The notes under the pieces: model-generated
Database searches by the model: none
Told to the model about the DNA's origin: nothing
What the model saw: the letters and a program-made list of their open reading frames with translations, nothing else
Source of the DNA: an uncultured Flavobacteriales bacterium
Lineage (GTDB): Bacteria; Bacteroidota; Bacteroidia; Flavobacteriales_D; Crocinitomicaceae
Direction: 5' to 3'
Assembly: GCA_913054135.1 (NCBI GenBank)
Contig: CAJXJK010000004.1
Coordinates: 186,001-250,000 of the forward strand
Length of the DNA stretch: 64,000 bases
In this document: positions 1 to 64,000 of the stretch, in pieces
Layout: each line of letters opens with the position of its first letter
How positions within the stretch are numbered: the stretch's first letter is position 1
Position numbers and translations under genes: made by a program

Positions 1-1
1 T

Positions 2-646
2 GAGACTCCAGAAGCTCAAGTGGGTGATTTTGCCTTTTTGAAATGTGCGCAAACCACTGATTACGGAGCATTTTTGGATTGGGGATTAATGAAAGATTTG
101 CTATGCCCTTTTTCAGAGCAAACTGTTGACATGATTGAAGATGTTCGTTACTTCGTTTACATTTATGTCGATGAAGAAACAGAGCGAATTGTGGCTTCGG
201 CCAAAACAGATAAATTCTTAGATAATGTTCCAGCTGAATACGAAGAAGGTCAAGAAGTTGAGTTGATTATTGCAACAAGATCAGATCTCGGAGTAAAAGT
301 AATCGTGAACGGAACTCATTCTGGGCTCTTATATCACAATGAAGTTTTCGAAGATTTAAGACCAGGACAAAAAACTACCGGTTATATCAAGAAAATCAGA
401 GAAGATGAGAAACTTGATGTTAGTCTTCAAAAAGAAGGTTATGAACGTGTGATTGGAGTTGCAGGTGATATTCTTAGAAAAATGCAGGCCAATGGTGGAT
501 TCGTAGAGGCAACTGATAAGTCTTCTCCCGAAGTTATCAAGCATATGTTCGGCATCTCTAAAAAGGTATTCAAGAAAGCTATTGGAGCTTTATACAAAGA
601 CAGATTGATTACAATTGAATCCAACGGCATTAGGCTGGTGAAGTAG
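2..646 (+). CDS. CvfB-like S1 RNA-binding protein, 5' end outside window
   Basis: The reading frame is open from the left edge, so the N-terminus is missing (CvfB proteins are about 280 residues; about 214 are here). The visible part begins with an S1-type segment (GAFLDWGL, then a KDLLCPF stretch), which is the second S1-like repeat of CvfB/YitL proteins. A further S1-like repeat follows (GYIKKIREDEKLDVSLQ). The last 60 residues look like the C-terminal winged helix (IKHMFGISKKVFKKAIGALY). Family members bind RNA and affect virulence gene expression in Staphylococcus; the role in Bacteroidota is not established. A GTG at position 20 could be read as a start, but the sequence upstream of it is in frame and fits the family, so I regard it as internal. 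Confidence 0.85.
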   Translation, partial: ETPEAQVGDFAFLKCAQTTDYGAFLDWGLMKDLLCPFSEQTVDMIEDVRYFVYIYVDEETERIVASAKTDKFLDNVPAEYEEGQEVELIIATRSDLGVKVIVNGTHSGLLYHNEVFEDLRPGQKTTGYIKKIREDEKLDVSLQKEGYERVIGVAGDILRKMQANGGFVEATDKSSPEVIKHMFGISKKVFKKAIGALYKDRLITIESNGIRLVK

Positions 647-694
647 TACCAACGAATACCTTTCATTTAACGTTAGTAATAGAAACGCCCAGAA

Positions 695-1195
695 GTGAAA
701 ATCAAATTCCCTTTTATATTTCTTTCAAGCATTGTGTTACTCACAACACTTATCGCCTGCAGAAAAGATGACATTAATCCAACCCAAGAATCTGGCCAGG
801 AACCATATGTTATTCAAGATGACGATTACAGATGGCAGTATGTTGGTGAATGGGAATTCGTTTGCGAAACTTTCACTTGGGATTACATGTGGTACCCTGA
901 TAGCACTGGTGGAGGCTGGGTAAACAATTCACACACAGACACTAATTGGATAGATACTGGTGAAGTGAAAATGGGAATTGCTGAAACCGATATTCTGATT
1001 AAGAAAAAAATGAATCACGAATTCGAAACTCACTTTGTTACTAATTCGGGTGGGTTAAGCATAGAAAATCACAATTGCGGTCACTCCAATTGGTCAATAT
1101 CTGCAGAGAACTATTATCACAATTGGAATCCTGAGTCTTCAAATTATGGGGGTTCTTATTACACGGTCACCACCGTTAAGGGCGTAAAACTCTAA
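695..1195 (+). CDS. small secreted lipoprotein, unknown function
   Basis: A 166-residue protein with a lipoprotein signal peptide: short basic start, hydrophobic run, then a lipobox LIAC with Cys at about residue 22. It starts at GTG; I see no better start. The mature part is rich in Trp, Tyr, Asn and Gly and has no motif I recognise. A Trp-rich stretch around residues 48-65 (RWQYVGEWEF) resembles the opening strand of lipocalin-like lipoproteins that are common in Bacteroidota, but this is only an impression. It follows the CvfB-like gene by 48 bases on the same strand. Confidence 0.7.
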   Translation: MKIKFPFIFLSSIVLLTTLIACRKDDINPTQESGQEPYVIQDDDYRWQYVGEWEFVCETFTWDYMWYPDSTGGGWVNNSHTDTNWIDTGEVKMGIAETDILIKKKMNHEFETHFVTNSGGLSIENHNCGHSNWSISAENYYHNWNPESSNYGGSYYTVTTVKGVKL

Positions 1196-1333
1196 TTCTT
1201 TTTCAAAAGAAAATCCCCAACTTCCAAACTAGAAAATCAATACGACAAACTTCTCAAAAAAGCCTTCTCTTGGTAAGAGAGTATCTTTCTCTCCGAACAT
1301 TACAACTTCCCGCTTGTTCTTAAAAAAACATCT

Positions 1334-1501
1334 ATGGGACTTTTCACAAAAAAATCTCCGATTAAAAAATTGGAAGCCAAGTATGACGCCTTAATTGCTG
1401 AAGCATTTCAATTGTCAAAAACAAATAGAATGGCAAGCGATCAAAAAACAGCCGAGGCGAACGAAGTATTAAAAAAAATTGAAGATTTGAGTAAAGGGTA
1501 G
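1334..1501 (+). CDS. Lacal_2735-type small protein (55 aa)
   Basis: A 55-residue ORF starting at ATG and ending TAG, just before the convergent mutS2 end. The protein begins MGLFTKK, then KKLEAKYDALIAEAFQLS, a TNR motif, then SDQKTAEANEVLKKIE. This matches my recollection of the Lacal_2735 family of short Flavobacteria proteins (about 55-60 residues, no known function). It would form two short amphipathic helices with many Lys, Glu and Ala residues and no membrane segment. The conserved SKTNR and SD-KTAEA words make it a real gene rather than a chance ORF. Confidence 0.75.
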   Translation: MGLFTKKSPIKKLEAKYDALIAEAFQLSKTNRMASDQKTAEANEVLKKIEDLSKG

Positions 1502-1505
1502 TTTC

Positions 1506-3686
1506 CTACTCTACCTCAGACAATTTCGTGGTAATCACAAAATTACCAACAAGCACTACTACTTTATTTCCTTTAATCTCTTTGATTGTACCTCTTTGAT
1601 TAGTACTCTTAAGAACGGCTATGTCACCCACCTTGAAATTCTTAACCACCACCTTGGGTGCTGACCTTTTGGTGGCATCTTCTAATTGACCTTTAGCTAA
1701 CTTTGGCAAGTCAGGAGCTTTCAACTGCTTATCCATCAAAAGCGCATCATTTATTTTGGTCTCTTCTTTTATCTTTCGCTTCTTGGCCGCATCTCTCTTT
1801 GCCTTTTTAAGCACCAAAATCTTTGACTTTTCTTGAGCCACATATCGCTTTACAGACTCATTTAATGCCTTGTTCGTTTCATGCTTTTCGTATTTTTTAA
1901 TCAATTCAAAAATACGCTTGCCAGCATTCACAAATTTGTTTTGTTGCTCAAAAAACGCCGCCTGTCTCTCAGCCTTTTGAGTGAGTGTTAGCAGTTTTGC
2001 GTCATACTTTTGTTTGCTGAGATCAGCAGCTAATGAACTCTTAGTATTCTTTTCATTCAGCTCTTTCAAGTCTGACTTTTCTTTTTGTAGTTCAACCGTC
2101 AAATCATCCAATTCTAATTTTGACTTGCTGACTTTTGATTTAGCTTCATCAATCAAATCTTCTGATATGCCGTTTAATTTGGCTACTTCAAAAGTAAAGG
2201 ATGAACCCGGTTGCCCTATACTCAACTTATAGAGAGGAATCAATTTTTGCGTATCGAATAACATACAAGCATTCACAGCATTATCAAGACTTGCCGTCAA
2301 TATTTTGATATTGGCGTAATGCGTGGTGATCACAGCAAATGACTGCTTTGCATATAGCTTTTCATAAAACACTTCGGCTAAAGCGCCTCCCAATTCAGGA
2401 TCACTACCTGAGCCAAACTCATCCAACAAAAGAAGTGTATTAGCATCTGCATTTCTTAAAAAAAATTCCATCCTTTTAAGCCTATAACTGTACGTACTGA
2501 GTTGATCTTGGATAGATTGGTTATCACCAATATCTGACAAAATATTTTCAAACCAACAGCAACTAGAATTCATTCCTAAAGGAACGAACAACCCTGATTG
2601 AAACATCATTTGAAGTAATCCCACTGTCTTTAAAGTGATCGATTTACCTCCTGCATTCGGTCCTGAAATAACCAAGAATCTATTATCTGAATTAAGCTCA
2701 ATATCCTGTCCAATAGTATTCTCCTCAAGTTCTTTATTTGAAAGATAAAGGAGTGGATGCTTTGCATCAAACCATTCAAATGAAAGTGAAGATTTTATTG
2801 TTGGAATTATTCCTGAATAAGTTTGCCCAAAAATAACTTTGGCATTAAACAAATCGAATCTAACTAACAGTCTTTGAAAGGCTTCTAAATCTTTTCTTCT
2901 ATGTCTTAGTTTATCAGACAGATCAGACAATATTCGATAAATCTCAGAGCGCTCTTCTGCTCGCAACTGAGCTTGATGCTGATTTAAACGAACATTCATT
3001 TCAGGCTCAACATAGGATACATTTCCTTTAGAGCTTACCCCGACAATTTTCCCTGCTACATTATTCTTAAAAGTCGACATTACGGCCAGTAGTCTTTTGT
3101 CATCTAGAAAGGTTTCAAAAGTATCGGCCAAAACCTCATCCTTTTTCCCCTTCTTAAGAGCTTTATCAAAATTCTTATTGATTTCTCTTTTGTTGGATAC
3201 CATTTGCTTGCGAACATTCGCTAACAATGGAGTGGCATCATCCTTAATCTGGCTTTTATCATTTAATACAGACTGAATCAACTTCAAAATACTCTCTACT
3301 TCAGAAATGTGTTCAGTGGCTTGATGGATCAATGGAAATTGATGCCTTTGATTATAGGTAAATGCAATCAACTTTTGAGTTCCCAAACATAAAGTATAAA
3401 CTCTCAAAAGCCCATCTAGTGTCAGCACCCCATTCTTTATATCAAGTAATTTCAAAGCGCCATCAATTGAATCTGATGCCGGATGAGGCATACTCAAATC
3501 ATCTGCCTCATGAATCTGCTTGATTTCGTCTAATAAGTTCAATTCGGCTTTAACTTCTTCTAGTGAATTTAAACTCTTAATTGAAAGTGCGTTTTGCTGC
3601 GCCTTATTAGACTTACAGTACTTAGAAAGACGAATACATATTTCGTCAAACTCAAGGTCCTTTATGGTTTGTTTATCAAACTTCAT
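1506..3686 (-). CDS. mutS2: MutS2-like ATPase without Smr domain
   Basis: A 726-residue MutS2-family protein. The Walker A motif GPNAGGKS lies at residues 342-349 and Walker B LLLLDE at 418-423, followed by GSGSDPELGGALAE, the MutS signature region. The N-terminal 300 residues have the helical core and clamp of MutS2, and a long Lys/Glu-rich coiled coil covers about 515-650. The C-terminus has a KOW-like segment (VGDIAVLKSTNQRGTI) and then stops; the Smr nuclease domain that ends Bacillus MutS2 is absent. MutS2 acts on branched DNA or on collided ribosomes in the organisms studied; without Smr a nuclease role is unlikely here. A TAGTTTTG box just upstream may be its promoter. Confidence 0.93.
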   Translation of the reverse strand: MKFDKQTIKDLEFDEICIRLSKYCKSNKAQQNALSIKSLNSLEEVKAELNLLDEIKQIHEADDLSMPHPASDSIDGALKLLDIKNGVLTLDGLLRVYTLCLGTQKLIAFTYNQRHQFPLIHQATEHISEVESILKLIQSVLNDKSQIKDDATPLLANVRKQMVSNKREINKNFDKALKKGKKDEVLADTFETFLDDKRLLAVMSTFKNNVAGKIVGVSSKGNVSYVEPEMNVRLNQHQAQLRAEERSEIYRILSDLSDKLRHRRKDLEAFQRLLVRFDLFNAKVIFGQTYSGIIPTIKSSLSFEWFDAKHPLLYLSNKELEENTIGQDIELNSDNRFLVISGPNAGGKSITLKTVGLLQMMFQSGLFVPLGMNSSCCWFENILSDIGDNQSIQDQLSTYSYRLKRMEFFLRNADANTLLLLDEFGSGSDPELGGALAEVFYEKLYAKQSFAVITTHYANIKILTASLDNAVNACMLFDTQKLIPLYKLSIGQPGSSFTFEVAKLNGISEDLIDEAKSKVSKSKLELDDLTVELQKEKSDLKELNEKNTKSSLAADLSKQKYDAKLLTLTQKAERQAAFFEQQNKFVNAGKRIFELIKKYEKHETNKALNESVKRYVAQEKSKILVLKKAKRDAAKKRKIKEETKINDALLMDKQLKAPDLPKLAKGQLEDATKRSAPKVVVKNFKVGDIAVLKSTNQRGTIKEIKGNKVVVLVGNFVITTKLSEVE

Positions 3687-3696
3687 TTGTGCAACA

Positions 3697-3704
3697 CAAA
3701 ACTA
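3697..3704 (-). promoter_or_regulatory. possible -7 box of mutS2
   Basis: TAGTTTTG on the minus strand fits the Bacteroidota TAnnTTTG -7 element and lies 10 bases before the mutS2 start, implying a very short leader. No convincing TTG -33 element at the right spacing was found. Confidence 0.3.
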
Positions 3705-3814
3705 CTCATATGAAATTAAAGAATAGCTCTCAACGCAAATCAAGATCTAAAAACGGCGAACACTTCAGTGCGTTAATTGTTATTTAATAACAATCGTCTT
3801 ATTACACATTCATT

Positions 3815-4312
3815 ATGGAATCAAATTATACAACTCTGTTTTCAAACCAATCTCCTAATAGTTTTTCAAGTTTTTCAATTGTAAATGACAATGTTATGGG
3901 TGGAATGTCACAAGCCATTTTAGCTTCAGACAAGGTGAATAATTTAGTTTTTAACGGTAGTATTTCTACTTTAAACAATGGAGGTTTCGCTTCCTTTCGG
4001 TCACAATTTGGTAGCATTGATGTTACCGATTATAATTCAATCAACTTCAAAGTTAAAGGTGATGGTAAACGTTATCTCTTCAGATTAAAAACAAGAATAT
4101 CAGACGACCATTCTTATGTCTATTATTTTAATACGACCAATAATTGGCAGATTGTAAGTATCCCCTTTGATAAACTATTTCCAAGATACAGAGGAATAAA
4201 GCTTAGAATGCCAAATTATCTGGGAGAAGAACTGGCTGAAATTGGAATATTGATAGGAAATGAAAGAGACGAAAGTTTTAGCCTTAAGCTGAAAGAAATT
4301 TGGTTGACTTAA
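3815..4312 (+). CDS. CIA30 family protein
   Basis: A 165-residue protein with the family landmarks of CIA30 (complex I intermediate-associated protein 30): an early NDNVMGGMSQ motif (residues 24-33), a NGGFASFRSQF motif near residue 55, and a KGDGKRYLFRL strand near residue 85. No signal peptide is seen, so it should be cytoplasmic. Eukaryotic CIA30 (NDUFAF1) helps to assemble respiratory complex I; bacterial members form a single galactose-binding-like beta sandwich and their role is not settled. It ends one base before the convergent DUF1295 gene. No complex I genes are in the window, so context does not support an assembly role. Confidence 0.85.
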   Translation: MESNYTTLFSNQSPNSFSSFSIVNDNVMGGMSQAILASDKVNNLVFNGSISTLNNGGFASFRSQFGSIDVTDYNSINFKVKGDGKRYLFRLKTRISDDHSYVYYFNTTNNWQIVSIPFDKLFPRYRGIKLRMPNYLGEELAEIGILIGNERDESFSLKLKEIWLT

Positions 4313-4313
4313 A

Positions 4314-5240
4314 CTATAATTTGAACTTCTTCTTAATCGGAAGAAATCGACTCACTTCTTTTTGGTATCTCCCGTATTCTGGATACTTTTTAGCACTAAT
4401 TGATTCAGAGAAATCCGAGCTCCCTTTGAATAAAAGTACCAGTAACAGAGCTCCTGCAATTGACCAATTAATCCAATGACCGGTGGCAATTACTGAAAAG
4501 AAATAGAATACAATCCAAATTCCTTGCTCTGCCATATAATTCGGATGGCGCATGTATCCCCACAAACCAGTATGCGTGAATCCAACTTTATAAAAGTTCG
4601 ACATCTCTTTGCCGTCCTTTTTTAATGCATGCTTCTTTTCTTGATACTGAAACTGTTGATGATCAGCTACAAATTCAATTATAACTAAGCCAATTATAAC
4701 AGCTGACAAAACTATATCCCAAATTCCCAAAGGCATTGAGGAGCCCGTAGCCTTTACAGTTGGCAATGTCATCATTAAAATAAGCGCCATTTGATAAGCC
4801 GAAATAAATAAGAAATTAAATAAAACCCATTTCCATTTTTGCTCAAAACCAGGTTTGGCACGTAGAATAGACCAACGATAATCTTCTTCACCGGTCCAAA
4901 ACTTCAATGAATATCCTCCCCTTCTTCCAAAATTATAAGTCAATCTGACTCCCCAAATTGTTACCAATATGGCCATTAAAACGAGTCGAGAAGAATAATC
5001 ATCATAATGTGCAGCAATCCAAACATATGGAATTGGAATGACGCTCCAAAGCTTATCTACTTGGCTATAGTTATCCGTTATCGAACTCAATACAAAGCAC
5101 AATAAACCTGCAACTCCATAAACAATAAACTGTGTTGTCAGACTATCTCGTTGAAGTGAGCTCAGTGGTTCATCATAATAAAATGTTAAAATTGGTACAG
5201 CAATCAGTGTAAAAATTAAAAACAGGGCTGTTTTCCACAT
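4314..5240 (-). CDS. DUF1295 membrane protein (steroid reductase-like)
   Basis: A 308-residue integral membrane protein with about seven hydrophobic segments. The C-terminal third has the hallmark of DUF1295 and related methyltransferase/reductase folds: GFTHTGLWGYMRHPNYMAEQG (about residues 223-243, RHPNY being the cofactor-binding core) and a late YPEYGRYQKEVSRFLP. Eukaryotic relatives are steroid 5-alpha reductases and isoprenylcysteine methyltransferases that use NADPH or SAM at the membrane. The substrate in this bacterium cannot be deduced. It is transcribed towards the CIA30 gene and shares no operon. Confidence 0.85.
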   Translation of the reverse strand: MWKTALFLIFTLIAVPILTFYYDEPLSSLQRDSLTTQFIVYGVAGLLCFVLSSITDNYSQVDKLWSVIPIPYVWIAAHYDDYSSRLVLMAILVTIWGVRLTYNFGRRGGYSLKFWTGEEDYRWSILRAKPGFEQKWKWVLFNFLFISAYQMALILMMTLPTVKATGSSMPLGIWDIVLSAVIIGLVIIEFVADHQQFQYQEKKHALKKDGKEMSNFYKVGFTHTGLWGYMRHPNYMAEQGIWIVFYFFSVIATGHWINWSIAGALLLVLLFKGSSDFSESISAKKYPEYGRYQKEVSRFLPIKKKFKL

Positions 5241-5341
5241 AAGTCACAAATAATAGAAGGTTTTAATACTCTGAACCAAAGAAATATAAAAAAGTTCAAA
5301 TAATTTGAACAAATGTAGCAAGTAGTTGTAATCGAAAAGAC

Positions 5342-6508
5342 ATGAAGACACTTTTTCGTTCTTATTTTCTCTTTGCGTTTGTACTATTTTCTTGTACAAG
5401 CAGTCTCGCTCAGCCTAAAAACCTCATTCCTAACCCAGGGTTTGAATCAAACTCAGGTTGTCCTGGAGCCAGTGTTTACTTAAGACACACTAACAATTGG
5501 CATAAAATTAAAAACCATAAAGGAACTCCAGATTACTATTATGGTAATTGTGATTACCACGGAATTATTAATCCTATGGCGCCGGGTAATTTACCGTATG
5601 AAGGACAAGGCTATGTAGGCCAATTCGTCTATTACAGCCACCTCAATCAATGCGAATATATTGTAGTTAAGCTCAACGAAAAGATGGTCAAGGATTCATC
5701 TTACTACTTAGAGTTTTATGTGTTACCATCTACTTTGTATCCACACAGAATTGATTCTTACGGAGCAAACTTTTCAACTAATGAACCCAAGGGACAGAAC
5801 GATCAAGAATTTAAGGTAGTTCCATTGCAAGAGCACATTGGCAACCCAAAAGGAAGTTTTATAACCGATACAATTAATTGGACCAAAATATCAGGGAACT
5901 ACATTGCCAAAGGAGGTGAACAGTATGCCACCTTTGGCAACTTCAGAAAATTCGGAGAAAGAAAGACAATTACTGAAGACGGCAACATTGCCCAACGATT
6001 AGCTGCCTATATGTTCATTGATGGTGTTGGTTTAAAACTAAGCTCAGACACTTCTCAATTTGATTTTAAACCACTTGTTCAACCAGATATTGCGATTTTG
6101 GCTCAACAGCAAATTAAGGACTCAATTGAAGTTCATGAAGAAGCTACTGATAGCATTGTGACGCATGAATATGATCTCAGGGAAATTGTTGTGAAAGACA
6201 CTTTTTATGTGAAACAAAACCCAGTTAAAATAAGACTTTGGGATCACCTAAAATATGACCACGACACAGTTACAGTACTCTTGGATGATCACATTTTACT
6301 AAAGAAAATACCAATCAAGAAGAGGAAAAAGAGTTTTAAAATTGCTATTCCGCCCGGAGCACATATTCTTAAAATCGTAGCGGTTAACTTGGGAGAGATT
6401 CCGCCAAACACAGTAAGTGTTAGTCTGAAAGATGGCAAACATGAAAAGACCTATGTTTTGAATTCTGACTTGGGTGTAACTGAAGCACTCAATTTGAAAG
6501 TGGAGTGA
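5342..6508 (+). CDS. secreted two-domain protein with PNPGFE-type N-terminal domain
   Basis: A 388-residue protein with a signal peptide ending near residue 23 (SSLAQ). Its mature N-terminus, NLIPNPGFE with a nearby Cys-Pro, is the opening of the jelly-roll domain often found in front of OmpA domains in Bacteroidota surface proteins. The OmpA domain is missing. Instead residues about 295-388 form a second domain beginning VKIRLWDHLKYDHDTVTV, with an NLGEIPPNTV motif; I recall similar C-terminal beta domains in other Bacteroidota secreted proteins. A central KKRKK cluster separates two of its strands. Likely located in the periplasm or at the surface; ligand unknown. Confidence 0.7.
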   Translation: MKTLFRSYFLFAFVLFSCTSSLAQPKNLIPNPGFESNSGCPGASVYLRHTNNWHKIKNHKGTPDYYYGNCDYHGIINPMAPGNLPYEGQGYVGQFVYYSHLNQCEYIVVKLNEKMVKDSSYYLEFYVLPSTLYPHRIDSYGANFSTNEPKGQNDQEFKVVPLQEHIGNPKGSFITDTINWTKISGNYIAKGGEQYATFGNFRKFGERKTITEDGNIAQRLAAYMFIDGVGLKLSSDTSQFDFKPLVQPDIAILAQQQIKDSIEVHEEATDSIVTHEYDLREIVVKDTFYVKQNPVKIRLWDHLKYDHDTVTVLLDDHILLKKIPIKKRKKSFKIAIPPGAHILKIVAVNLGEIPPNTVSVSLKDGKHEKTYVLNSDLGVTEALNLKVE

Positions 6509-6584
6509 CGTAATTCAGACACGCCACTGACCAATCTCAACAACTAGAGAATCAATCATACGCACCTTTGTAATAAAAAGGAAA

Positions 6585-7094
6585 GTGAGCAAGAAATTCA
6601 AGAAGTTTATAAAAATGAGTGCGATTCCTTTAACCATATTCGTGCTGTTTCTAGTCTGGTATAAGTACACCTTTTCAATGGAGGTTATTGAGGAGAGAAG
6701 TATCAATGAGAATTCTGACAAACAATCAGTATTGATCGTTTCACAAGGAAGTGAATTCAAAAACAAAGTTATTGAAGGTGTTATTGAAGAAATTGAACCA
6801 AGAGGGGATTTTCTTAAAGTCATTGACGCAACAGCATTGCCAAATGAAAATTCAAATGAATGGGATGCCATGCTAATAATACATACCATGGAAATTTCGC
6901 AACCGCAGGCTGATGTAAAGAACTTCTTAAGTAAAAACTATGACCCAAATAAGATGATTGTTTTCGCTACCTCTTCATCTGGAGAAATCCAAATGGAAGG
7001 CATAGATGGATTCACAGGTGCCTCAATTCTTGAAGAAGTGGATGAAAGGATTAATCAGTTCACTAAGCTTCTGATTGAAGTACTTGAGAAATAA
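6585..7094 (+). CDS. membrane-anchored flavodoxin-like protein, uncertain
   Basis: A 169-residue protein starting at GTG after an AAAAGGAAA stretch; ATG at 6615 is an alternative. It has one N-terminal membrane helix (about residues 13-25, MSAIPLTIFVLFLVWY) and a soluble domain with alternating strands and helices: QSVLIVSQGSEF, then a DAMLIIHTMEIS strand and IVFATSSSGEI. The order of strand-loop-helix and the Ser-rich loops are like a flavodoxin fold, but the FMN-binding T/S-x-T/S-G-x-T loop is not present, so flavin binding is doubtful. Function not known. Confidence 0.6.
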   Translation: MSKKFKKFIKMSAIPLTIFVLFLVWYKYTFSMEVIEERSINENSDKQSVLIVSQGSEFKNKVIEGVIEEIEPRGDFLKVIDATALPNENSNEWDAMLIIHTMEISQPQADVKNFLSKNYDPNKMIVFATSSSGEIQMEGIDGFTGASILEEVDERINQFTKLLIEVLEK

Positions 7095-7169
7095 AAATGT
7101 TTGTTGAAGATTAATGCTGCTTTATTGATTTACTTAATCCTGCTGCACTAATCATATTAACTTTATTAG

Positions 7170-7619
7170 ATGAAAATAAAATTTATACTGCCAATTGCAG
7201 CCCTCAGCTTGTTTGCTATAAGCTGCTCTAGTGAAGACAACCAAGAGACAGCTGAGAATGAAGAAGTAGCAATAACTGAAGTCGTTGAAGAAATTTCTGA
7301 AGCCCCATTAGAAGGGTTAATTTTAAACGAAGGCGCGAAATGGAAAGTTGATAGTACAACGAATGCAGGGATGCTTGTCGTTGACTCATTGATTAACAAT
7401 TTTCAAGAAGAAGATTATGTCGCCCTGGGATCTGATATAAAGGCTGAACTAGGAAGCATCATAGATCAGTGCAAAATGGAAGGAGAAGATCATAACCAAT
7501 ATCACATTGTACTTCATGCCATGATGAAAGAAAGCAAAGCTTTAAAATCGGGTGACTCAGAAACGACTGAACAGGTCGAAATGTTCTCAAAAGCATATTT
7601 TGAGCATTTTGAGCTTTAA
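7170..7619 (+). CDS. small acidic lipoprotein, unknown function
   Basis: A 149-residue lipoprotein: signal MKIKFILPIAALSLFAIS followed by a Cys at residue 19 (SCSS). The first 30 mature residues are almost all Glu, Asn, Thr and Val, a flexible linker of the kind seen in exported Bacteroidota lipoproteins. The rest (residues 55-149) appears helical, with IIDQCKMEGEDHNQYHIVLH and further helices. No domain was recognised. A TAACTTTA element 5 bases before the ATG is close to a -7 box. Confidence 0.7.
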   Translation: MKIKFILPIAALSLFAISCSSEDNQETAENEEVAITEVVEEISEAPLEGLILNEGAKWKVDSTTNAGMLVVDSLINNFQEEDYVALGSDIKAELGSIIDQCKMEGEDHNQYHIVLHAMMKESKALKSGDSETTEQVEMFSKAYFEHFEL

Positions 7620-7688
7620 GAATATACAGTCTAAGATTTATCTTGCCGTTTCACAGATGAAAGATAATGAGTTTAGTCTTGGGAATAG

Positions 7689-8030
7689 CTAGTAGTTTCT
7701 AACCGCCGGATGCTCTTTTAAGATCTTATCTATTTTTTTCTTGGAAGGGATTTTATCTGCTTCATAGAATACGAAACTCATTTCTTTAGCTAAAGATTGA
7801 GCAACTTTGATAGCCTCCATGTGTTCACCTGAGTGTGCGAAATTTTTCATATCAATTTCAGTTTCCCACAATGTTGCCGTATAAAACGTATTCAAACTTG
7901 TTCCGATTAATTTAACTTCAACAACTCCATGAGAGACTAAAGCCTGCTTTTCTATTTGCTTAGACATTTTGAGAAAAGTAAAGAGTTTGCTCTTTTTTTG
8001 AAGGACGAATTTACCAAGTGCTAAGTACAT
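7689..8030 (-). CDS. DUF3291-like small protein, possible monooxygenase fold
   Basis: A 113-residue protein. The longest frame begins at a TTG at 8075, 44 bases inside the upstream gene, but the ATG at 8030 lies one base after the upstream stop (TAATATG), so I use it; this suggests coupled translation. The pattern FYTATLWETEIDMKNFAHSG, then HMEAIK, resembles the DUF3291 / antibiotic biosynthesis monooxygenase-like ferredoxin fold, where a TLW strand precedes an F...S..H..A helix. No cofactor site can be seen. It closes the long minus-strand run that starts at pyrD. Confidence 0.6.
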   Translation of the reverse strand: MYLALGKFVLQKKSKLFTFLKMSKQIEKQALVSHGVVEVKLIGTSLNTFYTATLWETEIDMKNFAHSGEHMEAIKVAQSLAKEMSFVFYEADKIPSKKKIDKILKEHPAVRNY

Positions 8031-8031
8031 A

Positions 8032-9252
8032 TTATTCGCAAAAGCAAGCTTTAGAACCTTTGCCTCCTTTTTCAATTAATTCTCCTGTCTCAGAGAACTT
8101 ATAAGAAACTCCAGCTTTTTTGAATTCAATGTAATAAGCAGATGGAGCAAAATAACTCAAGCCGCATAAGCATTCATATGTTGGCTTAATTATCGTTTCT
8201 CCTTCAGTTGTGATTAGGCCATACAAACCATTCTTCACGACAATATAACATTTGAAATCGAGGTTTCCTTTGATTCTAGGCCCGTCCATTATGGATGTAT
8301 ACACTCTCGGTATTACTTCCTCATATTGCTTATTTAAGACTCCCCATTTGTTGTCTCTTTTATAAAAATAAACATCTCCTTTTTTCTCAAAGGACTGATA
8401 TCTGGGACCCAGCTGTTTTAAATTCTTATCTAAGAAGTAAATGTAATGTTCGGTTGTTACCTTGTTCGAATCTTTTAAAACTCTAGGAATAGAGCTATAC
8501 TTAAAAGGCAGAGTTGTTTGTCCTTTGATATTGATGTATCCGCGCTTAAGATATTCGTTCATCACATAGATGTGCTCTTCATCTTGAATGATGTATGAAA
8601 TCAGTTTCCACTTGAAAGGAATGATCGTTTTACCCTTATGATTTACTGCTCCATAATAACTTCCTGGTTCATTTTTTCTTAGCGTTAGAACGCCTTTTGA
8701 ATTGAATTTAAATTGATCACCATCAGCATGCACTGCAATGTATTCAATTGGTAAAACGACTTTTAAATCAGAATCAAGGAGGCCCCAATCCTTTTGAGAT
8801 TCAGTTACCAAAAATGTCCCTTCATAATGATCTTCTACCAAATAGGTTGTTTTAACTGATCCAGTTGAATCTAAGAGTTCAAGAGTTGCATCTTCTGCAG
8901 CTGACCATTCGTGATTCTTTGAAGAGAAACCTTTTAGCATTACCCTTCCGCTTTTTGTCATCAATGACAATTCTCCTGAACCAGGATCTACCATTTGTGA
9001 TCGGTCTTTTGAAATGAATCTCCATTTCCCATCTAGCCTAACAGGTAAGGGATAAGTGATTGGCTTTAATTCGGTTGGATTTCCAAGTGAATCTCTCTTT
9101 GAAACTATACACCAACACTCTTCATACAAGGGCTTCATCAATGATGTCCCTTTTCCATCTTCATAACTGAGTCCACCATTTCCTACACTCATTACCTGAG
9201 CGAAAGAAGAACTAAGTAGTAAAAATGATAGAGAAAATAAAAGAGCTTTCAT
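8032..9252 (-). CDS. WG-repeat secreted protein
   Basis: A 406-residue protein with a signal peptide (MKALLFSLSFLLLSSSFAQ). It carries about five degenerate WG repeats: WGLLDSDLKVVLPIEY near residue 155, YGAVNHKGKTIIPFKW near 200, RGYINIKGQTTLPFKY near 237, WGVLNKQYEEVIP near 303 and YGLITTEGETIIKPTYE near 341. WG repeats fold as short beta hairpins, and are common in Bacteroidota exported proteins, where they are thought to bind other proteins or glycans. The C-terminal end ACFCE has two close cysteines. It follows ruvX by 19 bases. Confidence 0.85.
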   Translation of the reverse strand: MKALLFSLSFLLLSSSFAQVMSVGNGGLSYEDGKGTSLMKPLYEECWCIVSKRDSLGNPTELKPITYPLPVRLDGKWRFISKDRSQMVDPGSGELSLMTKSGRVMLKGFSSKNHEWSAAEDATLELLDSTGSVKTTYLVEDHYEGTFLVTESQKDWGLLDSDLKVVLPIEYIAVHADGDQFKFNSKGVLTLRKNEPGSYYGAVNHKGKTIIPFKWKLISYIIQDEEHIYVMNEYLKRGYINIKGQTTLPFKYSSIPRVLKDSNKVTTEHYIYFLDKNLKQLGPRYQSFEKKGDVYFYKRDNKWGVLNKQYEEVIPRVYTSIMDGPRIKGNLDFKCYIVVKNGLYGLITTEGETIIKPTYECLCGLSYFAPSAYYIEFKKAGVSYKFSETGELIEKGGKGSKACFCE

Positions 9253-9271
9253 GTTAGAGTATACTGAATTC

Positions 9272-9682
9272 TTATTTTTTGGTTTCTAAATATGATTGCA
9301 AGATGATGGTAGCACTAATTTCATCCACTAATCCCTTGTTCTGTCTTTGCTTCTTTTTAAGCCCAGAATCAATCATAGTTTGAAATGCCATTTTTGAAGT
9401 GAAACGTTCATCAACCATATGCACTTCTAACTCAAAAGTTGTGCCTAGTTTTTTATACAAACCTCTTACATGAGCAGAACTATCGGTCTCAGAACCATCT
9501 AACCTCTTGGGTTCGCCGAGAACGAAGGCTTCAACATCATTTTTTGAAAGATAGTCTTTTAGAAAAGTGAATAGATCGTGCGTTTTAACAGTGGTTAAGC
9601 CAGAAGCGATAATTTGTAAATCATCAGTTACCGCAATTCCTGTTCGTTTGGTTCCGTAATCTAACGCAATGATTTTTGCCAT
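9272..9682 (-). CDS. ruvX: RuvX (YqgF) Holliday junction resolvase-like nuclease
   Basis: A 136-residue protein of typical RuvX length. RNase H-like landmarks are visible: LDYGTKRTGIAVTD with the first acidic residue D8, VLGEP near residue 76, MVDERFTSKMA near residue 100 and a final DEISATIILQ motif with the last acid. In E. coli YqgF matures the 16S rRNA 5' end; some homologues cut Holliday junctions. The ATG shares one base with the stop of the NhaC gene (TAATG), so the two are likely co-translated. Confidence 0.95.
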   Translation of the reverse strand: MAKIIALDYGTKRTGIAVTDDLQIIASGLTTVKTHDLFTFLKDYLSKNDVEAFVLGEPKRLDGSETDSSAHVRGLYKKLGTTFELEVHMVDERFTSKMAFQTMIDSGLKKKQRQNKGLVDEISATIILQSYLETKK

Positions 9683-11652
9683 TACTCTACTTTTTTACCG
9701 ACCAGTTCAATGACCAAAATTATGGCTCCGAATCCTAAGACGAAAGCCAATAAAGGTGGAAATCCAAGAGCGGTAGGTATTGTTCCACAAATGATAGCAA
9801 TACCACCAACAGTTAAGGCATAAGGAATTTGGGTTCTAACGTGATCAATATGATTACATCCACTAGCTAGGGATGAAAGAATGGTTGTATCTGAAATTGG
9901 CGAACAGTGATCTCCTAATACTGACCCGGCAAGAACTGCACTTACTGTATTGTAGAATATTGCCATTGAATCCGGTCCGTCAAAGCCAGCTTTCATACAA
10001 ACTGCCCATGCTGCTGGTAAGATAATAGGATATACAAGCGCCATAGTTGACCAAGAAGATCCAGTTGAAAATGCTACAAATCCAGCTAAAACAAATGTTA
10101 TGGCAGGAATCGTCCAATAAGGTATTCCACCCTGATCAAGCACTCTAGTAATAAAGTCAGCAGTATGCATTTCATCAGTAACCATTGCTAGTGCCCAAGC
10201 CAGAATCAATATCATCAAGGCTGGAATCATAGTTTTGAATCCAGAAATTGCTGTACCAACAGTATCTTCTAGATTCATAATTTTCTGACCTATTGTCAAG
10301 AACATTGCCGCTACTAGAGCTGCTAATGAAGACCATAACAAGGCTACGTATGAATCTGCGGATCCAATTAAAGTTCCGAGTTTACGTGTAAACGAGTCAA
10401 TATTAGAATCATAAACGCTCAACTTTGACCAAATAGAACCCCATCCATCAGTTTTGATTCCTTCTGCTGCCAATTCAGCCGAGAGTGAATCAAAGCCCGT
10501 AATTACCAAACCTAAGAGGGTACCAAGAACGATAATAGCAACAGGTATTACTGCATTGTATGCACGATATTTAATCCCTTCAATAGGTGCTACATCTTCT
10601 AATTCAGTTAAATCTCCGTGATTATCTTCTTCATTCACGACCTCTCCTCCTCTTGCACGGCGCTCTGCCTTTAACATTGCACCATAATCTTTACCTCTAT
10701 ACACCAAGTAAAAAATGAAAAATAATGTCAAAATTGGATAGAATGAATATGCCAGACTGTTTAAAAAGATTGAATATACTCCCTCTGAAATTGCTTCACC
10801 ATCAGCATTAATTTTATCCAACCCATTGCTTATATAACCAAGCTCAGCACCAATCCAAGTAGTAACGAATGCGATAGCAGAAACCGGAGCCGCAGTAGAA
10901 TCAACTATATAGGCTAACTTTTCTCTTGATATCTTTAACTTATCAGTGATAGCCCTCATGGTATTCCCTACAACCAGTGTATTCGCGTAATCATCAAAGA
11001 AAATTGCTATTCCTAAAAACCAAGTTGCCAATTGACCGTTTCTAGCAGTATTTGCAAAACGAGCAATTCCGTTTACAATTCCCTGCATTCCACCGTTTTT
11101 CGAAATCAAGGCTACAATTCCTCCAATAATAGTTGAGAAAAGAATAACACTCAAATGCCCTGAATCGTTGAGGGCACCAATAATGTAAGTATCTATAATC
11201 TTAAAAAAGCCTGTAAAAATCCCTGTCCATCCTTCGGCGTAAGCTCCCATTATAGCCCCACCCAAAAAGATTCCTGAAACCAAAGAAAAGATCACTTCTT
11301 TAAAAACCAGTGCTAGAATAATTGCAAGAAGAGGTGGTAAAATTGACATCCAAAGAGGGATGTATGAAGGTTTTGTCTTGGATTCAACCTCATAACCATC
11401 TACTTTTCCGTTACCACTTTCTTTAAGAATAGGATAAATTACGAAGGTCTCCTCCTCTTCCATCACTTCAACAGAGTCGCCATCAAAAACGACATGAGAA
11501 GGAACTGCGAGAGTATCAAAATCAAGTTCGACCCTTGTTTCTACTCCATCAAAAGCAATATCAGGATATGACAATACTAACTTATCATTGGTGAAACCCA
11601 CCGTTGAAAATAAGACAGATAGAATAAAAAGGAGATTGAGTTTTCTCAACAT
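9682..11652 (-). CDS. NhaC-family Na+/H+ antiporter with periplasmic N-terminal extension
   Basis: A 656-residue antiporter. The longest frame begins at 11703, but ATG at 11652 gives a clean signal-like start (MLRKLNLLFILSVLFSTVGF) and avoids overlap with the upstream gene, so I chose it. Before the first transporter helix (IPLWMSILPPLLAIILAL) are about 75 residues rich in Val, Asp and Glu that should face the periplasm. The core has about twelve helices with the family words IFFDDYANTLVVGNTMR, DSTAAPVSAIAFVTTWIG and LGDHCSPISDTTILSS. A hydrophilic cytoplasmic loop with Glu/Asp residues follows residue 340. Substrate (Na+/H+ or an organic acid such as malate/lactate) cannot be fixed. Confidence 0.88.
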   Translation of the reverse strand: MLRKLNLLFILSVLFSTVGFTNDKLVLSYPDIAFDGVETRVELDFDTLAVPSHVVFDGDSVEVMEEEETFVIYPILKESGNGKVDGYEVESKTKPSYIPLWMSILPPLLAIILALVFKEVIFSLVSGIFLGGAIMGAYAEGWTGIFTGFFKIIDTYIIGALNDSGHLSVILFSTIIGGIVALISKNGGMQGIVNGIARFANTARNGQLATWFLGIAIFFDDYANTLVVGNTMRAITDKLKISREKLAYIVDSTAAPVSAIAFVTTWIGAELGYISNGLDKINADGEAISEGVYSIFLNSLAYSFYPILTLFFIFYLVYRGKDYGAMLKAERRARGGEVVNEEDNHGDLTELEDVAPIEGIKYRAYNAVIPVAIIVLGTLLGLVITGFDSLSAELAAEGIKTDGWGSIWSKLSVYDSNIDSFTRKLGTLIGSADSYVALLWSSLAALVAAMFLTIGQKIMNLEDTVGTAISGFKTMIPALMILILAWALAMVTDEMHTADFITRVLDQGGIPYWTIPAITFVLAGFVAFSTGSSWSTMALVYPIILPAAWAVCMKAGFDGPDSMAIFYNTVSAVLAGSVLGDHCSPISDTTILSSLASGCNHIDHVRTQIPYALTVGGIAIICGTIPTALGFPPLLAFVLGFGAIILVIELVGKKVE

Positions 11653-11689
11653 GTTAGCAAAAATAACAAAAGATTGACTTCTGCCACAT

Positions 11690-12295
11690 CTAATGACCGG
11701 CACTAAAAGCAGGCAAGAAAATATTATTGATTGAATCTTTCATTTCTGGCTTCACAAAATGATTATTTATTTCTTCAACATCTACTGGCTCGTATTTTTT
11801 CCCTTGCCACTCATGTCTTATCGCCACCACACCTAAATCAGGGTCGTCATAACCAATTAATAAATCACTGTAAGTTGTTTGATCAGTTCTTAACTCAATT
11901 AAATGTCCCAAATATTGATTCACGATCTGATATTTACCAAAGTAATTCTCAATAATAACAACTTGGTGCACTGGAGCATTGTATAAGCCTGGAATCATTT
12001 CTACAATGAAACCTGCATCATAATCCATAGTTGGTCTATGATCGAATATTCTAAAAAAATCATTTGAACAAGGTGGCATTGTTAAAACCGTGTCGTTAGT
12101 GGTGCAGATTTGCAACTGCTCCATAATCGGAATTACCTCATCAGATAAAACTGGATAATCATCACTTACGTAAGTTGTTTCTGATTTGAATACTTCTTCG
12201 CTTGTCGTTTCCTCGTCAGCCGCATCTTCACTGCATGAAGACAAGCCGGCAATAACAGGAAGAAGTATAAAACATAACTTTGATACTGACCTCAT
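11690..12295 (-). CDS. lipoprotein, unknown function
   Basis: A 201-residue lipoprotein. The longest frame starts at a TTG (12313) inside the upstream gene; ATG at 12295 gives the signal MRSVSKLCFILLPVIAGLSS followed by Cys, so I use it. After an acidic linker the protein has a compact region with FFRIFDHRPTMDYDAGFIVE and VVIIENYFGKYQIVNQYLG; no family was recognised. It sits 7 bases after the GIN-domain gene and 37 before the NhaC gene. Its acidic exported nature and position suggest an envelope role beside the antiporter, but this is only context. Confidence 0.7.
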   Translation of the reverse strand: MRSVSKLCFILLPVIAGLSSCSEDAADEETTSEEVFKSETTYVSDDYPVLSDEVIPIMEQLQICTTNDTVLTMPPCSNDFFRIFDHRPTMDYDAGFIVEMIPGLYNAPVHQVVIIENYFGKYQIVNQYLGHLIELRTDQTTYSDLLIGYDDPDLGVVAIRHEWQGKKYEPVDVEEINNHFVKPEMKDSINNIFLPAFSAGH

Positions 12296-12302
12296 AATAA
12301 GC

Positions 12303-12989
12303 TTACTTATCAAATTCTTTAATTACCCCTTTAAGTGTAGCTTTCTCTGTAAAATTCTTTTTGTCTCCATCAAAAATGTATTTGATCGTTCCAATTGATG
12401 TTTTCAAATCCATTTTTTCAGTGGCATGGCAGCTAATATCGCCTCCAGATGAAATTTTGGCAACTACCGTTTTAGCCACAACCTCTTTACCACTCACAAA
12501 TCCACCAGCGCTTACTTTATAGTCAGCAATTTCAACTGCACCACTTAATCTAATAGTTCCCCCAGATAGAATTGATGCCTCTACAGATTTACATGCTAAT
12601 TGTGCATGAATAACAGCATCTGTTGCGCAACTTAAGGTAATCTTATCTCCTTCTAATGGTTTTTTAGTTTCTAACCAACCTCCATTTCTACAAGTAATCT
12701 CAACAATTGAAGTGTAGGTGATGTAAATTTTTAATCCCAGTTTTTTAAGCGAGTTTCCTTTGGTCGTAATCTTAAGGTCAGCTCCCTTTTGAATAAATTC
12801 AACCTCTTCATCTAAAAGCTCAGCATCAGTGTTGACAACTTTAGCTCCTTCTTTCTCCCCTTTCAGAAGATAAACTTCAAAATTACCTGCAACTGTAATG
12901 GTATTGAATGTTGTCAGTTCTTTTTCAAATTCTCCTGCAAAAGTGATGTTCATTGCTAGGATAAGGGTCAAGGTTAAAATTCTTTTCAT
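12303..12989 (-). CDS. head GIN domain (DUF2807) secreted protein
   Basis: A 228-residue protein with a signal peptide (MKRILTLTLILAMNITFAG). The start of the mature domain, FNTITVAGNFEVYLLKG, is the typical DUF2807 opening, and the rest is a run of short beta strands with periodic Gly/Ser (ILSGGTIRLSGAVEIADYKVSAGG), as expected for a right-handed beta roll. DUF2807 domains are described as putative autotransporter adhesin head domains, but single-domain members such as this are common in Bacteroidota and their role is unknown. It follows HMG-CoA lyase by 6 bases. Confidence 0.88.
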   Translation of the reverse strand: MKRILTLTLILAMNITFAGEFEKELTTFNTITVAGNFEVYLLKGEKEGAKVVNTDAELLDEEVEFIQKGADLKITTKGNSLKKLGLKIYITYTSIVEITCRNGGWLETKKPLEGDKITLSCATDAVIHAQLACKSVEASILSGGTIRLSGAVEIADYKVSAGGFVSGKEVVAKTVVAKISSGGDISCHATEKMDLKTSIGTIKYIFDGDKKNFTEKATLKGVIKEFDK

Positions 12990-12995
12990 AAGTTC

Positions 12996-13850
12996 TTATT
13001 TAGGGAAGACTTCTAGAGCCATCATCATTGATTTGTTGAACTCAGTGTCAACAATATTTGTACCAATATTATTCTCATTAAAGTACGACAACATTCCTTC
13101 AGTCGGCATATTTCCAGTTAGATCATCTTTGGCCATTGGGCAGCCTCCAAATCCTTTAATTGCGCCATCAAATCTTCTACATCCGGCTTCATAAGCTGCT
13201 GCCACTTTTTCTTGAACTGAATCAGGGGTAGAATGTAAGTGTGCTCCAAATTCAACATTGGGTAGCTCACTCATTAAACCTGAAAACAATTCTGTAATAT
13301 TTTGTCTATTAGAAACGCCAATTGTATCAGACAAAGCCAAAATTTCAATTCCCAAATCTTTATGCAGTCTTCTACTCCACTTTGCTGCAACTTCTAAATC
13401 CCAAGGATCTTCGTAAGGGTTACCAAAGGCCATTGAAATATAGACCACTAACTTCTTATTATTCGCTACACATTGATTTTGAATTGCAGCCACACGTTCA
13501 AATGATTCTTCAATTGAAGAATTCGTATTTCTTTTTTGAAATGTTTCAGAAATTGAAAAAGGAAAACCGAGGTAATCGATTTCTTCAAAATTACAAGCAT
13601 CATCTGCTCCTCTTTTGTTGGCAACAATTGCCAATAGTTTTGAATTCGTCTCTGCCAAATTTAACTGAGAAAGCACGTCAGCAGTATCTTTTAGTTGCGG
13701 AATTGCCTTAGGCGAAACAAAACTACCAAAGTCAATTGTATCGAATCCCACCTTCAAAAGTTGATTAATGTAGTCTGCCTTTACCTCCGTAGGGATAAAA
13801 TCATGCAGACCCTGCATTGCATCACGTGGACATTCAATTAATTTAAGCAT
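12996..13850 (-). CDS. hydroxymethylglutaryl-CoA lyase
   Basis: A 284-residue TIM-barrel enzyme of the HMGL-like family. It splits HMG-CoA into acetoacetate and acetyl-CoA in leucine breakdown. Catalytic landmarks: R9 and D10 in [20 protein letters not shown] with the metal-binding histidines near residue 200, and [15 protein letters not shown] near residue 238 with the active-site Cys loop. Length and order fit bacterial HMG-CoA lyases. It overlaps the end of pyrD by 8 bases, so it is very probably on the same transcript, although the pathways are not related. No other leucine catabolism genes are in the window. Confidence 0.92.
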
Positions 13851-14883
13851 TCGTTTTTGCTAGTATTGCTTTGTTTATTCGTTTCACTAATTTGGGTCCT
13901 TCATAAATGAAACCCGTATACACCTGAACCAAAGTAGCTCCGGCTTCAATTTTTTCAAGAGCATCTTTTTCTGAGTGGATTCCACCAACTCCAATAATCG
14001 GGAAGCTCTTATTTGACTTTTCAGAAAGATAACGAATTACTTCGGTACTTCTATTGTTCAAAGGCTTACCACTTAAACCTCCGTTCCCTATCGCATTCAA
14101 TTCTTCTTCAGTAGTTTTTAGGCCAGTTCGTTGAATACTTGTATTCGTAGCTATAATCCCATCAATTTTTGTGGCTGCCACAATTTCAATCACTTCATCT
14201 AATTGTCCGTCATTTAAATCAGGAGCAATTTTCAAAAGGATAGGTTTAGGTTGGTCGTATTGAGCATTCAATTCTTTCAAATCTCCTAATAGATCAATTA
14301 AGAAATCTTGATCTTGTAATTTTTTTACATCCCCAACATTTGGGCAACTCACATTCACTACGAAATAATTCACGTAATCATGAAGTGCCTTAAAGTTATA
14401 TATGTAGTCGGGCTTGGAAGATTCATTGGGGGTAGCTGTATTTTTACCGATATTACCTCCAACAATTATTTTAGTTTTTCTCTTTGCTAACTTCTTAACA
14501 GCTTCATCAACTCCAGCATTATTAAAGCCCATTCTATTTATAATTCCTTGGTCTTTTTTTAGCCTGAACAATCTTGGACGCTCATTACCTGCTTGAGGCT
14601 TTGGAGTAACAGTTCCGATTTCAACAAATCCAAATCCGAAATCTTCTAAATGATTAATCAGCACAGCATTCTTATCAAACCCTGCCGCAATACCTACTGG
14701 GTTTTTGAATTTAATCCCAAAGAGCTCACGCTCTAACTTTTTATCATTAGTTTGATAGATTGATTTACGAATCAACTTAACTCCAGGTATCCAAGAAGAA
14801 AATTTTATTGATTTAAATGTGAAATGATGTACTGATTCAGGATCAAAAAGGAATAAAATAGGTCGCAAAATCGTTTTATACAT
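13843..14883 (-). CDS. pyrD: dihydroorotate dehydrogenase (quinone), class 2
   Basis: A 346-residue class 2 enzyme that oxidises dihydroorotate to orotate with quinone as acceptor in pyrimidine synthesis. It begins with the membrane-associating helix typical of class 2 ([21 protein letters not shown]). FMN and substrate sites are visible: [68 protein letters not shown] and IGVGGI. The catalytic base of class 2 is a serine, consistent with the NVSCPN loop. It is the first gene of the minus-strand run that reaches to 7689. Confidence 0.96.
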
Positions 14884-14962
14884 CTGTGCTGTAAGCTTTC
14901 ATACAAAGTTAAAAAACTATAGCAGAATATTATGCAGACCCAAGAATTATTTAACGAATTTT

Positions 14963-15880
14963 TTAGTAGCGAGCTTTATATCTCCATTTTATTTTCTTCG
15001 TTCGCTTATAGGTTATGTTCCTAACCGCAGATATATTAAAGAAAAAGTAAGCATCATCTTGCTTCTCATCACCTCTAATTTGTCCCGGAGCTGTCCATCC
15101 TGCGAACGCCCCGTTAGATGGGTCAGCCTCAGCTGGTGCCGATAAACCATTGCCTTGAAAATCGTAGTAAACTCCCGAAACATCATCAAAATAATCTGTG
15201 AAGGTTTTGGTATAACTCAATTCAAAAGTTACTCTCCAAAGAGCGTCAATCCCAACTTTACATCCCATTCCGAAAGGAATTCCGTAATTGAACATTCCGT
15301 ATTTTTTTGGGCCACCAGGTAAACCTTGGCCACCAGTATTAAGAGGTCTCAAGAAAGCGCCGCCCTTAACCTTTGGTAAGTACAAGAAGCCAGAAATTCC
15401 CGAGAATACATACACCAAGGTGTTTTTATTCCTCATTCCTTTCAGTCCTTTAATACTGTGTCTTTTTCCAAAATGTTCATTGTTGAATATGATAAACTCT
15501 AGATGTTGAGAGAGTTCAAACATGTGGGTAGAAAAATTCAAATTTCGATTTCTTCTGAAGGGCTCGTTCGTAGTTTTGTCATCCCCTGAGAACCATCCGT
15601 ACTGAAGAATTGTTTTAGTTGACCAGAGAGGTCTTAACCTATATCTATATCCAAAGTGACCTCCAATTCTTGTTTGAGAAAATTCAAGATCTACAAAAGA
15701 GTAATCAGTACCAATTCTATTCAGACCTCCCAAATCAGTTAAAGTCTGGGTAGCACCTACTCCAAAGAAAATCTCTTTTCTTTGGTGCTTAAAGTAATCA
15801 TTGGTTGTGAAGTTCGTGGGCTGAGCCTGACTTCCAAACGTCAATAACGTGCAAAATAATATTAAGAATAGTTTTTTCAA
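14963..15880 (-). CDS. outer membrane beta-barrel protein, DUF6089-like
   Basis: A 305-residue protein with a signal peptide (MKKLFLILFCTLLTFGSQAQ). The mature part has alternating aromatic/polar strands ending in aromatic residues (FFGVGATQTLTDLGG, TRIGGHFGYRYRLRPLW, and a final FFFNISAVRNITYK). The glycine-rich GGLNRIG loop and overall length resemble the DUF6089 family of Bacteroidota barrels, but I am not certain of that assignment. It follows a 79-base gap after pyrD on the upstream side and is a separate unit. Confidence 0.7.
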   Translation of the reverse strand: MKKLFLILFCTLLTFGSQAQPTNFTTNDYFKHQRKEIFFGVGATQTLTDLGGLNRIGTDYSFVDLEFSQTRIGGHFGYRYRLRPLWSTKTILQYGWFSGDDKTTNEPFRRNRNLNFSTHMFELSQHLEFIIFNNEHFGKRHSIKGLKGMRNKNTLVYVFSGISGFLYLPKVKGGAFLRPLNTGGQGLPGGPKKYGMFNYGIPFGMGCKVGIDALWRVTFELSYTKTFTDYFDDVSGVYYDFQGNGLSAPAEADPSNGAFAGWTAPGQIRGDEKQDDAYFFFNISAVRNITYKRTKKIKWRYKARY

Positions 15881-15990
15881 GTTCCTCTACAAATATCCAC
15901 TACAAAAATAGCTTTTTTATGAAGAAGACCAATAGATTAAGACGTTTATTAACTATTTGTTGTCGATAATTTTACATTGCCGCACGATAA

Positions 15991-16794
15991 TTAGTTCATA
16001 AGCACATATCTCAAAGGGTTTAAGCGAACTACGTCCCCTTTATCAGTTTTACCTTTGATATTCTCAAAGAAAATGGTTTCACCACCACCGATTTTTTTCA
16101 GTGCTGCTTTCATCTCATCATTTAACTGATTGCTCTCTTCTTCAAATACTTTCCCTCCTAATCCATCAATTAAATGCAATTCAAAGTGGATTACGCTTAC
16201 ATCTGACTCAGTCGTGATTCCTTTATTATCAAACAATTCATCTTTTGAAATTGATCCGTTTATTTTTCCTCCAATTCTTGGAAGTAACATTGAATTCAAA
16301 TCTTTTTTCTTAGACTTATCGTCAATAACTACTGCAATAGCAGATTGATCATCCACCTCATCATCAATGATGATTTCAGCATCTGTAATTTCTTTTTCAG
16401 GATTTTCGTTTAAAGTAGGAGTGTTATCTATATTCTCTGTATTTGATGAGTAAAGTAAAGTTTGTTGAACCAAGTTATCCAGTTGCTTCGAGCTGGACTC
16501 ACCTGAGTTAATTGCTAAAGGATTGTTATCTGGAAGGATAATCTCCATTGGCGCTTCGGTGATGAGCTCACTGTAATGTTCAGGAACATCATCAGGAGTG
16601 TCTTGAAATGCAATAACGGTTCCTACTGCAATACCAACTGAAGCCAAACCTGCGGTTCCGAAAAACCATGGACTCTTATAAAACGGTTTGCTCATTAGAG
16701 CATGATTATTCATCAATCCGTCAAAGTCTTTTTTGGCTTGAATAGATTTAGAATCAACTGCTGGTCTATCCAAATTAATTTTTAATCGTTTCAT
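15991..16794 (-). CDS. single-pass membrane protein next to sigma factor, putative anti-sigma
   Basis: A 267-residue protein. A cytoplasmic N-terminus of about 45 residues (MKRLKINLDRP..., KKDFDGLMNNHALMSK) is followed by one helix (WFFGTAGLASVGIAVGTVIAF, residues 43-63) and a long acidic periplasmic domain. It lies 159 bases downstream of a sigma factor and reads the same way, the arrangement of a sigma/anti-sigma pair. There is no zinc-finger (Hx3Cx2C) motif, so the assignment rests on topology and position only. The C-terminal domain (residues 180-267) begins with GKINGSISKDELF. A terminator-like hairpin at 16913-16943 stands between the two genes, so they may not always be co-transcribed. 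Confidence 0.6.
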   Translation of the reverse strand: MKRLKINLDRPAVDSKSIQAKKDFDGLMNNHALMSKPFYKSPWFFGTAGLASVGIAVGTVIAFQDTPDDVPEHYSELITEAPMEIILPDNNPLAINSGESSSKQLDNLVQQTLLYSSNTENIDNTPTLNENPEKEITDAEIIIDDEVDDQSAIAVVIDDKSKKKDLNSMLLPRIGGKINGSISKDELFDNKGITTESDVSVIHFELHLIDGLGGKVFEEESNQLNDEMKAALKKIGGGETIFFENIKGKTDKGDVVRLNPLRYVLMN

Positions 16795-16912
16795 CTGTTC
16801 AATTTAAATTATCTATCGACAGTTTTACTTTGAGATAATTAAAATAACTGCTTTTCTAAATTTAGAAGTTATTTCAAGCATGTCCATATTCACTGTCATT
16901 AAAAGTAATAAC

Positions 16913-16943
16913 GGCCTCTCTTGTTTTGGTAACAAAAGAGGCC
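16913..16943 (-). terminator. hairpin after sigma factor gene
   Basis: A 13-bp stem (one mismatch) with a 5-base loop TTGGT; arms GGCCTCTCTTGTT and AACAAAAGAGGCC on the plus strand. It begins 11 bases after the sigma factor stop codon. On the minus strand it is followed by GTTATTACTTTT, a weak U-rich tract, so it may be an attenuator rather than a full terminator. Confidence 0.6.
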
Positions 16944-16953
16944 ATCTAATTAT

Positions 16954-17520
16954 TTATTTTTCAAAAATTTTTCTCATTTTTTTCACAACTCGGTGAGCTT
17001 TCACCTTGGCGTTATTCTCAGTAATATCTAGAATGTCACCAATTTCTCTGAAAGATCTTTTTTCGAAGAATCTCAACTCTACCATTTGCACGTCATCTTC
17101 TGATAATTGCGAAATAATATTGAGCAATACTTTTCGATTCTCGTCTGTTGTATCTTCTTCCCAATCTTCAATCATCTCGAAAATGTGCATGCTTTCGACA
17201 TTTACTGTTCGTCTAGCTTTCTTATCTCTAAATGATTGATATAATTCGCTTTTTGCTATTCTATATAACCAAGAAGCAAAAGGCACTCCTCTATATTCAT
17301 ACTTATGAATGTTATTTAATGCTTTAAGAAACACTTGTGATGTTACATCATAAGCTGTTTCCTTATCATCCATTCTTTGATAAATGTATCTGAAAATTTG
17401 TTCGTAATATTTGTTGTACAGTGGCTCAAATCCCCTCGGGTCCTTTTTTGCGAACTGCACCCACTTCAGCTCTTCTTTGAGCCGATCCTCTGTGTGATGA
17501 TAAATCGGGTTTACTGACAT
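16954..17520 (-). CDS. sigma-70 family (ECF-type) sigma factor
   Basis: A 188-residue sigma factor with only regions 2 and 4. Region 2 covers about residues 30-100: PLYNKYYEQIFRYIYQRM, then TAYDVTSQVFLKALNNI and PFASWLYRIAKSELYQSFRDKK (the -10 recognition helix). Region 4 is at about 130-185: LSEDDVQMVELRFFEKRSF, REIGDILDITENNAKVKAHR. It directs RNA polymerase to a small regulon. The neighbour downstream is a single-pass membrane protein, a possible partner. The upstream gene is divergent, with a 225-base shared intergenic region. Confidence 0.9.
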   Translation of the reverse strand: MSVNPIYHHTEDRLKEELKWVQFAKKDPRGFEPLYNKYYEQIFRYIYQRMDDKETAYDVTSQVFLKALNNIHKYEYRGVPFASWLYRIAKSELYQSFRDKKARRTVNVESMHIFEMIEDWEEDTTDENRKVLLNIISQLSEDDVQMVELRFFEKRSFREIGDILDITENNAKVKAHRVVKKMRKIFEK

Positions 17521-17626
17521 AGTTCTTAGTTTGGTTTAATTCTCTTTGCAATTGTATAATGTAATTCGGTTGTTTGGTTACAGAGTATGTTGCAATTTGC
17601 TTGCCACAAATCTTAAACGTCTATAA

Positions 17627-17647
17627 AATCTACTTATTGTGTAGATT
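17627..17647. repeat. inverted repeat between sigma factor and SanA-like gene
   Basis: Two 7-base arms, AATCTAC and GTAGATT, separated by 7 bases (TTATTGT), perfectly complementary. It lies in the 225-base intergenic region between divergent genes, about 107 bases from the sigma factor start and 99 from the SanA-like start. It could be an operator for either, or chance; the rest of this intergenic stretch shows nothing I can name. Confidence 0.35.
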
Positions 17648-17745
17648 ATGTCAAATAATTTTCAATGGGCAACAAATAAAAAACGACTATCTATTTAAAT
17701 AAGTTACAACTTTTTAGTCTAAATAAAAAATGTAAAATTCAATCT

Positions 17746-18357
17746 ATGAGAGTATTTACACGAATTTCTATCGCATCTTTTCTTTTTTTGACTGTATTGA
17801 TTTGGGGCGCGAATTCAAAGATTTGCAACTTTTCAGAGAACAAAATGACTGATGACATTAATGAAATTGAAGCATGTGAAACCGGTCTGGTACTGGGAGC
17901 ATCAAAATATTATAGAAATGGAAATGTCAATCAATACTTTCAATACCGCATGGAAGCTGCCGCCGAACTTTATCATTCGGGAAAGGTAAATCAACTCATA
18001 GTCTCTGGTGACAATCATATCGTTTCTTATGATGAACCAACTGACATGGCCGAATCTCTGATCGCTCTGGGTGTCCCTGATGAGAACATTATTAGAGACT
18101 ATGCGGGTTTTAGGACGCTAGACTCTGTTATTAGAGCGAAAAAAGTTTTCAACTGCGAAAAATTAATAATCGTTAGTCAAAAGTTCCATAATCAAAGAGC
18201 CGTATTTGCGGCTAACCATCACGGAATTCAAGCGCAAGGCTATAACGCTCAAGACATTCAGAGCAACAGGAACCTTACACACCTCAGAGAGATTGGTGCT
18301 AAATTCTTGATGATCCTTGACCTATACGTATTTAACCGTCAGCCAAAATTTTTATAA
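17746..18357 (+). CDS. SanA/YdcF-like DUF218 protein
   Basis: A 203-residue protein with one N-terminal membrane helix (ISIASFLFLTVLIWGA) and a DUF218 domain. Landmarks are TGLVLGASKYYRNG near residue 45, a RMEAAAELYHSGKVNQLIVSGDN stretch at residues 66-88, EPTDMAESLIALGVPDENI and, near residue 140, VSQKFHNQRAVF. These match SanA, an inner-membrane protein needed for vancomycin exclusion in E. coli at high temperature, whose exact activity is not known. It probably sits in the inner membrane with its domain in the periplasm. Confidence 0.85.
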   Translation: MRVFTRISIASFLFLTVLIWGANSKICNFSENKMTDDINEIEACETGLVLGASKYYRNGNVNQYFQYRMEAAAELYHSGKVNQLIVSGDNHIVSYDEPTDMAESLIALGVPDENIIRDYAGFRTLDSVIRAKKVFNCEKLIIVSQKFHNQRAVFAANHHGIQAQGYNAQDIQSNRNLTHLREIGAKFLMILDLYVFNRQPKFL

Positions 18358-18405
18358 ATAAACCATAGCTAATCGATTCTTCTTTCATAATTTAGAGGTC
18401 AAATA

Positions 18406-18735
18406 GTGAAAAAGCTACTACTAACTATATCAGCATTGACAGTACTAATGACTTCTTGTAAGAAAGAAGTTGTTTCTTGTATTCAGATGGATAACACAAC
18501 ATCCTCTACTACGAGCCCTATTGTTTTCACTTCTTGTTCTGAGAATACTTTGAGTTATATATGGTCTTTTTCCGGACCAGCTGGAGCGCCGGCAAATTCT
18601 CTTCAATTCTCTGAACCTATATTTGATCACACTTTTACAGTGCCTGGAACCTATACGGTTGAGCTTGTAGCTTATGAGAGGTATTCTTGGATTGGTGATC
18701 AAAGTACGGCTACCGCCACCTTTACGATTAATTAA
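18406..18735 (+). CDS. small PKD-like lipoprotein
   Basis: A 109-residue protein starting at GTG (MKKLLLTISALTVLMTSCKK), with lipobox Cys at residue 18. The mature part has a PKD-like beta sandwich: SYIWSFSGP, then FDHTFTVPGTYTVELVAYE, the latter being the classic PKD end motif. Such domains mediate binding between proteins or glycans on the outside of the cell. The gene overlaps the convergent neighbour by 8 bases, so the two 3' ends share sequence. I place it at the outer or inner membrane as a lipoprotein; binding partner unknown. Confidence 0.75.
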   Translation: MKKLLLTISALTVLMTSCKKEVVSCIQMDNTTSSTTSPIVFTSCSENTLSYIWSFSGPAGAPANSLQFSEPIFDHTFTVPGTYTVELVAYERYSWIGDQSTATATFTIN

Positions 18736-20086
18736 ACTCGTAACAACCTAAATCAGGAGAAACTCTTGCATTCCCTTCTAAGTCAGTCACAATAAAGGTT
18801 GATAAACCTATGTTTCGTAGAATTGAGGTTTCTAACAAATGAAAATCTTTCATTGTAACATCAACATAACCCGCATCACCTGACCAAATTACATTACTAT
18901 AATTTGTATAGTCATAGATTTCATCTCGCTTAAAATAGTTTACCCCAAAAGTCATATTTACAGAACAATCAAGCGTATCCATCACAAACTCTTTATCTAT
19001 AGTACCGTCCACAATATTATTTTCAAAGGTGGCGGTCATAGGCCTACAATAGGTAATGTTTTCTACTTCAAAATGATTTGCAACAGCTAATGCTGGGCCT
19101 GCCCTACTCCCACTCCAATAATTTATAAAGTCACAATGTGTTATTGTGTAATCGCCACCGGCAAATAAGTATGCTGAACTTATACCCGCATCTCCGAAGA
19201 AACAATTTGATGCGTTAATTATTGGGCCCGCGTTAGCGTTGAATCCAAAAAAGTCATTGTTATCAATAATAGTATTTGTCAAATTCAAGGTAACAGCTGA
19301 TGCAGTAGAATCAACTTGCAATCCCACTGAACCATTTTTAATTATTGCATAATCAATATTAGAAGTGTTGGCTTCAATTAACCTAATTCCCCACCACTGA
19401 CCTGAAACGTCATCATAAAAGCTTTCTAACCTATCCCCTTGAAAGACGACCTCATTTCCGTAAGATCCCTGAATGTCAATAGAAGATTTGTAGACGATAA
19501 GCTGAGAATTCTTATGACAAAACACTTCAGTACCTGCAGGAATTGTCAAATTCAAATTTGAATCAATACCTGGGAATCCGACCGCAACAGTATTATATAA
19601 TACATGTGGTTTATCATTTGCCCAATTGCCTGAAACTACTTCACTATTATGGAAATAAGCGTCCTGACCCCAAACATCTAAGTTCACATATTGACTTAAA
19701 CCATTTGTTTCAAACCGAATTGAATCAGAGATTATGAGTGGATTTGTAGCATTATTGACTACTAAAGTAACCTCAACGAAAGCAAACAAAGAGTCATTAG
19801 CTGGAATCTCTACTTCTGAATGGAAGTCAGCTGAAATACCGTCTAAGTTTATTCTAAAAGGTGAAGATGCTCCACCCATCAGCTCTACAGCATCAATAAT
19901 AATGGGTTGATTGTTATTGTTATAAATCTTTAACCTCTTGGTTGTTGAACCCACAGTAGTAAACACTGTATCAAATAAGACCGTATCTTTAGAGAAATCT
20001 AAATGGTCTTTAGTAAATGAATTATCCTTTTTACAAGACGTAAAGGTAAGCAGTACTAAAGCTATTATAGAAAGGAATAATTTCAT
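18728..20086 (-). CDS. large lipoprotein with beta-helix, unknown function
   Basis: A 452-residue lipoprotein (MKLFLSIIALVLLTFTSCKK). Residues 20-150 form an Ig-like region with repeated strands (VFTTVGSTTKRLKIYNN, IIIDAVELMGG). Residues 170-400 look like a right-handed beta helix: LNLTIPAGTEVFCHKNS, GSYGNEVVFQGDRL, WWGIRLIEANTSNIDYAIIK, TNTIIDNNDFFGF. The C-terminus has NARVSPDLGCYEF, an ending I associate with the choice-of-anchor Q / parallel beta-helix proteins of Bacteroidota. Function is not known; glycan binding is a guess. Confidence 0.75.
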   Translation of the reverse strand: MKLFLSIIALVLLTFTSCKKDNSFTKDHLDFSKDTVLFDTVFTTVGSTTKRLKIYNNNNQPIIIDAVELMGGASSPFRINLDGISADFHSEVEIPANDSLFAFVEVTLVVNNATNPLIISDSIRFETNGLSQYVNLDVWGQDAYFHNSEVVSGNWANDKPHVLYNTVAVGFPGIDSNLNLTIPAGTEVFCHKNSQLIVYKSSIDIQGSYGNEVVFQGDRLESFYDDVSGQWWGIRLIEANTSNIDYAIIKNGSVGLQVDSTASAVTLNLTNTIIDNNDFFGFNANAGPIINASNCFFGDAGISSAYLFAGGDYTITHCDFINYWSGSRAGPALAVANHFEVENITYCRPMTATFENNIVDGTIDKEFVMDTLDCSVNMTFGVNYFKRDEIYDYTNYSNVIWSGDAGYVDVTMKDFHLLETSILRNIGLSTFIVTDLEGNARVSPDLGCYEFN

Positions 20087-20168
20087 GCGTGTAAATCAAA
20101 GGTAATCACGTATTTTTACTTTTTTTATTTTAATGCAAAGAAAATAATATCGAATAAAAAAATATTTG

Positions 20169-20176
20169 TAACTTTG
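20169..20176 (+). promoter_or_regulatory. -7 box of rpmE2
   Basis: TAACTTTG matches the Bacteroidota TAnnTTTG element exactly. It lies 58 bases before the chosen rpmE2 ATG and would give an untranslated leader of about 50 bases. No clear -33 TTG was seen. Confidence 0.5.
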
Positions 20177-20234
20177 CGACCCGTTTTCAGGCATAAGTTT
20201 GAAAATTGGACAATTTGAATTAAAAGATAAGAAG

Positions 20235-20492
20235 ATGAAAAAGGGAATTCACCCAGAGGATTACAGAATGGTAATTTTTAGAGATATGTCTAACGGTTAC
20301 TCATTTGTATGTAACTCATGTGCACCAGCAAAAGAAACTGATAAGTGGGAAGACGGAAACGAGTATCCATTGATTAAATTGGATATTTCTTCACAATCGC
20401 ACCCGTTCTTTACTGGTAAAATGCAATTTGTTGATACTGCTGGTAGAATTGACAAGTTCAAAAACAGATACGGAGATAGAAAAAAAGGATAA
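20235..20492 (+). CDS. rpmE2: 50S ribosomal protein L31, type B
   Basis: An 85-residue L31 type B protein. The longest frame begins 12 codons upstream, but ATG at 20235 ([15 protein letters not shown]) matches the usual start of the family and is preceded by AAGATAAGAAG. Family words are clear: [15 protein letters not shown] and [15 protein letters not shown]. Unusually, the second strand carries a CNSC pair (C26, C29), where type B proteins usually have Ser or Thr residues; zinc-binding L31 (type A) uses four cysteines, so two are not enough for a full site. It is followed by a terminator and then the GlmU-like gene. Confidence 0.95.
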
Positions 20493-20513
20493 AAACTTAA
20501 TAATATTTAAAGG

Positions 20514-20552
20514 AACCCATTTCGATAATTTCGGAATGGGTTTTTTCGTTTT
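20514..20552 (+). terminator. terminator after rpmE2
   Basis: Hairpin with arms AACCCATTTCGA and TTCGGAATGGGTT (one mismatch), loop TAAT, followed by TTTTTT-CG-TTTT. Located 21 bases after the rpmE2 stop codon; it probably trims rpmE2 mRNA before the GlmU-like gene. Confidence 0.75.
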
Positions 20553-20580
20553 ATAAATTATCTTTATAAAAAAACACTGC

Positions 20581-21723
20581 ATGACAATTTCATTTGATGA
20601 TAATGGTAGGCATCTTGCGCTCGCTCCACTTACTTTGACAAGACCAGTTTGTGAATTGAGAATTGGAATTCTTACAATTAAAGATTCTTGGCTACAGTAT
20701 CTTGATCACCAAGGTGCCGTTGGTTTTATTACTGAAGATTATCTTTCAGAAAAGTACGAAAACCTTGAGGCCGATCTTGTCATTTCAGGAAACATTAAGC
20801 CCTCATCAAAGCTTGTAGAAGAAGTAAAGAACTTGCCTTCAGATTCTACCTTGATGGTTAATGGAGAAAAAATTGCCGTTAAAGGCAATGGCCAAAACAT
20901 TCAAAATTTTCAGTTTTCAGATGAGGATATCATAGTTGTTAATCATCCCTGGGATTTATTTCAAAATAATGGAAGAGCAATCAGATGGGATTTTGACATT
21001 GTAACTGCCAACAAAAACAGACAGCACTTAAGCGCAACTAACAGAACAATTGGAAAGCACGAAATCTTTGTAGAAGAAGGAGCGATAGTTGAATGTGCCA
21101 TTTTGAATGCAACTGATGGCCCCATTTATATTGGCAAAGATGCTGAGATTATGGAAGGATCTATGATTCGAGCTCCATTTGCTTTATGTGATAATGCGAC
21201 CGTGAAGATGGGAGCAAAAATTTATGGTGATACTACTATTGGAGAGCACTGCAAGGTGGGAGGTGAAGTAACCAATTCAATATTCTATGCTTATTCAAAC
21301 AAAGGGCATGACGGCTTTGTAGGAAACTCTCTAATTGGTGAATGGTGTAATATGGGAGCAGATACGAATACTTCTAATCTCAAAAACAATTATTCAGATG
21401 TGCGCGTTCACTCTTATGAAGAAAACAAGATGTCTGAAACAGGAATAATGTTTTGTGGCGTAATCATGGGAGATCATTCAAAAACAGGAATTAACACAAT
21501 GCTAAATACGGCGACAAGTGTTGGTGTGTGCGCGAATATATTTGGCGGAGGATTTCCACCTAAAAAAGTAAATTCATTTAGTTGGGGAGGATTTGAAGAT
21601 AGCCCAGTTTTTAGAATTGAAAAGGCTTATGAAGTTGCACAAAACATGATGAAAAGAAGAAAGCTCGAACTGACAGAGACTGACAAAAAAATTCTTCATC
21701 ACCTTTTTAGTCAATTGGCATAA
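20581..21723 (+). CDS. GlmU-like putative sugar nucleotidyltransferase
   Basis: A 380-residue protein of the Bacteroidota GlmU family. The N-terminus (ALAPLTLTRPVCELRIGILTI) is the family marker; the typical GlmU pyrophosphorylase loop LAAGxGTRM is not present, so the N-terminal half may not carry classic activity. Residues 165-330 form a left-handed beta-helix with hexapeptide repeats (GPIYIGKDAEIMEGSMIRAP, AKIYGDTTIGEHCKVGGEV, SLIGEWCNMGADTNTSNLKN) that bind acyl-CoA in transferases. It may act in amino-sugar nucleotide synthesis. It lies 88 bases after rpmE2 and 124 before lon. Confidence 0.85.
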   Translation: MTISFDDNGRHLALAPLTLTRPVCELRIGILTIKDSWLQYLDHQGAVGFITEDYLSEKYENLEADLVISGNIKPSSKLVEEVKNLPSDSTLMVNGEKIAVKGNGQNIQNFQFSDEDIIVVNHPWDLFQNNGRAIRWDFDIVTANKNRQHLSATNRTIGKHEIFVEEGAIVECAILNATDGPIYIGKDAEIMEGSMIRAPFALCDNATVKMGAKIYGDTTIGEHCKVGGEVTNSIFYAYSNKGHDGFVGNSLIGEWCNMGADTNTSNLKNNYSDVRVHSYEENKMSETGIMFCGVIMGDHSKTGINTMLNTATSVGVCANIFGGGFPPKKVNSFSWGGFEDSPVFRIEKAYEVAQNMMKRRKLELTETDKKILHHLFSQLA

Positions 21724-21847
21724 GAATTGACTTATTTAAAGGGAAGAGTTGAATTCTCCCATTTTACTGGATTTTCTTCACTTCAAACAATAGAATGAGA
21801 CTACAATCGTCTCATTAAATGACAAACTGACTGACAAAACTGAATAT

Positions 21848-24295
21848 ATGTCTGATATTTTTGAAAAAGACTTCATTGACCTAAGTAATATAATAGACCA
21901 AGAACCTGAATTCATTCCTTTAATTTCTGAAGAAGAAGAGGATAAAATGAATAAAGAAGATGTTCCCACAGAACTTCCAATTTTACCAATAAGAAATAAT
22001 GTTCTTTTTCCTGGAGTTGTAATTCCGATTACAGTAGGAAGAGACAAATCGATTAAGCTCATTGAAGAAGCATATAATGGAGACAAAACCATTGGTGTTG
22101 TTTCACAAATTAAAGCTTCGGTTGAAAATCCTGAGCCAATTGATTGTCATAAAATAGGAACTGTTGCCCACATCATTAAGCGATTGAAAATGCCTGATGG
22201 TTCAACAACTGTTATCATTCAAGGTAAAAGAAGATTTCAAGTAGAACATTTTGTACAAACAGAACCTTATTTTAAGGCCAAGGTAACAGGATTGAAAGAT
22301 GCTAAAATTGATCCGGCTACTGATAAAAATCAAGCTCTTGTTTCTTCAATGAAAGATATGGCAATGCGTATCATTAAAGAGAATCCGAACATTCCTTCTG
22401 AAGCGACATTTGCTATTAAAAATATTGAAAGTCCGACTTTCTTAGTCAACTTTATTGCTTCAAACCTAAGTTCTGAAGTACCTAAAAAGCAAGAGTTACT
22501 TGAGCAAAACGAAATAATTAAAAGAATTGAATTAGTGCTTGAACAGTTATCTCACGAGATAAAAATGTTAAGCATGAAAAATGAAATCCATTCTAAGGTA
22601 AAGTTAGACATGGATCGTCAGCAAAGAGAATACTTCTTGAATCAACAAATGAGAACCATCCAAGATGAATTAGGTGGTAACCCAGTTGAAAATGAAGTAA
22701 ACGAATTTAGAAAAAGAGCTGTAGATAAAAAGTGGAGCAAGAAGGTTGAAAAAGCCTTTAACAAAGAGCTTCAAAAGCTTGGGAGAATGAATCCGCAAGG
22801 AGCAGAGTATTCCGTTCAGCTCAATTACATTGATTTAATTCTTGAACTTCCTTGGGGAGATTATTCAAAGGATGATTTCAACTTAAAGAAAGCATCAAAA
22901 ATTTTAGATCGTGATCACTTTGGCTTAGAAAAAGTGAAAGAGAGAATACTTGAATATCTTGCTGTGCTTAAACTAAAGGGAGATATGAAATCTCCAATTC
23001 TTTGCTTGTATGGACCTCCGGGAGTTGGTAAAACTTCTTTAGGGAAATCAGTTGCTGAGGCTATTGGACGAAAGTATGTGAGAATGTCTTTGGGTGGATT
23101 GCATGATGAATCTGAAATAAGAGGCCATAGAAGAACCTACATAGGCGCCATGCCAGGTAGAATTCTTCAAAACCTAAAAAAGGCTGGGAAATCTAATCCG
23201 GTTTTTGTCTTAGACGAAATTGATAAAATTGGTCGTAGCCATCAAGGTGACCCATCCTCAGCACTATTAGAAGTTCTAGATCCTGAGCAAAACAGTAAAT
23301 TCAATGACAATTTTGTTGAGTTAGATTACGATTTATCAAATGTTCTATTCATTGCTACTGCTAACAACTTAGGTTCAATTCAAGGCCCGTTAAGAGATAG
23401 AATGGAGATTATTGAGGTGAATGGATATACGGTTGAAGAGAAAATTCAAATTGCCAAGAAACACTTAATTCCAAAGCAAATTGAAGCGCATGGTTTGTCG
23501 AAAAAAGACATTAACATACCAACTAGCGTTTTAGAGAAAATTGTTGAAGAATACACTGGTGAATCTGGTGTTAGAGGACTTGAAAAAAGAGTTGCGAAGC
23601 TAGTTCGAAATAGAGCAAAGGAAATTGCAATGAAAGAAAAGTATATTGCGAAAATTTCAGTATCTCAACTACTTGATATTTTAGGACCTGCTTATTCTAA
23701 GGCCAAATACATTGGCAATGAATATGCAGGTGTTGTTACAGGTTTAGCTTGGACTAGTATTGGAGGAGATATCTTGAATATTGAAACCAGCCTAACTAAA
23801 GGTAAAGGAAAACTTACTTTGACAGGAAGTCTTGGAGATGTAATGAAAGAATCGGCTGTATTAGCGCTTCAATATTTAAAAGCTCATTCTGCTTTGGTAG
23901 GATTAAAACAAGAATTATTTGATAATTGGGATGTGCATTTACATGTACCCGAAGGAGCCACTCCAAAAGATGGACCTTCTGCGGGTATTACTATGTTGAC
24001 AGCTATGGCTTCGGCATTTACACAAAGAAAAGTGAAGGCAAACTTAGCAATGACAGGAGAGATTACGCTAAGAGGAGCTGTGCTACCAGTTGGTGGAATC
24101 AAAGAGAAAATTTTAGCCGCAAAGAGAGCTAATATCAAAGAAATAATTCTTTGCCAAAAGAATGAAAAAGACATCTTAGATATTAATCCAAAATATTTAG
24201 AAGGACTTAAGTTTCATTATGTGACGCACATGGATGAAGTATTGAAGCTTGCTTTAATGAAGCAAAGAGTGAAGAATCCAAAATCAATCAAATGA
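21848..24295 (+). CDS. lon: Lon protease
   Basis: An 815-residue ATP-dependent serine protease that removes misfolded and regulatory proteins in the cytoplasm. The N-terminal substrate domain covers residues 40-310 (LPILPIRNNVLFPGVVIPI). Walker A GPPGVGKT is at 389-396, Walker B VFVLDE at 452-457. The protease domain has the catalytic Ser at 711 in KDGPSAGIT and Lys at 754 in GGIKEKILAA, with the usual 43-residue spacing. Length fits bacterial Lon A. The stop codon overlaps the start of the Fe-S protein (ATGA), so the two are probably translated together. Confidence 0.97.
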   Translation: MSDIFEKDFIDLSNIIDQEPEFIPLISEEEEDKMNKEDVPTELPILPIRNNVLFPGVVIPITVGRDKSIKLIEEAYNGDKTIGVVSQIKASVENPEPIDCHKIGTVAHIIKRLKMPDGSTTVIIQGKRRFQVEHFVQTEPYFKAKVTGLKDAKIDPATDKNQALVSSMKDMAMRIIKENPNIPSEATFAIKNIESPTFLVNFIASNLSSEVPKKQELLEQNEIIKRIELVLEQLSHEIKMLSMKNEIHSKVKLDMDRQQREYFLNQQMRTIQDELGGNPVENEVNEFRKRAVDKKWSKKVEKAFNKELQKLGRMNPQGAEYSVQLNYIDLILELPWGDYSKDDFNLKKASKILDRDHFGLEKVKERILEYLAVLKLKGDMKSPILCLYGPPGVGKTSLGKSVAEAIGRKYVRMSLGGLHDESEIRGHRRTYIGAMPGRILQNLKKAGKSNPVFVLDEIDKIGRSHQGDPSSALLEVLDPEQNSKFNDNFVELDYDLSNVLFIATANNLGSIQGPLRDRMEIIEVNGYTVEEKIQIAKKHLIPKQIEAHGLSKKDINIPTSVLEKIVEEYTGESGVRGLEKRVAKLVRNRAKEIAMKEKYIAKISVSQLLDILGPAYSKAKYIGNEYAGVVTGLAWTSIGGDILNIETSLTKGKGKLTLTGSLGDVMKESAVLALQYLKAHSALVGLKQELFDNWDVHLHVPEGATPKDGPSAGITMLTAMASAFTQRKVKANLAMTGEITLRGAVLPVGGIKEKILAAKRANIKEIILCQKNEKDILDINPKYLEGLKFHYVTHMDEVLKLALMKQRVKNPKSIK

Positions 24296-24495
24296 AAACG
24301 TACGAAAAAGAAGACATCAAAGTAGTTTGGGAACAAGAGAAATGTAAGCATGCGGCAGTTTGCGCTAAAGGTTTACCTTCAGTTTTTAAACCAAAAGAAA
24401 AACCTTGGATTCAAACAGAAGGAGCATCAAAACAAGAAATTATTGATGTTGTGAGTAAATGTCCTTCTGGCGCTTTGAGCATAAAAAAAGATTAG
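24292..24495 (+). CDS. YjdI-type [4Fe-4S] mono-cluster protein
   Basis: A 67-residue protein of the divergent mono-cluster ferredoxin family (Fer4_19, YjdI). Cysteines are C18 and C24 in EKCKHAAVCAKGLP and a third in SKCPSGALS near residue 57. Only three are conserved, as in other family members. It overlaps lon by 4 bases (ATGA), which suggests coupled translation. E. coli yjdI is unstudied; members are thought to carry a single cluster. Whether the pairing with Lon is functional (for example in redox control of the protease) is only inference. Confidence 0.85.
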   Translation: MKTYEKEDIKVVWEQEKCKHAAVCAKGLPSVFKPKEKPWIQTEGASKQEIIDVVSKCPSGALSIKKD

Positions 24496-24707
24496 TCGTT
24501 TGGTTATCAGAAGAATAAAATCTTCTATTTATTGCAAAGCTAATTTGACATTTAGGATTTACATTTAAGACATAGCTGCGTTTGTGTAAAATCTATGTTG
24601 ATTTCATCTTTTTGTAAAAAAATGATCAAACATTCTTTTTTTTTCACTTTATCAAAACATTTGACTTACCTTGTAACAAGAAATCAATTTAGTTGATTCA
24701 AAAACAT

Positions 24708-24824
24708 TCTTCATTTGCCGAAGATGAAAAAGTTATCGAGAAATCGATAATACATAAGTAATAGGGTTTACTTAAAATTTAAATTAATCACAGCTCTCGA
24801 GAAATCGGGAGCTGTGTTTTTTTT
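24708..24824 (+). ncRNA. candidate structured RNA with three stem-loops and a strong terminator
   Basis: This lies in the 343-base gap 24496-24838, which holds no credible ORF. Three stem-loops follow one another: 24708-24724 (TCTTC / GAAGA, 7-base loop), 24733-24750 (TTATCG / CGATAA) and 24789-24816 (11-base arms, one G-U pair) followed by eight T residues. The second and third have the same six-base loop AGAAAT closed by CG. The last is a good intrinsic terminator, but it is almost 300 bases after the yjdI stop. It may be a separate small RNA, the long 3' end of lon-yjdI mRNA, or a leader for the gene at 24839. I could not find a convincing promoter. Confidence 0.5.
24789..24824 (+). terminator. 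intrinsic terminator with T8 tract
   Basis: Stem CACAGCTCTCG / CGGGAGCTGTG (positions 24789-24799 and 24806-24816) with loop AGAAAT, then TTTTTTTT. It is very close (15 bases) to the ATG of the next gene at 24839, so that gene must start transcription inside or after it, or read-through must occur. Confidence 0.85.
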
Positions 24825-24838
24825 ATATCTTTATTTCT

Positions 24839-25447
24839 ATGAAGAAAATCTTATTAATTCTTGCCCTTTCGCTTAGCTCATCAATTGTTTTAGCTAGTGT
24901 AAATAGTCAATCGCACATTGCCGAAAAATACGATTCAATCATTGAAGAATTTGATAATGGCAAGAGTATAGATGCTGAAAATTTCTTTCGAGGAGTTGTA
25001 GAGCATGTAGTAAGAATAGAAGTGCTTTTCAGAAAAATTGAGATACTAGACAGCATACAAACAACTCCGATTGGACCTTTTAAAAAATGTATTGAAGACA
25101 TCTCTTCAGAAAGCAAAGATTTCAAGAAGATCTTAGCAAAGTACGAGAAGCCAATATTCGAATACCAAAATGCTTTTGTATCATTGACTCACAAATGGGT
25201 GAATGAAATCATGTACATGATTGATACGCACATCTCAAAACTTATAGCGTTTTATATCATCAAGGATGAAGATTGGACTGACGATCAAATTGCTCTGTAC
25301 GATTTCTACGCCGAAGATTACAAAGTGTACGCAGCAATAGATGATTTATGGGTTGAAGCCCAATATACTTTTGCTGAGAAAAATGACTTCGAATTAGCTG
25401 AAGAGGAAATTAATGTAAATGATCGCATAGAGAACGAGAAAGAGTAA
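24839..25447 (+). CDS. secreted helical protein, unknown function
   Basis: A 202-residue protein with a signal peptide (MKKILLILALSLSSSIVLAS). The mature protein is rich in Glu, Asp, Lys and Ile and appears entirely helical (SIIEEFDNGKSIDAENFF, HVVRIEVLFRKIEILDSIQ). Only a single Cys (near residue 83) is present. I recognise no family. A TATCTTTA element 5 bases upstream of the ATG is close to a -7 box, but a leader so short is unusual. The gene begins immediately after the terminator described at 24789. Confidence 0.6.
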   Translation: MKKILLILALSLSSSIVLASVNSQSHIAEKYDSIIEEFDNGKSIDAENFFRGVVEHVVRIEVLFRKIEILDSIQTTPIGPFKKCIEDISSESKDFKKILAKYEKPIFEYQNAFVSLTHKWVNEIMYMIDTHISKLIAFYIIKDEDWTDDQIALYDFYAEDYKVYAAIDDLWVEAQYTFAEKNDFELAEEEINVNDRIENEKE

Positions 25448-25448
25448 T

Positions 25449-25703
25449 CTACTCTCCCACTTTGGTTACGACACCATCTTCAAATTCAATTGTACCCAAC
25501 CCGTCATAGTCCCAAGTCGCAGTAGAATGCGATTCTTCAACACCATCTAAGGTGAATGAATTTGAGTTCATTGATTTATGATTTGCACTTCCTAATATTT
25601 CAGTCACTTCTGCTTCTGTCATTCCGACTTTAACATCAGATAATGAAGCTCCACAACTAACTAGTGTTACTGCTAAAATTGCAATTGCTATAAGTTTTTT
25701 CAT
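25449..25703 (-). CDS. small SmpA/OmlA (BamE-like) lipoprotein
   Basis: An 84-residue lipoprotein (MKKLIAIAILAVTLVSCGAS). The mature region has the SmpA/OmlA opening VKVGMTEAEVTEILGSA, the helix-loop typical of the BamE-like fold, followed by strands including ATWDYDGLGTIEFEDGVVTKV. BamE is part of the outer membrane assembly machine, but short lipoproteins of this fold also occur alone and this one need not be BamE. It is convergent with the helical protein, leaving 1 base between, and lies 16 bases downstream of the RidA-like gene. Confidence 0.75.
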   Translation of the reverse strand: MKKLIAIAILAVTLVSCGASLSDVKVGMTEAEVTEILGSANHKSMNSNSFTLDGVEESHSTATWDYDGLGTIEFEDGVVTKVGE

Positions 25704-25719
25704 ACTTAAATATAATGTT

Positions 25720-26097
25720 TTAAGCCTTGATGGCCATTACTTCAATTTCAATTTTCATTCTCTCATCCAACAATCCGGCCTCCATCATAGTTGCGGCCGG
25801 TCTTACTTCATTAAAGTATTTTCTAAGAACTGGCCAACATTTTTCAAAATCCAATTTATTCGGCAGGATGTATGTGACTTTAACAACATCTTTCAAAGAT
25901 GATTCAGCTTTACTTAAAGCCTTTTCAATGTTTTGTAGACATTGTTCTGTTTGCTCTGCCACATCTTCAGAGATAGTCATATCAGTGTAATCAAATCCTG
26001 TTGTGCCAGATACAAAAACAAGATCACCATGAACTACAGCACGCGAGTATGCCACATTCTTTTCGAATTCAGAACCTGAAGAAATTAGTTTTTTCAT
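25720..26097 (-). CDS. RidA-family protein without the archetypal arginine
   Basis: A 125-residue RidA/YjgF/UK114 protein. Family words are GDLVFVSGTTGFDYT, QNIEKALSKAESSLKDVVKVTYIL, FNEVRPAATMMEAG and the end KIEIEVMAIKA. Archetypal RidA (an enamine/imine deaminase) has an Arg about six residues before the KIEIE strand (Arg105 in E. coli). Here the matching position is Leu in GLLDERMKIEIE, so this looks like another Rid subfamily and deaminase activity is not expected to follow from the family name. Length is normal for the family. Confidence 0.85.
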   Translation of the reverse strand: MKKLISSGSEFEKNVAYSRAVVHGDLVFVSGTTGFDYTDMTISEDVAEQTEQCLQNIEKALSKAESSLKDVVKVTYILPNKLDFEKCWPVLRKYFNEVRPAATMMEAGLLDERMKIEIEVMAIKA

Positions 26098-26128
26098 ATC
26101 AATTTAAAAATGTGAACATTCTATTACC

Positions 26129-26857
26129 TTAACCTACTTTGAATACAAAATTTTGCTTTTTGTGATTTTGCGGATCATATGGAATTAAGCCTTTTGATGA
26201 GTTAACATAGGCAGAATACCCCAATTCATTCAGAAAAGAAAAACATTGATCTCTATTCTCATTCTCCCATAGTTCTAAATAAACAACAGGATGATCTTTT
26301 TCTATGAGTTTTTGAGCTCCTTTCAAGGCGAATATTTCGTAATTCTCAATATCCATTTTGATCCCTGCAATTGATCTTCCTTCGCAAATCTTATCTAATG
26401 TATCAGAAGTGATGCTAAACTTTTCACCTTCGTTCCATTCAGTAATTGAGTCATGAACAATGTGGGCTAGGCCCTGCATTTTTACTTTTCCGTTCATTGG
26501 CAATACCATCTCAACTGACTCACCATCTTTATCACCAACTGCAGTTGGTACTATCTCAACATTATCTAACTTAAAGTGATCTTTAATTCTCATCAACACA
26601 CTTAAGTTAGATGGCATTGGCTCAATAGCTAAAATAGTTCTGTCTGAAAATTGCTTTGAAAGGTGGTAAGACATGATACCAATATTAGCACCAACATCTA
26701 AGAGGTCTCCTTCTGTTTTGACAGCCTCCATAAATGCAAAAAAGTCTCCTTCTTTTTTATCGCCCTTAAGGGTTTTAATTTTACGCTTTGCAAAAACAAA
26801 AAGATAGCGTTGATAACCCATCAGTTTTTGCAATATGTATTTAATAGCGTTTTTCAT
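26129..26857 (-). CDS. FkbM-family methyltransferase
   Basis: A 242-residue SAM-dependent methyltransferase. The SAM loop is LLDVGANIGIMSYHLSK (residues 52-68), followed by the acidic IAIEPMPSN and the late FkbM signature IKMDIENYEIFALKGAQK (KxDxE). Family members methylate polyketides or sugars; the divergent glycosyltransferase upstream suggests a sugar acceptor, but the target is not known. It starts at 26857 with a TAACTTTG box (26866-26873) just upstream. Confidence 0.9.
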   Translation of the reverse strand: MKNAIKYILQKLMGYQRYLFVFAKRKIKTLKGDKKEGDFFAFMEAVKTEGDLLDVGANIGIMSYHLSKQFSDRTILAIEPMPSNLSVLMRIKDHFKLDNVEIVPTAVGDKDGESVEMVLPMNGKVKMQGLAHIVHDSITEWNEGEKFSITSDTLDKICEGRSIAGIKMDIENYEIFALKGAQKLIEKDHPVVYLELWENENRDQCFSFLNELGYSAYVNSSKGLIPYDPQNHKKQNFVFKVG

Positions 26858-26865
26858 TCGAGCGG

Positions 26866-26873
26866 CAAAGTTA
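26866..26873 (-). promoter_or_regulatory. -7 box before FkbM methyltransferase
   Basis: TAACTTTG on the minus strand matches TAnnTTTG, 8 bases before the start codon, implying a nearly leaderless transcript. No -33 element was seen. The shared intergenic region with the divergent glycosyltransferase is only 78 bases. Confidence 0.4.
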
Positions 26874-26935
26874 GAAATAATTCTACCTTACATTCGTTTA
26901 CCGAGAATAAGCAGATTCAACTATCTTTATCACCA

Positions 26936-28063
26936 ATGCGAATTGCTATCAATACACGTTTTCTTTTGTCTTCAAAAATGGAGGGCTTTGGCTGGTTCAC
27001 TTACGAAGTTGTTAAACGAATTGTGACCGAACACCCTGAGCATGACTTCTTTTTCTTTTTTGACCGAGCATATGATGAAAAGTTCATTTTTGCTGAGAAC
27101 GTCACTCCAATTGTTTTGAAACCGCAAGCTAGACATCCAATATTGTTTAAAATTTGGTTTAATAATTCAGTCACGAAGGCACTTAAAAAACGTGATATTG
27201 ATTTATTCTTTTCTCCTGATGGATATCTCTCTTTGAAAACAGGGGTTCCTCAAGTGGGTGTAATACATGATTTAAACTTTGAGCATTATCCTGAAGATCT
27301 GCCAAAATCGGCTCTCAAGTATTTGAAGAAGTATTTTCCGCTATTCGCAAAAGAGGCAAAGCATATCGTGACCGTTTCTCATTATTCTAAAAAAGATATT
27401 TGTGAAACCTACAAAATTGCTGAAGACAAGATTACAGTAGCTCACAATGGTGCGAGCGAACTGTTCATTCCGCTTTCGTTAGCGCAAAAAGAAAGTGTAA
27501 AGTCAGAACTTTCAAACAATGAAGACTACTTCGTTTTTGTTGGAGCCTTGCATGCACGTAAAAATGTTCAACGCTTATTCGAAGCATTTGATATTCATAA
27601 ATCAAAGTCGAAATCAAAAACGAAGTTGGTAATTGTTGGCGAGAAATTATGGAATGACAAAAACCTTGAAAAAGCATTTTCTAAAATGGTTTTTCAAGCT
27701 GATGTGATTTTCACAGGTCATTTACCCATTAAGAAATTGACTCAAGTAGTTGGAGGGGCGAAGGCATTAGTGTTCCCTTCTTACTTTGAAGGCTTTGGAA
27801 TTCCCTTAGTTGAGGCAATGAAAGCTGAGACTGCAGTGATCTGTGGTGATCGCACCTCATTACCTGAAGTTGTTGAAAACGCAGGTCTTTTGGTAGACCC
27901 CTTTTCTTCTCGCAGCATAGCAGATGGATTAGCGATTATTGATCAAGAAGAATCATTTAGATTAGGATTAATTGAAAAAGGAAAAGAACGCGCAAAGAAG
28001 TTCAGTTGGGACTTCACGGCCGAAAAAATCTGGAATGTCCTTGAACAGCAATTAAAGAATTGA
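26936..28063 (+). CDS. glycosyltransferase family 4
   Basis: A 375-residue GT4 enzyme with two Rossmann-like domains (GT-B). The longest frame starts at 26810 inside the divergent FkbM gene; ATG at 26936 (MRIAINTRFLLSSKMEGFGWFTYEVVKR) is the natural GT4 start. The C-terminal donor site has LHARKNVQRLFEAF, then PSYFEGFGIPLVEAM (the E-x7-E motif) and a TSLPEVVENAG stretch. It transfers a sugar from a nucleotide donor to a glycan or lipid. The divergent FkbM methyltransferase may modify the same product, e.g. a surface glycan. Acceptor unknown. Confidence 0.9.
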   Translation: MRIAINTRFLLSSKMEGFGWFTYEVVKRIVTEHPEHDFFFFFDRAYDEKFIFAENVTPIVLKPQARHPILFKIWFNNSVTKALKKRDIDLFFSPDGYLSLKTGVPQVGVIHDLNFEHYPEDLPKSALKYLKKYFPLFAKEAKHIVTVSHYSKKDICETYKIAEDKITVAHNGASELFIPLSLAQKESVKSELSNNEDYFVFVGALHARKNVQRLFEAFDIHKSKSKSKTKLVIVGEKLWNDKNLEKAFSKMVFQADVIFTGHLPIKKLTQVVGGAKALVFPSYFEGFGIPLVEAMKAETAVICGDRTSLPEVVENAGLLVDPFSSRSIADGLAIIDQEESFRLGLIEKGKERAKKFSWDFTAEKIWNVLEQQLKN

Positions 28064-28117
28064 TATTTATCATTTAGTCGGCTGACTTCTCACATTTTAA
28101 ATAGGACTTCATCTCAG

Positions 28118-28125
28118 TAAATTTG
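28118..28125 (+). promoter_or_regulatory. possible -7 box of gene 28142
   Basis: TAAATTTG fits TAnnTTTG, 16 bases before the ATG of the gene at 28142. No TTG element at proper spacing was found upstream. Confidence 0.4.
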
Positions 28126-28141
28126 AATAAAAATTGAAAAG

Positions 28142-28507
28142 ATGAACACATTACATATATCAGATACTACCCAATTAAAAGAAATCAAGAAAGCTTTCAA
28201 TGACAAGTTCTCGCACTTAAAAATTGAATTTTTCGCAGAAGAACATGAGTCAGGTGAAGCAAGTACATACAAGTCAATGTATGATGATGAGCTTTACTTA
28301 AAAGACATCAGAACAAATCATTCAGAAGGAGACTTAAGTATTGATGGACATCAAAAAACTTCAACTTTTGAATCTAACTTCAAAGAGCATTTTGGGGTAA
28401 ACGTTCAAGTATGGAGAAGAGCCGGAAATCTTTGGTTGCAAACGACAATCACAGATAAGTGGACATTATCAGAACAAGAGAAAAAAGGAGTTGAGTACGA
28501 CTCTTAA
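28142..28507 (+). CDS. conserved hypothetical protein, soluble
   Basis: A 121-residue cytoplasmic protein with no signal peptide or membrane helix. It starts MNTLHISDTTQLKEIKKAFNDKF, then KIEFFAEEHESGEASTYK, and has a C-terminal helix-strand region with FGVNVQVWRRAGNLWLQTT. The arrangement of a helix, two strands and a VQVWRRAG edge strand gives a compact alpha/beta look. I do not recognise the family; its proper start, terminator and promoter suggest a real expressed gene. Confidence 0.65.
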   Translation: MNTLHISDTTQLKEIKKAFNDKFSHLKIEFFAEEHESGEASTYKSMYDDELYLKDIRTNHSEGDLSIDGHQKTSTFESNFKEHFGVNVQVWRRAGNLWLQTTITDKWTLSEQEKKGVEYDS

Positions 28508-28528
28508 AAAATAGTTTATTTGAGGTTG

Positions 28529-28563
28529 AAAGCTCTCGCGTGAAAACGTTGAGGGCTTTTTTC
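28529..28563 (+). terminator. terminator between gene 28142 and smpB
   Basis: Hairpin with AAGCTCTC (from 28530) pairing with GAGGGCTT (one G-U pair), loop region GCGTGAAAACGTT which can extend the stem (CG/CG), then TTTTTT. It follows the stop at 28507 and precedes the convergent smpB end. Confidence 0.75.
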
Positions 28564-28577
28564 ATTCATAAAGATCC

Positions 28578-29021
28578 TTAGCGTTTCATTGCTCGATCCA
28601 TATCTCTTTGGGTATCCTTGTCTTTAAGATCAGAACGCTTATCATGCAATTTCTTACCTTTTGCAAGGTGAATTCTAAGCTTAGCCAAGTTCTTATCATT
28701 GATAAACATCTTTGATGCCACCACAGTTAGCCCTTTATCCTTCAATTTCTTTTGAAGTTTCTTTAGCTCAACTCTTTGAAGCAATAGCTTTCTATCACGT
28801 TTAGGTACATGATTATTGTACGATCCATTCTCATATTCTTGAATGTACATGTTTCGCAAAATCAACTCTCCTTTGACCATTACACCAAAAGATTCCATAA
28901 TACTCGCTTTACCAGCTCTGATAGATTTAATCTCAGTACCTGTCAAAACAATACCTGCAGTAAAGTCATCAAGGAACTCATACTCAAAACGTGCTTTCTT
29001 ATTTTTAATCTCAACTGACAT
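28578..29021 (-). CDS. smpB: SsrA-binding protein SmpB
   Basis: A 147-residue SmpB, the partner of tmRNA in trans-translation, which frees ribosomes stalled on broken mRNAs. The family words are all present: KKARFEYEFLDDFTAGIVL at the start, GTEIKSIRAGKASIMESF, MYIQEYENGSY and LLLQRVELKKLQKKLKDKG, then the basic C-terminal tail KLHDKRSDLKDKDTQRDMDR. No tmRNA gene (ssrA) is seen in the window. It is convergent with the gene at 28142. Confidence 0.97.
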   Translation of the reverse strand: MSVEIKNKKARFEYEFLDDFTAGIVLTGTEIKSIRAGKASIMESFGVMVKGELILRNMYIQEYENGSYNNHVPKRDRKLLLQRVELKKLQKKLKDKGLTVVASKMFINDKNLAKLRIHLAKGKKLHDKRSDLKDKDTQRDMDRAMKR

Positions 29022-29026
29022 TAGAA

Positions 29027-29034
29027 CAAAGATA
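29027..29034 (-). promoter_or_regulatory. possible -7 box of smpB
   Basis: TATCTTTG on the minus strand fits TAnnTTTG, just 5 bases before the start codon, so the transcript would be leaderless or begin inside the start region. No -33 element was seen. Confidence 0.35.
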
Positions 29035-29111
29035 AGGAGAATTTAAAATGATGAATTCGTAAATATGAAATGATAATTGCAATTGGACGCCAAATTGGTT
29101 AAATTAGTACA

Positions 29112-29687
29112 GTGCTAGACCTCAATGTTTATAACAATATGGCGCCTAAAAAAGGCAGACTACTCATTACTGAGCCTTTCTTAGAAGGTGAGTACTTTCA
29201 AAGAGCCGTTATCCTATTGTGTGAGCATAATGAAGAAGGCTCATTCGGATTTGTTCTCAATAACTATGTTGAAATTGGATTAGATAAATTTGAGGGCATT
29301 CCTGAGTTTAAAACCAGAATAGGAACTGGCGGACCAGTAAGCACGAAAAACCTTTATTACATTCATACCTTAGGAGAAAAACTTAAAGGGAGCTTACAGA
29401 TTCACGAAAACCTCTATGCTGGAGGAGACTTTGAACAGTTGAAAGACATGATGGCACATGGTCAGGTAGAAGAAAAACAAATTCGATTCTTTTTAGGCTA
29501 TTCAGGATGGGTTGAGAAACAACTAGAAGGTGAGTTAAAACATAACTCTTGGTTGGTAGCAGATATCAAATCAGTTGATGATATTATGGATAGCAGCTAC
29601 GAGAATATTTGGAACGACTACATGAAAGATCAAGGTGGTAAATACAAAGCCTTTTCACATTTCCCTAAGAATCCTGCGCTTAATTAA
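29112..29687 (+). CDS. YqgE/AlgH family protein
   Basis: A 191-residue YqgE/AlgH protein. Family words: PKKGRLLITEPFLEGEYFQRAVILL, GSFGFVLNN, a GGPVSTKNLYYIH stretch near residue 75 and a final-third FFLGYSGWVEKQLEGELK with NSWLVAD. YqgE folds as a single alpha/beta domain; no catalytic role is proven. GTG at 29112 adds nine residues before the more usual MAPKKG; ATG at 29139 is the alternative start and cannot be excluded. Confidence 0.9.
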   Translation: MLDLNVYNNMAPKKGRLLITEPFLEGEYFQRAVILLCEHNEEGSFGFVLNNYVEIGLDKFEGIPEFKTRIGTGGPVSTKNLYYIHTLGEKLKGSLQIHENLYAGGDFEQLKDMMAHGQVEEKQIRFFLGYSGWVEKQLEGELKHNSWLVADIKSVDDIMDSSYENIWNDYMKDQGGKYKAFSHFPKNPALN

Positions 29688-30526
29688 GCCCATTTCTCAT
29701 TCAACAACTTTATAAAATGCTGAGCGGTTTTATTCCAGTATTTTTTAGTGCGATAAGAATCTACCCACAAGACCCCTTGAATTGCATTCGTCAAGAATAC
29801 CTCATCTGCTACCAGTAGGTTTTGAGGTGAAATATTACATTCATATACCTTGATTTCATTAGCTATAGCCAAATTAATGACCTGCATTCTCATGGTTCCA
29901 CCAAGCGGACCAAGATCTAATCCAGGGGTATATAGCACCCCATTAGACACCACAAAAAGGTTTGATGAGCCGCCTTCAATAATACCCATCTTGTAATTCT
30001 GAATGAGCAAATCATCCAAGCCTTTCTCTTTGGCCTTCATTTTGGCCATTATATAGATCAAGCCATTTTTGGTTTTGTAGGTTGAAAGTGGATTAATGTC
30101 TTTTTTAATCTCATCATACAAATCAATATTGTACCCTTTCTCATTCAGTTTATATGAATTGTCTTTAAAACTTTTCGCTTCAATGTAATAATCTACTTGA
30201 TCGGTTTCAGGCAAGTATGTTCCACCAGCTTTTCTATCAATTGAAAATCTTACTCTACCTCCTGCTATAATCTTATTCTCGTTTACTAAAGTTTGAATCT
30301 CTTTAGAGAAATGCTCTACAGTCAAAGCTGGAGGTACATTCATTTTAAGGGCTTCCATACCAGACACCAATCTTTTGTAATGGTTATCCATATTAATCGC
30401 CCTTCCATTCATTACTCTAATTGATTCAAAAAGCCCATCTCCGTATAAATACCCTCTGTTTCCGGCCATAATCGAATATGATGTCGCCGGAATGAGTACC
30501 CCATTGTTATTTACGTATTGATTCAT
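29684..30526 (-). CDS. class IV aminotransferase (PLP)
   Basis: A 280-residue fold-type IV PLP enzyme. The longest frame begins at 30577, but ATG at 30526 (MNQYVNNNGVLIPATSYSIM) starts in the overlap ATGA with the rhomboid stop and gives the standard N-terminus, so I use it. Landmarks are GYLYGDGLFESIRV, LSTYKTKNGLIYIMAK (Lys for PLP), GIIEGGSSNLFV and TPGLDLGPLGGTMRMQVINLA. The class includes branched-chain aminotransferase, D-alanine aminotransferase and aminodeoxychorismate lyase; I cannot decide between them from the sequence alone. The gene overlaps YqgE's end by 4 bases (convergent). Confidence 0.9.
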   Translation of the reverse strand: MNQYVNNNGVLIPATSYSIMAGNRGYLYGDGLFESIRVMNGRAINMDNHYKRLVSGMEALKMNVPPALTVEHFSKEIQTLVNENKIIAGGRVRFSIDRKAGGTYLPETDQVDYYIEAKSFKDNSYKLNEKGYNIDLYDEIKKDINPLSTYKTKNGLIYIMAKMKAKEKGLDDLLIQNYKMGIIEGGSSNLFVVSNGVLYTPGLDLGPLGGTMRMQVINLAIANEIKVYECNISPQNLLVADEVFLTNAIQGVLWVDSYRTKKYWNKTAQHFIKLLNEKWA

Positions 30527-31170
30527 CCTGTGATTTTTGAAAAGAAGTCTATTGCTAATTGGTAATCTACTATACACATAAATACTACCCCGAAAATAGC
30601 TCCGCCAATGTGAGCTTCATGAGCTATACCTGTTCCGCCTCTTTTACTCAAAAAGTATTCTAGGACTAATAATAACGGCCCGAAAATGTATGCGTAAAGT
30701 TTGATACCTGGTAAAAACAGAATTCCAAGTTCGGCCATTGGATTCAATAATATGTATGCGAACACAACTGCACTTACTGCCCCTGAAGCTCCAAGTGAAT
30801 TGTAGTGCATATTGTCTTTATGCTTTTGAAGTGACCAAATAGTTGCGAATAATATCCCGCCTGCATACAAACACCCGAAGTACAGATAACCTTTTGCCCC
30901 ATATCTTTCTATTAAATCAGGTTCTAAACTTAGATTATGATACCTTAATCTACTGTCCATTTCGGCTCCAAACATAAAGAGGACGTACATATTGAATATC
31001 AAATGCATCCAACCAGAATGTATGAATGCATGAGTAAAAGAACGGTACCATTCTTTCTTATGAACCACATTATACGGATTGAACATTAGCTTCCATTTAA
31101 AGCCTTCATCTGAAAAAGCCTTAACGGAAATTAAGATAGTTACCACTAATAATAAATAGGTAATATACAT
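30523..31170 (-). CDS. rhomboid intramembrane serine protease
   Basis: A 215-residue rhomboid with six predicted helices. Catalytic Ser129 is in LGASGAVSAV and His187 in AHEAHIGGAIFG, so the dyad is intact; HLIFNMYVLFMFG near residue 56 matches the second-helix His/Asn oxyanion region. Rhomboids cut membrane proteins inside the bilayer. The stop overlaps the start of the class IV aminotransferase (ATGA), so the two share a transcript. Substrate unknown. Confidence 0.93.
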   Translation of the reverse strand: MYITYLLLVVTILISVKAFSDEGFKWKLMFNPYNVVHKKEWYRSFTHAFIHSGWMHLIFNMYVLFMFGAEMDSRLRYHNLSLEPDLIERYGAKGYLYFGCLYAGGILFATIWSLQKHKDNMHYNSLGASGAVSAVVFAYILLNPMAELGILFLPGIKLYAYIFGPLLLVLEYFLSKRGGTGIAHEAHIGGAIFGVVFMCIVDYQLAIDFFSKITG

Positions 31171-31257
31171 TTATTAGGTTCTCTTGTTTGGTATTATTAG
31201 ATTTACATACATTGCATAGAAACCTGATAACTAAATACTCAGGACTAAGTAATTGAT

Positions 31258-32850
31258 ATGAAACACTACATAAATAATATACTCTTTTTAGCACTTTTTG
31301 TTTCGCTTGTTAGCTGCGGAGGAAATTCTCGTGAATTATCTGAAGAAGAAGTTGAAGTTTCTGAGACTCTAAAAACAAAATTTTCATCAGCCGATAATCT
31401 TATTTATGAATCAGATACTCTATTAGCCGCGACTGAGGTTTTAGACTATTACAAAGAGAGAGACTTTTCTCCTATTTGGATCACGAAAACTGGTTTTACT
31501 GAGAATGGAGATATCATGTTTGATTTAGTGCATAATTCAAGAGATCACGGACTAATGCCTGAGATGTTCGCCTTTGAACAGCTAACCAAAGCAAGTGAAT
31601 CTGACATTCAAGATGCTGAAATGATATTGTCAAATGCATTCATGTTATTCGTAACACATGTTGATGCAGGTTGTATTGACACAACGACTATGTCATATGT
31701 TTGGAAAAAAGACCTGATAGACTTTGATTTAGCTGAAGAACTAGACAGAGTTGCTAATGGAGAAAATCCTGAAGATGTAATAAAAGAACATCAACCTGAT
31801 TTTTGGGAGTACGAACAATTACAAGCCGGATTAGCAAAGTTCTTAGATGAATATGAGTTGGATTCAAACCGTTATGATATCCCAGCCTTTAAAGAAGATT
31901 CGGTATTGTGTTATCAAGAAGCTCATAAAGCATTGATGGGGCATAAATTCATTGATTCAACCGTTACCACTCAAGATTCTGCCTTTATTGACCAACTCAA
32001 AGTCTTTCAGAAAGTTAACGGATTGTTAGATGATGCCATTGTTGGTAAATGGACCGGAAGAGCATTGAATAAAAGTAATGAAGATCGTTTTTACTCGGCT
32101 GCATTATCTCTTGAAAAATGGAGATGGAAAGAGGAATGGCCTGAAACATATATGAGAGTGAATGTTCCTGAGTTCACCTTGTATTTTGTAGACAGTAACG
32201 AAGTGAAGAGAAAGCATAGAGTTGTAGTAGGTGCGTATGCTACTCAAACACCAGAATTTCATGCTACCATGAAAACTATGGTTACTAATCCGTTTTGGCA
32301 TGTGCCCTACTCTATTTCTTCAACAGAGATTTTGTACGGAGCTAAAAAGGACACGGGTTATTTCGCGAAGAAAGGATACAAGTTATTTCAAAACGGTGAA
32401 AGAGTTGATCCTAAAACTGTCGACTGGAGTTCAGTAGGACAAAACAGCTTTAGATATAAAGTGCGCCAAGATGGTGGTGGTGGAAATAGCTTAGGTAGAA
32501 TTAAATTCTTATTCCCTAATGAGCACTTTGTTTTCGTTCATGACACTCCTTCAAAAAGATTATTTCAAAATGATGTAAGAGCCTATTCGCATGGTTGTGT
32601 AAGATTACACCAACCCTTTGATCTAGCCGAAGCAATTCTGATTGCTGACGGAAATGAGATGGTAAGAGACACTCTAGACAGCCTCGTCGTAAGAGGAAAT
32701 CAGAGAGTATTAGAATTGAAAGATCCTTTTGAAGTTTACATTGAATATTTCACCGCAACTGGAGATAGTAGTGGAAATGTTATTTTTCATCCCGATATTT
32801 ACGGTCGTGATGAAAAGTTCATTACCAATACTTTTAGAAAATTCAATTGA
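31258..32850 (+). CDS. YcbB-like L,D-transpeptidase lipoprotein
   Basis: A 530-residue lipoprotein (lipobox LVSC, Cys about residue 20). The N-terminal region has an alpha-helical scaffold as in YcbB/LdtD proteins, then a peptidoglycan-binding-like QLKVFQKVNGLLDDAIVGKW, and the catalytic YkuD domain at about 300-470 with the SHGCVRLHQPFDLA motif: His445 and Cys447. These enzymes make 3-3 cross-links in peptidoglycan and anchor outer-membrane lipoprotein in some bacteria. It heads a close plus-strand run with oligopeptidase B (9 bases apart). Confidence 0.93.
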   Translation: MKHYINNILFLALFVSLVSCGGNSRELSEEEVEVSETLKTKFSSADNLIYESDTLLAATEVLDYYKERDFSPIWITKTGFTENGDIMFDLVHNSRDHGLMPEMFAFEQLTKASESDIQDAEMILSNAFMLFVTHVDAGCIDTTTMSYVWKKDLIDFDLAEELDRVANGENPEDVIKEHQPDFWEYEQLQAGLAKFLDEYELDSNRYDIPAFKEDSVLCYQEAHKALMGHKFIDSTVTTQDSAFIDQLKVFQKVNGLLDDAIVGKWTGRALNKSNEDRFYSAALSLEKWRWKEEWPETYMRVNVPEFTLYFVDSNEVKRKHRVVVGAYATQTPEFHATMKTMVTNPFWHVPYSISSTEILYGAKKDTGYFAKKGYKLFQNGERVDPKTVDWSSVGQNSFRYKVRQDGGGGNSLGRIKFLFPNEHFVFVHDTPSKRLFQNDVRAYSHGCVRLHQPFDLAEAILIADGNEMVRDTLDSLVVRGNQRVLELKDPFEVYIEYFTATGDSSGNVIFHPDIYGRDEKFITNTFRKFN

Positions 32851-32859
32851 TTTCAATTT

Positions 32860-34911
32860 ATGAATCATCCTTCTCCTAAAAAGGTAGCTAAATCGTTAGT
32901 TGCCCATAATCATGAGCGTATAGACAATTACTTTTGGATGAATGATCGTGAAGATCAGGAGGTAATTGATCATCTCAATGCTGAAAATGATTATTTGGAT
33001 CATGTATTAGCTGACACCAAAAAAGACCAAGAAATTCTTTTCAATGAAATGAAAGGGCGAATCAAAGAAGATGATGCTTCGGTCCCTTATTTCAAGAATG
33101 GATACTGGTATTATTCACGATATGAAGAAGGGAAAGAATACCCAATACACTGCCGTAAAAAAGAGAATCTTGAATCTGACGAAATAATTCTTATTGATGA
33201 GAACGTTGAGGCAAAGAAACATCCTTACTATGATGTAGTTGCGTTTTCTGTTACCAAGAATAACAAGCTGATGGCCTTTGCTGAGGATATTACAGGTAGA
33301 AGGATGTATCAAATTAAATTCATGAATTTGGAAACCAAAGAAGTGCTTCCGAATTTGATTGAGAACTGCAGCAGTGACCTAGCTTGGCACAATGACAATA
33401 ACCGATTGTACTATACGATTAAAGATCCTGAAACGCTTCGTCCGCATCAAGTTATGTGTTACGATTTGGCAAAAGGAGATAGTACCGAAATATTCAAAGA
33501 ATTAGATGACACCTTTATTTGCGGCGTTTCTAAAGCCAAAGATTTTGGATACATTTTGTTAGGGTCATATAGCACTCTTACCACCGAACATCAATTCAAG
33601 TCAGCTGATGATGACTCTGACTTTCAAGTGTTTTTACCACGTCAAAGAAAGCATGAGTATTACATTGAGATGTTTGGCGACACAGCTTATATCAAAACTA
33701 ACTTGAATGCTGAGAACTATAAGTTAGTCTCTTCTAGTCTTCAAGAACGAACGCCCGAAAATTGGACCGAAATTCAAGGACATTCAAAAGAAATCTTTTT
33801 AGAAGATTTTGAGGTTTTCAAAAACCACATTGTCGTTCAAGAAAAAGAAAATGGACTCGCACAGCTTAGAGTTTATGATAGAAATAGTGGCGAGAATAAA
33901 GTAATTCCACCATTTGAAGAAACATACACTTTATACATAGGAACCAACCCACATTTGAATAGCGGTATTGTAAGAATTGGATACAGTTCAATGACAACAC
34001 CTCATTCTGTTTTTGATGTGGATTTGGTGACTTTTGAAAGAGAATTAAAAAAGCAGACTCCCGTTTTAGGAAGTTTCAATGCAGATAATTACAAATCTGA
34101 AAGAGTGTGGGCTACTGCTCAAGACGGAACAAAAGTCCCTGTTTCATTGGTTTATCATAAAGACCATTTCAAGAAAGGTGGATCTAATCCAATATTGATT
34201 TATGCTTATGGCTCATATGGTTCAACCGTTGATCCTTACTTCTCATCTGCCAGACTTTCACTTTTAAATAGAGGATTTGTATTCGCTCTTGCACACATAA
34301 GGGGTGGAGAATATTTAGGTCGTCAGTGGTATGAAAACGGAAAATTATTAAAGAAGAAAAATACATTTACAGACTTCATTGATGTTGCTGAATACCTGGC
34401 TGATGCAGGTTATTGCGCTAAAGACAAACGATACGCCATGGGTGGATCTGCGGGCGGATTATTGATGGGAGCAATCTCAAATACTCGTCCAGATGTATGG
34501 AAAGGCATAGTTTCTGCAGTTCCTTTTGTAGATGTAATCTCTACTATGCTAGATGATACCATTCCTTTAACGACGGGAGAATATGATGAATGGGGTAACC
34601 CAAATGACAAAACGTATTATGATTATATGTTGTCTTACTCACCATATGATAATTTAGAGAAGAAAGATTATCCGGCAATGTTAGTGACAAGTGGGTTACA
34701 TGATTCACAAGTTCAATATTGGGAGCCAACAAAATATGTGGCAAAACTGAGAGAACTAAAGACAGACAATAACCCTGTGCTGCTTAAAACAAATATGGAA
34801 GCAGGACATGGCGGAGCGAGTGGTAGATTTGAAGCCCTAAGAGAAGTAGCTTTAGAATATGCCTTTATTATGTGGCTAGAAAAAATGAGCCCAATACAAC
34901 AAATTGACTAA
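32860..34911 (+). CDS. ptrB: oligopeptidase B
   Basis: A 683-residue S9A peptidase that cuts short peptides after Arg or Lys. The N-terminal NHERIDNYFWMND and NAENDYLDHVL are the family start; residues about 80-400 form the beta propeller. The hydrolase domain has Ser530 in MGGSAGGLLMGA, an LVTSGLHDSQVQYWEP loop with the Asp, and His in AGHGGASGR near residue 650. No signal peptide, so cytoplasmic. Its stop is followed at once by the ATG of the next gene. No active-site changes were seen. Confidence 0.95.
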   Translation: MNHPSPKKVAKSLVAHNHERIDNYFWMNDREDQEVIDHLNAENDYLDHVLADTKKDQEILFNEMKGRIKEDDASVPYFKNGYWYYSRYEEGKEYPIHCRKKENLESDEIILIDENVEAKKHPYYDVVAFSVTKNNKLMAFAEDITGRRMYQIKFMNLETKEVLPNLIENCSSDLAWHNDNNRLYYTIKDPETLRPHQVMCYDLAKGDSTEIFKELDDTFICGVSKAKDFGYILLGSYSTLTTEHQFKSADDDSDFQVFLPRQRKHEYYIEMFGDTAYIKTNLNAENYKLVSSSLQERTPENWTEIQGHSKEIFLEDFEVFKNHIVVQEKENGLAQLRVYDRNSGENKVIPPFEETYTLYIGTNPHLNSGIVRIGYSSMTTPHSVFDVDLVTFERELKKQTPVLGSFNADNYKSERVWATAQDGTKVPVSLVYHKDHFKKGGSNPILIYAYGSYGSTVDPYFSSARLSLLNRGFVFALAHIRGGEYLGRQWYENGKLLKKKNTFTDFIDVAEYLADAGYCAKDKRYAMGGSAGGLLMGAISNTRPDVWKGIVSAVPFVDVISTMLDDTIPLTTGEYDEWGNPNDKTYYDYMLSYSPYDNLEKKDYPAMLVTSGLHDSQVQYWEPTKYVAKLRELKTDNNPVLLKTNMEAGHGGASGRFEALREVALEYAFIMWLEKMSPIQQID

Positions 34912-35442
34912 ATGAAATTGACCAACTTTATAATAACAACCTTAATTGCTTTATCTGCTGGAACGGCTTTTTCACAAGAGAAGTATGCTAATGATGTTTA
35001 TGGTTTTTCAATTGACTTCCCTGACGATTTTGATGAGAAGGATGAAGAGCGAGAAGGCATGGATGTCATCTCATTGAACTGTTATTATAACTCCATGATT
35101 TTCTTAACCTCTTGTTTCGATTATAAAGCAGAGATACCTGAAGACGAGCTTAATTTAAAAGAAGTTGAAGCTCTAGCTATCACCTCTGATTCATTCAACT
35201 CTAAATTCAAAGCCAAGAAAATTGCGCATTGGAAAGTAGGATCGTATGAAGGATTAATGACACCAATTAAAGGGAAAGTAAAAGATAAAAGCGGTAAAAA
35301 AATGAACTTCTACGGATATATGTATGCCCTTGCGATCAAAGATGGAGTAGAATATCGTCTTACAATTCTTGCCCCAAACAAGAAGGTTTTTAATGAGAAG
35401 AAGGCAACTGAATTTGTAAATTCATTTAAGATTAAAGAATAG
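34912..35442 (+). CDS. secreted protein, possibly DcrB/PsbP-like fold
   Basis: A 176-residue protein with a signal peptide (MKLTNFIITTLIALSAGTAFSQ). Its ATG follows the ptrB stop without a gap. The mature sequence starts YGFSIDFPDDF and continues with alternating strands and helices to a final EFVNSFKIKE, a pattern shared with DcrB and other PsbP/Mog1-like exported proteins. Two cysteines lie at about residues 60 and 69, which may pair. The exact role is unknown; I call only the fold, with low confidence. Confidence 0.65.
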   Translation: MKLTNFIITTLIALSAGTAFSQEKYANDVYGFSIDFPDDFDEKDEEREGMDVISLNCYYNSMIFLTSCFDYKAEIPEDELNLKEVEALAITSDSFNSKFKAKKIAHWKVGSYEGLMTPIKGKVKDKSGKKMNFYGYMYALAIKDGVEYRLTILAPNKKVFNEKKATEFVNSFKIKE

Positions 35443-35862
35443 TTGAGAATAGCACTTGTCATAATATCACTAGTCAACTTCACTGCCTTCTCAGCAGTAC
35501 AAGACACTGTTGATTATTGGAATATACACCTATCAGACTCTCTTATTTTTAACTATTCCTGGGCTCCTGAGCCAGATGACAAAACAATAGTTTTAAAGCT
35601 CAATGAACTGAATGACTCTGAGTTTTTGAAAGCTGAAAGAATTTCATGTGGTTTGCCTTGTTGGAGTTGTGCTTCCATCTTAGTAGTCAAAAATGAAAGC
35701 GGAAAAACTGTTTTTGAAAGTGAGCAAAACAACTGGACGCACAAAATACCTTTAAATATTCTTAGCCAAGCCCAAACTTATACCTGCCATTTTCAAGGCG
35801 GAAGCGATTGGGATAATTTACCATCTGCTTACATATTTCTATACATCAAAGTTGAAGAATGA
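35443..35862 (+). CDS. short secreted protein, unknown
   Basis: A 139-residue protein starting at TTG directly after the previous stop, with a likely signal peptide (MRIALVIISLVNFTAFSAV). Four cysteines (in CGLPCWSC and a late TYTCHF) suggest disulphides in an exported protein. The rest is a beta-rich region: IFNYSWAPEPDDKTIVLKL. No family was recognised. TTG is not a strong start, but the next in-frame Met is far downstream and the signal peptide supports this one. Confidence 0.55.
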   Translation: MRIALVIISLVNFTAFSAVQDTVDYWNIHLSDSLIFNYSWAPEPDDKTIVLKLNELNDSEFLKAERISCGLPCWSCASILVVKNESGKTVFESEQNNWTHKIPLNILSQAQTYTCHFQGGSDWDNLPSAYIFLYIKVEE

Positions 35863-35878
35863 AGTTCTATTTCTTCAG

Positions 35879-36085
35879 TTAGTCTTCATTACTTTCGTTC
35901 TTCTTATGCTTAATCAGCTGGTAAACACTAATCACCTCCAAGACGATCACTGAAACAATAATAAAGTAACCAACATCACTGATCTCAGGATATGAAAGTA
36001 AAGTCACTACCATCATCACAAAGCCTATAATCATCCATAAGATTATTCCCCTCTTTCCTTGAGCTTTTCTCTTTTCATCTTCCAT
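35879..36085 (-). CDS. small two-helix membrane protein
   Basis: A 68-residue protein with two helices: about residues 14-31 (ILWMIIGFVMMVVTLLSY) and 38-58 (VGYFIIVSVIVLEVISVYQL). Charged N-terminal (MEDEKRKAQGKRG) and C-terminal (KHKKNESNED) tails suggest both ends lie in the cytoplasm. Function unknown; the gene stands alone between two plus-strand genes and has no clear promoter. Confidence 0.5.
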   Translation of the reverse strand: MEDEKRKAQGKRGIILWMIIGFVMMVVTLLSYPEISDVGYFIIVSVIVLEVISVYQLIKHKKNESNED

Positions 36086-36156
36086 TCAACTAAAATAGCA
36101 ATTTTCTCAGGCACGATAATTGATACTTTTTTAGACAACCAAAATGATCGCAAATC

Positions 36157-36432
36157 ATGAAAAAAATTACACTCGGCCTATTCGGGCTAGGAATTCTGTG
36201 CCTATTCAACAGCTGTCACAAAGAAGAAAACTATTACTGTTATTTGGTAGATACTGAAAACTACTGGGTAACCGACACATTAGACTGCTGGGGAGAAGGC
36301 CTCATCTATAAAAAAGGACGACCTGAAGACAAGTGCTACGAACGTCTTTATGAGATAGATTCATTAAAAGAAGCTGGTGACCCATGGTATACCGGATCTT
36401 ATTCGTGCTGGTGTGATTGGGAACCAGAATAA
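36157..36432 (+). CDS. Cys- and Trp-rich mini-lipoprotein
   Basis: A 91-residue lipoprotein: signal MKKITLGLFGLGILCLFNS, then Cys at residue 20. The mature part is only about 70 residues but has five further cysteines (in YYCY, LDCW, DKCY, YSCW and CDW) and five tryptophans, which suggests a compact, disulphide-held fold rather than a linker. No family was recognised. Its end lies 1 base before the convergent outer-membrane protein gene. Confidence 0.55.
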   Translation: MKKITLGLFGLGILCLFNSCHKEENYYCYLVDTENYWVTDTLDCWGEGLIYKKGRPEDKCYERLYEIDSLKEAGDPWYTGSYSCWCDWEPE

Positions 36433-36433
36433 T

Positions 36434-36994
36434 TTACATCAAAATAAAAGGATTTCCATTCCTTGTCAAAGGATCAGGAGGCCTCATTTTTATGAGATCA
36501 AACTGAAGACCTAGCTCAACCCCTGTTTTGAAATGATTGAGATCATAAAAGTATTTTACATCCATGAATGTTGGCAATCTCATCCTGAAATTAAGATAGA
36601 TTCCATTACCTAGTTTTTGCTGTGTACCCAAGTAGAATGGAATACCGTCATCACCCCAATCTGTAAATTCTAATCCGCTTTCAACAAATGCTGAAAATCC
36701 TGTTTGATAATTTTTAAAGAAGAAACATCTCAAGGTAGCTTGAGCAAACAAATCTCCATTTCCAACTCCGTTCATTCCGCCCATTCCAGCAGACAATGAT
36801 AAATGATTCCCGAAATGAGCATAGGCCTTTAATCCATATCTTCCCTCTAAACCATGATAAGGATCGAACTCATAAACTTTTCTGATGGATTTGTAATAAT
36901 GAAGGCCTACATGCGGTTCTACAGAAGCTCTAAACCACTGAGCATCTGAAGGATTAGACACCAATAATATGACAGCAAGAAATAAGATTCGCAT
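36434..36994 (-). CDS. outer membrane beta-barrel-like protein
   Basis: A 186-residue exported protein. The longest frame starts at 37030; ATG at 36994 (MRILFLAVILLVSNPSDAQ) gives a clean signal peptide, so I use it. The mature part is beta-rich with aromatic-ended strands (LKAYAHFGNHLSLSAGMGG, FFKNYQTGFSAFVESGLEF, GIYLNFRMRLPTF) and Gly-rich turns, which is how small outer membrane barrels look. The C-terminus, VELGLQFDLIKMRPPDP, continues with a proline-rich tail instead of ending in an aromatic residue. Function not known. Confidence 0.6.
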   Translation of the reverse strand: MRILFLAVILLVSNPSDAQWFRASVEPHVGLHYYKSIRKVYEFDPYHGLEGRYGLKAYAHFGNHLSLSAGMGGMNGVGNGDLFAQATLRCFFFKNYQTGFSAFVESGLEFTDWGDDGIPFYLGTQQKLGNGIYLNFRMRLPTFMDVKYFYDLNHFKTGVELGLQFDLIKMRPPDPLTRNGNPFILM

Positions 36995-37093
36995 GAAAAG
37001 TGGTTTGAAGAATAACGTGAAAACAGACAAATCATTTTATGCAATTGGCTTAAATCAAAAACTTCTTAACTTCAGGCATTCAAAATCAAAGCT

Positions 37094-38503
37094 ATGTCTG
37101 AAACTGCCCAACTGACATCAATCAAAGACTTACCTAGTCCAAAAGGAAAAATCATACTTGGAAATTTGCCTGAATTTAAAACTGAGAATAAGCATCTTGT
37201 TTTAGAAGAATGGGCCAAAGAATGTGGTGATCTTTACAAGATATCACTGGCCGGAAAAATTTTCGTGGTGTCAGCAAAGCCAGATTTAAATGCTGAAATA
37301 CTTAAGCTAAGACCTAAGGAATTCAGAAGATTCGGCAAAATTGACGAGATATTTACCGAGCTAGGAATCACAGGGGTATTTAATGCAGAAGGTGAAAGAT
37401 GGAAAAGGCATAGAAAAATTACTTCAGAAGCATTAAATGCTCAGAATGTAAAATCATTTTACCCAACAATTCTTGAGAAAACAGATATCCTGCTTTCAAA
37501 ATTCTCAACTTATGCTGAGGCAAAAGAGAAAGTAGCCGTACAAAGTGAAATGATGGCATACACGGTAGACATCACGACAAAAATTGCCTTCGGATATCAG
37601 ATGAATTCAATTGAAAATGTTGCAGATAATTTTCAAGAACATTTAGAGCGAATTTTTCCAATGATTAACCAAAGGATCACAGCTCCTCTCCCACTTTGGC
37701 GTATAGTGAAATCTAAAGAGAGTAAAGCTCTTGATCATTCACTTTCTGAGATTAAAAAGCTGATCTACACCTTCATTGATGAAGCAAAAAGTAGACTTGA
37801 TAATTCAGAGAGTCTAAAAGCTAATCCATCAAACTTTCTTGAAGCTATTTTGGTTGAATCAGAGAGAGAAACTTTCAGCAAAGAAGAGATTTATGGCAAT
37901 GTATTTACCATGCTCTTGGCGGGAGAAGACACCACTTCAAATTCTATTTCTTGGGCTATTTATTACTTGGCTCAACATCCTGAAATTGTAAAAAGGATAA
38001 GAGATGAAGCTAAGGAAGTTTATGGTGACACTGATTTACCTCAAGAGTATTCGAGCTTCGCGAAGTTGAAGTTCTCTAATGCTGTAGCGCAAGAGGCCAT
38101 CAGAATTAAACCCACAACTCCTCAACTTTATATGCAGGCGAATGAAGACGTTATTGTCGGACAGCTCTCTGTCCCAAAAGCTACTATAGTTGTTCTACAA
38201 TCTAAAATTGCTCAAAATTCAGATGACTATTTTACAAATGCGCTAACCTTTAATCCAGATAGATGGATGAGAGGAAAGTGTCCTGTAGACCATAAACACT
38301 CACCAAAAGTCGTTAAAGCATTTGGAGGTGGACCAAGATATTGTCCAGGAATGAATTTGGCAATGCATGAAATGACCGTTTTGATTTCGGCTCTATGCAA
38401 AAGGTTTGATTTTGAATTAGCAGTGAAAGCTGAAGACGTGAAGGACAAGTTTGCCTTCACCATGCACCCTGATAATTTATGGGTAAAATTTAAGATTGCT
38501 TAA
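37094..38503 (+). CDS. cytochrome P450
   Basis: A 469-residue cytochrome P450. The heme thiolate Cys417 is in FGGGPRYCPGMNLAMHE, the ExxR motif is EAIRIKP near residue 336, and the I helix has LLAGEDTTSNSISW near residue 272. These monooxygenases insert oxygen into lipids, terpenes or xenobiotics with electrons from a redox partner. No ferredoxin or reductase gene is next to it, and the substrate cannot be deduced. No N-terminal membrane helix is seen, so it should be soluble. It overlaps the convergent ABC-F gene by 14 bases. Confidence 0.95.
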   Translation: MSETAQLTSIKDLPSPKGKIILGNLPEFKTENKHLVLEEWAKECGDLYKISLAGKIFVVSAKPDLNAEILKLRPKEFRRFGKIDEIFTELGITGVFNAEGERWKRHRKITSEALNAQNVKSFYPTILEKTDILLSKFSTYAEAKEKVAVQSEMMAYTVDITTKIAFGYQMNSIENVADNFQEHLERIFPMINQRITAPLPLWRIVKSKESKALDHSLSEIKKLIYTFIDEAKSRLDNSESLKANPSNFLEAILVESERETFSKEEIYGNVFTMLLAGEDTTSNSISWAIYYLAQHPEIVKRIRDEAKEVYGDTDLPQEYSSFAKLKFSNAVAQEAIRIKPTTPQLYMQANEDVIVGQLSVPKATIVVLQSKIAQNSDDYFTNALTFNPDRWMRGKCPVDHKHSPKVVKAFGGGPRYCPGMNLAMHEMTVLISALCKRFDFELAVKAEDVKDKFAFTMHPDNLWVKFKIA

Positions 38504-40130
38504 GATCAATCTGCTTCAAGCTTTCAATTCTATTTCTAGCTAAGAAGTCATCAATTGTTTCAAAGTGTTCAATGATTCTCTTCTCTTTGAATTCAAACAC
38601 TTTTTCAGATAAACCAGTTAAGAAATCTCTATCGTGAGAAACTAAAATTAAGGTTCCGTCAAAATCAGTCAATGCTCGCTTTAAGACATCTTTTGATTTC
38701 AAATCCAAGTGATTTGTAGGCTCATCCAAAATCAAGACATTAACCGGTTCAAGCAACAATTTAACCATTGCCAACCTTGTTTTCTCTCCTCCCGAAAGCA
38801 TGCTCACCTTCTTATCAATATCGTCTCCAGAGAACATGAATCCACCTAGAATACTTTTGACTTGAGTTCTGACATCTCCTTTAGCAATTTCATCTACGGT
38901 TTGAAAAACTGTCAAGCTCTCATCTAGGAGGGCTGCTTGGTTTTGAGCGAAGTAACCGACCTTTGCGTTATGTCCTAAATCACATTTTCCTTCAAATTCA
39001 ATTTCACCCATGATGGCTTTAATCATGGTAGACTTCCCTTCACCATTTCTCCCAACAAAAGATACTTTTTGGCCTCTCTCAATAGCCATATTGGCATCTT
39101 TAAAAACTACATGATCACCGTAAGACTTAGAAAGTCCCTCAGCTAATACAGGATAATCACCTGAACGTTCTGAAGGCGGAAATTTTAACCTTAAAGCAGC
39201 ATTGTCAACCTCATCAATCTCAATAATATCTAACTTCTCAAGCATTCGCTCACGAGAAGAAACTTGGTTGGTTTTAGAGTATGTGCCCTTAAACTTATCA
39301 ATGAAAGCCTGATTATCAGCTATCATTTTTTGCTGGTCTTTATATTGACGCAATTGCTGTTCTCTTCGCTCTTCTCTCAACACCAAGTAGTGAGAATAGT
39401 TGGTTTTATAATCGTAGATTTTGCCCATTGTAATCTCAATGGTTCTATTGGTAATATTATCAATAAAGGCCCTGTCATGTGAGATTACAACCACAGCCTT
39501 TGCTTTGTTTAGTAAGAAATCTTCTAACCAAATCACTGATTCAATATCTACGTGATTGGTTGGCTCATCTAACAAAATCAAATCAGGTTTTTGCAAAAGG
39601 ATTTTCGCCAACTCAATTCTCATTCTCCATCCACCACTAAATTCCGAAGTCGGACGTGTAAAGTCTTCTCTTCTGAAACCAAGACCTTTAAGCGCCATCT
39701 CAACCTCAGCATCATAATTTACCTCTTCAATGGCATAAAATTTCTCACCTAAATCAGTCACCTTCTCAATGATGTCCATGTATTCTTTGGACTCATAATC
39801 TGTTCTGGTCTCTAATTCTTTATTTAAGCGATCCATCTCATTCTTCATCCCCAAGATTTCACCAAAAGCTTTTGAAGCTTCTTCAAAAACAGTGCAATCA
39901 TCTTCTGTAAGTAGATGTTGAGGAAGATATGCAATCACAGTCCCGTCGGGTGTTCGGATACCTCCCCTGTTCGCTTTTGAAACACCAGCAATGATTTTCA
40001 TCAAGGTAGATTTCCCTGCTCCGTTTTTACCCATGAGGGCTATTTTATCGTTCTCATTTATTGAGAAAGAAACATCTTTAAAAAGGGTTTTGCCGCTAAA
40101 TTCAACGGCTATTTGATCTACTGATATCAT
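38490..40130 (-). CDS. ABC-F family ATPase
   Basis: A 546-residue protein with two ATP-binding cassettes and no membrane segments, as in ABC-F. The first has Walker A GKNGAGKST (34-42) and signature FSGGWRMRIELAK near residue 165; the second has GRNGEGKSTM near 355 and LSGGEKTRLAMVK near 440. The linker between them (about 240-320) is basic and helical (REERREQQLRQYKDQQK), typical of a ribosomal interaction. ABC-F proteins act on the ribosome in translation or antibiotic protection; this one looks like the YbiT/Uup housekeeping type. It lies 30 bases after dnaE. Confidence 0.93.
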   Translation of the reverse strand: MISVDQIAVEFSGKTLFKDVSFSINENDKIALMGKNGAGKSTLMKIIAGVSKANRGGIRTPDGTVIAYLPQHLLTEDDCTVFEEASKAFGEILGMKNEMDRLNKELETRTDYESKEYMDIIEKVTDLGEKFYAIEEVNYDAEVEMALKGLGFRREDFTRPTSEFSGGWRMRIELAKILLQKPDLILLDEPTNHVDIESVIWLEDFLLNKAKAVVVISHDRAFIDNITNRTIEITMGKIYDYKTNYSHYLVLREERREQQLRQYKDQQKMIADNQAFIDKFKGTYSKTNQVSSRERMLEKLDIIEIDEVDNAALRLKFPPSERSGDYPVLAEGLSKSYGDHVVFKDANMAIERGQKVSFVGRNGEGKSTMIKAIMGEIEFEGKCDLGHNAKVGYFAQNQAALLDESLTVFQTVDEIAKGDVRTQVKSILGGFMFSGDDIDKKVSMLSGGEKTRLAMVKLLLEPVNVLILDEPTNHLDLKSKDVLKRALTDFDGTLILVSHDRDFLTGLSEKVFEFKEKRIIEHFETIDDFLARNRIESLKQIDLKQS

Positions 40131-40160
40131 GTAATTAATTAGGAATTATAAATGATGAAT

Positions 40161-43100
40161 TTAATCCACTGAGTATTCAAAGACTCCCAATTCCTCTACC
40201 TTATTGATAAACTCATTGTCAACAGAAACTTTGAGAGTTCTTGATGGCATTTTAATCTCGGCTTTGGTTTTGTGATCTTTTATCACAAATTTGAGTGAGC
40301 AATTCCCACTATTTTCTTGGATGATGTGATACAAATCATCAATCATATGATCAGTCAAATCAGAGTTTTCAACTGAAAGCGTGAGAGATTTCGCTTTCTT
40401 CTCTCGAAGTTCAGTCAGCAAATCCATGCCGGTTACTTTAAACTCCATTTCATCTCCGAATTTTTTCTTTTGAACTCTACCTGTGAGATGTACGAAAGTT
40501 CCGAGTGAAAGCATATGCTTAAAACGCATGTAATCTTCTCCAAAAATGAATAGTCTTTGACTATCACTAAAATCTTCAATATCAAAAGTTCCGAATGGCT
40601 TACCATGTTTGGTAGTTCTGTGTTGAGCATCTGTAATGATGCCAGCCATTTTCAGTTCTTTATTTGCAAACTTTTCTAATTCAATGATGTTACTCACATT
40701 AGCATTACAAAAGCTTTTCAGTTCTAGCTTAAAATCATCTAGAGGATGTCCTGAAATGTAGATTCCTACAACTTCTTTCTCTTTACTCAACTTTGTTAAA
40801 GTGGGCCATTCCTCAACAGCTGGTGGTTGCGGTTGTGGCACGTCTTCACTACCAGCTTCTCCAAACATAGATACTTGAGAAGAATCTTTATTCTCTTGAA
40901 CTCTTGCACCAAATTTTACTACGTTTTCTAAGAATACTTTCTTGTTGGTATCCTCAGCAAAGAACTGAGCTCTATGGATTCTTCCAAATGAATCAAATCC
41001 TCCAGCTAAAACCAAACTTTCAAATACTCTTTTATTGCAAGCTCTTAAGCTTACACGTGAAGTCATATCAAAAATAGATTTGAATAATCCGTTCTCTGCT
41101 CTTTCTTCAAGTATAGCATCAACTGGTTTTGAACCAACACCTTTTACCGCTCCTAATCCGAAACGAATAGCTCCTTCTTTATTTACGGTAAACTTGTATT
41201 GAGATTCGTTTACATCTGGCCCTAATACCGGAATATTGGCACGTTTACACTCTTCCATAAAGAATGAAACCGACTTGATATCATTCATGTTATTACTCAA
41301 TACAGAGGCCATATACTCGGCTGGATAATGAGCTTTTAAGTAAGCTGTTTGATAAGCTACCCAAGCATAACAAGTAGAGTGAGACTTATTGAAGGCGTAA
41401 GAGGCAAATGCTTCCCAATCGACCCAAATTTTCTCTAATGTTTTACGGTCATGACCATTCCCTTCTCCTTGATCTAAGAATTGAGGTTTCATCTTAGCCA
41501 AAAGGTCTAGTTTCTTTTTACCCATTGCTTTACGCAAGGTATCCGCTTCACCTTTAGAGAAGCCAGCTAACTTTTGAGAAAGTAGCATTACCTGCTCTTG
41601 GTAAACTGTAATTCCGTAAGTTTCTTTTAAGTATTCTTCAACGGCTGGTAAATCATAAATGATCTCTTCAGTTCCGTGTTTTCTTCTAATAAATGAAGGG
41701 ATATATTCAAGCGGACCAGGACGATATAATGCGTTCATTGCAATCAAATCTGCAAATACCGTTGGTTTTAATTCTCTCAAGTACTTCTGCATCCCTGCAG
41801 ATTCATATTGGAAAATCCCTACCGTTTCTCCTCTTTGGAAAAGCTCGTACGTCTTCTCATCATCAATTGGAAAATCATCAGGAACTAACTCAACACCATG
41901 TCTTTCTTTAACAATCTTAACCGCATCCTTAATTAAGGTTAGCGTTTTCAATCCCAAGAAATCCATTTTTAGTAGACCCGCATCTTCTGCCACCGAGTTA
42001 TCAAACTGGGTGCAGTACATATCAGAATCTTTGGCCAATGCAACCGGAACGAAATCGGTGATATCGCTAGGTGTAATAATTACACCACAAGCATGAATCC
42101 CGGTATTTCTCATTGATCCTTCAAGAGCGACAGCTTGATTAACCACCTCTGCAGTTAAGTCAGTCCCTGTTGCTATTTCTTTAAGCGTATTAGCTCGCTC
42201 AATATCGTCTTGATTGTTCTTTAGTTTATCAGCTAATCCCACATCATCTAAACCAAAAATCTTATTCAGTTTGATGTCTGGAACTAGTTTTGCTAATCGA
42301 TCTGCTTCATGAAGCGGTAAATCTAAAACCCTTGATGTATCACGGATAGATGACTTTGCAGCCATGGTACCGTACGTAATGATTTGAGCAACTTGGTTAG
42401 ATCCGTACTTCTCGATAACCCAATCGATAACTGATTGACGACCTTCGTCATCAAAGTCAATATCAATATCGGGCATGGATACACGCTCAGGATTCAAGAA
42501 ACGCTCAAAAAGTAGATCGTATTTGAGTGGATCAATATTGGTAATCTTCAAGCAATAGGCGACTACTGATCCGGCGGCTGATCCCCTTCCAGGTCCAACA
42601 GAAACTCCCATATCTCTTGCTGCTACCAAGAAATCCCATACAATCAAAAAGTACCCTGGATAACCTGTATTTGCTACGGTCTCCAACTCAAAATCTAAAC
42701 GTTCAGATATTTCTGGAGTGATTTCTCCATAACGCATCTTTGCACCCTCATATGTAAGGTGCCTTAAGTAATTGTTCTCCCCTCTTTTTCCACCATCTCC
42801 GGCATCAGCTGCATCTTGAAATTCTTCAGGAATGTCAAAGTTTGGCAGTAGAATCTCTCTTGCCAATTCATACCCTTCACACTTAGCAACAATCTCATTA
42901 GTATTCTCAATTGCTTCAGGTAAATCTGAAAACAATTGCTTCATCTCATCAGGTGATTTGAAGTAATATTCTTGGTTTTGTAATCCGTATCTGAACCCTC
43001 TACCTCTACCAATAGGAGTAGACCTAAGCTCGCCGTCTTTTATACAAAGTAGTACATCATGCGCCTCAGAATCATCTTTATCTAAATAGAAGGTATTATT

Positions 43101-44525
43101 TGTGGCAACTATCTTGACATCATGTTTTTTGTGAAATTCAACAAGCGTCTCATTCACTTTATCTTCTTCAGGAAGTCCGTGTCTAATTAACTCAATGTAA
43201 AAGTCATCTTTAAACTGCTCCTTCCACCACATTAAAGCTTCCTCGGCCTGTGCTTCACCAATGTTTAGAATTTTATTGGGCACCTCTCCATTTAGCCCAC
43301 CAGTGAGGACCATGATATCATCTTTGTATTGCTCTACTACTGATCTATCAATTCTTGGAATGTAATAGAATCCTTCAGTGAAGGCAATAGATGACATCTT
43401 CGCAAGATTGTGATATCCTTTCTTGTTCTTCGCAAGCAAGACTACTTGATATCCATTGTCTTTGACAGATTTATTGAGATGATCTTCACAAATATTGAAT
43501 TCACATCCAACAATCGGAATAATTGGTTCTTTCGTAAAAGGTTCTCCCTTTTCTTCTGCTTCTGCCTTTTGAGCAGCAATTCCTTTATTATACTTTGAAA
43601 CATCAGTCACAAAGTGAAATGCCGCCATCATATTACCCGTATCGGTTAATGCCACGGCAGGACTGCCCATTTCTCCGGCCTTCTTAACTAGGTTAGAAAC
43701 CTTGATAGTAGATTGAAGAATAGAGAATTGAGAATGGTTATGTAAATGGGTAAAAGAAACATCCTTTAGTCTATTTAAGTTTTCACTTATATCAACTACG
43801 GGAACATCTTTTGTTTGCTGACTTTGTTTAAGTTTTTCGCTTTCAGCCTTTAAATTCTGATGCTGTAATCCAACAGCTTCAATTGGTGTTGGATACTTTT
43901 GAAGAAAGTCATGAATGTAAGTATCAGAAGCATCAAGCTCTTGTTCTGAAAAGTTTCCGGTTCTGATCAACTCAAAGAAACATCTGGTAGTCGCCTCAAC
44001 ATCCGCAGTGGCATTGTGAGCCTCTGAAAAAGGAACTTTAAACAAAAATTCATGAAGTTCTGTTAAGGTTGGTAATTTGAATTTACCTCCTCTACCTCCA
44101 GGAATCTGACACAATGTAGCCGTCTTCTCGGTACAAGTATCTAAAACCAACATGTCAAGCATTGGAGACGCTACAGATTCCCTGTAGAACTCACATCCCA
44201 TGATATTTAAATCAAATTGAATGTTTTGACCAACAACGAACTTTGCTTTTGACAAGGCGGTATTAAACTCTGATAACACTTCTGCCAGAGGTACACCTTG
44301 AGCAGCCGCCAATTCAGTTGATATTCCGTGTATCTGTTCTGATTCAAAAGGAATATTAAAGCCATCCGGCTTTACTAAAAAATCTTTGTTTTCAAGCAAT
44401 GTGCCATCATCAGCATGCAACTGCCATGCTATCTGAATACACCTAGGCCAGTTATCAGTATCAGTGATAGGTGCTTTCCAATTTTTTGGAAGGCCTGTGG
44501 TCTCTGTATCAAATATGATGTACAT
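40161..44525 (-). CDS. dnaE: DNA polymerase III alpha subunit with N-terminal exonuclease domain
   Basis: A 1454-residue replicative polymerase. Residues 1-190 are a DnaQ-like 3'-5' exonuclease (DTETTGL with D6 and E8; H170 and D175 in AHNATADVEATT), fused ahead of the normal start. The PHP domain begins at about residue 258 (FTHLHNHSQFSIL). The polymerase core has GPGRGSAAGS at 644-653 and the catalytic acids in PDIDIDFDDEGR at 685-696. The exonuclease-alpha fusion is usual in Bacteroidota as I recall. The C-terminal region near residues 1250-1350 is an OB-fold (MAGIITDAQHRTTKHGKPFG). No signs of breakage. Confidence 0.96.
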   Translation of the reverse strand: MYIIFDTETTGLPKNWKAPITDTDNWPRCIQIAWQLHADDGTLLENKDFLVKPDGFNIPFESEQIHGISTELAAAQGVPLAEVLSEFNTALSKAKFVVGQNIQFDLNIMGCEFYRESVASPMLDMLVLDTCTEKTATLCQIPGGRGGKFKLPTLTELHEFLFKVPFSEAHNATADVEATTRCFFELIRTGNFSEQELDASDTYIHDFLQKYPTPIEAVGLQHQNLKAESEKLKQSQQTKDVPVVDISENLNRLKDVSFTHLHNHSQFSILQSTIKVSNLVKKAGEMGSPAVALTDTGNMMAAFHFVTDVSKYNKGIAAQKAEAEEKGEPFTKEPIIPIVGCEFNICEDHLNKSVKDNGYQVVLLAKNKKGYHNLAKMSSIAFTEGFYYIPRIDRSVVEQYKDDIMVLTGGLNGEVPNKILNIGEAQAEEALMWWKEQFKDDFYIELIRHGLPEEDKVNETLVEFHKKHDVKIVATNNTFYLDKDDSEAHDVLLCIKDGELRSTPIGRGRGFRYGLQNQEYYFKSPDEMKQLFSDLPEAIENTNEIVAKCEGYELAREILLPNFDIPEEFQDAADAGDGGKRGENNYLRHLTYEGAKMRYGEITPEISERLDFELETVANTGYPGYFLIVWDFLVAARDMGVSVGPGRGSAAGSVVAYCLKITNIDPLKYDLLFERFLNPERVSMPDIDIDFDDEGRQSVIDWVIEKYGSNQVAQIITYGTMAAKSSIRDTSRVLDLPLHEADRLAKLVPDIKLNKIFGLDDVGLADKLKNNQDDIERANTLKEIATGTDLTAEVVNQAVALEGSMRNTGIHACGVIITPSDITDFVPVALAKDSDMYCTQFDNSVAEDAGLLKMDFLGLKTLTLIKDAVKIVKERHGVELVPDDFPIDDEKTYELFQRGETVGIFQYESAGMQKYLRELKPTVFADLIAMNALYRPGPLEYIPSFIRRKHGTEEIIYDLPAVEEYLKETYGITVYQEQVMLLSQKLAGFSKGEADTLRKAMGKKKLDLLAKMKPQFLDQGEGNGHDRKTLEKIWVDWEAFASYAFNKSHSTCYAWVAYQTAYLKAHYPAEYMASVLSNNMNDIKSVSFFMEECKRANIPVLGPDVNESQYKFTVNKEGAIRFGLGAVKGVGSKPVDAILEERAENGLFKSIFDMTSRVSLRACNKRVFESLVLAGGFDSFGRIHRAQFFAEDTNKKVFLENVVKFGARVQENKDSSQVSMFGEAGSEDVPQPQPPAVEEWPTLTKLSKEKEVVGIYISGHPLDDFKLELKSFCNANVSNIIELEKFANKELKMAGIITDAQHRTTKHGKPFGTFDIEDFSDSQRLFIFGEDYMRFKHMLSLGTFVHLTGRVQKKKFGDEMEFKVTGMDLLTELREKKAKSLTLSVENSDLTDHMIDDLYHIIQENSGNCSLKFVIKDHKTKAEIKMPSRTLKVSVDNEFINKVEELGVFEYSVD

Positions 44526-44620
44526 CCTGTTTCTTAGCCAGTTTTAAGGGAGACTAAAATTACGGATTTAATTGGAAGAATTTGATTTGACTTATCAACA
44601 AGTCAGAGAGGTTTGTCCAC

Positions 44621-44667
44621 AAAAAAACCCTGCTCATTTCGGCTTAGCCGGGACGAGACAGGGTTTC
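44621..44667 (-). terminator. terminator after lipoprotein 44687
   Basis: On the minus strand GAAACCCTG pairs with CAGGGTTT, with an inner CCGGCTAAGCCG hairpin in the loop, then TTTTTTT. It begins 20 bases after the lipoprotein stop codon. Confidence 0.8.
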
Positions 44668-44686
44668 AAAATTTATAATTTACTTA

Positions 44687-45460
44687 CTACTTAACAGCAG
44701 CCATTGTAATAGTAATGTCTCCTGTGTAAACATCATTTGTAGATGTTGTAGTTGCTCCTCCGTTAGGTGTAATTGAGTAAGTTCCAGAATTTTGATTCAT
44801 CATTTTGACGATCATTTCTTTTCCTTTTAATTGATCAATTTCCCACGTTTCAGCAGTTTCACCAGAGTAATAGTTATTTGTCCATCCAGTTAAGTCACCA
44901 ACGTTAGTTGTAGTTGGGAAAGTTCCTGAATTATCAACAGTTACAGATGTAGTTTGATTTGAACCTGTCTCAGTAAGAGTGTTAAGGATCATTCTTTCTT
45001 TCTTCTTGTAAGAATCTTTTACTTTATCAATAAAGCTCCAGTTTCCTGTTGAAGTACTAGTACTAACTGTAGTAGTTGTAGTAGTGAAACCAGCAATATC
45101 AGAAGCACTAACAGATGTAGTGTTCATTGTGCTAGAAAAAGTACCATCTTTCATGAAACTCCAAGTAGCTTGATTTACAGTAATATTATTTGTTGAAGAA
45201 GTAGTTGTTTGACTACCTGCATCATACCAGCTATTTTCTGTTGTGATTACACCACCAGAATAAGTAGAAGTAGAAGCAGAGAAATCTCCATCAACCTCAG
45301 TATTTTGTGTGTTTCCAACATAATTGCTCATTTCCCACTCTCCAGCAACTCTTGACTTTCTAGAAGATAGGCTTAAAAAAGGGTCGTTTTCTCCTTTTTT
45401 ACAAGAAGGTGTTGCCATCATCAATCCAGCAGCAGCAAACATTAAAATCGTTTTTTTCAT
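44687..45460 (-). CDS. Ser/Thr-rich lipoprotein, possibly lipocalin-like
   Basis: A 257-residue lipoprotein (MKKTILMFAAAGLMMATPSCKK, Cys at residue 20). The opening of the mature part, RVAGEWEMSNYVGN, is the typical first strand of the lipocalin-like lipoproteins of Bacteroidota. The middle is very rich in Thr and Ser with repeated TTT codon runs (FTTTTTTVSTSTSTG), and the end has TGDITITMAAVK. A helix-strand break is visible at KVKDSYKKKERMILNTL. Function is not known; it is a separate transcription unit with promoter and terminator. Confidence 0.65.
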   Translation of the reverse strand: MKKTILMFAAAGLMMATPSCKKGENDPFLSLSSRKSRVAGEWEMSNYVGNTQNTEVDGDFSASTSTYSGGVITTENSWYDAGSQTTTSSTNNITVNQATWSFMKDGTFSSTMNTTSVSASDIAGFTTTTTTVSTSTSTGNWSFIDKVKDSYKKKERMILNTLTETGSNQTTSVTVDNSGTFPTTTNVGDLTGWTNNYYSGETAETWEIDQLKGKEMIVKMMNQNSGTYSITPNGGATTTSTNDVYTGDITITMAAVK

Positions 45461-45496
45461 TTTATAAAAGATTTGTTTAATTTAAATTAGTTAACG

Positions 45497-45504
45497 CAAA
45501 TGTA
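45497..45504 (-). promoter_or_regulatory. -7 box of lipoprotein 44687-45460
   Basis: TACATTTG on the minus strand fits TAnnTTTG exactly, 36 bases before the start codon. No TTG -33 element at proper spacing. Confidence 0.45.
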
Positions 45505-45518
45505 AAAAAAAGGTTGGT

Positions 45519-45571
45519 ATTAATGCAGAACAGCCACTAAACGTTTTGCTTAGTGGCTGTTCTGCATTAAT
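45519..45571 (-). terminator. 22-bp perfect inverted repeat after peroxiredoxin gene
   Basis: Arms 45519-45540 and 45550-45571 are perfectly complementary over 22 bases with a 9-base loop. It begins 13 bases after the peroxiredoxin stop codon (minus strand), and is followed by ACCAACC then eight T residues. The T tract is 7 bases off the stem, so termination may be imperfect; the length of the stem is unusual for a plain terminator. Confidence 0.75.
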
Positions 45572-45584
45572 GAATTTTAACAGC

Positions 45585-46217
45585 TTAATGCTTCGCTAAA
45601 TAGTCAGCAACACCATCAAATGATGCAGTCATACCATCTTTGCCTTCGCTCCAGTTAGCTGGACAAACTTCTCCATTTTCTTCGAAGAAATTAAGTGCAT
45701 CTACCATTCTAAGGGCCTCATCAACGTTTCTACCAAGTGGTAAATCGTTAACTAATTGATGTCTTACAACACCTGCTTTATCAATTAAGAATAAACCACG
45801 GTACGCAATCATTGTGTTGGTAGCAACTAATTCTCCTTCAGCTGTGTAATCGTATTCTCCTAATAGCACGTCATATGCATCAGAAATTGTTTTATTCGTA
45901 TCAGCTACGATTGGATACTTAACACCTTTGATACCTCCGGCATTCTTATCCATTTGTAACCATCCCCAGTGAGACTCTTCAGTATCTGTTGAACAAGCAA
46001 CCACTTTCGTTCCTTTTGCTTCGAACTGATCTAAAACAGCTTGAAACGCGTGTAATTCACTAGGACAAACAAATGTGAAATCTTTTGGGTAAAAGAATAA
46101 AACAACATAGTTTTTTCCTATAAACTGATCTAAAGAAAAGTCGTTTACTATTTCTCCACCGTTCACTACAGCTGGTGCTGAAAATGAAGGTGCTTTTTTT
46201 CCTACTAATACTCCCAT
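45585..46217 (-). CDS. 2-Cys peroxiredoxin (AhpC/TSA)
   Basis: A 210-residue peroxiredoxin that reduces hydrogen peroxide and organic peroxides. The peroxidatic Cys51 is in FYPKDFTFVCPSELHAF, and the resolving Cys185 in ENGEVCPANWSEG. GGIKGVKYPI near residue 108 stands for the GGLG-type loop of sensitive (inactivation-prone) peroxiredoxins, and the C-terminus has an extra tail DGVADYLAKH, so it is a typical 2-Cys Prx1 type. A -7 box (46255-46262) precedes it. No AhpF or thioredoxin gene lies nearby. Confidence 0.95.
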   Translation of the reverse strand: MGVLVGKKAPSFSAPAVVNGGEIVNDFSLDQFIGKNYVVLFFYPKDFTFVCPSELHAFQAVLDQFEAKGTKVVACSTDTEESHWGWLQMDKNAGGIKGVKYPIVADTNKTISDAYDVLLGEYDYTAEGELVATNTMIAYRGLFLIDKAGVVRHQLVNDLPLGRNVDEALRMVDALNFFEENGEVCPANWSEGKDGMTASFDGVADYLAKH

Positions 46218-46254
46218 TTTATCTTTATAATTTGATTGTTAATTTTTCTACGTA

Positions 46255-46262
46255 CAAAGTTA
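46255..46262 (-). promoter_or_regulatory. -7 box of peroxiredoxin gene
   Basis: TAACTTTG on the minus strand matches TAnnTTTG, 37 bases before the start codon. A TTG at 46289-46287 is 24 bases upstream of it, slightly beyond the usual spacing. Confidence 0.5.
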
Positions 46263-46310
46263 GTTAGAATTTGAACAAATAGCATCCAATTAGGTTCACT
46301 AAAAGTGTTA

Positions 46311-47009
46311 CTAAGTCGTTAAAATTCCAACAACAAATCCACCAATGATAGCCAATAACTTAAAGGCATTTATTTTGTGACCTTCGCTTGATTCAAAGAT
46401 AATGGTCGTTGAAATGTGCAAGAACATCCCTATTGCGATTGCAAGTATATAATCAGGATTAATGCTCAACTGTGAAATAATTGGCTCACCTAATAACAGG
46501 CCTAAAGGTGCCATAAGAGCAAATATGCCGACATAAAGCCAAGACTGAAGTCTCTCAAAACCAGACGCTCTAAAAATGGTCATCAATGCCACCGCGACTG
46601 GAATTTTATGCAAAAACACTCCCCAAAATAAATCAGTGACATGTCCATGACCATGATGATCAAGAGGTATAGATTCAATGAAGGCATGTAATGAAAGCGA
46701 AATAAAAATCGCCATTGGAAATACCTTAGAAGACTCTGAATGAATATGAGTATGTCCATGTTCAGCACCCTGAGAAAAGTACTCTAATACAAGCTGAAGT
46801 AAGAACCCTACTAATATGAAGTAACCTGCCTTAATGCCTAATTCATGGTAAGTTTCAGGTAAAATATGAGTAAAAATTATTGTCAACAGATATCCACCGG
46901 AAAATGACAGTAGTAACTTTAGATGCTTTTTATTCTTAAAAAGATCTACTAAGAACCCTCCGATAATTACCGAAGAAAAAAGGACAGCTATTTTAAACCA
47001 AATATCCAT
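46311..47009 (-). CDS. ZIP family metal transporter
   Basis: A 232-residue ZIP protein with about eight helices. Metal-binding words are SLHAFIESIPLDHHGHGHV and FLHKIPVAVALMTI (the HxxP-type motif of helix 5), and a His-rich loop HGHTHIHSES near residue 85. ZIP proteins bring zinc, iron or manganese into the cytoplasm. The ATG follows directly on the stop of the methyltransferase gene (TAAATG), so the two are co-transcribed, but no functional link is apparent. Confidence 0.88.
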   Translation of the reverse strand: MDIWFKIAVLFSSVIIGGFLVDLFKNKKHLKLLLSFSGGYLLTIIFTHILPETYHELGIKAGYFILVGFLLQLVLEYFSQGAEHGHTHIHSESSKVFPMAIFISLSLHAFIESIPLDHHGHGHVTDLFWGVFLHKIPVAVALMTIFRASGFERLQSWLYVGIFALMAPLGLLLGEPIISQLSINPDYILAIAIGMFLHISTTIIFESSEGHKINAFKLLAIIGGFVVGILTT

Positions 47010-47735
47010 TTACTTTTTTGTTGCTTTTATTATTAGTCGATCTGATTTTGTAACATCAAAGCTATCCAAATCATAAGAACCATAGACGTCTGTAATTTCA
47101 AAACCTTCATTCTCTAATGCTTTTTCAAAGAAATCAAATTCGAGTGCAGCCACTTTTTCTTGATAGTTATAGTCATCTCCGTCAGTAAACTCAATTGTTT
47201 TAATGATAAACCCATTTTCTAAGGTCTTATTAATTTTAAAATCAATTGATTCACAAGACTTAGTTTCATTGACAGGTAATGAGTCGATCACCTTTTTCAC
47301 GTTTAAGAAATCAATCACGAAGATTCCACCCTTTTTCAAATAAGAATTTACAGAGCTAATCACCTTTTGATTGTCATCTTGATTTTCAAAATATCCAAAG
47401 CTTGTAAACAAATTCAATACCACATCAAATGAAACTCCTGCCATTTGATCTCTCATGTCATGAATTTCAAAGTTTAGCGTCTCATTTTCGAATTGTTTTG
47501 CGAATTCTATACTTTGATCAGATAAATCAACGCCCTTTACCGAAAAACCTTTTTCGTTTAAATAGCGAGAGTGACGACCTTTACCACAACATAAATCAAG
47601 AAGGTAAGAATCAGGATTTACATCAATAACGTCAACGAGCTTATCAATAAAGTCTTTTGCTTCATGCTCGTTTCTATTGCCATAGAGCATGTGATAGTAT
47701 TTCGTATTAAACCAAGAGGCGAACCAATCTGCCAT
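47010..47735 (-). CDS. class I SAM methyltransferase
   Basis: A 241-residue methyltransferase. I chose ATG at 47735 over a TTG one codon upstream. The SAM loop is YLLDLCCGKGRHSRYLNE near residue 45, with VKGVDLSDQSIEFAK as motif II and VVLNLFTSFGYFE as motif IV, and a GGIFVIDFLNVK strand later. This is the general SAM methyltransferase shape of the methyltransf_25 type; the substrate is unknown. It is followed at once by the ZIP transporter gene. The gene before it (47846) is divergent. Confidence 0.85.
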   Translation of the reverse strand: MADWFASWFNTKYYHMLYGNRNEHEAKDFIDKLVDVIDVNPDSYLLDLCCGKGRHSRYLNEKGFSVKGVDLSDQSIEFAKQFENETLNFEIHDMRDQMAGVSFDVVLNLFTSFGYFENQDDNQKVISSVNSYLKKGGIFVIDFLNVKKVIDSLPVNETKSCESIDFKINKTLENGFIIKTIEFTDGDDYNYQEKVAALEFDFFEKALENEGFEITDVYGSYDLDSFDVTKSDRLIIKATKK

Positions 47736-47820
47736 CAAAATAAATTTTGTGCAAAATTAACAACCTTTTCAGTAAACAGTAAAAATAAAGCTGTGAATCT
47801 AATTCGTCTAAATTATTTTA

Positions 47821-47828
47821 TATATTTG
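47821..47828 (+). promoter_or_regulatory. -7 box of siaB-siaC operon
   Basis: TATATTTG matches TAnnTTTG, 17 bases before the GTG start of the SiaB gene. A -33 TTG was not found in the expected place. Confidence 0.5.
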
Positions 47829-47845
47829 CTTGCACGTAGTTTATA

Positions 47846-48394
47846 GTGGACAACAAAGTATTCGACATATACAAGCAGTTAGAAGAGAAGAATGTTCTTT
47901 TATCTTTTAAAGGAATGATAACCTCTGAGCTGTTAACCACGATTTTACAGATAATGGAGTCTAAAATGGACCACATTGATGAAAAACCGAAGGTTAAGAA
48001 AAAGGTATTCAACATTTTAGTTGAATGCTTACAGAATCTTTATCACCACATTGACCAAGAAGATTTCGTACATGTTCCTACCGAGGATAAGTCAGCATTA
48101 CTGATGATTGCCAAGGCAAATAGCGAATACGTAATTACTACTGGTAACTACATGAAAACCTCAGATGTTGAACCACTAAAAGGGAAACTTGACTTAGTAA
48201 ACAGTATGGATAAAGCTGAATTAAAGGCTTATTACAAACAAGTTTTAAGTGAAGGTTCGCTTTCAAGTAAGGGAACAGCAGGATTGGGGATGATAGATAT
48301 AGCAAGAAAGTCGGGTGAGAAATTAGATTACAATTTTATGCCTATTAATGAAATAACAACTTTTTTTAGTTTAGCTGTTAAAATAGCTGAGTAA
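47846..48394 (+). CDS. siaB: SiaB-family protein kinase (DUF6272)
   Basis: A 182-residue protein starting at GTG. It resembles the SiaB/DUF6272 family, histidine-kinase-like ATPases that phosphorylate a threonine of SiaC. Visible words are VFNILVECLQNLYHHIDQE (the N box with conserved Asn, near residue 52), a late GLGMIDIARKSGEKLDY (the G box) and a typical C-terminal strand TFFSLAVKIAE. It is followed 6 bases later by a SiaC-like gene, the natural pair. In Pseudomonas these regulate the SiaD diguanylate cyclase; no SiaA or SiaD is found here. Confidence 0.85.
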   Translation: MDNKVFDIYKQLEEKNVLLSFKGMITSELLTTILQIMESKMDHIDEKPKVKKKVFNILVECLQNLYHHIDQEDFVHVPTEDKSALLMIAKANSEYVITTGNYMKTSDVEPLKGKLDLVNSMDKAELKAYYKQVLSEGSLSSKGTAGLGMIDIARKSGEKLDYNFMPINEITTFFSLAVKIAE

Positions 48395-48400
48395 TAACAA

Positions 48401-48790
48401 ATGAATATGGAAAATTTAACTTTAGAAGGATCAGCAAAAACACCAACAGTAAGTTTCGATAGCGAGAATGGTGTTTTAGAATTAAAAGGAAGATCAATCC
48501 CTGAAAACTCAATTGAGTTTTACAAACCGTTGAACGATTGGATTGATGCATATGCTGCCTCTCCTAAGCCGAACACGATTGTGGACGTCAAGTTAGAGTA
48601 CTTTAACACATCTTCATCTAAATGTATTCTTGATTTATTCAAGCAATTAGAGAAGTTAAATGCTGGAAACACTGAAGTAAAGGTGAACTGGTATTTTGAA
48701 GAAGATGATGAAGATATGGAAGAAGCTGGTGAAGATTACCAAGCGATAATCGATCTTCCGTTCAAAATGATCGAAGTAGAAGAAATCTAA
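48401..48790 (+). CDS. siaC: SiaC-family phosphoprotein (DUF1987)
   Basis: A 129-residue SiaC protein, substrate of the SiaB kinase. The family opening (TPTVSFDSENGVLELKGRSIPENS) is followed by FYKPLNDWIDAY and LEYFNTSSSKCILDLF. The Thr in YFNTSS is residue 70, or 68 if ATG at 48407 (second Met) is used; the Pseudomonas SiaC is phosphorylated at Thr68 in the same motif. I therefore find the site conserved. It is likely a switch protein controlling some partner that is not in this window. Start ATG at 48401 is 6 bases after siaB. Confidence 0.88.
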   Translation: MNMENLTLEGSAKTPTVSFDSENGVLELKGRSIPENSIEFYKPLNDWIDAYAASPKPNTIVDVKLEYFNTSSSKCILDLFKQLEKLNAGNTEVKVNWYFEEDDEDMEEAGEDYQAIIDLPFKMIEVEEI

Positions 48791-48814
48791 AATTGACCTT
48801 TCGCCTCAGGCGTT

Positions 48815-49405
48815 ATGGAAAACATTATAACGATCGGGATAACCGGTGGTATAGGATCTGGTAAATCATTTGTTTGCCGAATCATAGCTGCCATGGGTTA
48901 TCCCGTTTTTTATTCTGACCAGGCTGCTAAAGATATAATGGTCAATTCTACCGAAGCCATTAAAGAAATCAAAGCAGTTTTTGGAAATGAGGCATACACC
49001 AGTTCTGGTGAACTCAATAAAAAATATCTTTCAACAAAAATATTCTCAGATGCTTCTCTGAGAGATGAAATAAACAAAATCGTTCACCCAAAAGTGAGAG
49101 CGGCATTTCTACAAATGGCGCAGGATTCTGATTCGAAAATCATCTTTAACGAAGCGGCCATTTTCTTTGAAACTGGTGCTCACGTAAATTTTGATAGGAT
49201 GATATTGGTTGCTGCTCCTAAAGAAGTTAGAACAAAAAGAGTGATGATGAGAGACGGAATTTCTAAAGAAGCCGTTGAAAGTAGAATGAAAGCACAGTGG
49301 CCAGATGAAAAGAAAGCAGAGCTAGCAGACTTTATCATTAATAATGATGAATTACAACTGCTGCTTCCTCAAATTGAAAACGTAATTTTCAAAATTCTTG
49401 AATGA
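48815..49405 (+). CDS. coaE: dephospho-CoA kinase
   Basis: A 196-residue kinase that adds phosphate to the 3' hydroxyl of dephospho-CoA, the last step of CoA synthesis. The P-loop GITGGIGSGKS is at residues 8-18; the next motif is FYSDQAAKDIMV, and near residue 85 IVHPKVRAAF and a late RMKAQWPDEKKAELADFIINND are seen as in other CoaE. It overlaps the next gene by 4 bases (ATGA). Confidence 0.96.
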   Translation: MENIITIGITGGIGSGKSFVCRIIAAMGYPVFYSDQAAKDIMVNSTEAIKEIKAVFGNEAYTSSGELNKKYLSTKIFSDASLRDEINKIVHPKVRAAFLQMAQDSDSKIIFNEAAIFFETGAHVNFDRMILVAAPKEVRTKRVMMRDGISKEAVESRMKAQWPDEKKAELADFIINNDELQLLLPQIENVIFKILE

Positions 49406-50868
49406 GCCTTCCAATTTACAATTCAAAGCAGATGTCAAATTGGGACGCATTCACCATTTTGAATGAGCCCGTTTCTTCATTGGATTTGATGGAAAGAGCA
49501 GCTAGTCTCGCTTGTAAACAAATTCTTGGCAACAACCTATTCTCCTCTGCTGCTATCGTTTGTGGCCCCGGAAATAATGGAGGTGATGGTTTGGTGATAG
49601 CGAGATTACTGCACGAATGTGGCAAAAAAGTGAAGGTATATTATCTAGATTCACTTAATTATTCGGACGACTTTAAAGCTAACCTTGAAAAACTTCCGAA
49701 GAAAATTGAGACAACAAAAATCAATGATATCTTCAGTGAAGACAGCTTTTCTGATGATATCATCATTGATTGCCTTTTTGGTACTGGACTCAAGGGACCA
49801 ATTCAAGGAATTACTTCAAAAGTAGTTGAAACAATCAATTGCTCAAATGCAAAAGTCATAGCCATTGACATACCTTCTGGATTAGCATCAGAAGGAGTGA
49901 GTCAATACAGTGAAACGACCGTTCGATCCACATTAACATTGACATTCATGTCACCAAAGATGTCTTTTTTTTATGCCGAGAACAATCAATTTATTGGTGA
50001 TTTTGTAGTCTTGAATATTGACTTACATCCAAATTTTTCTGAAACACCATTTGCCTATTTTCTTAGGAGAGAAGACATTCAATTAAAGAAAAGACAAACT
50101 TTTGACCACAAGGGAATATCGGGTTATTTGACTTTAATTGCAGGTTCAGTAAAAATGCCTGGAGCAGCAATTCTATCTGCTCGAAGCGCTATGAAAACTG
50201 GTGCAGGATATGTGGATACCATCACTACACCTGAATCTAAACAGGCCCTAATGGTTAGCCAAGCTGAAGTTATATGCCAGCTAAATTCTGATTACGAAAT
50301 TTCAGCAAAAACTAAGGCAATTGCAATTGGACCTGGACTTGGAAAAGATGAGTTGGTATCTAAACTATTAATTGAAGCGCTTAAAACTGAACTACCTATA
50401 GTTCTTGATGCTGATGCCATCAACATGATTGCTGAAAATGATGAGCTTTTAAAATTGCTCCCTAAGAATGCCATTTTCACTCCTCATCTTGGAGAATTGG
50501 AAAGACTTCTTGGCACATCCAAAGATTCAGAAGAAACATTAATTAAACAAATCGCTTTTTCTAAATCACATTCTGTCTATGTGATTCAAAAAGGTGCATT
50601 TTCTAAGTTGACAACTCCTGAAGGTAAAGTGTTTATTAACTCGACAGGAAACCCAGGGATGGCTTCTGCTGGAATGGGTGATGTATTAACAGGAATTATT
50701 GGAAGTTTGTTAGCTCAAGGAAGCTCTGCAGAAGAAGCTGCAAAGTGTGGAATGTTTATTCATGGCTATGCGGCTGATTTACATGCCTACCAAAAAGGTG
50801 AAATTGGATTACTTGCTTCTGATGTTATTGATCTATTGCCTGAGGCAATGAATAGCTTTTCAATCTAG
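49402..50868 (+). CDS. nnr: bifunctional NAD(P)H-hydrate repair enzyme
   Basis: A 488-residue fusion of NnrE (epimerase) and NnrD (ADP/ATP-dependent dehydratase), which repair hydrated NADH and NADPH. The N-terminal half has VCGPGNNGGDGLVIARLL (residues 53-70) and IIDCLFGTGLKGPI near residue 115. The C-terminal half has LIAGSVKMPGAAILSARSA near residue 250, VLDADAIN near residue 335, TPHLGELERLLG and the ATP site NPGMASAGMGDVLTGIIGS (GMGD at about 424-427). Overlap with coaE suggests co-translation; the pairing of two cofactor maintenance enzymes is sensible. Confidence 0.96.
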   Translation: MSLPIYNSKQMSNWDAFTILNEPVSSLDLMERAASLACKQILGNNLFSSAAIVCGPGNNGGDGLVIARLLHECGKKVKVYYLDSLNYSDDFKANLEKLPKKIETTKINDIFSEDSFSDDIIIDCLFGTGLKGPIQGITSKVVETINCSNAKVIAIDIPSGLASEGVSQYSETTVRSTLTLTFMSPKMSFFYAENNQFIGDFVVLNIDLHPNFSETPFAYFLRREDIQLKKRQTFDHKGISGYLTLIAGSVKMPGAAILSARSAMKTGAGYVDTITTPESKQALMVSQAEVICQLNSDYEISAKTKAIAIGPGLGKDELVSKLLIEALKTELPIVLDADAINMIAENDELLKLLPKNAIFTPHLGELERLLGTSKDSEETLIKQIAFSKSHSVYVIQKGAFSKLTTPEGKVFINSTGNPGMASAGMGDVLTGIIGSLLAQGSSAEEAAKCGMFIHGYAADLHAYQKGEIGLLASDVIDLLPEAMNSFSI

Positions 50869-51650
50869 AACCTCAACGTCAAGCCCGCGTGAACTCCGAG
50901 TCCGAACATCTTATGTTCAATTGGCTTAGACTTAGGGTCGTATGTGTTAATCAAGTTATATCTGAATTCAGGGTATAAAGTAAATCCAACCCAATCTAGA
51001 TTGTAAGTGACCCCAAAACCAGCATTTGATTGCACATTGAAAGTTGATAATTTTTCTTTTATAAGCTCTGTCTCACTAATCACAGACAAACCTTGTTTGG
51101 TATTGTAAGATTCGTTAAACCTTACATTAAGAAGGTTAAGAGGAGTAAGACCTACAAATCCGAAGAATTGTATTTTATCTCCAGTGGTGAACCTCAATTT
51201 AATAGGCACTCCCAATTGCATATAGGTATTCGAGAAAAAATAAGTTGAGTCAGAATCTGGATCATCAAAATTATAATTCTCCTTTTGTCCAAAATAGGAA
51301 ATCCCCATATCCAAGCTTATGTAATCATTCAAATCCATCAATATTCCAAGCGTTAAGCCGCCTGATCCTCCAGGAGTTTGATCATTCCAAGTTTCATAAG
51401 AATTGAAAGGAGAGTTATCGGTAAATGATCTGTGTCCATAATTATACATTCCTGTTAGGTAATATGTTGTGCCATTTAAGCTGTCTCTTTCGAACTCCTT
51501 TTTCTCTTTTTTCGGCTTCTCTTTTTTCTCGTCTTCAGAGCCCATTTCACCAGAAACGATTTGAGAATGAGAAGAGAAGGATAAAAAACAAAGCAACAAA
51601 AAAGTCAGTCTTGCAGGTAAAAAAATATTACTCTTATATTTGAAACGCAT
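50865..51650 (-). CDS. outer membrane beta-barrel protein
   Basis: A 261-residue exported protein with a signal peptide ending about residue 30 (LSFSSHSQ), then a short Lys/Glu-rich linker (EDEKKEKPKKEKKEFER) and a barrel. Strands are typical of the outer membrane beta-barrel (PorT-like) domain: TYYLTGMYNYGHRS, GGLTLGILMDLNDYISLDMG and a final MFGLGVHAGLTLRF ending in Phe, as barrel proteins do. It overlaps nnr by 4 bases (convergent). Function is not known. Confidence 0.75.
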   Translation of the reverse strand: MRFKYKSNIFLPARLTFLLLCFLSFSSHSQIVSGEMGSEDEKKEKPKKEKKEFERDSLNGTTYYLTGMYNYGHRSFTDNSPFNSYETWNDQTPGGSGGLTLGILMDLNDYISLDMGISYFGQKENYNFDDPDSDSTYFFSNTYMQLGVPIKLRFTTGDKIQFFGFVGLTPLNLLNVRFNESYNTKQGLSVISETELIKEKLSTFNVQSNAGFGVTYNLDWVGFTLYPEFRYNLINTYDPKSKPIEHKMFGLGVHAGLTLRF

Positions 51651-51748
51651 GCAGCAAAAATAAAAGAAATCTACTTAACGAACTCACTTACCTTTTAATC
51701 TGATTCTAAAACTGATTAAATGGGATGCATTATTTATTTAAACAAAAA

Positions 51749-52339
51749 ATGAAATTAACTTTTAACTCTCCGGTCATACTTATATTCTCAGCTATTTGTG
51801 CTGGTGTTTACTTATTGCAATCAATGGGGATTAGCGGAGATTTATTTGTTTTAAAACCTAGCTGGGATATGTCAAATCCCGTTTGGTATTTCAGAATTTT
51901 CTCTCACGTAGTTGGACACGCTAATATGGAACACCTGATGGGTAACTTGGCATTTATATTACTTCTTGGACCAATTGTAGAAGAGAAATACGGCGCGAAA
52001 AATTTGATAATTATGATGTTCAGTACAGCCTTATTGACTGGGCTGATTCATATCACATTTTCAAACTCAGGTTTACTGGGGGCAAGTGGGATCGTGTTTA
52101 TGTTAATATTACTCGTTTCATTGGTGAACTTTAAAAACAAAGAAATTCCACTGACGTTTGTTCTAATTGTATTAGTATACATTGGTAAAGAAGTAATTGG
52201 TACATTCTCTGATGATCAGGTTGCGCACTCAACACACATTGTAGGTGGAATTGTTGGTGCGGCATTCGGTTTCATGTTGAAGAACAAAAAGGGTGCAAAA
52301 AAATCCACAAGTGGTGATATTGATATATTGAAACCATAA
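51749..52339 (+). CDS. rhomboid intramembrane serine protease
   Basis: A 196-residue rhomboid. The longest frame begins 8 codons upstream, but ATG at 51749 (MKLTFNSPVILIFSAI) is the standard start. Catalytic Ser113 (LLGASGIVFML) and His163 (THIVGGIVGAAFG) are both present, along with HANMEHLMGNLAFILLLG near residue 57. It is the second rhomboid of the window and has fewer helices before the GASG motif than the one at 30523. Substrate unknown. Confidence 0.92.
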   Translation: MKLTFNSPVILIFSAICAGVYLLQSMGISGDLFVLKPSWDMSNPVWYFRIFSHVVGHANMEHLMGNLAFILLLGPIVEEKYGAKNLIIMMFSTALLTGLIHITFSNSGLLGASGIVFMLILLVSLVNFKNKEIPLTFVLIVLVYIGKEVIGTFSDDQVAHSTHIVGGIVGAAFGFMLKNKKGAKKSTSGDIDILKP

Positions 52340-52413
52340 GAAGCATAATAAAAAGTTAAAGCCGCCTTAATTATAATCCCTTTTCATTAAATTTACTCAA
52401 CACAAATCACAGT

Positions 52414-53382
52414 ATGGAACAACTATCAGACAAAGAGGGAGTAGATTTATTAGTTAAAAAGTATAACGAATTAAAAAGTGAGATCCACAAAGTTATTGTT
52501 GGACAGGACGAAGTAGTTCAGCAAGTACTCATGTCAGTATTCTCAAACGGACATAGTCTTTTAGTTGGTGTTCCGGGACTTGCAAAAACATTACTAATTC
52601 AAACGATTTCAGATTCACTTGGACTTTCTTTCAAGAGAATTCAGTTTACGCCAGATTTGATGCCATCAGACATTGTGGGTTCAGAAATATTAGATGAATC
52701 AAGAAATTTTAAGTTCATCAAAGGTCCCATTTTCGCGAACATAGTTCTTGCAGATGAGATTAACAGAACACCTCCCAAAACTCAAGCAGCACTTTTAGAA
52801 GCAATGCAAGAGAAAACGGTAACAGCTGCCGGAACAAAATATGAATTAGACAAGCCATTCTTTGTATTGGCAACTCAAAACCCAATTGAGCAAGAAGGAA
52901 CATATCCTTTACCAGAAGCACAATTGGATAGGTTCATGTTTAATATTTGGGTTGACTATCCGACCTTTGAAGAGGAAATATCAATCGTAAAGAATACAAC
53001 ATCAAATAAGAAAACGGAATTAAAGTCAATTCTAAATGGAGAAGAGATCATTTATTTCCAAGACCTTATTAGGAGAATACCTGTACCAGATGCAGTTTAC
53101 GAATATGCCGTTAAGTTAGTTGCGAAAACAAGAAAAACAGGTGGTCACACTCACCCCTTAACTGAGAAGTACTTGGATTGGGGAGCTGGACCTAGAGCTT
53201 CACAATACTTGATTATTGGCGCAAAGTGTTATGCCGCAATTAAAGGGAAATACTCGCCTGATATTGAAGATGTAAAAGCCGTAGCCTACCCTATTTTGAG
53301 ACACAGAGTAGTAAGAAACTACAGAGCCGAAGCTGAAGGGTATACAATTGAAAAAATAATCAGTGAATTGATGGAACCTTAG
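52414..53382 (+). CDS. MoxR-family AAA+ ATPase
   Basis: A 322-residue MoxR ATPase (AAA_3). Walker A GVPGLAKT is at 52-59, Walker B VLADEI at 111-116, followed by NRTPPKTQAALLEAMQE (sensor and arginine region), and QNPIEQEGTYPLPEAQLDRF. MoxR proteins act as chaperones for metal insertion or protein complex assembly and usually lie before DUF58 and von Willebrand genes; here the next two genes are instead four-cysteine membrane proteins, a change from the common layout. Confidence 0.95.
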   Translation: MEQLSDKEGVDLLVKKYNELKSEIHKVIVGQDEVVQQVLMSVFSNGHSLLVGVPGLAKTLLIQTISDSLGLSFKRIQFTPDLMPSDIVGSEILDESRNFKFIKGPIFANIVLADEINRTPPKTQAALLEAMQEKTVTAAGTKYELDKPFFVLATQNPIEQEGTYPLPEAQLDRFMFNIWVDYPTFEEEISIVKNTTSNKKTELKSILNGEEIIYFQDLIRRIPVPDAVYEYAVKLVAKTRKTGGHTHPLTEKYLDWGAGPRASQYLIIGAKCYAAIKGKYSPDIEDVKAVAYPILRHRVVRNYRAEAEGYTIEKIISELMEP

Positions 53383-53399
53383 TATTCACAGTTTAGATC

Positions 53400-53849
53400 A
53401 TGAGTTTAAGCCGAAAAGAATATGTAGCAATCTGTCAAACATGTGTAAAACGAAAGTTTGATAAAAAAATAGGATTGGTTTGCTCACTCACGGGCGAATA
53501 TGCCGACTTTGAAGATGAATGTAAAGATCTTGAAATTGATCAGTTAGCCCAAAAACGAGAAGAGCGTCTTGTAAAGCAAAAAGAGGAGATGCAGCAGGAC
53601 AATTCTGCCGCCTTTGGTTCAGAAAAAACTATGATGCAAAGTGGCGGCTGGGGAGGCCTACTAATGATTATTGGTGGTGTTGCTTGGTTGGTCGGCGGAC
53701 TTGCTCTTGATAGAATATTCTTTTACCCATTCTTCTTAATCATTGGTGGAATTATCGTGCTCGTTAAGGCTGGAATCAACAAGAGCAAAGAGATGGCTAA
53801 GCCAGACACTTCTGATATTTTGGATGAAGATTTTGACGAAATCATTTAG
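53400..53849 (+). CDS. four-cysteine, two-helix membrane protein (first of a pair)
   Basis: A 149-residue protein. Near the N-terminus four cysteines, C12, C15, C28 and C41, have spacing C-x2-C-x12-C-x12-C in ICQTCVKRKFDKK and GLVCSLTGEYADFEDEC, a likely zinc or metal site. A Glu/Lys/Gln-rich linker follows (KREERLVKQKEEMQQ), then two helices at about 78-98 and 103-120 (LLMIIGGVAWLVGGLAL and FFLIIGGIIVLVKAG). The same layout and cysteine spacing occur in the next gene, so they are paralogues. I have seen short conserved Bacteroidota proteins of this type but recall no function. Confidence 0.7.
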   Translation: MSLSRKEYVAICQTCVKRKFDKKIGLVCSLTGEYADFEDECKDLEIDQLAQKREERLVKQKEEMQQDNSAAFGSEKTMMQSGGWGGLLMIIGGVAWLVGGLALDRIFFYPFFLIIGGIIVLVKAGINKSKEMAKPDTSDILDEDFDEII

Positions 53850-53854
53850 GTAGC

Positions 53855-54301
53855 ATGTATCAATACGAAAGTTGTAAGAGGTGCACCAACCGTAAAATGA
53901 GTAGAACAGAAGGTATCCTTTGTGGACTCACTGATGCGAAACCTACTTTCGAAGATGAGTGTCCAGATTACAATGAAGACGAAGCTCAAGTAGCAAGACT
54001 AGAGAGATTTGAGAAACAACACAATCCTGAAGAAGTTAATAAAGAAAGTATCTATCGCTATTTAACGGCAGGTATACCGCTCTTTTTGGTTGGATTCTGT
54101 TTCATGTTTTTACCCCTATTAAATATGGGAATTGGATTTCTCCAAGTTGTTGGTGGAATTGCGACATTGATTGGCTTGCTCTTAATTATTCTCTCTGTCG
54201 TGAAGACGACAAGTAATGTGGTTAATCATGACAATAGCAAGAATAAAAAAGGAGTTCCAGAGGAATCTAAGCCTCAATCTGATGACCTTGAAATTTATTA
54301 A
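53855..54301 (+). CDS. four-cysteine, two-helix membrane protein (second of a pair)
   Basis: A 148-residue paralogue of the preceding protein, 5 bases after it. Cysteines C7, C10, C23 and C36 keep the same C-x2-C-x12-C-x12-C spacing, in ESCKRCTNRKMSR and GILCGLTDAKPTFEDECPD. The two helices are at about 68-86 and 92-113 (GIPLFLVGFCFMFLPLL, FLQVVGGIATLIGLLLIILSVV). The tail is polar (NNKKGVPEESKPQSDDLE-like). Little sequence identity outside the motifs suggests an old duplication. Role unknown; it probably shares the MoxR transcript. Confidence 0.7.
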   Translation: MYQYESCKRCTNRKMSRTEGILCGLTDAKPTFEDECPDYNEDEAQVARLERFEKQHNPEEVNKESIYRYLTAGIPLFLVGFCFMFLPLLNMGIGFLQVVGGIATLIGLLLIILSVVKTTSNVVNHDNSKNKKGVPEESKPQSDDLEIY

Positions 54302-54314
54302 ATGTCATTCGGTA

Positions 54315-54344
54315 TTGCCTAAAATTAGCTTTTCACTATCTTTG
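54315..54344 (+). promoter_or_regulatory. promoter of purB
   Basis: TTG at 54315-54317 and TATCTTTG at 54337-54344 are separated by 19 bases: an exact Bacteroidota promoter (TTG-N19-TAnnTTTG). The transcript would begin about 20 bases before the purB ATG. Confidence 0.65.
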
Positions 54345-54369
54345 CCATTTATTTTAAACCCCTAATCGA

Positions 54370-55719
54370 ATGAATACCTTAACAGCAATTTCTCCAATTG
54401 ACGGGAGATACAGATCAAAAGTTGAAAACTTAGGAAGCTATTTTTCAGAGTATGCCTTAATCAAGTACAGAGTTCTTGTTGAGATTGAGTACTTCATTGG
54501 ATTAACCAAAGAAAACATTGGTGCACTTTCTGACTTTCCTGAAGGGAAAGAAGATGCTTTAAGGGCTATTTATAAGCAGTTTACTGAAGATGATGCTGCT
54601 GAGATTAAAGAAATTGAAAAGACCACAAATCATGATGTTAAGGCTGTTGAGTATTTCATTAAAGGAAAACTAGCCGCTTTAGGATTGTCAAAATTCGAAG
54701 AGTTTATTCATTTCGGATTAACATCTCAAGATATCAATAACACTGCTGTTCCTTTATCACTTAAAGAAGCTGTGCAAAACGAATACATTCCATTATTGGA
54801 TGATTTAATGATGACCTTAAATGAGTTCTCACAAGAATGGAAAGACATTCCTATGCTTGCTAGAACACACGGTCAACCGGCCTCTCCTACTCGATTAGGA
54901 AAAGAGATTTATGTTTTTGTTGAGCGTCTTGACATCCAAAAGCAACAACTTTTAGCGGTACCTTTCTCTGCTAAGTTTGGTGGAGCGACAGGAAACATGA
55001 ATGCGCATTACGTGGCTTACCCTGAAATTGATTGGGTAAACTTTGCAAACAACTTCGTAAACAACACTCTTCAAATTGACAGAAGCCAGACAACAACTCA
55101 AATTGAGCACTACGATAACGCAGCTGCATTGTTTGATGCTATGAAGCGTATCAACTCAATCATTCTTGATTTAGATAGAGACATGTGGACTTATGTTTCA
55201 ATGGATTATTTCAAACAAAAAATTAAAGAAGGAGAAATTGGATCGTCTGCTATGCCTCATAAAGTAAATCCTATCGACTTCGAAAACTCAGAAGGAAACT
55301 TAGGAATTGCTAATGCTTTATTAGAACATCTTGCAGCAAAACTTCCGGTTTCAAGATTACAAAGAGATTTAACTGACTCAACCGTATTAAGAAATGTTGG
55401 GATGCCAATGGCACATACATTAATCGCCTTCAAATCTACTCTTAAAGGTTTAAGCAAACTATTACTTAATGGCGACAAATTGAATGCTGATTTAGAGCAA
55501 AACTGGGCAGTAGTGGCTGAAGCTATTCAAACAGTTTTAAGAAGAGAAGGATACCCTAAGCCTTACGAAGCCTTAAAAGGATTGACTAGAACCAATGCGT
55601 CTATTACAAAAGAATCGATAAGTGAATTCATTGAGACTTTAGATGTTTCAGATGCTATCAAAGCTGAATTAAGAGAAATTAATCCTCAAAACTTTACTGG
55701 GATTAACATGGTGAGCTAG
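54370..55719 (+). CDS. purB: adenylosuccinate lyase
   Basis: A 449-residue lyase acting twice in purine synthesis (SAICAR to AICAR and adenylosuccinate to AMP). The fumarase-superfamily signature GSSAMPHKVNPIDFEN is present near residue 296, with the catalytic Ser loop, and TSQDINNTAVPL near residue 119 and RTHGQPASPTRLGKE near residue 165 supply other active-site residues. The N-terminus SPIDGRYRSKVENL is typical of the E. coli-like type. It has its own promoter and ends 24 bases before the anti-sigma gene (convergent). Confidence 0.97.
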   Translation: MNTLTAISPIDGRYRSKVENLGSYFSEYALIKYRVLVEIEYFIGLTKENIGALSDFPEGKEDALRAIYKQFTEDDAAEIKEIEKTTNHDVKAVEYFIKGKLAALGLSKFEEFIHFGLTSQDINNTAVPLSLKEAVQNEYIPLLDDLMMTLNEFSQEWKDIPMLARTHGQPASPTRLGKEIYVFVERLDIQKQQLLAVPFSAKFGGATGNMNAHYVAYPEIDWVNFANNFVNNTLQIDRSQTTTQIEHYDNAAALFDAMKRINSIILDLDRDMWTYVSMDYFKQKIKEGEIGSSAMPHKVNPIDFENSEGNLGIANALLEHLAAKLPVSRLQRDLTDSTVLRNVGMPMAHTLIAFKSTLKGLSKLLLNGDKLNADLEQNWAVVAEAIQTVLRREGYPKPYEALKGLTRTNASITKESISEFIETLDVSDAIKAELREINPQNFTGINMVS

Positions 55720-55743
55720 AAAAGCTTTACTTAATTAGCAATA

Positions 55744-55980
55744 TTACTGCTGAGCAATAGAAGATTTCATTTCGGTTTTTTCATTATCAGAAAGCGAAGT
55801 ATCAGCATGATCTGAATTAGCCGATTTAATGATAGAATTTAGAGGAGTCACGTCCTTTTCATATCCTTTGCAACATTTACACATCATAAGATGGAATCTT
55901 AAACTAAATCGCTTCATGAAGGGAAGTTTTTCAAACTCTTCCTTTTCCATCATAGCTCCCGCTTCATTGCACTTCATCAT
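55744..55980 (-). CDS. soluble zinc-finger anti-sigma factor
   Basis: A 78-residue protein. It has the ZAS zinc motif of anti-sigma factors: C4, then H30-x3-C34-x2-C37 in FHLMMCKCCKG, with 25 residues between the first Cys and His as in RsrA-type proteins. No membrane helix follows, only about 35 polar residues. It starts at ATG 55980 in overlap with the sigma factor stop (ATGATGA), so both are made from one transcript and the partner is the sigma factor upstream. It should hold that sigma factor inactive until zinc or redox changes release it. Confidence 0.8.
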   Translation of the reverse strand: MMKCNEAGAMMEKEEFEKLPFMKRFSLRFHLMMCKCCKGYEKDVTPLNSIIKSANSDHADTSLSDNEKTEMKSSIAQQ

Positions 55981-56537
55981 GAGTTAAACCATTTTAATTC
56001 CAAGCAGTCTCTCAATTGTACTTTAGCTCGGTGAATTATTACCCACAAATTTGACGCGGTTATTTCATGCTCCTTACAAACCTCTTCACTTTTCTTTTCT
56101 TCAACCAATTTATCAATCACTATCCCTTTCCATTTATCAGGAAGATCTTGGATGCAACCCATTATTGCTGCCCTAAGCTCTTTGTTGTCGTAATTAATTT
56201 CAATCTCTGAGACGGCACCTTTGTTTTGACGTTCAATAATTTTTGATTCGCCGGTCTCGCTATCAGTTCCTAAAGCAGACATAGGTCTCGTTTGTCGTGA
56301 CTCTTGTTTTCTCCAATGATCAATAATTTTTCTTTTGAGGATTGAAAAGAGCCAGGTTTTAACCGTACTTTTTCCTTGAAAATTATCTAAGCCTTTGATT
56401 GCCGAAACAAAAGTATCTTGAACCAGATCTTTCGCCATTTCATGATCATTCACTCTCGTAACTGAGAAGTTATAGAGCATGTCTGAATAGTCATCTACCC
56501 AAGTTGAAGTGTCAATCGTTTGTTCGGCCTTTGGCAT
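55977..56537 (-). CDS. ECF sigma factor
   Basis: A 186-residue sigma factor with regions 2 and 4 only. Region 2: ATG at 56537, then DLVQDTFVSAIKGLDNFQG and TVKTWLFSILKRKIIDHWRKQ. Region 4 lies near residues 130-175: LPDKWKGIVIDKLVEEKKSEEVCKEHEITASNLWVIIHRAKVQLRD contains the helix-turn-helix. It overlaps the ZAS anti-sigma gene and lies 66 bases downstream of TspO. Likely regulon: redox or light stress, judged only from the neighbours. Confidence 0.92.
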   Translation of the reverse strand: MPKAEQTIDTSTWVDDYSDMLYNFSVTRVNDHEMAKDLVQDTFVSAIKGLDNFQGKSTVKTWLFSILKRKIIDHWRKQESRQTRPMSALGTDSETGESKIIERQNKGAVSEIEINYDNKELRAAIMGCIQDLPDKWKGIVIDKLVEEKKSEEVCKEHEITASNLWVIIHRAKVQLRDCLELKWFNS

Positions 56538-56603
56538 AGTTCAAGTTTAGGTATTATTAAGAATCATTCCAAATAATTAAGGATGAATGGTTGTCACAAA
56601 AAC

Positions 56604-57074
56604 TTAAGGATTATTGAAAAGGAAATAGGCGTTTAATGAAGTGGCGATACACAACCAAATCAAATATGGGAAAACCAATACAGACCAAGACTTCAGCTCA
56701 CTTTTATTCGCCCAAACAAAGTAAAACAAGAGCAAGGTCAATAATGAGATTACTACCAGAGATATTGCCACTTGATGCTGCCAAAAGAAGAGTGGGTTCC
56801 ATGCTATATTCAACAAAGTCAGTAGAATATATAGATTTATGTTTCTTTTAGACTTGTTTTTAGACAGCTTTGCCATGTAAACAGAAAAGCAAGCCATTAT
56901 TGTAAACCAAGCTGCTCCAAAAACCCATCCGGGCGGAGTCCATGGCGCTTGATTTGCATTTTGATACCATTGAGAACTTGGACCCTCTGACATCAGAAAG
57001 GCCCCAAGAGCAAGTGCTCCGAAGTTGATGATTGTAAAAATCAAAAGTCGTAACCAAAAACTTAATGCATTCAT
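56604..57074 (-). CDS. TspO/MBR family protein
   Basis: A 156-residue membrane protein with five helices. The family words are NFGALALG near residue 19, QAPWTPPGWVFGAAW near residue 43, NIAWNPLFFWQHQ near residue 89 and YLIWLCIATSLNAYF at the end. TspO binds tetrapyrroles and cholesterol-like molecules; in bacteria it affects porphyrin and stress responses. The gene is upstream of an ECF sigma/anti-sigma pair on the same strand (66 bases apart) and may be under the same control. A terminator of the fad operon precedes it. Confidence 0.92.
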   Translation of the reverse strand: MNALSFWLRLLIFTIINFGALALGAFLMSEGPSSQWYQNANQAPWTPPGWVFGAAWFTIMACFSVYMAKLSKNKSKRNINLYILLTLLNIAWNPLFFWQHQVAISLVVISLLTLLLFYFVWANKSELKSWSVLVFPYLIWLCIATSLNAYFLFNNP

Positions 57075-57104
57075 ACTAATAGAACAAGGTTGAAATGTTA
57101 TTGT

Positions 57105-57142
57105 TTAAATAAAAAAGGCCCTTCCCATAAGAGAAGAGCCTT
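57105..57142 (-). terminator. terminator of the fad operon
   Basis: On the minus strand AAGGCTCTTCTC pairs with GGGAAGGGCCTT (two G-U pairs) around a TTAT loop, then TTTTTATTT. It follows the fadE stop codon by about 20 bases and precedes TspO. Confidence 0.8.
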
Positions 57143-57162
57143 CAATTTAAATCAAAAAGTGT

Positions 57163-58965
57163 TTACTGATTTATTGCATCAGAAAAACAGTATTCGTTCT
57201 TATCTATCAACTTAGCTGCGATCGCTTGTCTCGCATCTTTAGTGTTGAAAGGCTGAACTTTTGTAAATCTCTTAAGTCCCATCATCATCATTCTCAACTC
57301 ATCATCAGCAACAAATCCCATTAAAGCATCTTTACCATGTTTGTTGATAGCATCAGCTGCATCAAAGATGTATGTCTTAACCATTGCAATGTAAATTGCG
57401 CTAGCCTCTTCACCTTTAGCCTGAACCATTTTTTCAACTCTTAGCATAGCTGATTCTGCAGCATATACATAGTTTACCATATCAGCAACATTCATTAAGA
57501 TTTCTTGTTGCTTAGCTAATTCCATCATCAGTTTTTGAGCTGCTGTACCAGCAACCATCAATACTGCTTTTTTGAAATTCTTAATTACTTTCTTTTCTTC
57601 AGCAAATAACTCTGTTGAAGGATCTTCAAAGTCAGGAATACTCATTAACTCATTAGCAACTGCCATAGCAGGTCCCATTAAGTCTAATTCACCCTTCATT
57701 GCTTTCTTAAGGATCATATCAACCGTTAACATTCTGTTGATTTCGTTCGTTCCTTCAAAAATCTTGTTAATTCTAGCATCTCTGTATGCTCTCTCAACTG
57801 CAGATTCTGCAGAGAATCCCATTCCACCATGAATTTGAACACCTTCATCAACGACAAAATCTAATACTTCAGATCCGATAACCTTTAAGATGGCACATTC
57901 AGCAGCAAATTGCTCAATTCCTTTAAGAGTTGCTTTTTGCTTATCCATTCCGCCAGCTTCTAAAGCTTTGATAGCGTTATCAATATCAGCTCCACATCTA
58001 TAAACTGCAGATTCTAATACAAATGTTCTAATTGATTGCTCAGCTAATTTGTGACGGATTGCTCCGTACTTAGAAATTGGTCTTCCGAACTGCTCTCTTT
58101 CGTTAGCATATTTTACTGAGTAATTAATAGTCTCTTTTGATCCTCCTAATACACCAGCACCTAATTTAATACGTCCGATATTCAAGATATTCAATGCGAT
58201 TTTAAATCCGCCTTCTCTCTCTCCTAAAAGGTTTTCAGCAGGGATTACACAGTTATTAAAGAATACTTGTCTAGTTGACGATCCTTTAATACCCATCTTC
58301 TTTTCTTCAGGATTTAATGAGATTCCTTCTGTACCGCCTTCAACGATAAATCCAGTTAATTTTTCATCATCTCCAATTTTAGCGAATACTGTGAACACAT
58401 CTGCAAATCCCGCATTTGTGATCCACATTTTCTGTCCAGTGATTGAATATGTTTTTCCATCATCAGATAAAACAGCTTTTGTTTTTCCTGAATTTGCATC
58501 AGAACCCGAAGAAGGCTCAGTTAAACAATAAGCCGCTTTCCATTCACCTGAAGCTAATTTGGGAATGTACTTTTGCTTTTGCTCTTCAGTTCCGTAATAA
58601 AGAATTGGTAAAGTACCGATTCCTGTATGCGCTCCGTAAGCTACAGAGAAAGAATTTCCTCTTCCTAAATACTCAGTAGCTAATAAAGAAGTTGGGAAAT
58701 CAACACCCATTCCTCCTAAATCTTCAGGGACTGACATTCCTAACATTCCAAGCTCACCTGCTTTCTCCATCTTAGTTTGCATAAGACCTTCTTGCATGCT
58801 TTCAATTGCTTCTTTATCTGGGTCAATTTCTTGACGGATAAAATCTAAACAAGTTTGAGCAATCATTCTTTGCTCTTCAGTATATTCTTCAGGAGTATAG
58901 ATTTCAGAATATTCTGATTCTCTAATTAAAAATTCTGCTCCTTTAATTGGCTGTTTCTCTTCCAT
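57163..58965 (-). CDS. fadE: acyl-CoA dehydrogenase (FadE-like)
   Basis: A 600-residue acyl-CoA dehydrogenase that puts the first double bond into acyl-CoA, passing electrons to ETF. It has the core domains (CLTEPSSGSDANSGKTKAV near residue 150, KMWITNAGFADVFTVFAK near residue 178) and the catalytic base in IFEGTNEINRML near residue 397, plus a C-terminal extension to about 600 residues as in B. subtilis FadE. It follows fadA by 12 bases and ends the operon. No ETF genes are nearby. Confidence 0.95.
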   Translation of the reverse strand: MEEKQPIKGAEFLIRESEYSEIYTPEEYTEEQRMIAQTCLDFIRQEIDPDKEAIESMQEGLMQTKMEKAGELGMLGMSVPEDLGGMGVDFPTSLLATEYLGRGNSFSVAYGAHTGIGTLPILYYGTEEQKQKYIPKLASGEWKAAYCLTEPSSGSDANSGKTKAVLSDDGKTYSITGQKMWITNAGFADVFTVFAKIGDDEKLTGFIVEGGTEGISLNPEEKKMGIKGSSTRQVFFNNCVIPAENLLGEREGGFKIALNILNIGRIKLGAGVLGGSKETINYSVKYANEREQFGRPISKYGAIRHKLAEQSIRTFVLESAVYRCGADIDNAIKALEAGGMDKQKATLKGIEQFAAECAILKVIGSEVLDFVVDEGVQIHGGMGFSAESAVERAYRDARINKIFEGTNEINRMLTVDMILKKAMKGELDLMGPAMAVANELMSIPDFEDPSTELFAEEKKVIKNFKKAVLMVAGTAAQKLMMELAKQQEILMNVADMVNYVYAAESAMLRVEKMVQAKGEEASAIYIAMVKTYIFDAADAINKHGKDALMGFVADDELRMMMMGLKRFTKVQPFNTKDARQAIAAKLIDKNEYCFSDAINQ

Positions 58966-58977
58966 TTCAATTTGATA

Positions 58978-60159
58978 TTATAATATTTCTAATACACCAG
59001 CTGCACCTTGACCTGTACCTACGCACATAGTAACAACTCCGTATTTTTGATCTCTTCTTTTTAACTCATTAATGATTTGTACCGAAAGTTTTGCTCCAGT
59101 ACATCCAAGCGGATGACCTAATGCAATTGCACCTCCATTAACATTCACGATATCTGGATTAACACCAGTTTCTTGGATTACTGCTAGAGATTGTGAAGCA
59201 AATGCTTCATTCAACTCAAACAAATCAATGTCATTCATTTTCAATCCTGCCATTTCAATCGCTCCAGGAATAGCTTCAACTGGTCCGATTCCCATAATTC
59301 TAGGTTGAACACCAACAACTTTGTATGAAATCAATCTAGCAATTGGCTCAAGATTTAACTTCTTCACCATCTCTTCAGACATCATCAAACAAAATGCAGC
59401 ACCATCAGACATTTGCGAAGAGTTACCAGCAGTAACGGTTCCGCCCTGCATGAAAACAGGCTTTAATCTTGCTAATGCCTCAATTGTAGTTCCTTTTCTT
59501 GGTCCTTCATCAGAAGCAATGTTATTCACTCTTTCAGCTCTTTTTCCGTTAGCATCAACATAAACTTCATCAACAGCAACAGGAATTATGTCATTGACAA
59601 ACTTTCCTTCTTCTTGCGCTTTCAATGCTTTCATGTGAGAATTGAACGCAAATTCATCTTGCATTTCTCTAGTAATCTTGTACTTCTCAGCAACTGCCTC
59701 AGCTGTGTTTCCCATTCCCCAATACCAATCGGCATGTTCTTTAGAAACTTTGGCATTTGGCACTACTCTCCATCCACCCATTGCAATGGCTGACATTGAT
59801 TCAGTTCCACCAGCAATAACAACATCAGCTAAACCAGCTTCAATCTTTGCTTTTGCAATGGCCATTGTCTCAATTCCTGAAGAACAATATCTGTTTACTG
59901 TCATTCCTGGAACTTTGTCAGTATCTAATCCCATTAAAGAAATAAATCTACCTACGTTAAGTCCTTGCTCTGCCTCTGGCATTGCGTTACCAACAATAAC
60001 ATCATCAATAAGTGCCGGATCCAAATCTGGAACTTCACTCATGATTTTTTTAATTACGTCTGCCGCTAAATCATCAGGTCTTGAAAATCTAAAACCTCCT
60101 TTATTAGCTTTACCTACTGCTGTTCTGTAGGCTTTTACGATATATGCTTGTGTACTCAT
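58978..60159 (-). CDS. fadA: acetyl-CoA acyltransferase (thiolase, FadA)
   Basis: A 393-residue thiolase, the last step of beta-oxidation. Cysteines and His of the active site are present: Cys92 in NRYCSSGIE, His349 in GGAIALGHPLGCTGA and Cys379 in TMCVGTGQGAAG. Length and sequence agree with FadA-type degradative thiolases. It stands 12 bases before fadE and 74 bases after fadN; that gap holds a repeat of CGTTTTT-like units (60166-60200). Confidence 0.96.
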   Translation of the reverse strand: MSTQAYIVKAYRTAVGKANKGGFRFSRPDDLAADVIKKIMSEVPDLDPALIDDVIVGNAMPEAEQGLNVGRFISLMGLDTDKVPGMTVNRYCSSGIETMAIAKAKIEAGLADVVIAGGTESMSAIAMGGWRVVPNAKVSKEHADWYWGMGNTAEAVAEKYKITREMQDEFAFNSHMKALKAQEEGKFVNDIIPVAVDEVYVDANGKRAERVNNIASDEGPRKGTTIEALARLKPVFMQGGTVTAGNSSQMSDGAAFCLMMSEEMVKKLNLEPIARLISYKVVGVQPRIMGIGPVEAIPGAIEMAGLKMNDIDLFELNEAFASQSLAVIQETGVNPDIVNVNGGAIALGHPLGCTGAKLSVQIINELKRRDQKYGVVTMCVGTGQGAAGVLEIL

Positions 60160-60165
60160 ATTTAA

Positions 60166-60200
60166 TTCGTTTTTCGTTTTTTCGTTTTCCGTTTTTCGAA
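60166..60200. repeat. CGTTTTT-like repeat between fadN and fadA
   Basis: Four or five degenerate copies of a 7-8 base unit, TTCGTTTT, on the plus strand (60166-60200), flanked by TAATTCG and CGAATTA arms. On the coding strand of the operon it reads as runs of CGAAAAA. It fills much of the 74-base gap between fadN and fadA and could be a weak processing site or chance slippage. Confidence 0.5.
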
Positions 60201-60233
60201 TTAAGACTCGACAAACGAAGTACGAAACACGAT

Positions 60234-62636
60234 TTAGTTTCTTAAAATCTTTCCTTTTGTTACAATGCTCTGAATTCTTTCAAGCGTCTTCTTCTTAGTA
60301 CATAAGTCTAAGAATGCTTTACGCTCCAAATCCAATAAGAATTGTTCATTTACTTTTGTTGGTTCAGATAAATCCCCACCAGCTAATACAAATCCTAATT
60401 TTTCAGAAATGTATGCATCATGCTCAGAAATGTACTTTCCATGCTCCATTGAATCGGCCCCAACATAAACAATACCTAAGGCTTCATTTCCTAATACAGT
60501 AATATCTTTCGCCATTACTGGTTGAGTGTATCCCGCATTGAACATTGAAAGTGCCGCTTCTTTAGCTCTTGTTAATTGATAATCTCTATCAACAACAACC
60601 TCATCAATTCCTTTTCTCAGGTACCCTAAATCAAATGCTTCATAAGCAGATGTTGAAACTTGAGCTTGACCAATTGTCAAAAATGAATCTCTGAATCTGT
60701 TAATTCTAACATCTCCCGAATTCAAATTATCAGAAAGTCTTTTGGCGAACTCTTTCGTTCCACCTCCACCAGGGATAAGACCAACTCCAAACTCAACTAG
60801 CCCCATGTAAAGCTCTGCGTGAGCAACAACTTTATCTGCATGCATTGACATCTCACATCCACCACCTAAGGCCATGTTATGAGGTGCAACTACTACAGGA
60901 CAAGAAGAATATCTGATTCTCATCATAGTGTCTTGGAATTGCTTGATAGCAAAGTTTAACTCATCATACTCTTGCTCTACAGCCATCATGAAGATTAAAC
61001 CAACATTGGCTCCAGCTGAGAAATTTTGACCGTTATTTGAAATAACTAATCCTTTATATTCAGTTTCTGCTAAATCAATTCCTTTTTGGATTCCGGCCAA
61101 AACACCTCCTCCAATTGTATTCATCTTAGTATGGAACTCTAAGTTTAAGATTCCGTCTCCTAAATCAATCAAGTGACAATCTGAATTTTCCCAAACTGTT
61201 TTAGAATCTCTAAGGTTATCAATGAATAATAAATCTTCAGTTCCAGGAATCACTTTGTACCCCCCTGAGTTTTGATCGTAGTACTTTTTTAATCCATCTT
61301 CTAATTTGTAGAATGATGTATTTCCTTTAGCAACCATGTCTGTAATCCAAGCAGCAGGAGTTTTCCCTTGCTCTTTCATGATTGCTATTGCTTTCTCTAA
61401 ACCAACAACATCCCAAGTTTCAAATGGACCTAATTCCCATCCAAATCCAGCTTTTAATGCGTCATCTACTTTATAAACCTCATCAGAAATTTCTGGAATT
61501 CTGTGAGATACATATGAGAATAAACCAGAAAATAATTTCTTGAAGAAATCTCCTGCTTTGTCTTTTGAATAATAAAGCATTCTAGTTCTCTCTGCCAAAT
61601 CATCAACTGATTTAGTAGCCGCAAGAATTGGGAAATCAGCTCTTAATTTTGAACGATACTCCATTGTTTTAAGATCAAGTGTCAAGATTTCTTTCTTGCC
61701 ATCTTTTACTTCTTTCTTATAAAACCCTTGCTTAGTTTTTGATCCTAACCAATTGTTCTCAACCATTTTCGCCACATAAGCTGGTAATTTGAAAGATTCT
61801 CTTTCTTCATCTTCAGGACAATTTTCGGTTAATCCATTAGCTACATGAACCAAAGTATCTAATCCAACAACATCACATGTTCTGAAAGTTGCTGATTTTG
61901 GACGACCCAATACTGGCCCCGTCAATTTATCAACTTCTTCGACAGTCAAATCCATTTCTTCAACGGCATGGAACAACGACATAATAGAATAAACACCTAC
62001 TCTATTAGCAATAAATGCAGGAGTATCTTTACACAAAACAGTTTTCTTACCTAAGAATCTAGCGCCATACTTCATAAAGAAGTCTGTTACTTCAGGATCA
62101 GTCTTTGGAGTTGGAATAACTTCCAATAACTTTAAATATCTCGGAGGATTAAAGAAGTGAGTTCCACAGAAATGCTTCTGAAAATCTTCAGATCTGCCCG
62201 CTAACATCATGTTAATCGGAATACCAGAAGTATTAGAAGAAACTAATGTTCCTGGTTTTCTGAATTTATCAACTCCTTCAAAGATTATCTTTTTGATATC
62301 TAATCTTTCTACAACAACTTCAATCACCCAGTCACAAGAAGCAATATCTTTCATATTATCTTCAAAGTTCCCAGTGGTAATTCTTGAAGCGAATGACTTT
62401 TTATAGATTGGAGAAGGCTTTGACTTCAGTGATGCTTTCAAAAAGTCATCAACTAATCTATTTCTAACTGCTTTATCTTCTAAAGTCAATCCTTTTGCTT
62501 TCTCTTTGTCGCTCAATTCTCTTGGAACCATATCCAACAATAATACTTCGCAACCAATGTTCGCCAAATGGCAGGCAATACCAGATCCCATAATTCCAGA
62601 TCCTAATACCGCTACTTTTTTAATGTTTCTTTTCAT
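60234..62636 (-). CDS. fadN: FadN-like 3-hydroxyacyl-CoA dehydrogenase / enoyl-CoA hydratase
   Basis: An 800-residue bifunctional beta-oxidation enzyme. The dehydrogenase part comes first: GSGIMGSGIA (residues 12-21) for NAD, then CGTHFFNPPRYLKLLEVIP near residue 145 and a further C-terminal subdomain. The hydratase/crotonase part comes last: SAGANVGLIFMMA near residue 540 and MALGGGCEMSMHADKV near residue 590, GLIPGGGGTKEFAKRL near 630. This order is that of Bacillus FadN, not of E. coli FadB. It heads the structural genes, 15 bases after MarR. Confidence 0.96.
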   Translation of the reverse strand: MKRNIKKVAVLGSGIMGSGIACHLANIGCEVLLLDMVPRELSDKEKAKGLTLEDKAVRNRLVDDFLKASLKSKPSPIYKKSFASRITTGNFEDNMKDIASCDWVIEVVVERLDIKKIIFEGVDKFRKPGTLVSSNTSGIPINMMLAGRSEDFQKHFCGTHFFNPPRYLKLLEVIPTPKTDPEVTDFFMKYGARFLGKKTVLCKDTPAFIANRVGVYSIMSLFHAVEEMDLTVEEVDKLTGPVLGRPKSATFRTCDVVGLDTLVHVANGLTENCPEDEERESFKLPAYVAKMVENNWLGSKTKQGFYKKEVKDGKKEILTLDLKTMEYRSKLRADFPILAATKSVDDLAERTRMLYYSKDKAGDFFKKLFSGLFSYVSHRIPEISDEVYKVDDALKAGFGWELGPFETWDVVGLEKAIAIMKEQGKTPAAWITDMVAKGNTSFYKLEDGLKKYYDQNSGGYKVIPGTEDLLFIDNLRDSKTVWENSDCHLIDLGDGILNLEFHTKMNTIGGGVLAGIQKGIDLAETEYKGLVISNNGQNFSAGANVGLIFMMAVEQEYDELNFAIKQFQDTMMRIRYSSCPVVVAPHNMALGGGCEMSMHADKVVAHAELYMGLVEFGVGLIPGGGGTKEFAKRLSDNLNSGDVRINRFRDSFLTIGQAQVSTSAYEAFDLGYLRKGIDEVVVDRDYQLTRAKEAALSMFNAGYTQPVMAKDITVLGNEALGIVYVGADSMEHGKYISEHDAYISEKLGFVLAGGDLSEPTKVNEQFLLDLERKAFLDLCTKKKTLERIQSIVTKGKILRN

Positions 62637-62651
62637 CTGATAATGAAATTT

Positions 62652-63089
62652 CTATTTATTTTCTTCTAATAATTCTGTTAAATGCTCATCTACTTTTAGC
62701 ATCACCTCAAAAAAGGCCTTCACCTTTGTCTTCGGTAATTTTTCATAAAGAGCTTCATTGAATTCAAGTACGACTTTTTTTGCAACAGATCTTTTCTCTA
62801 CTCCTTCTTCTGTTAAGAAAACAAGAGATTTTCTCTTATCCACTGAATCAGTTTGACGATATATCAAACCTTTGTCTTCCATGTTTTTAAGGGTTCTTGA
62901 GAGACTGGTAGGTTCCATTCCCATCTTTGGACCGAGTGCCGTACTCGGCGTACCTTCTCTTTCAACATTCAATAATATGAATCCCCAAGAGAAAGACATA
63001 TCGTGCTTTGCCGCCATTTGGTTATAATATCTTGAGATCTTAAACCAATTATTGCGGACATGGAATTCAAAAAGTTGCTCTTTATTCAT
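62652..63089 (-). CDS. MarR-family regulator
   Basis: A 145-residue MarR protein. The winged helix is in the middle (about residues 50-110): GTPSTALGPKMGMEPTSLSR, TLKNMEDKGLIYRQTDSVDK with the wing RKSLVFLTEEG. Helices at both ends form the dimer. It lies 15 bases before fadN, in the same direction, and so probably controls this operon and itself, with an acyl-CoA or fatty acid as a likely ligand (inferred from the gene set). A perfect palindrome at 63130-63143 lies in its promoter region. TAACTTTG at 63111-63118 is the probable -7 box. Confidence 0.92.
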   Translation of the reverse strand: MNKEQLFEFHVRNNWFKISRYYNQMAAKHDMSFSWGFILLNVEREGTPSTALGPKMGMEPTSLSRTLKNMEDKGLIYRQTDSVDKRKSLVFLTEEGVEKRSVAKKVVLEFNEALYEKLPKTKVKAFFEVMLKVDEHLTELLEENK

Positions 63090-63110
63090 TTCTTAGTGCT
63101 ATATTAGTAT

Positions 63111-63118
63111 CAAAGTTA
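63111..63118 (-). promoter_or_regulatory. -7 box of MarR-fad operon
   Basis: TAACTTTG on the minus strand matches TAnnTTTG, 21 bases before the MarR start codon. Confidence 0.55.
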
Positions 63119-63129
63119 GCGGTTTTTTC

Positions 63130-63143
63130 TTATGCGCGCATAA
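63130..63143. promoter_or_regulatory. 14-bp perfect palindrome, possible MarR operator
   Basis: TTATGCGCGCATAA is a perfect palindrome. It begins 11 bases upstream of the -7 box of the MarR gene, about where the -33 element should lie, and 61 bases before the S9 peptidase ATG. The flanking sequence is T-rich. MarR proteins usually bind such short palindromes; binding here is inference. Confidence 0.5.
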
Positions 63144-63204
63144 TTTTTTAGGATTTTTTTTGAAATATTTTTTATTTCTTTTTACCACCCAACTTATCAA
63201 CTAT

Positions 63205-64000
63205 ATGAACTCCACTCTTAAATCGATTTGGTTTGCCTTGTTTATCCTCTCAAATTCAATGGCTTTTTCTCAAGAGCTGAAACTAGAAGAAATCATGGCT
63301 GGTGATGATTTTATTGGACATCAACCGAAGAATATAGTTTGGTCCGTAGATAGCAAATCCTTTTATTTTGAATGGGACAATACGGATGAATACAAAGCTT
63401 ACTACCAGGGAACTCTAAAATCCAACAAACCAACTAAAATTGAAACGAAAGAACTCTCAAAACACAATTACAATGGGTTTTTGAGTTCTGATAATGGCGT
63501 TTTCAATTATTCTAAAAGAGGTAATTCAATTTTTAAAATTGAAAATGAACAAGAAACAGAAGTCTTCTCCTATTTTGATTCTTATTACGTTGAGAAAATC
63601 ACAAATGAAGGACGCCTATTCATAACAATTAATAACAACTTGTTTGACCTCGCCCCTACCAAAGGTACATTCAGGCAGCTAACTAATTTTACGAAAGGAA
63701 AGAAACCGACTAAAGGTCAATCGCCTTCTCATCTCGAAGATCAGCAATTAGAACTTTTTCAAATTCAAAAGCAAAGAAAACTCCGAAAGAATAAAAGAGA
63801 TGATTTCAGAGAGAAATCAAGAACTGAAAATATTAAGCCCATATACCTTGACGGCTGGTCTGTAGATTGGATTGAAATGGCTGAAGACGGTAAATGGATG
63901 ATCTACGAATTAACTAAGAGACATAAAAACACAAGCACTTACTACCCTTCTTATCTCAATGAATCTGGAGAAACTGAATTAAGAAACGCCAGACCAAAAG
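63205..64000 (+). CDS. secreted S9 peptidase, 3' end outside window
   Basis: The frame is open from ATG at 63205 to the window end, giving 265 residues of an unfinished protein. The signal peptide is MNSTLKSIWFALFILSNSMAFSQ. The mature N-terminus KLEEIMAGDDFIGHQPKNIVWSVDSKSFYF, with its repeated strand-turn pattern, matches the beta-propeller part of dipeptidyl peptidase IV-type S9 peptidases; the hydrolase domain with catalytic Ser lies beyond the window. It is divergent from the MarR-fad operon with 115 bases between. The assignment rests on the propeller only. Confidence 0.75.
   Translation, partial: MNSTLKSIWFALFILSNSMAFSQELKLEEIMAGDDFIGHQPKNIVWSVDSKSFYFEWDNTDEYKAYYQGTLKSNKPTKIETKELSKHNYNGFLSSDNGVFNYSKRGNSIFKIENEQETEVFSYFDSYYVEKITNEGRLFITINNNLFDLAPTKGTFRQLTNFTKGKKPTKGQSPSHLEDQQLELFQIQKQRKLRKNKRDDFREKSRTENIKPIYLDGWSVDWIEMAEDGKWMIYELTKRHKNTSTYYPSYLNESGETELRNARPK

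Follow-up and report, generated by a model that had tools for sequence, protein, structure and literature searches.

The window, a 64,000-nt stretch of DNA, belongs to a genome (G000) of 4.05 Mb in 24 contigs. In it, lon is followed by a yjdI-like ferredoxin gene, a gap of 343 bases and a gene for a 202-aa protein; lon, yjdI and a predicted terminator near the end of the gap are co-directional. The features needed for the argument are listed below, and within the gap they derive mainly from the computed RNA fold.

21848..24295, + strand: lon, ATP-dependent protease La (TIGR00763, 920.4 bits; Pfam Lon_C and LON_substr_bdg)
24292..24495, + strand: yjdI-like Fer4_19 ferredoxin, 67 aa (PF06902, 86.4 bits), overlapping the lon stop
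24509..24526, + strand: weak AT-rich hairpin, 6 bp (2 G-C), with tail ATTTATT, 13 nt past the yjdI stop (RNA fold)
24527..24675, + strand: AT-rich unstructured spacer (fold z +0.85)
24679..24824, + strand: candidate non-coding RNA module (z -5.65; the 5′ end is a guess)
24682..24698, + strand: hairpin 0, 7 bp (RNA fold)
24710..24728, + strand: hairpin 1, 7 bp (RNA fold; the least certain, pair probability 0.71)
24732..24751, + strand: hairpin 2 (HP2), 8 bp, GAAA tetraloop, apex CGA-GAAA-UCG (-7.0 kcal/mol, pair probability 0.998)
24755..24774, + strand: 7-bp hairpin separating HP2 from the terminator (RNA fold)
24789..24824, + strand: predicted intrinsic terminator, with a 12-bp stem (24789-24816), GAAA tetraloop and T8 (24817-24824), -20.4 kcal/mol
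24826..24833, + strand: weak -7-like box TATCTTTA, 5 nt before the ATG, one mismatch to TAnnTTTG (matrix score 2.45)
24839..25447, + strand: 202-aa protein, N-terminus signal-peptide-like as judged by eye, without a match in Pfam or NCBIfam

For the stretch from the yjdI stop (24495) to the next ATG (24839), the earlier note had reported 343 bases without a credible ORF, and we agree: with ATG, GTG and TTG starts allowed on both strands, the longest ORF inside the gap is 33 aa. The hairpin at 24509-24526 was not picked up by the terminator scan. It is possible that it acts as a weak terminator, conceivably the lon-yjdI operon's own weak end. The protein encoded beyond the gap has matches in six of 39 genomes, its own included, and a paralogue with 30% identity lies on G000 contig 5 (L009). 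A pattern scan of the genome contigs for this protein gave 33 stretches, none of which was confirmed.

Terminator, fold and promoters

The hairpin at 24789-24816 had been called an intrinsic terminator with T8, and its anatomy bears this out as judged from sequence and predicted fold. The stem holds seven G-C pairs and has a computed pair probability of 0.999. It is the sole terminator-like site in 24000-25200, a segment for which shuffled sequences average 0.6. A loose terminator scan over window positions 1-20000 found 12 sites where 11.6 are expected from shuffles; since this is no excess, the call rests on the 12-bp stem and the T8. The element is apparently a genuine, ordinary stop signal, at which transcription would be expected to end in the cell.

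Its nearness to the next start codon, previously thought unusual, turns out to be common. The stem ends 22 nt before the ATG, and of 26 terminators that have a co-directional gene after them, the 24789 terminator being one of the 26, four lie closer to the start (7, 9, 14 and 19 nt). What is unusual is the distance from the preceding stop codon, which amounts to 293 nt for yjdI and 493 nt for lon, as against the usual 7-23 nt of G000 terminators: this range holds 22 of the 29 terminators with a co-directional upstream gene, the 24789 terminator being counted among the 29. The seven beyond 23 nt, again including this one, could be long 3′ ends. These counts come from 38 of the 45 hairpins in our own sample of 464 kb (made up of the window and another 400 kb of G000), with seven hairpins inside ORFs dropped and upstream ORFs of at least 80 aa considered, a limit under which yjdI falls, so that the 24789 terminator entered with its distance to lon. 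They describe only the kind visible to the scan (perfect stems, loops of 3-8 nt, T tract not absorbed by the stem), because it misses, for example, the 12-bp, 9-nt-loop hairpin behind lon in the genus-mate G001. The position of the terminator far from any stop codon is the better clue to this locus and was overlooked by the earlier note, which over-read the shared loop.

Other G000 terminators lacking a near upstream stop include L075:12004-12034, L075:12178-12203 and L083:16407-16437, the last at 363 nt from the preceding stop. Such terminators may mark further small RNAs.

The gap had also been described as a structured non-coding stretch. This holds for its 3′ part, 24679-24824 (z -5.65), and fails for 24527-24675 (z +0.85), the computed folding excess being limited to the 3′ half. 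Where three successive stem-loops had been counted, the fold of 24679-24824 gives five hairpins; the second of the three, placed at 24733-24750, is at the right site, and its extent is corrected to 24732-24751, with 8 bp including a G-U pair. Apart from HP2, the small hairpins are weak (-2.4 to -4.0 kcal/mol). The z-score of the module is in part the terminator's own contribution; with the terminator removed, 24679-24785 yields z -3.20, and two of 200 shuffles fold as well. The best 100-nt window attains z -8.06 and ranks first among the 43 intergenic regions of the 464 kb that lie between co-directional genes and measure 150-700 nt, with the runner-up at -6.76; it spans 24716-24815 and has nearly the whole terminator stem inside. 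The module lies outside coding genes, has no ORF longer than 33 aa and has a predicted terminator at its 3′ end, three features that it shares with the intergenic sRNAs of Bacteroidota.

Promoters were scored with a TAnnTTTG-type matrix, for which 271 upstream regions from G000 and G001 served as the training set. For the RNA, the highest score in 24527-24759 is 4.14, which is equalled by 59% of shuffles. The sequence TACCTTGT at 24667-24674 fits TAnnTTGY, a box described for F. psychrophilum in PMC9723704; it scores -4.5 on the TAnnTTTG-trained matrix, and by our estimate a thousand AT-rich positions would give roughly one chance match to TAnnTTGY. Position 24780 has the top-scoring site for the gene at 24839 within 60 nt of its start codon (score 5.4, equalled by 15% of shuffles). 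Across 154 upstream regions of G000 (120 nt each), 24 of 44 exact TAnnTTTG matches lie no more than 30 nt from the ATG, and boxes at 4-5 nt before it, comparable in position to TATCTTTA, account for six matches. From this clustering of boxes we take G000 for a member of the Bacteroidota. Leaderless transcripts make up 5.5% of the F. psychrophilum mRNAs with mapped starts, according to PMC9723704. A promoter of its own is possible for the RNA and for the 24839 gene alike.

The main rival of a small RNA is that the lon-yjdI mRNA simply has a long 3′ untranslated end. In that case polymerase would pass the hairpin at 24509-24526 and stop at 24824, and the hairpins of the module would only protect the message. 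The co-directional order of lon, yjdI and terminator suits this explanation, as do promoter scores that stay at chance level from yjdI to the terminator and a scan that detects no other terminator after yjdI. It sits less well with the 7-23 nt seen for 22 of the 29 sampled terminators, with a structured part that begins 184 nt past yjdI, and with the weak T-tailed hairpin already present 13 nt past the yjdI stop. We regard it as quite possible, at somewhat less than even odds.

The earlier note had further suggested a leader attenuator for the 24839 gene, that is, an attenuator or riboswitch in which an alternative structure would control the terminator. A terminator 22 nt before a start codon, with structured RNA ahead of it and a downstream gene that has no convincing promoter of its own (the 5.4 site above), could be arranged in this way. 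However, no antiterminator is apparent: in a fold of 24679-24804, which leaves out the 3′ arm, the 5′ arm of the terminator finds no partner, and two longer folds pair just four and six bases of 24789-24804, at long range. Nor is the nearness distinctive, given the four closer cases among 26, and no Rfam leader reaches its cut-off. By scan, none of the seven homologue loci of the 24839 gene has a terminator within 100 nt upstream, the one weak candidate being at -368. Because these loci lack the element by scan, attenuation is quite improbable.

The shared GAAA apex

HP2 and the terminator stem have an 11-mer, TCGAGAAATCG, in common. The shared apex had been read as a 6-nt loop, AGAAAT; the sharing stands and the loop does not, since both loops are GAAA tetraloops closed by an A-U pair. 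By sequence and predicted fold, each would place GAAA on a base pair in the manner of a GNRA tetraloop. The earlier view that such sharing goes beyond chance is upheld by the counts. Among neighbouring hairpin pairs in the 464 kb (stems of at least 7 bp, no more than 100 nt apart), the HP2/terminator pair is the one of 2872 that shares its loop and 3 bp; with stems of at least 6 bp, two of 12283 do, this pair included. Twelve dinucleotide shuffles contain no apex-sharing pair, and 295 shuffles of the 464 kb contain 14 in total, one of them with an apex of at least 10 nt. In 400 kb of G001, one of 2504 pairs shares an apex, owing to a direct repeat.

The 10-mer CGAGAAATCG has nine copies in G000 and its reversed control has eight, so that it is not over-represented genome-wide; the 12-mer with one mismatch has 12 copies, compared with 31 for the control. 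Four of the nine copies cap stems of 8, 11, 12 and 13 bp, three of these being terminators, and the remaining five cap stems of 3-5 bp. The two non-local terminators capped by the apex are on G000 contig 1, one lying 12 nt behind tRNA-Val and the other 1.6 kb further on. GAAA is the commonest loop of the terminator-like hairpins in our own sample (4 of 45, three with the shared apex), and it occurs in 25 of the 5042 stems of at least 7 bp and in one of 32 G001 terminators. In G043, a genome of the same family, the terminator at L243 reads CTGTTCTCGAGAAATCGGGAACAG, a near-identical core. The 11-mer with an unbroken T6 at 2-12 nt is confined to the 24789 locus.

These counts bear on the idea that the loop suits a dedicated partner, a protein or RNA that binds the common CGA-GAAA-UCG apex, which would be compatible with the small-RNA readings. 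Favourable to it are the non-random sharing (one real pair in 2872, and a single long apex among the 14 pairs of the shuffles), the lack of genome-wide excess of the apex (9 versus 8; 12 versus 31), the uniqueness of the 11-mer with T6 and the rarity of GAAA in G001 terminators. It is countered by the same apex on the tRNA-Val terminator and on the second one 1.6 kb on, by the CTGTTCTCGAGAAATCGGGAACAG terminator of G043, and by GAAA being the commonest terminator loop of our sample, though a minor one among all stems of at least 7 bp. TATGG and CCTAAG, two motifs from the 11-nt tetraloop receptor, were searched for in 24496-24838 and are absent from it, and no homologue of the module was found. 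Because the apex recurs on other G000 terminators, a dedicated binder is not required, and we think its existence most improbable. In our view, the two stems share an apex because a stable cap has been re-used. The element at 24789 is in this respect like other intrinsic terminators with a GNRA-type GAAA loop, with its 12-bp stem, seven G-C pairs and T8, and with its apex on two more terminators of the genome.

A scan of the genome contigs for the tandem-apex pattern gave at least 119 stretches. The 105 matches in the 80 listed loci include 16 in which both stems have at least 6 bp, and no family emerges among the matches listed. Ten of these 16 are in repeat arrays (L168, L188 and L160), and the rest are in L113, L123, L137, L145, L162 and L163. 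The two stems of L162, from a Clostridia MAG, resemble two terminators with one apex, which indicates that apex-sharing terminator pairs exist elsewhere.

Several repeats are recorded here as observations in their own right. On G000 contig 1 (L073:10905-12670), the terminator region behind tRNA-Val (10905-10980) recurs ~1.6 kb on with similar flanks, and a long reading frame lies between the copies; this may be the trace of a small insertion or of a duplication at the 3′ end of the tRNA. Two Kordia species (L163:5498-5563 and L147:3187-3250) have hairpin pairs of CCCGAGAAATCGGG or similar, ~55 nt apart, with AGTCT after each. Downstream of them a small protein is predicted, 96 aa long in L163, that presumably resembles a GIY-YIG nuclease; the pairs are perhaps a REP-like element. 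L168:42-411 and L188, from a Thermoanaerobaculia MAG, contain identical repeats, CTTTCCGCGCGAGAAATCGCGCGGCCCCATTGAAGC, with regular CRISPR-like spacing and the shared CGA-GAAA-UCG apex.

Relatives and known RNAs

Comparison with relatives, the earlier note's own test of its proposal, went against conservation. lon has a match in 58 of 60 genomes, and in the 29 lon loci other than our own that were read (235-700 nt downstream, loops of 3-10 nt) the apex never follows lon; the comparison is one across species. By scan, three of the 29 have a terminator-like hairpin after lon, none with the apex, at distances of 24 nt (L046), 293 nt (L057 of G021, 7 bp) and 39 nt and again further on (L072). The G001 locus (L045) has its 12-bp, 9-nt-loop hairpin ~32 nt after lon, visible by folding only. 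These hairpins cut both ways for the competing readings: the 293 nt of L057 matches the spacing at our locus and agrees with a long 3′ untranslated end, whereas the short distances in L046, L072 and L045 speak against it. In three other genomes of the genus the post-lon sequence differs, and in G003 yjdI is ~2.5 kb further on.

At the DNA level, 299 genomes of the order yielded no homologue; fragments of 22-45 nt in six genomes other than our own were all that the search returned. With six chosen relatives and E up to 10, the matches listed are pieces of at most 38 nt. A covariance model of the module, built from one sequence (two identical rows), was run on 200 genomes of the family and on the own genome; again no homologue was obtained, the best other match scoring 36.1 bits versus 184.2 for the module itself. 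Matches at E up to 0.01 are found in 15 other genomes. The reverse strand across our own terminator scores 32.6 bits, and the foreign matches are therefore at the level of any strong terminator. Eight foreign matches (L240-L245, L248 and L253) and three from the own genome (L256-L258) have one strong terminal terminator hairpin as their common part; GAAA loops among the matches prove nothing by number, because the model itself has GAAA loops. A plasmid search gave no match, and a phage match (81% over 16% of the query, E 0.008) was treated as chance. Conservation of sRNAs is common and not universal, 27 of the 49 high-confidence sRNAs of B. thetaiotaomicron being called strain-specific in PMC7366714.

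The differing post-lon sequence in the three genus genomes and the lack of a homologue in 299 genomes of the order and 200 of the family would also suit an ordinary terminator preceded by chance AT-rich hairpins in an intergenic remnant, with no role beyond termination. The weakness of the small hairpins other than HP2 points the same way. Nevertheless, the sequence that is left after removal of the terminator still folds better than nearly all of its shuffles (z -3.2, two of 200 as good), and we consider chance hairpins unlikely.

An Rfam search of the window gave no family at its gathering score. The best match below threshold is GibS (RF04182) at 24704-24823, with 30.7 bits compared with a gathering score of 115 (E 0.0091-0.021). 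This score is far below what membership in GibS requires, and the alignment lacks part of the single-stranded 5′ seed region. The weak Rfam matches, 15 at E up to 5 and seven at E up to 0.5, include GibS, PyrR, the L10 leader and others, and were judged to be matches to the terminator and to AT-rich sequence.

Bacteroidota carry intergenic sRNAs that end in an intrinsic terminator, as described in PMC7366714 and PMC9723704. According to the former, the studied GibS is ~145 nt long; its 5′ part is single-stranded, and it has two meta-stable hairpins as well as a terminator. The module is like these intergenic sRNAs (GibS, Rfp18) in being AT-rich, of similar length and built of small hairpins followed by a terminator; it differs from them in that the searches found neither a homologue nor an above-chance promoter. 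PMC7366714 also names 3′-UTR-derived sRNAs as a class. As a member of that class the module would use the terminator of its parent lon-yjdI mRNA. Among the matches listed for literature on Bacteroidetes terminator tetraloops and Crocinitomicaceae small RNAs, the element is absent.

A candidate small RNA

We propose that 24679-24824 is the 3′ module of a non-coding transcript, most likely a small RNA of ~100-150 nt, and that the 24839 gene forms a transcription unit apart from it; the probability of this explanation is roughly 0.45. The chance that a separate small RNA exists, whether it has a promoter to itself or is processed from the lon-yjdI message, is about even. Of the possibilities raised earlier, a small RNA and a long 3′ end of the lon mRNA both still stand, as each agrees with a structured module that ends in a terminator.

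If the module belongs to a small RNA, that RNA would be either independently transcribed or released by cleavage from the 3′ end of the lon-yjdI message. Its own 3′ end would be set by the terminator, and the stems would protect it. Regulation, if any, would proceed by base pairing through the single-stranded segments 24699-24709 and 24775-24788. The GAAA apex may act as a stability device that the RNA has in common with other terminators of G000. A more elaborate version, in which a species-specific sRNA of ~100-150 nt, having arisen beside lon, bears one and the same GAAA apex on an internal hairpin and on the terminator, lets a host RNA-binding factor hold both ends in this way and is tied to the protein quality-control operon, appears highly improbable.

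The module is a modest candidate and not a new class of RNA. Should it be merely a long 3′ end, it would be ordinary. To our knowledge, non-coding RNAs are sparsely charted in Bacteroidota other than Bacteroides and Flavobacterium, and if the module is a small RNA it would add one more candidate to them. Terminators distant from any stop codon offer a cheap route to listing further sRNA candidates in this genome.
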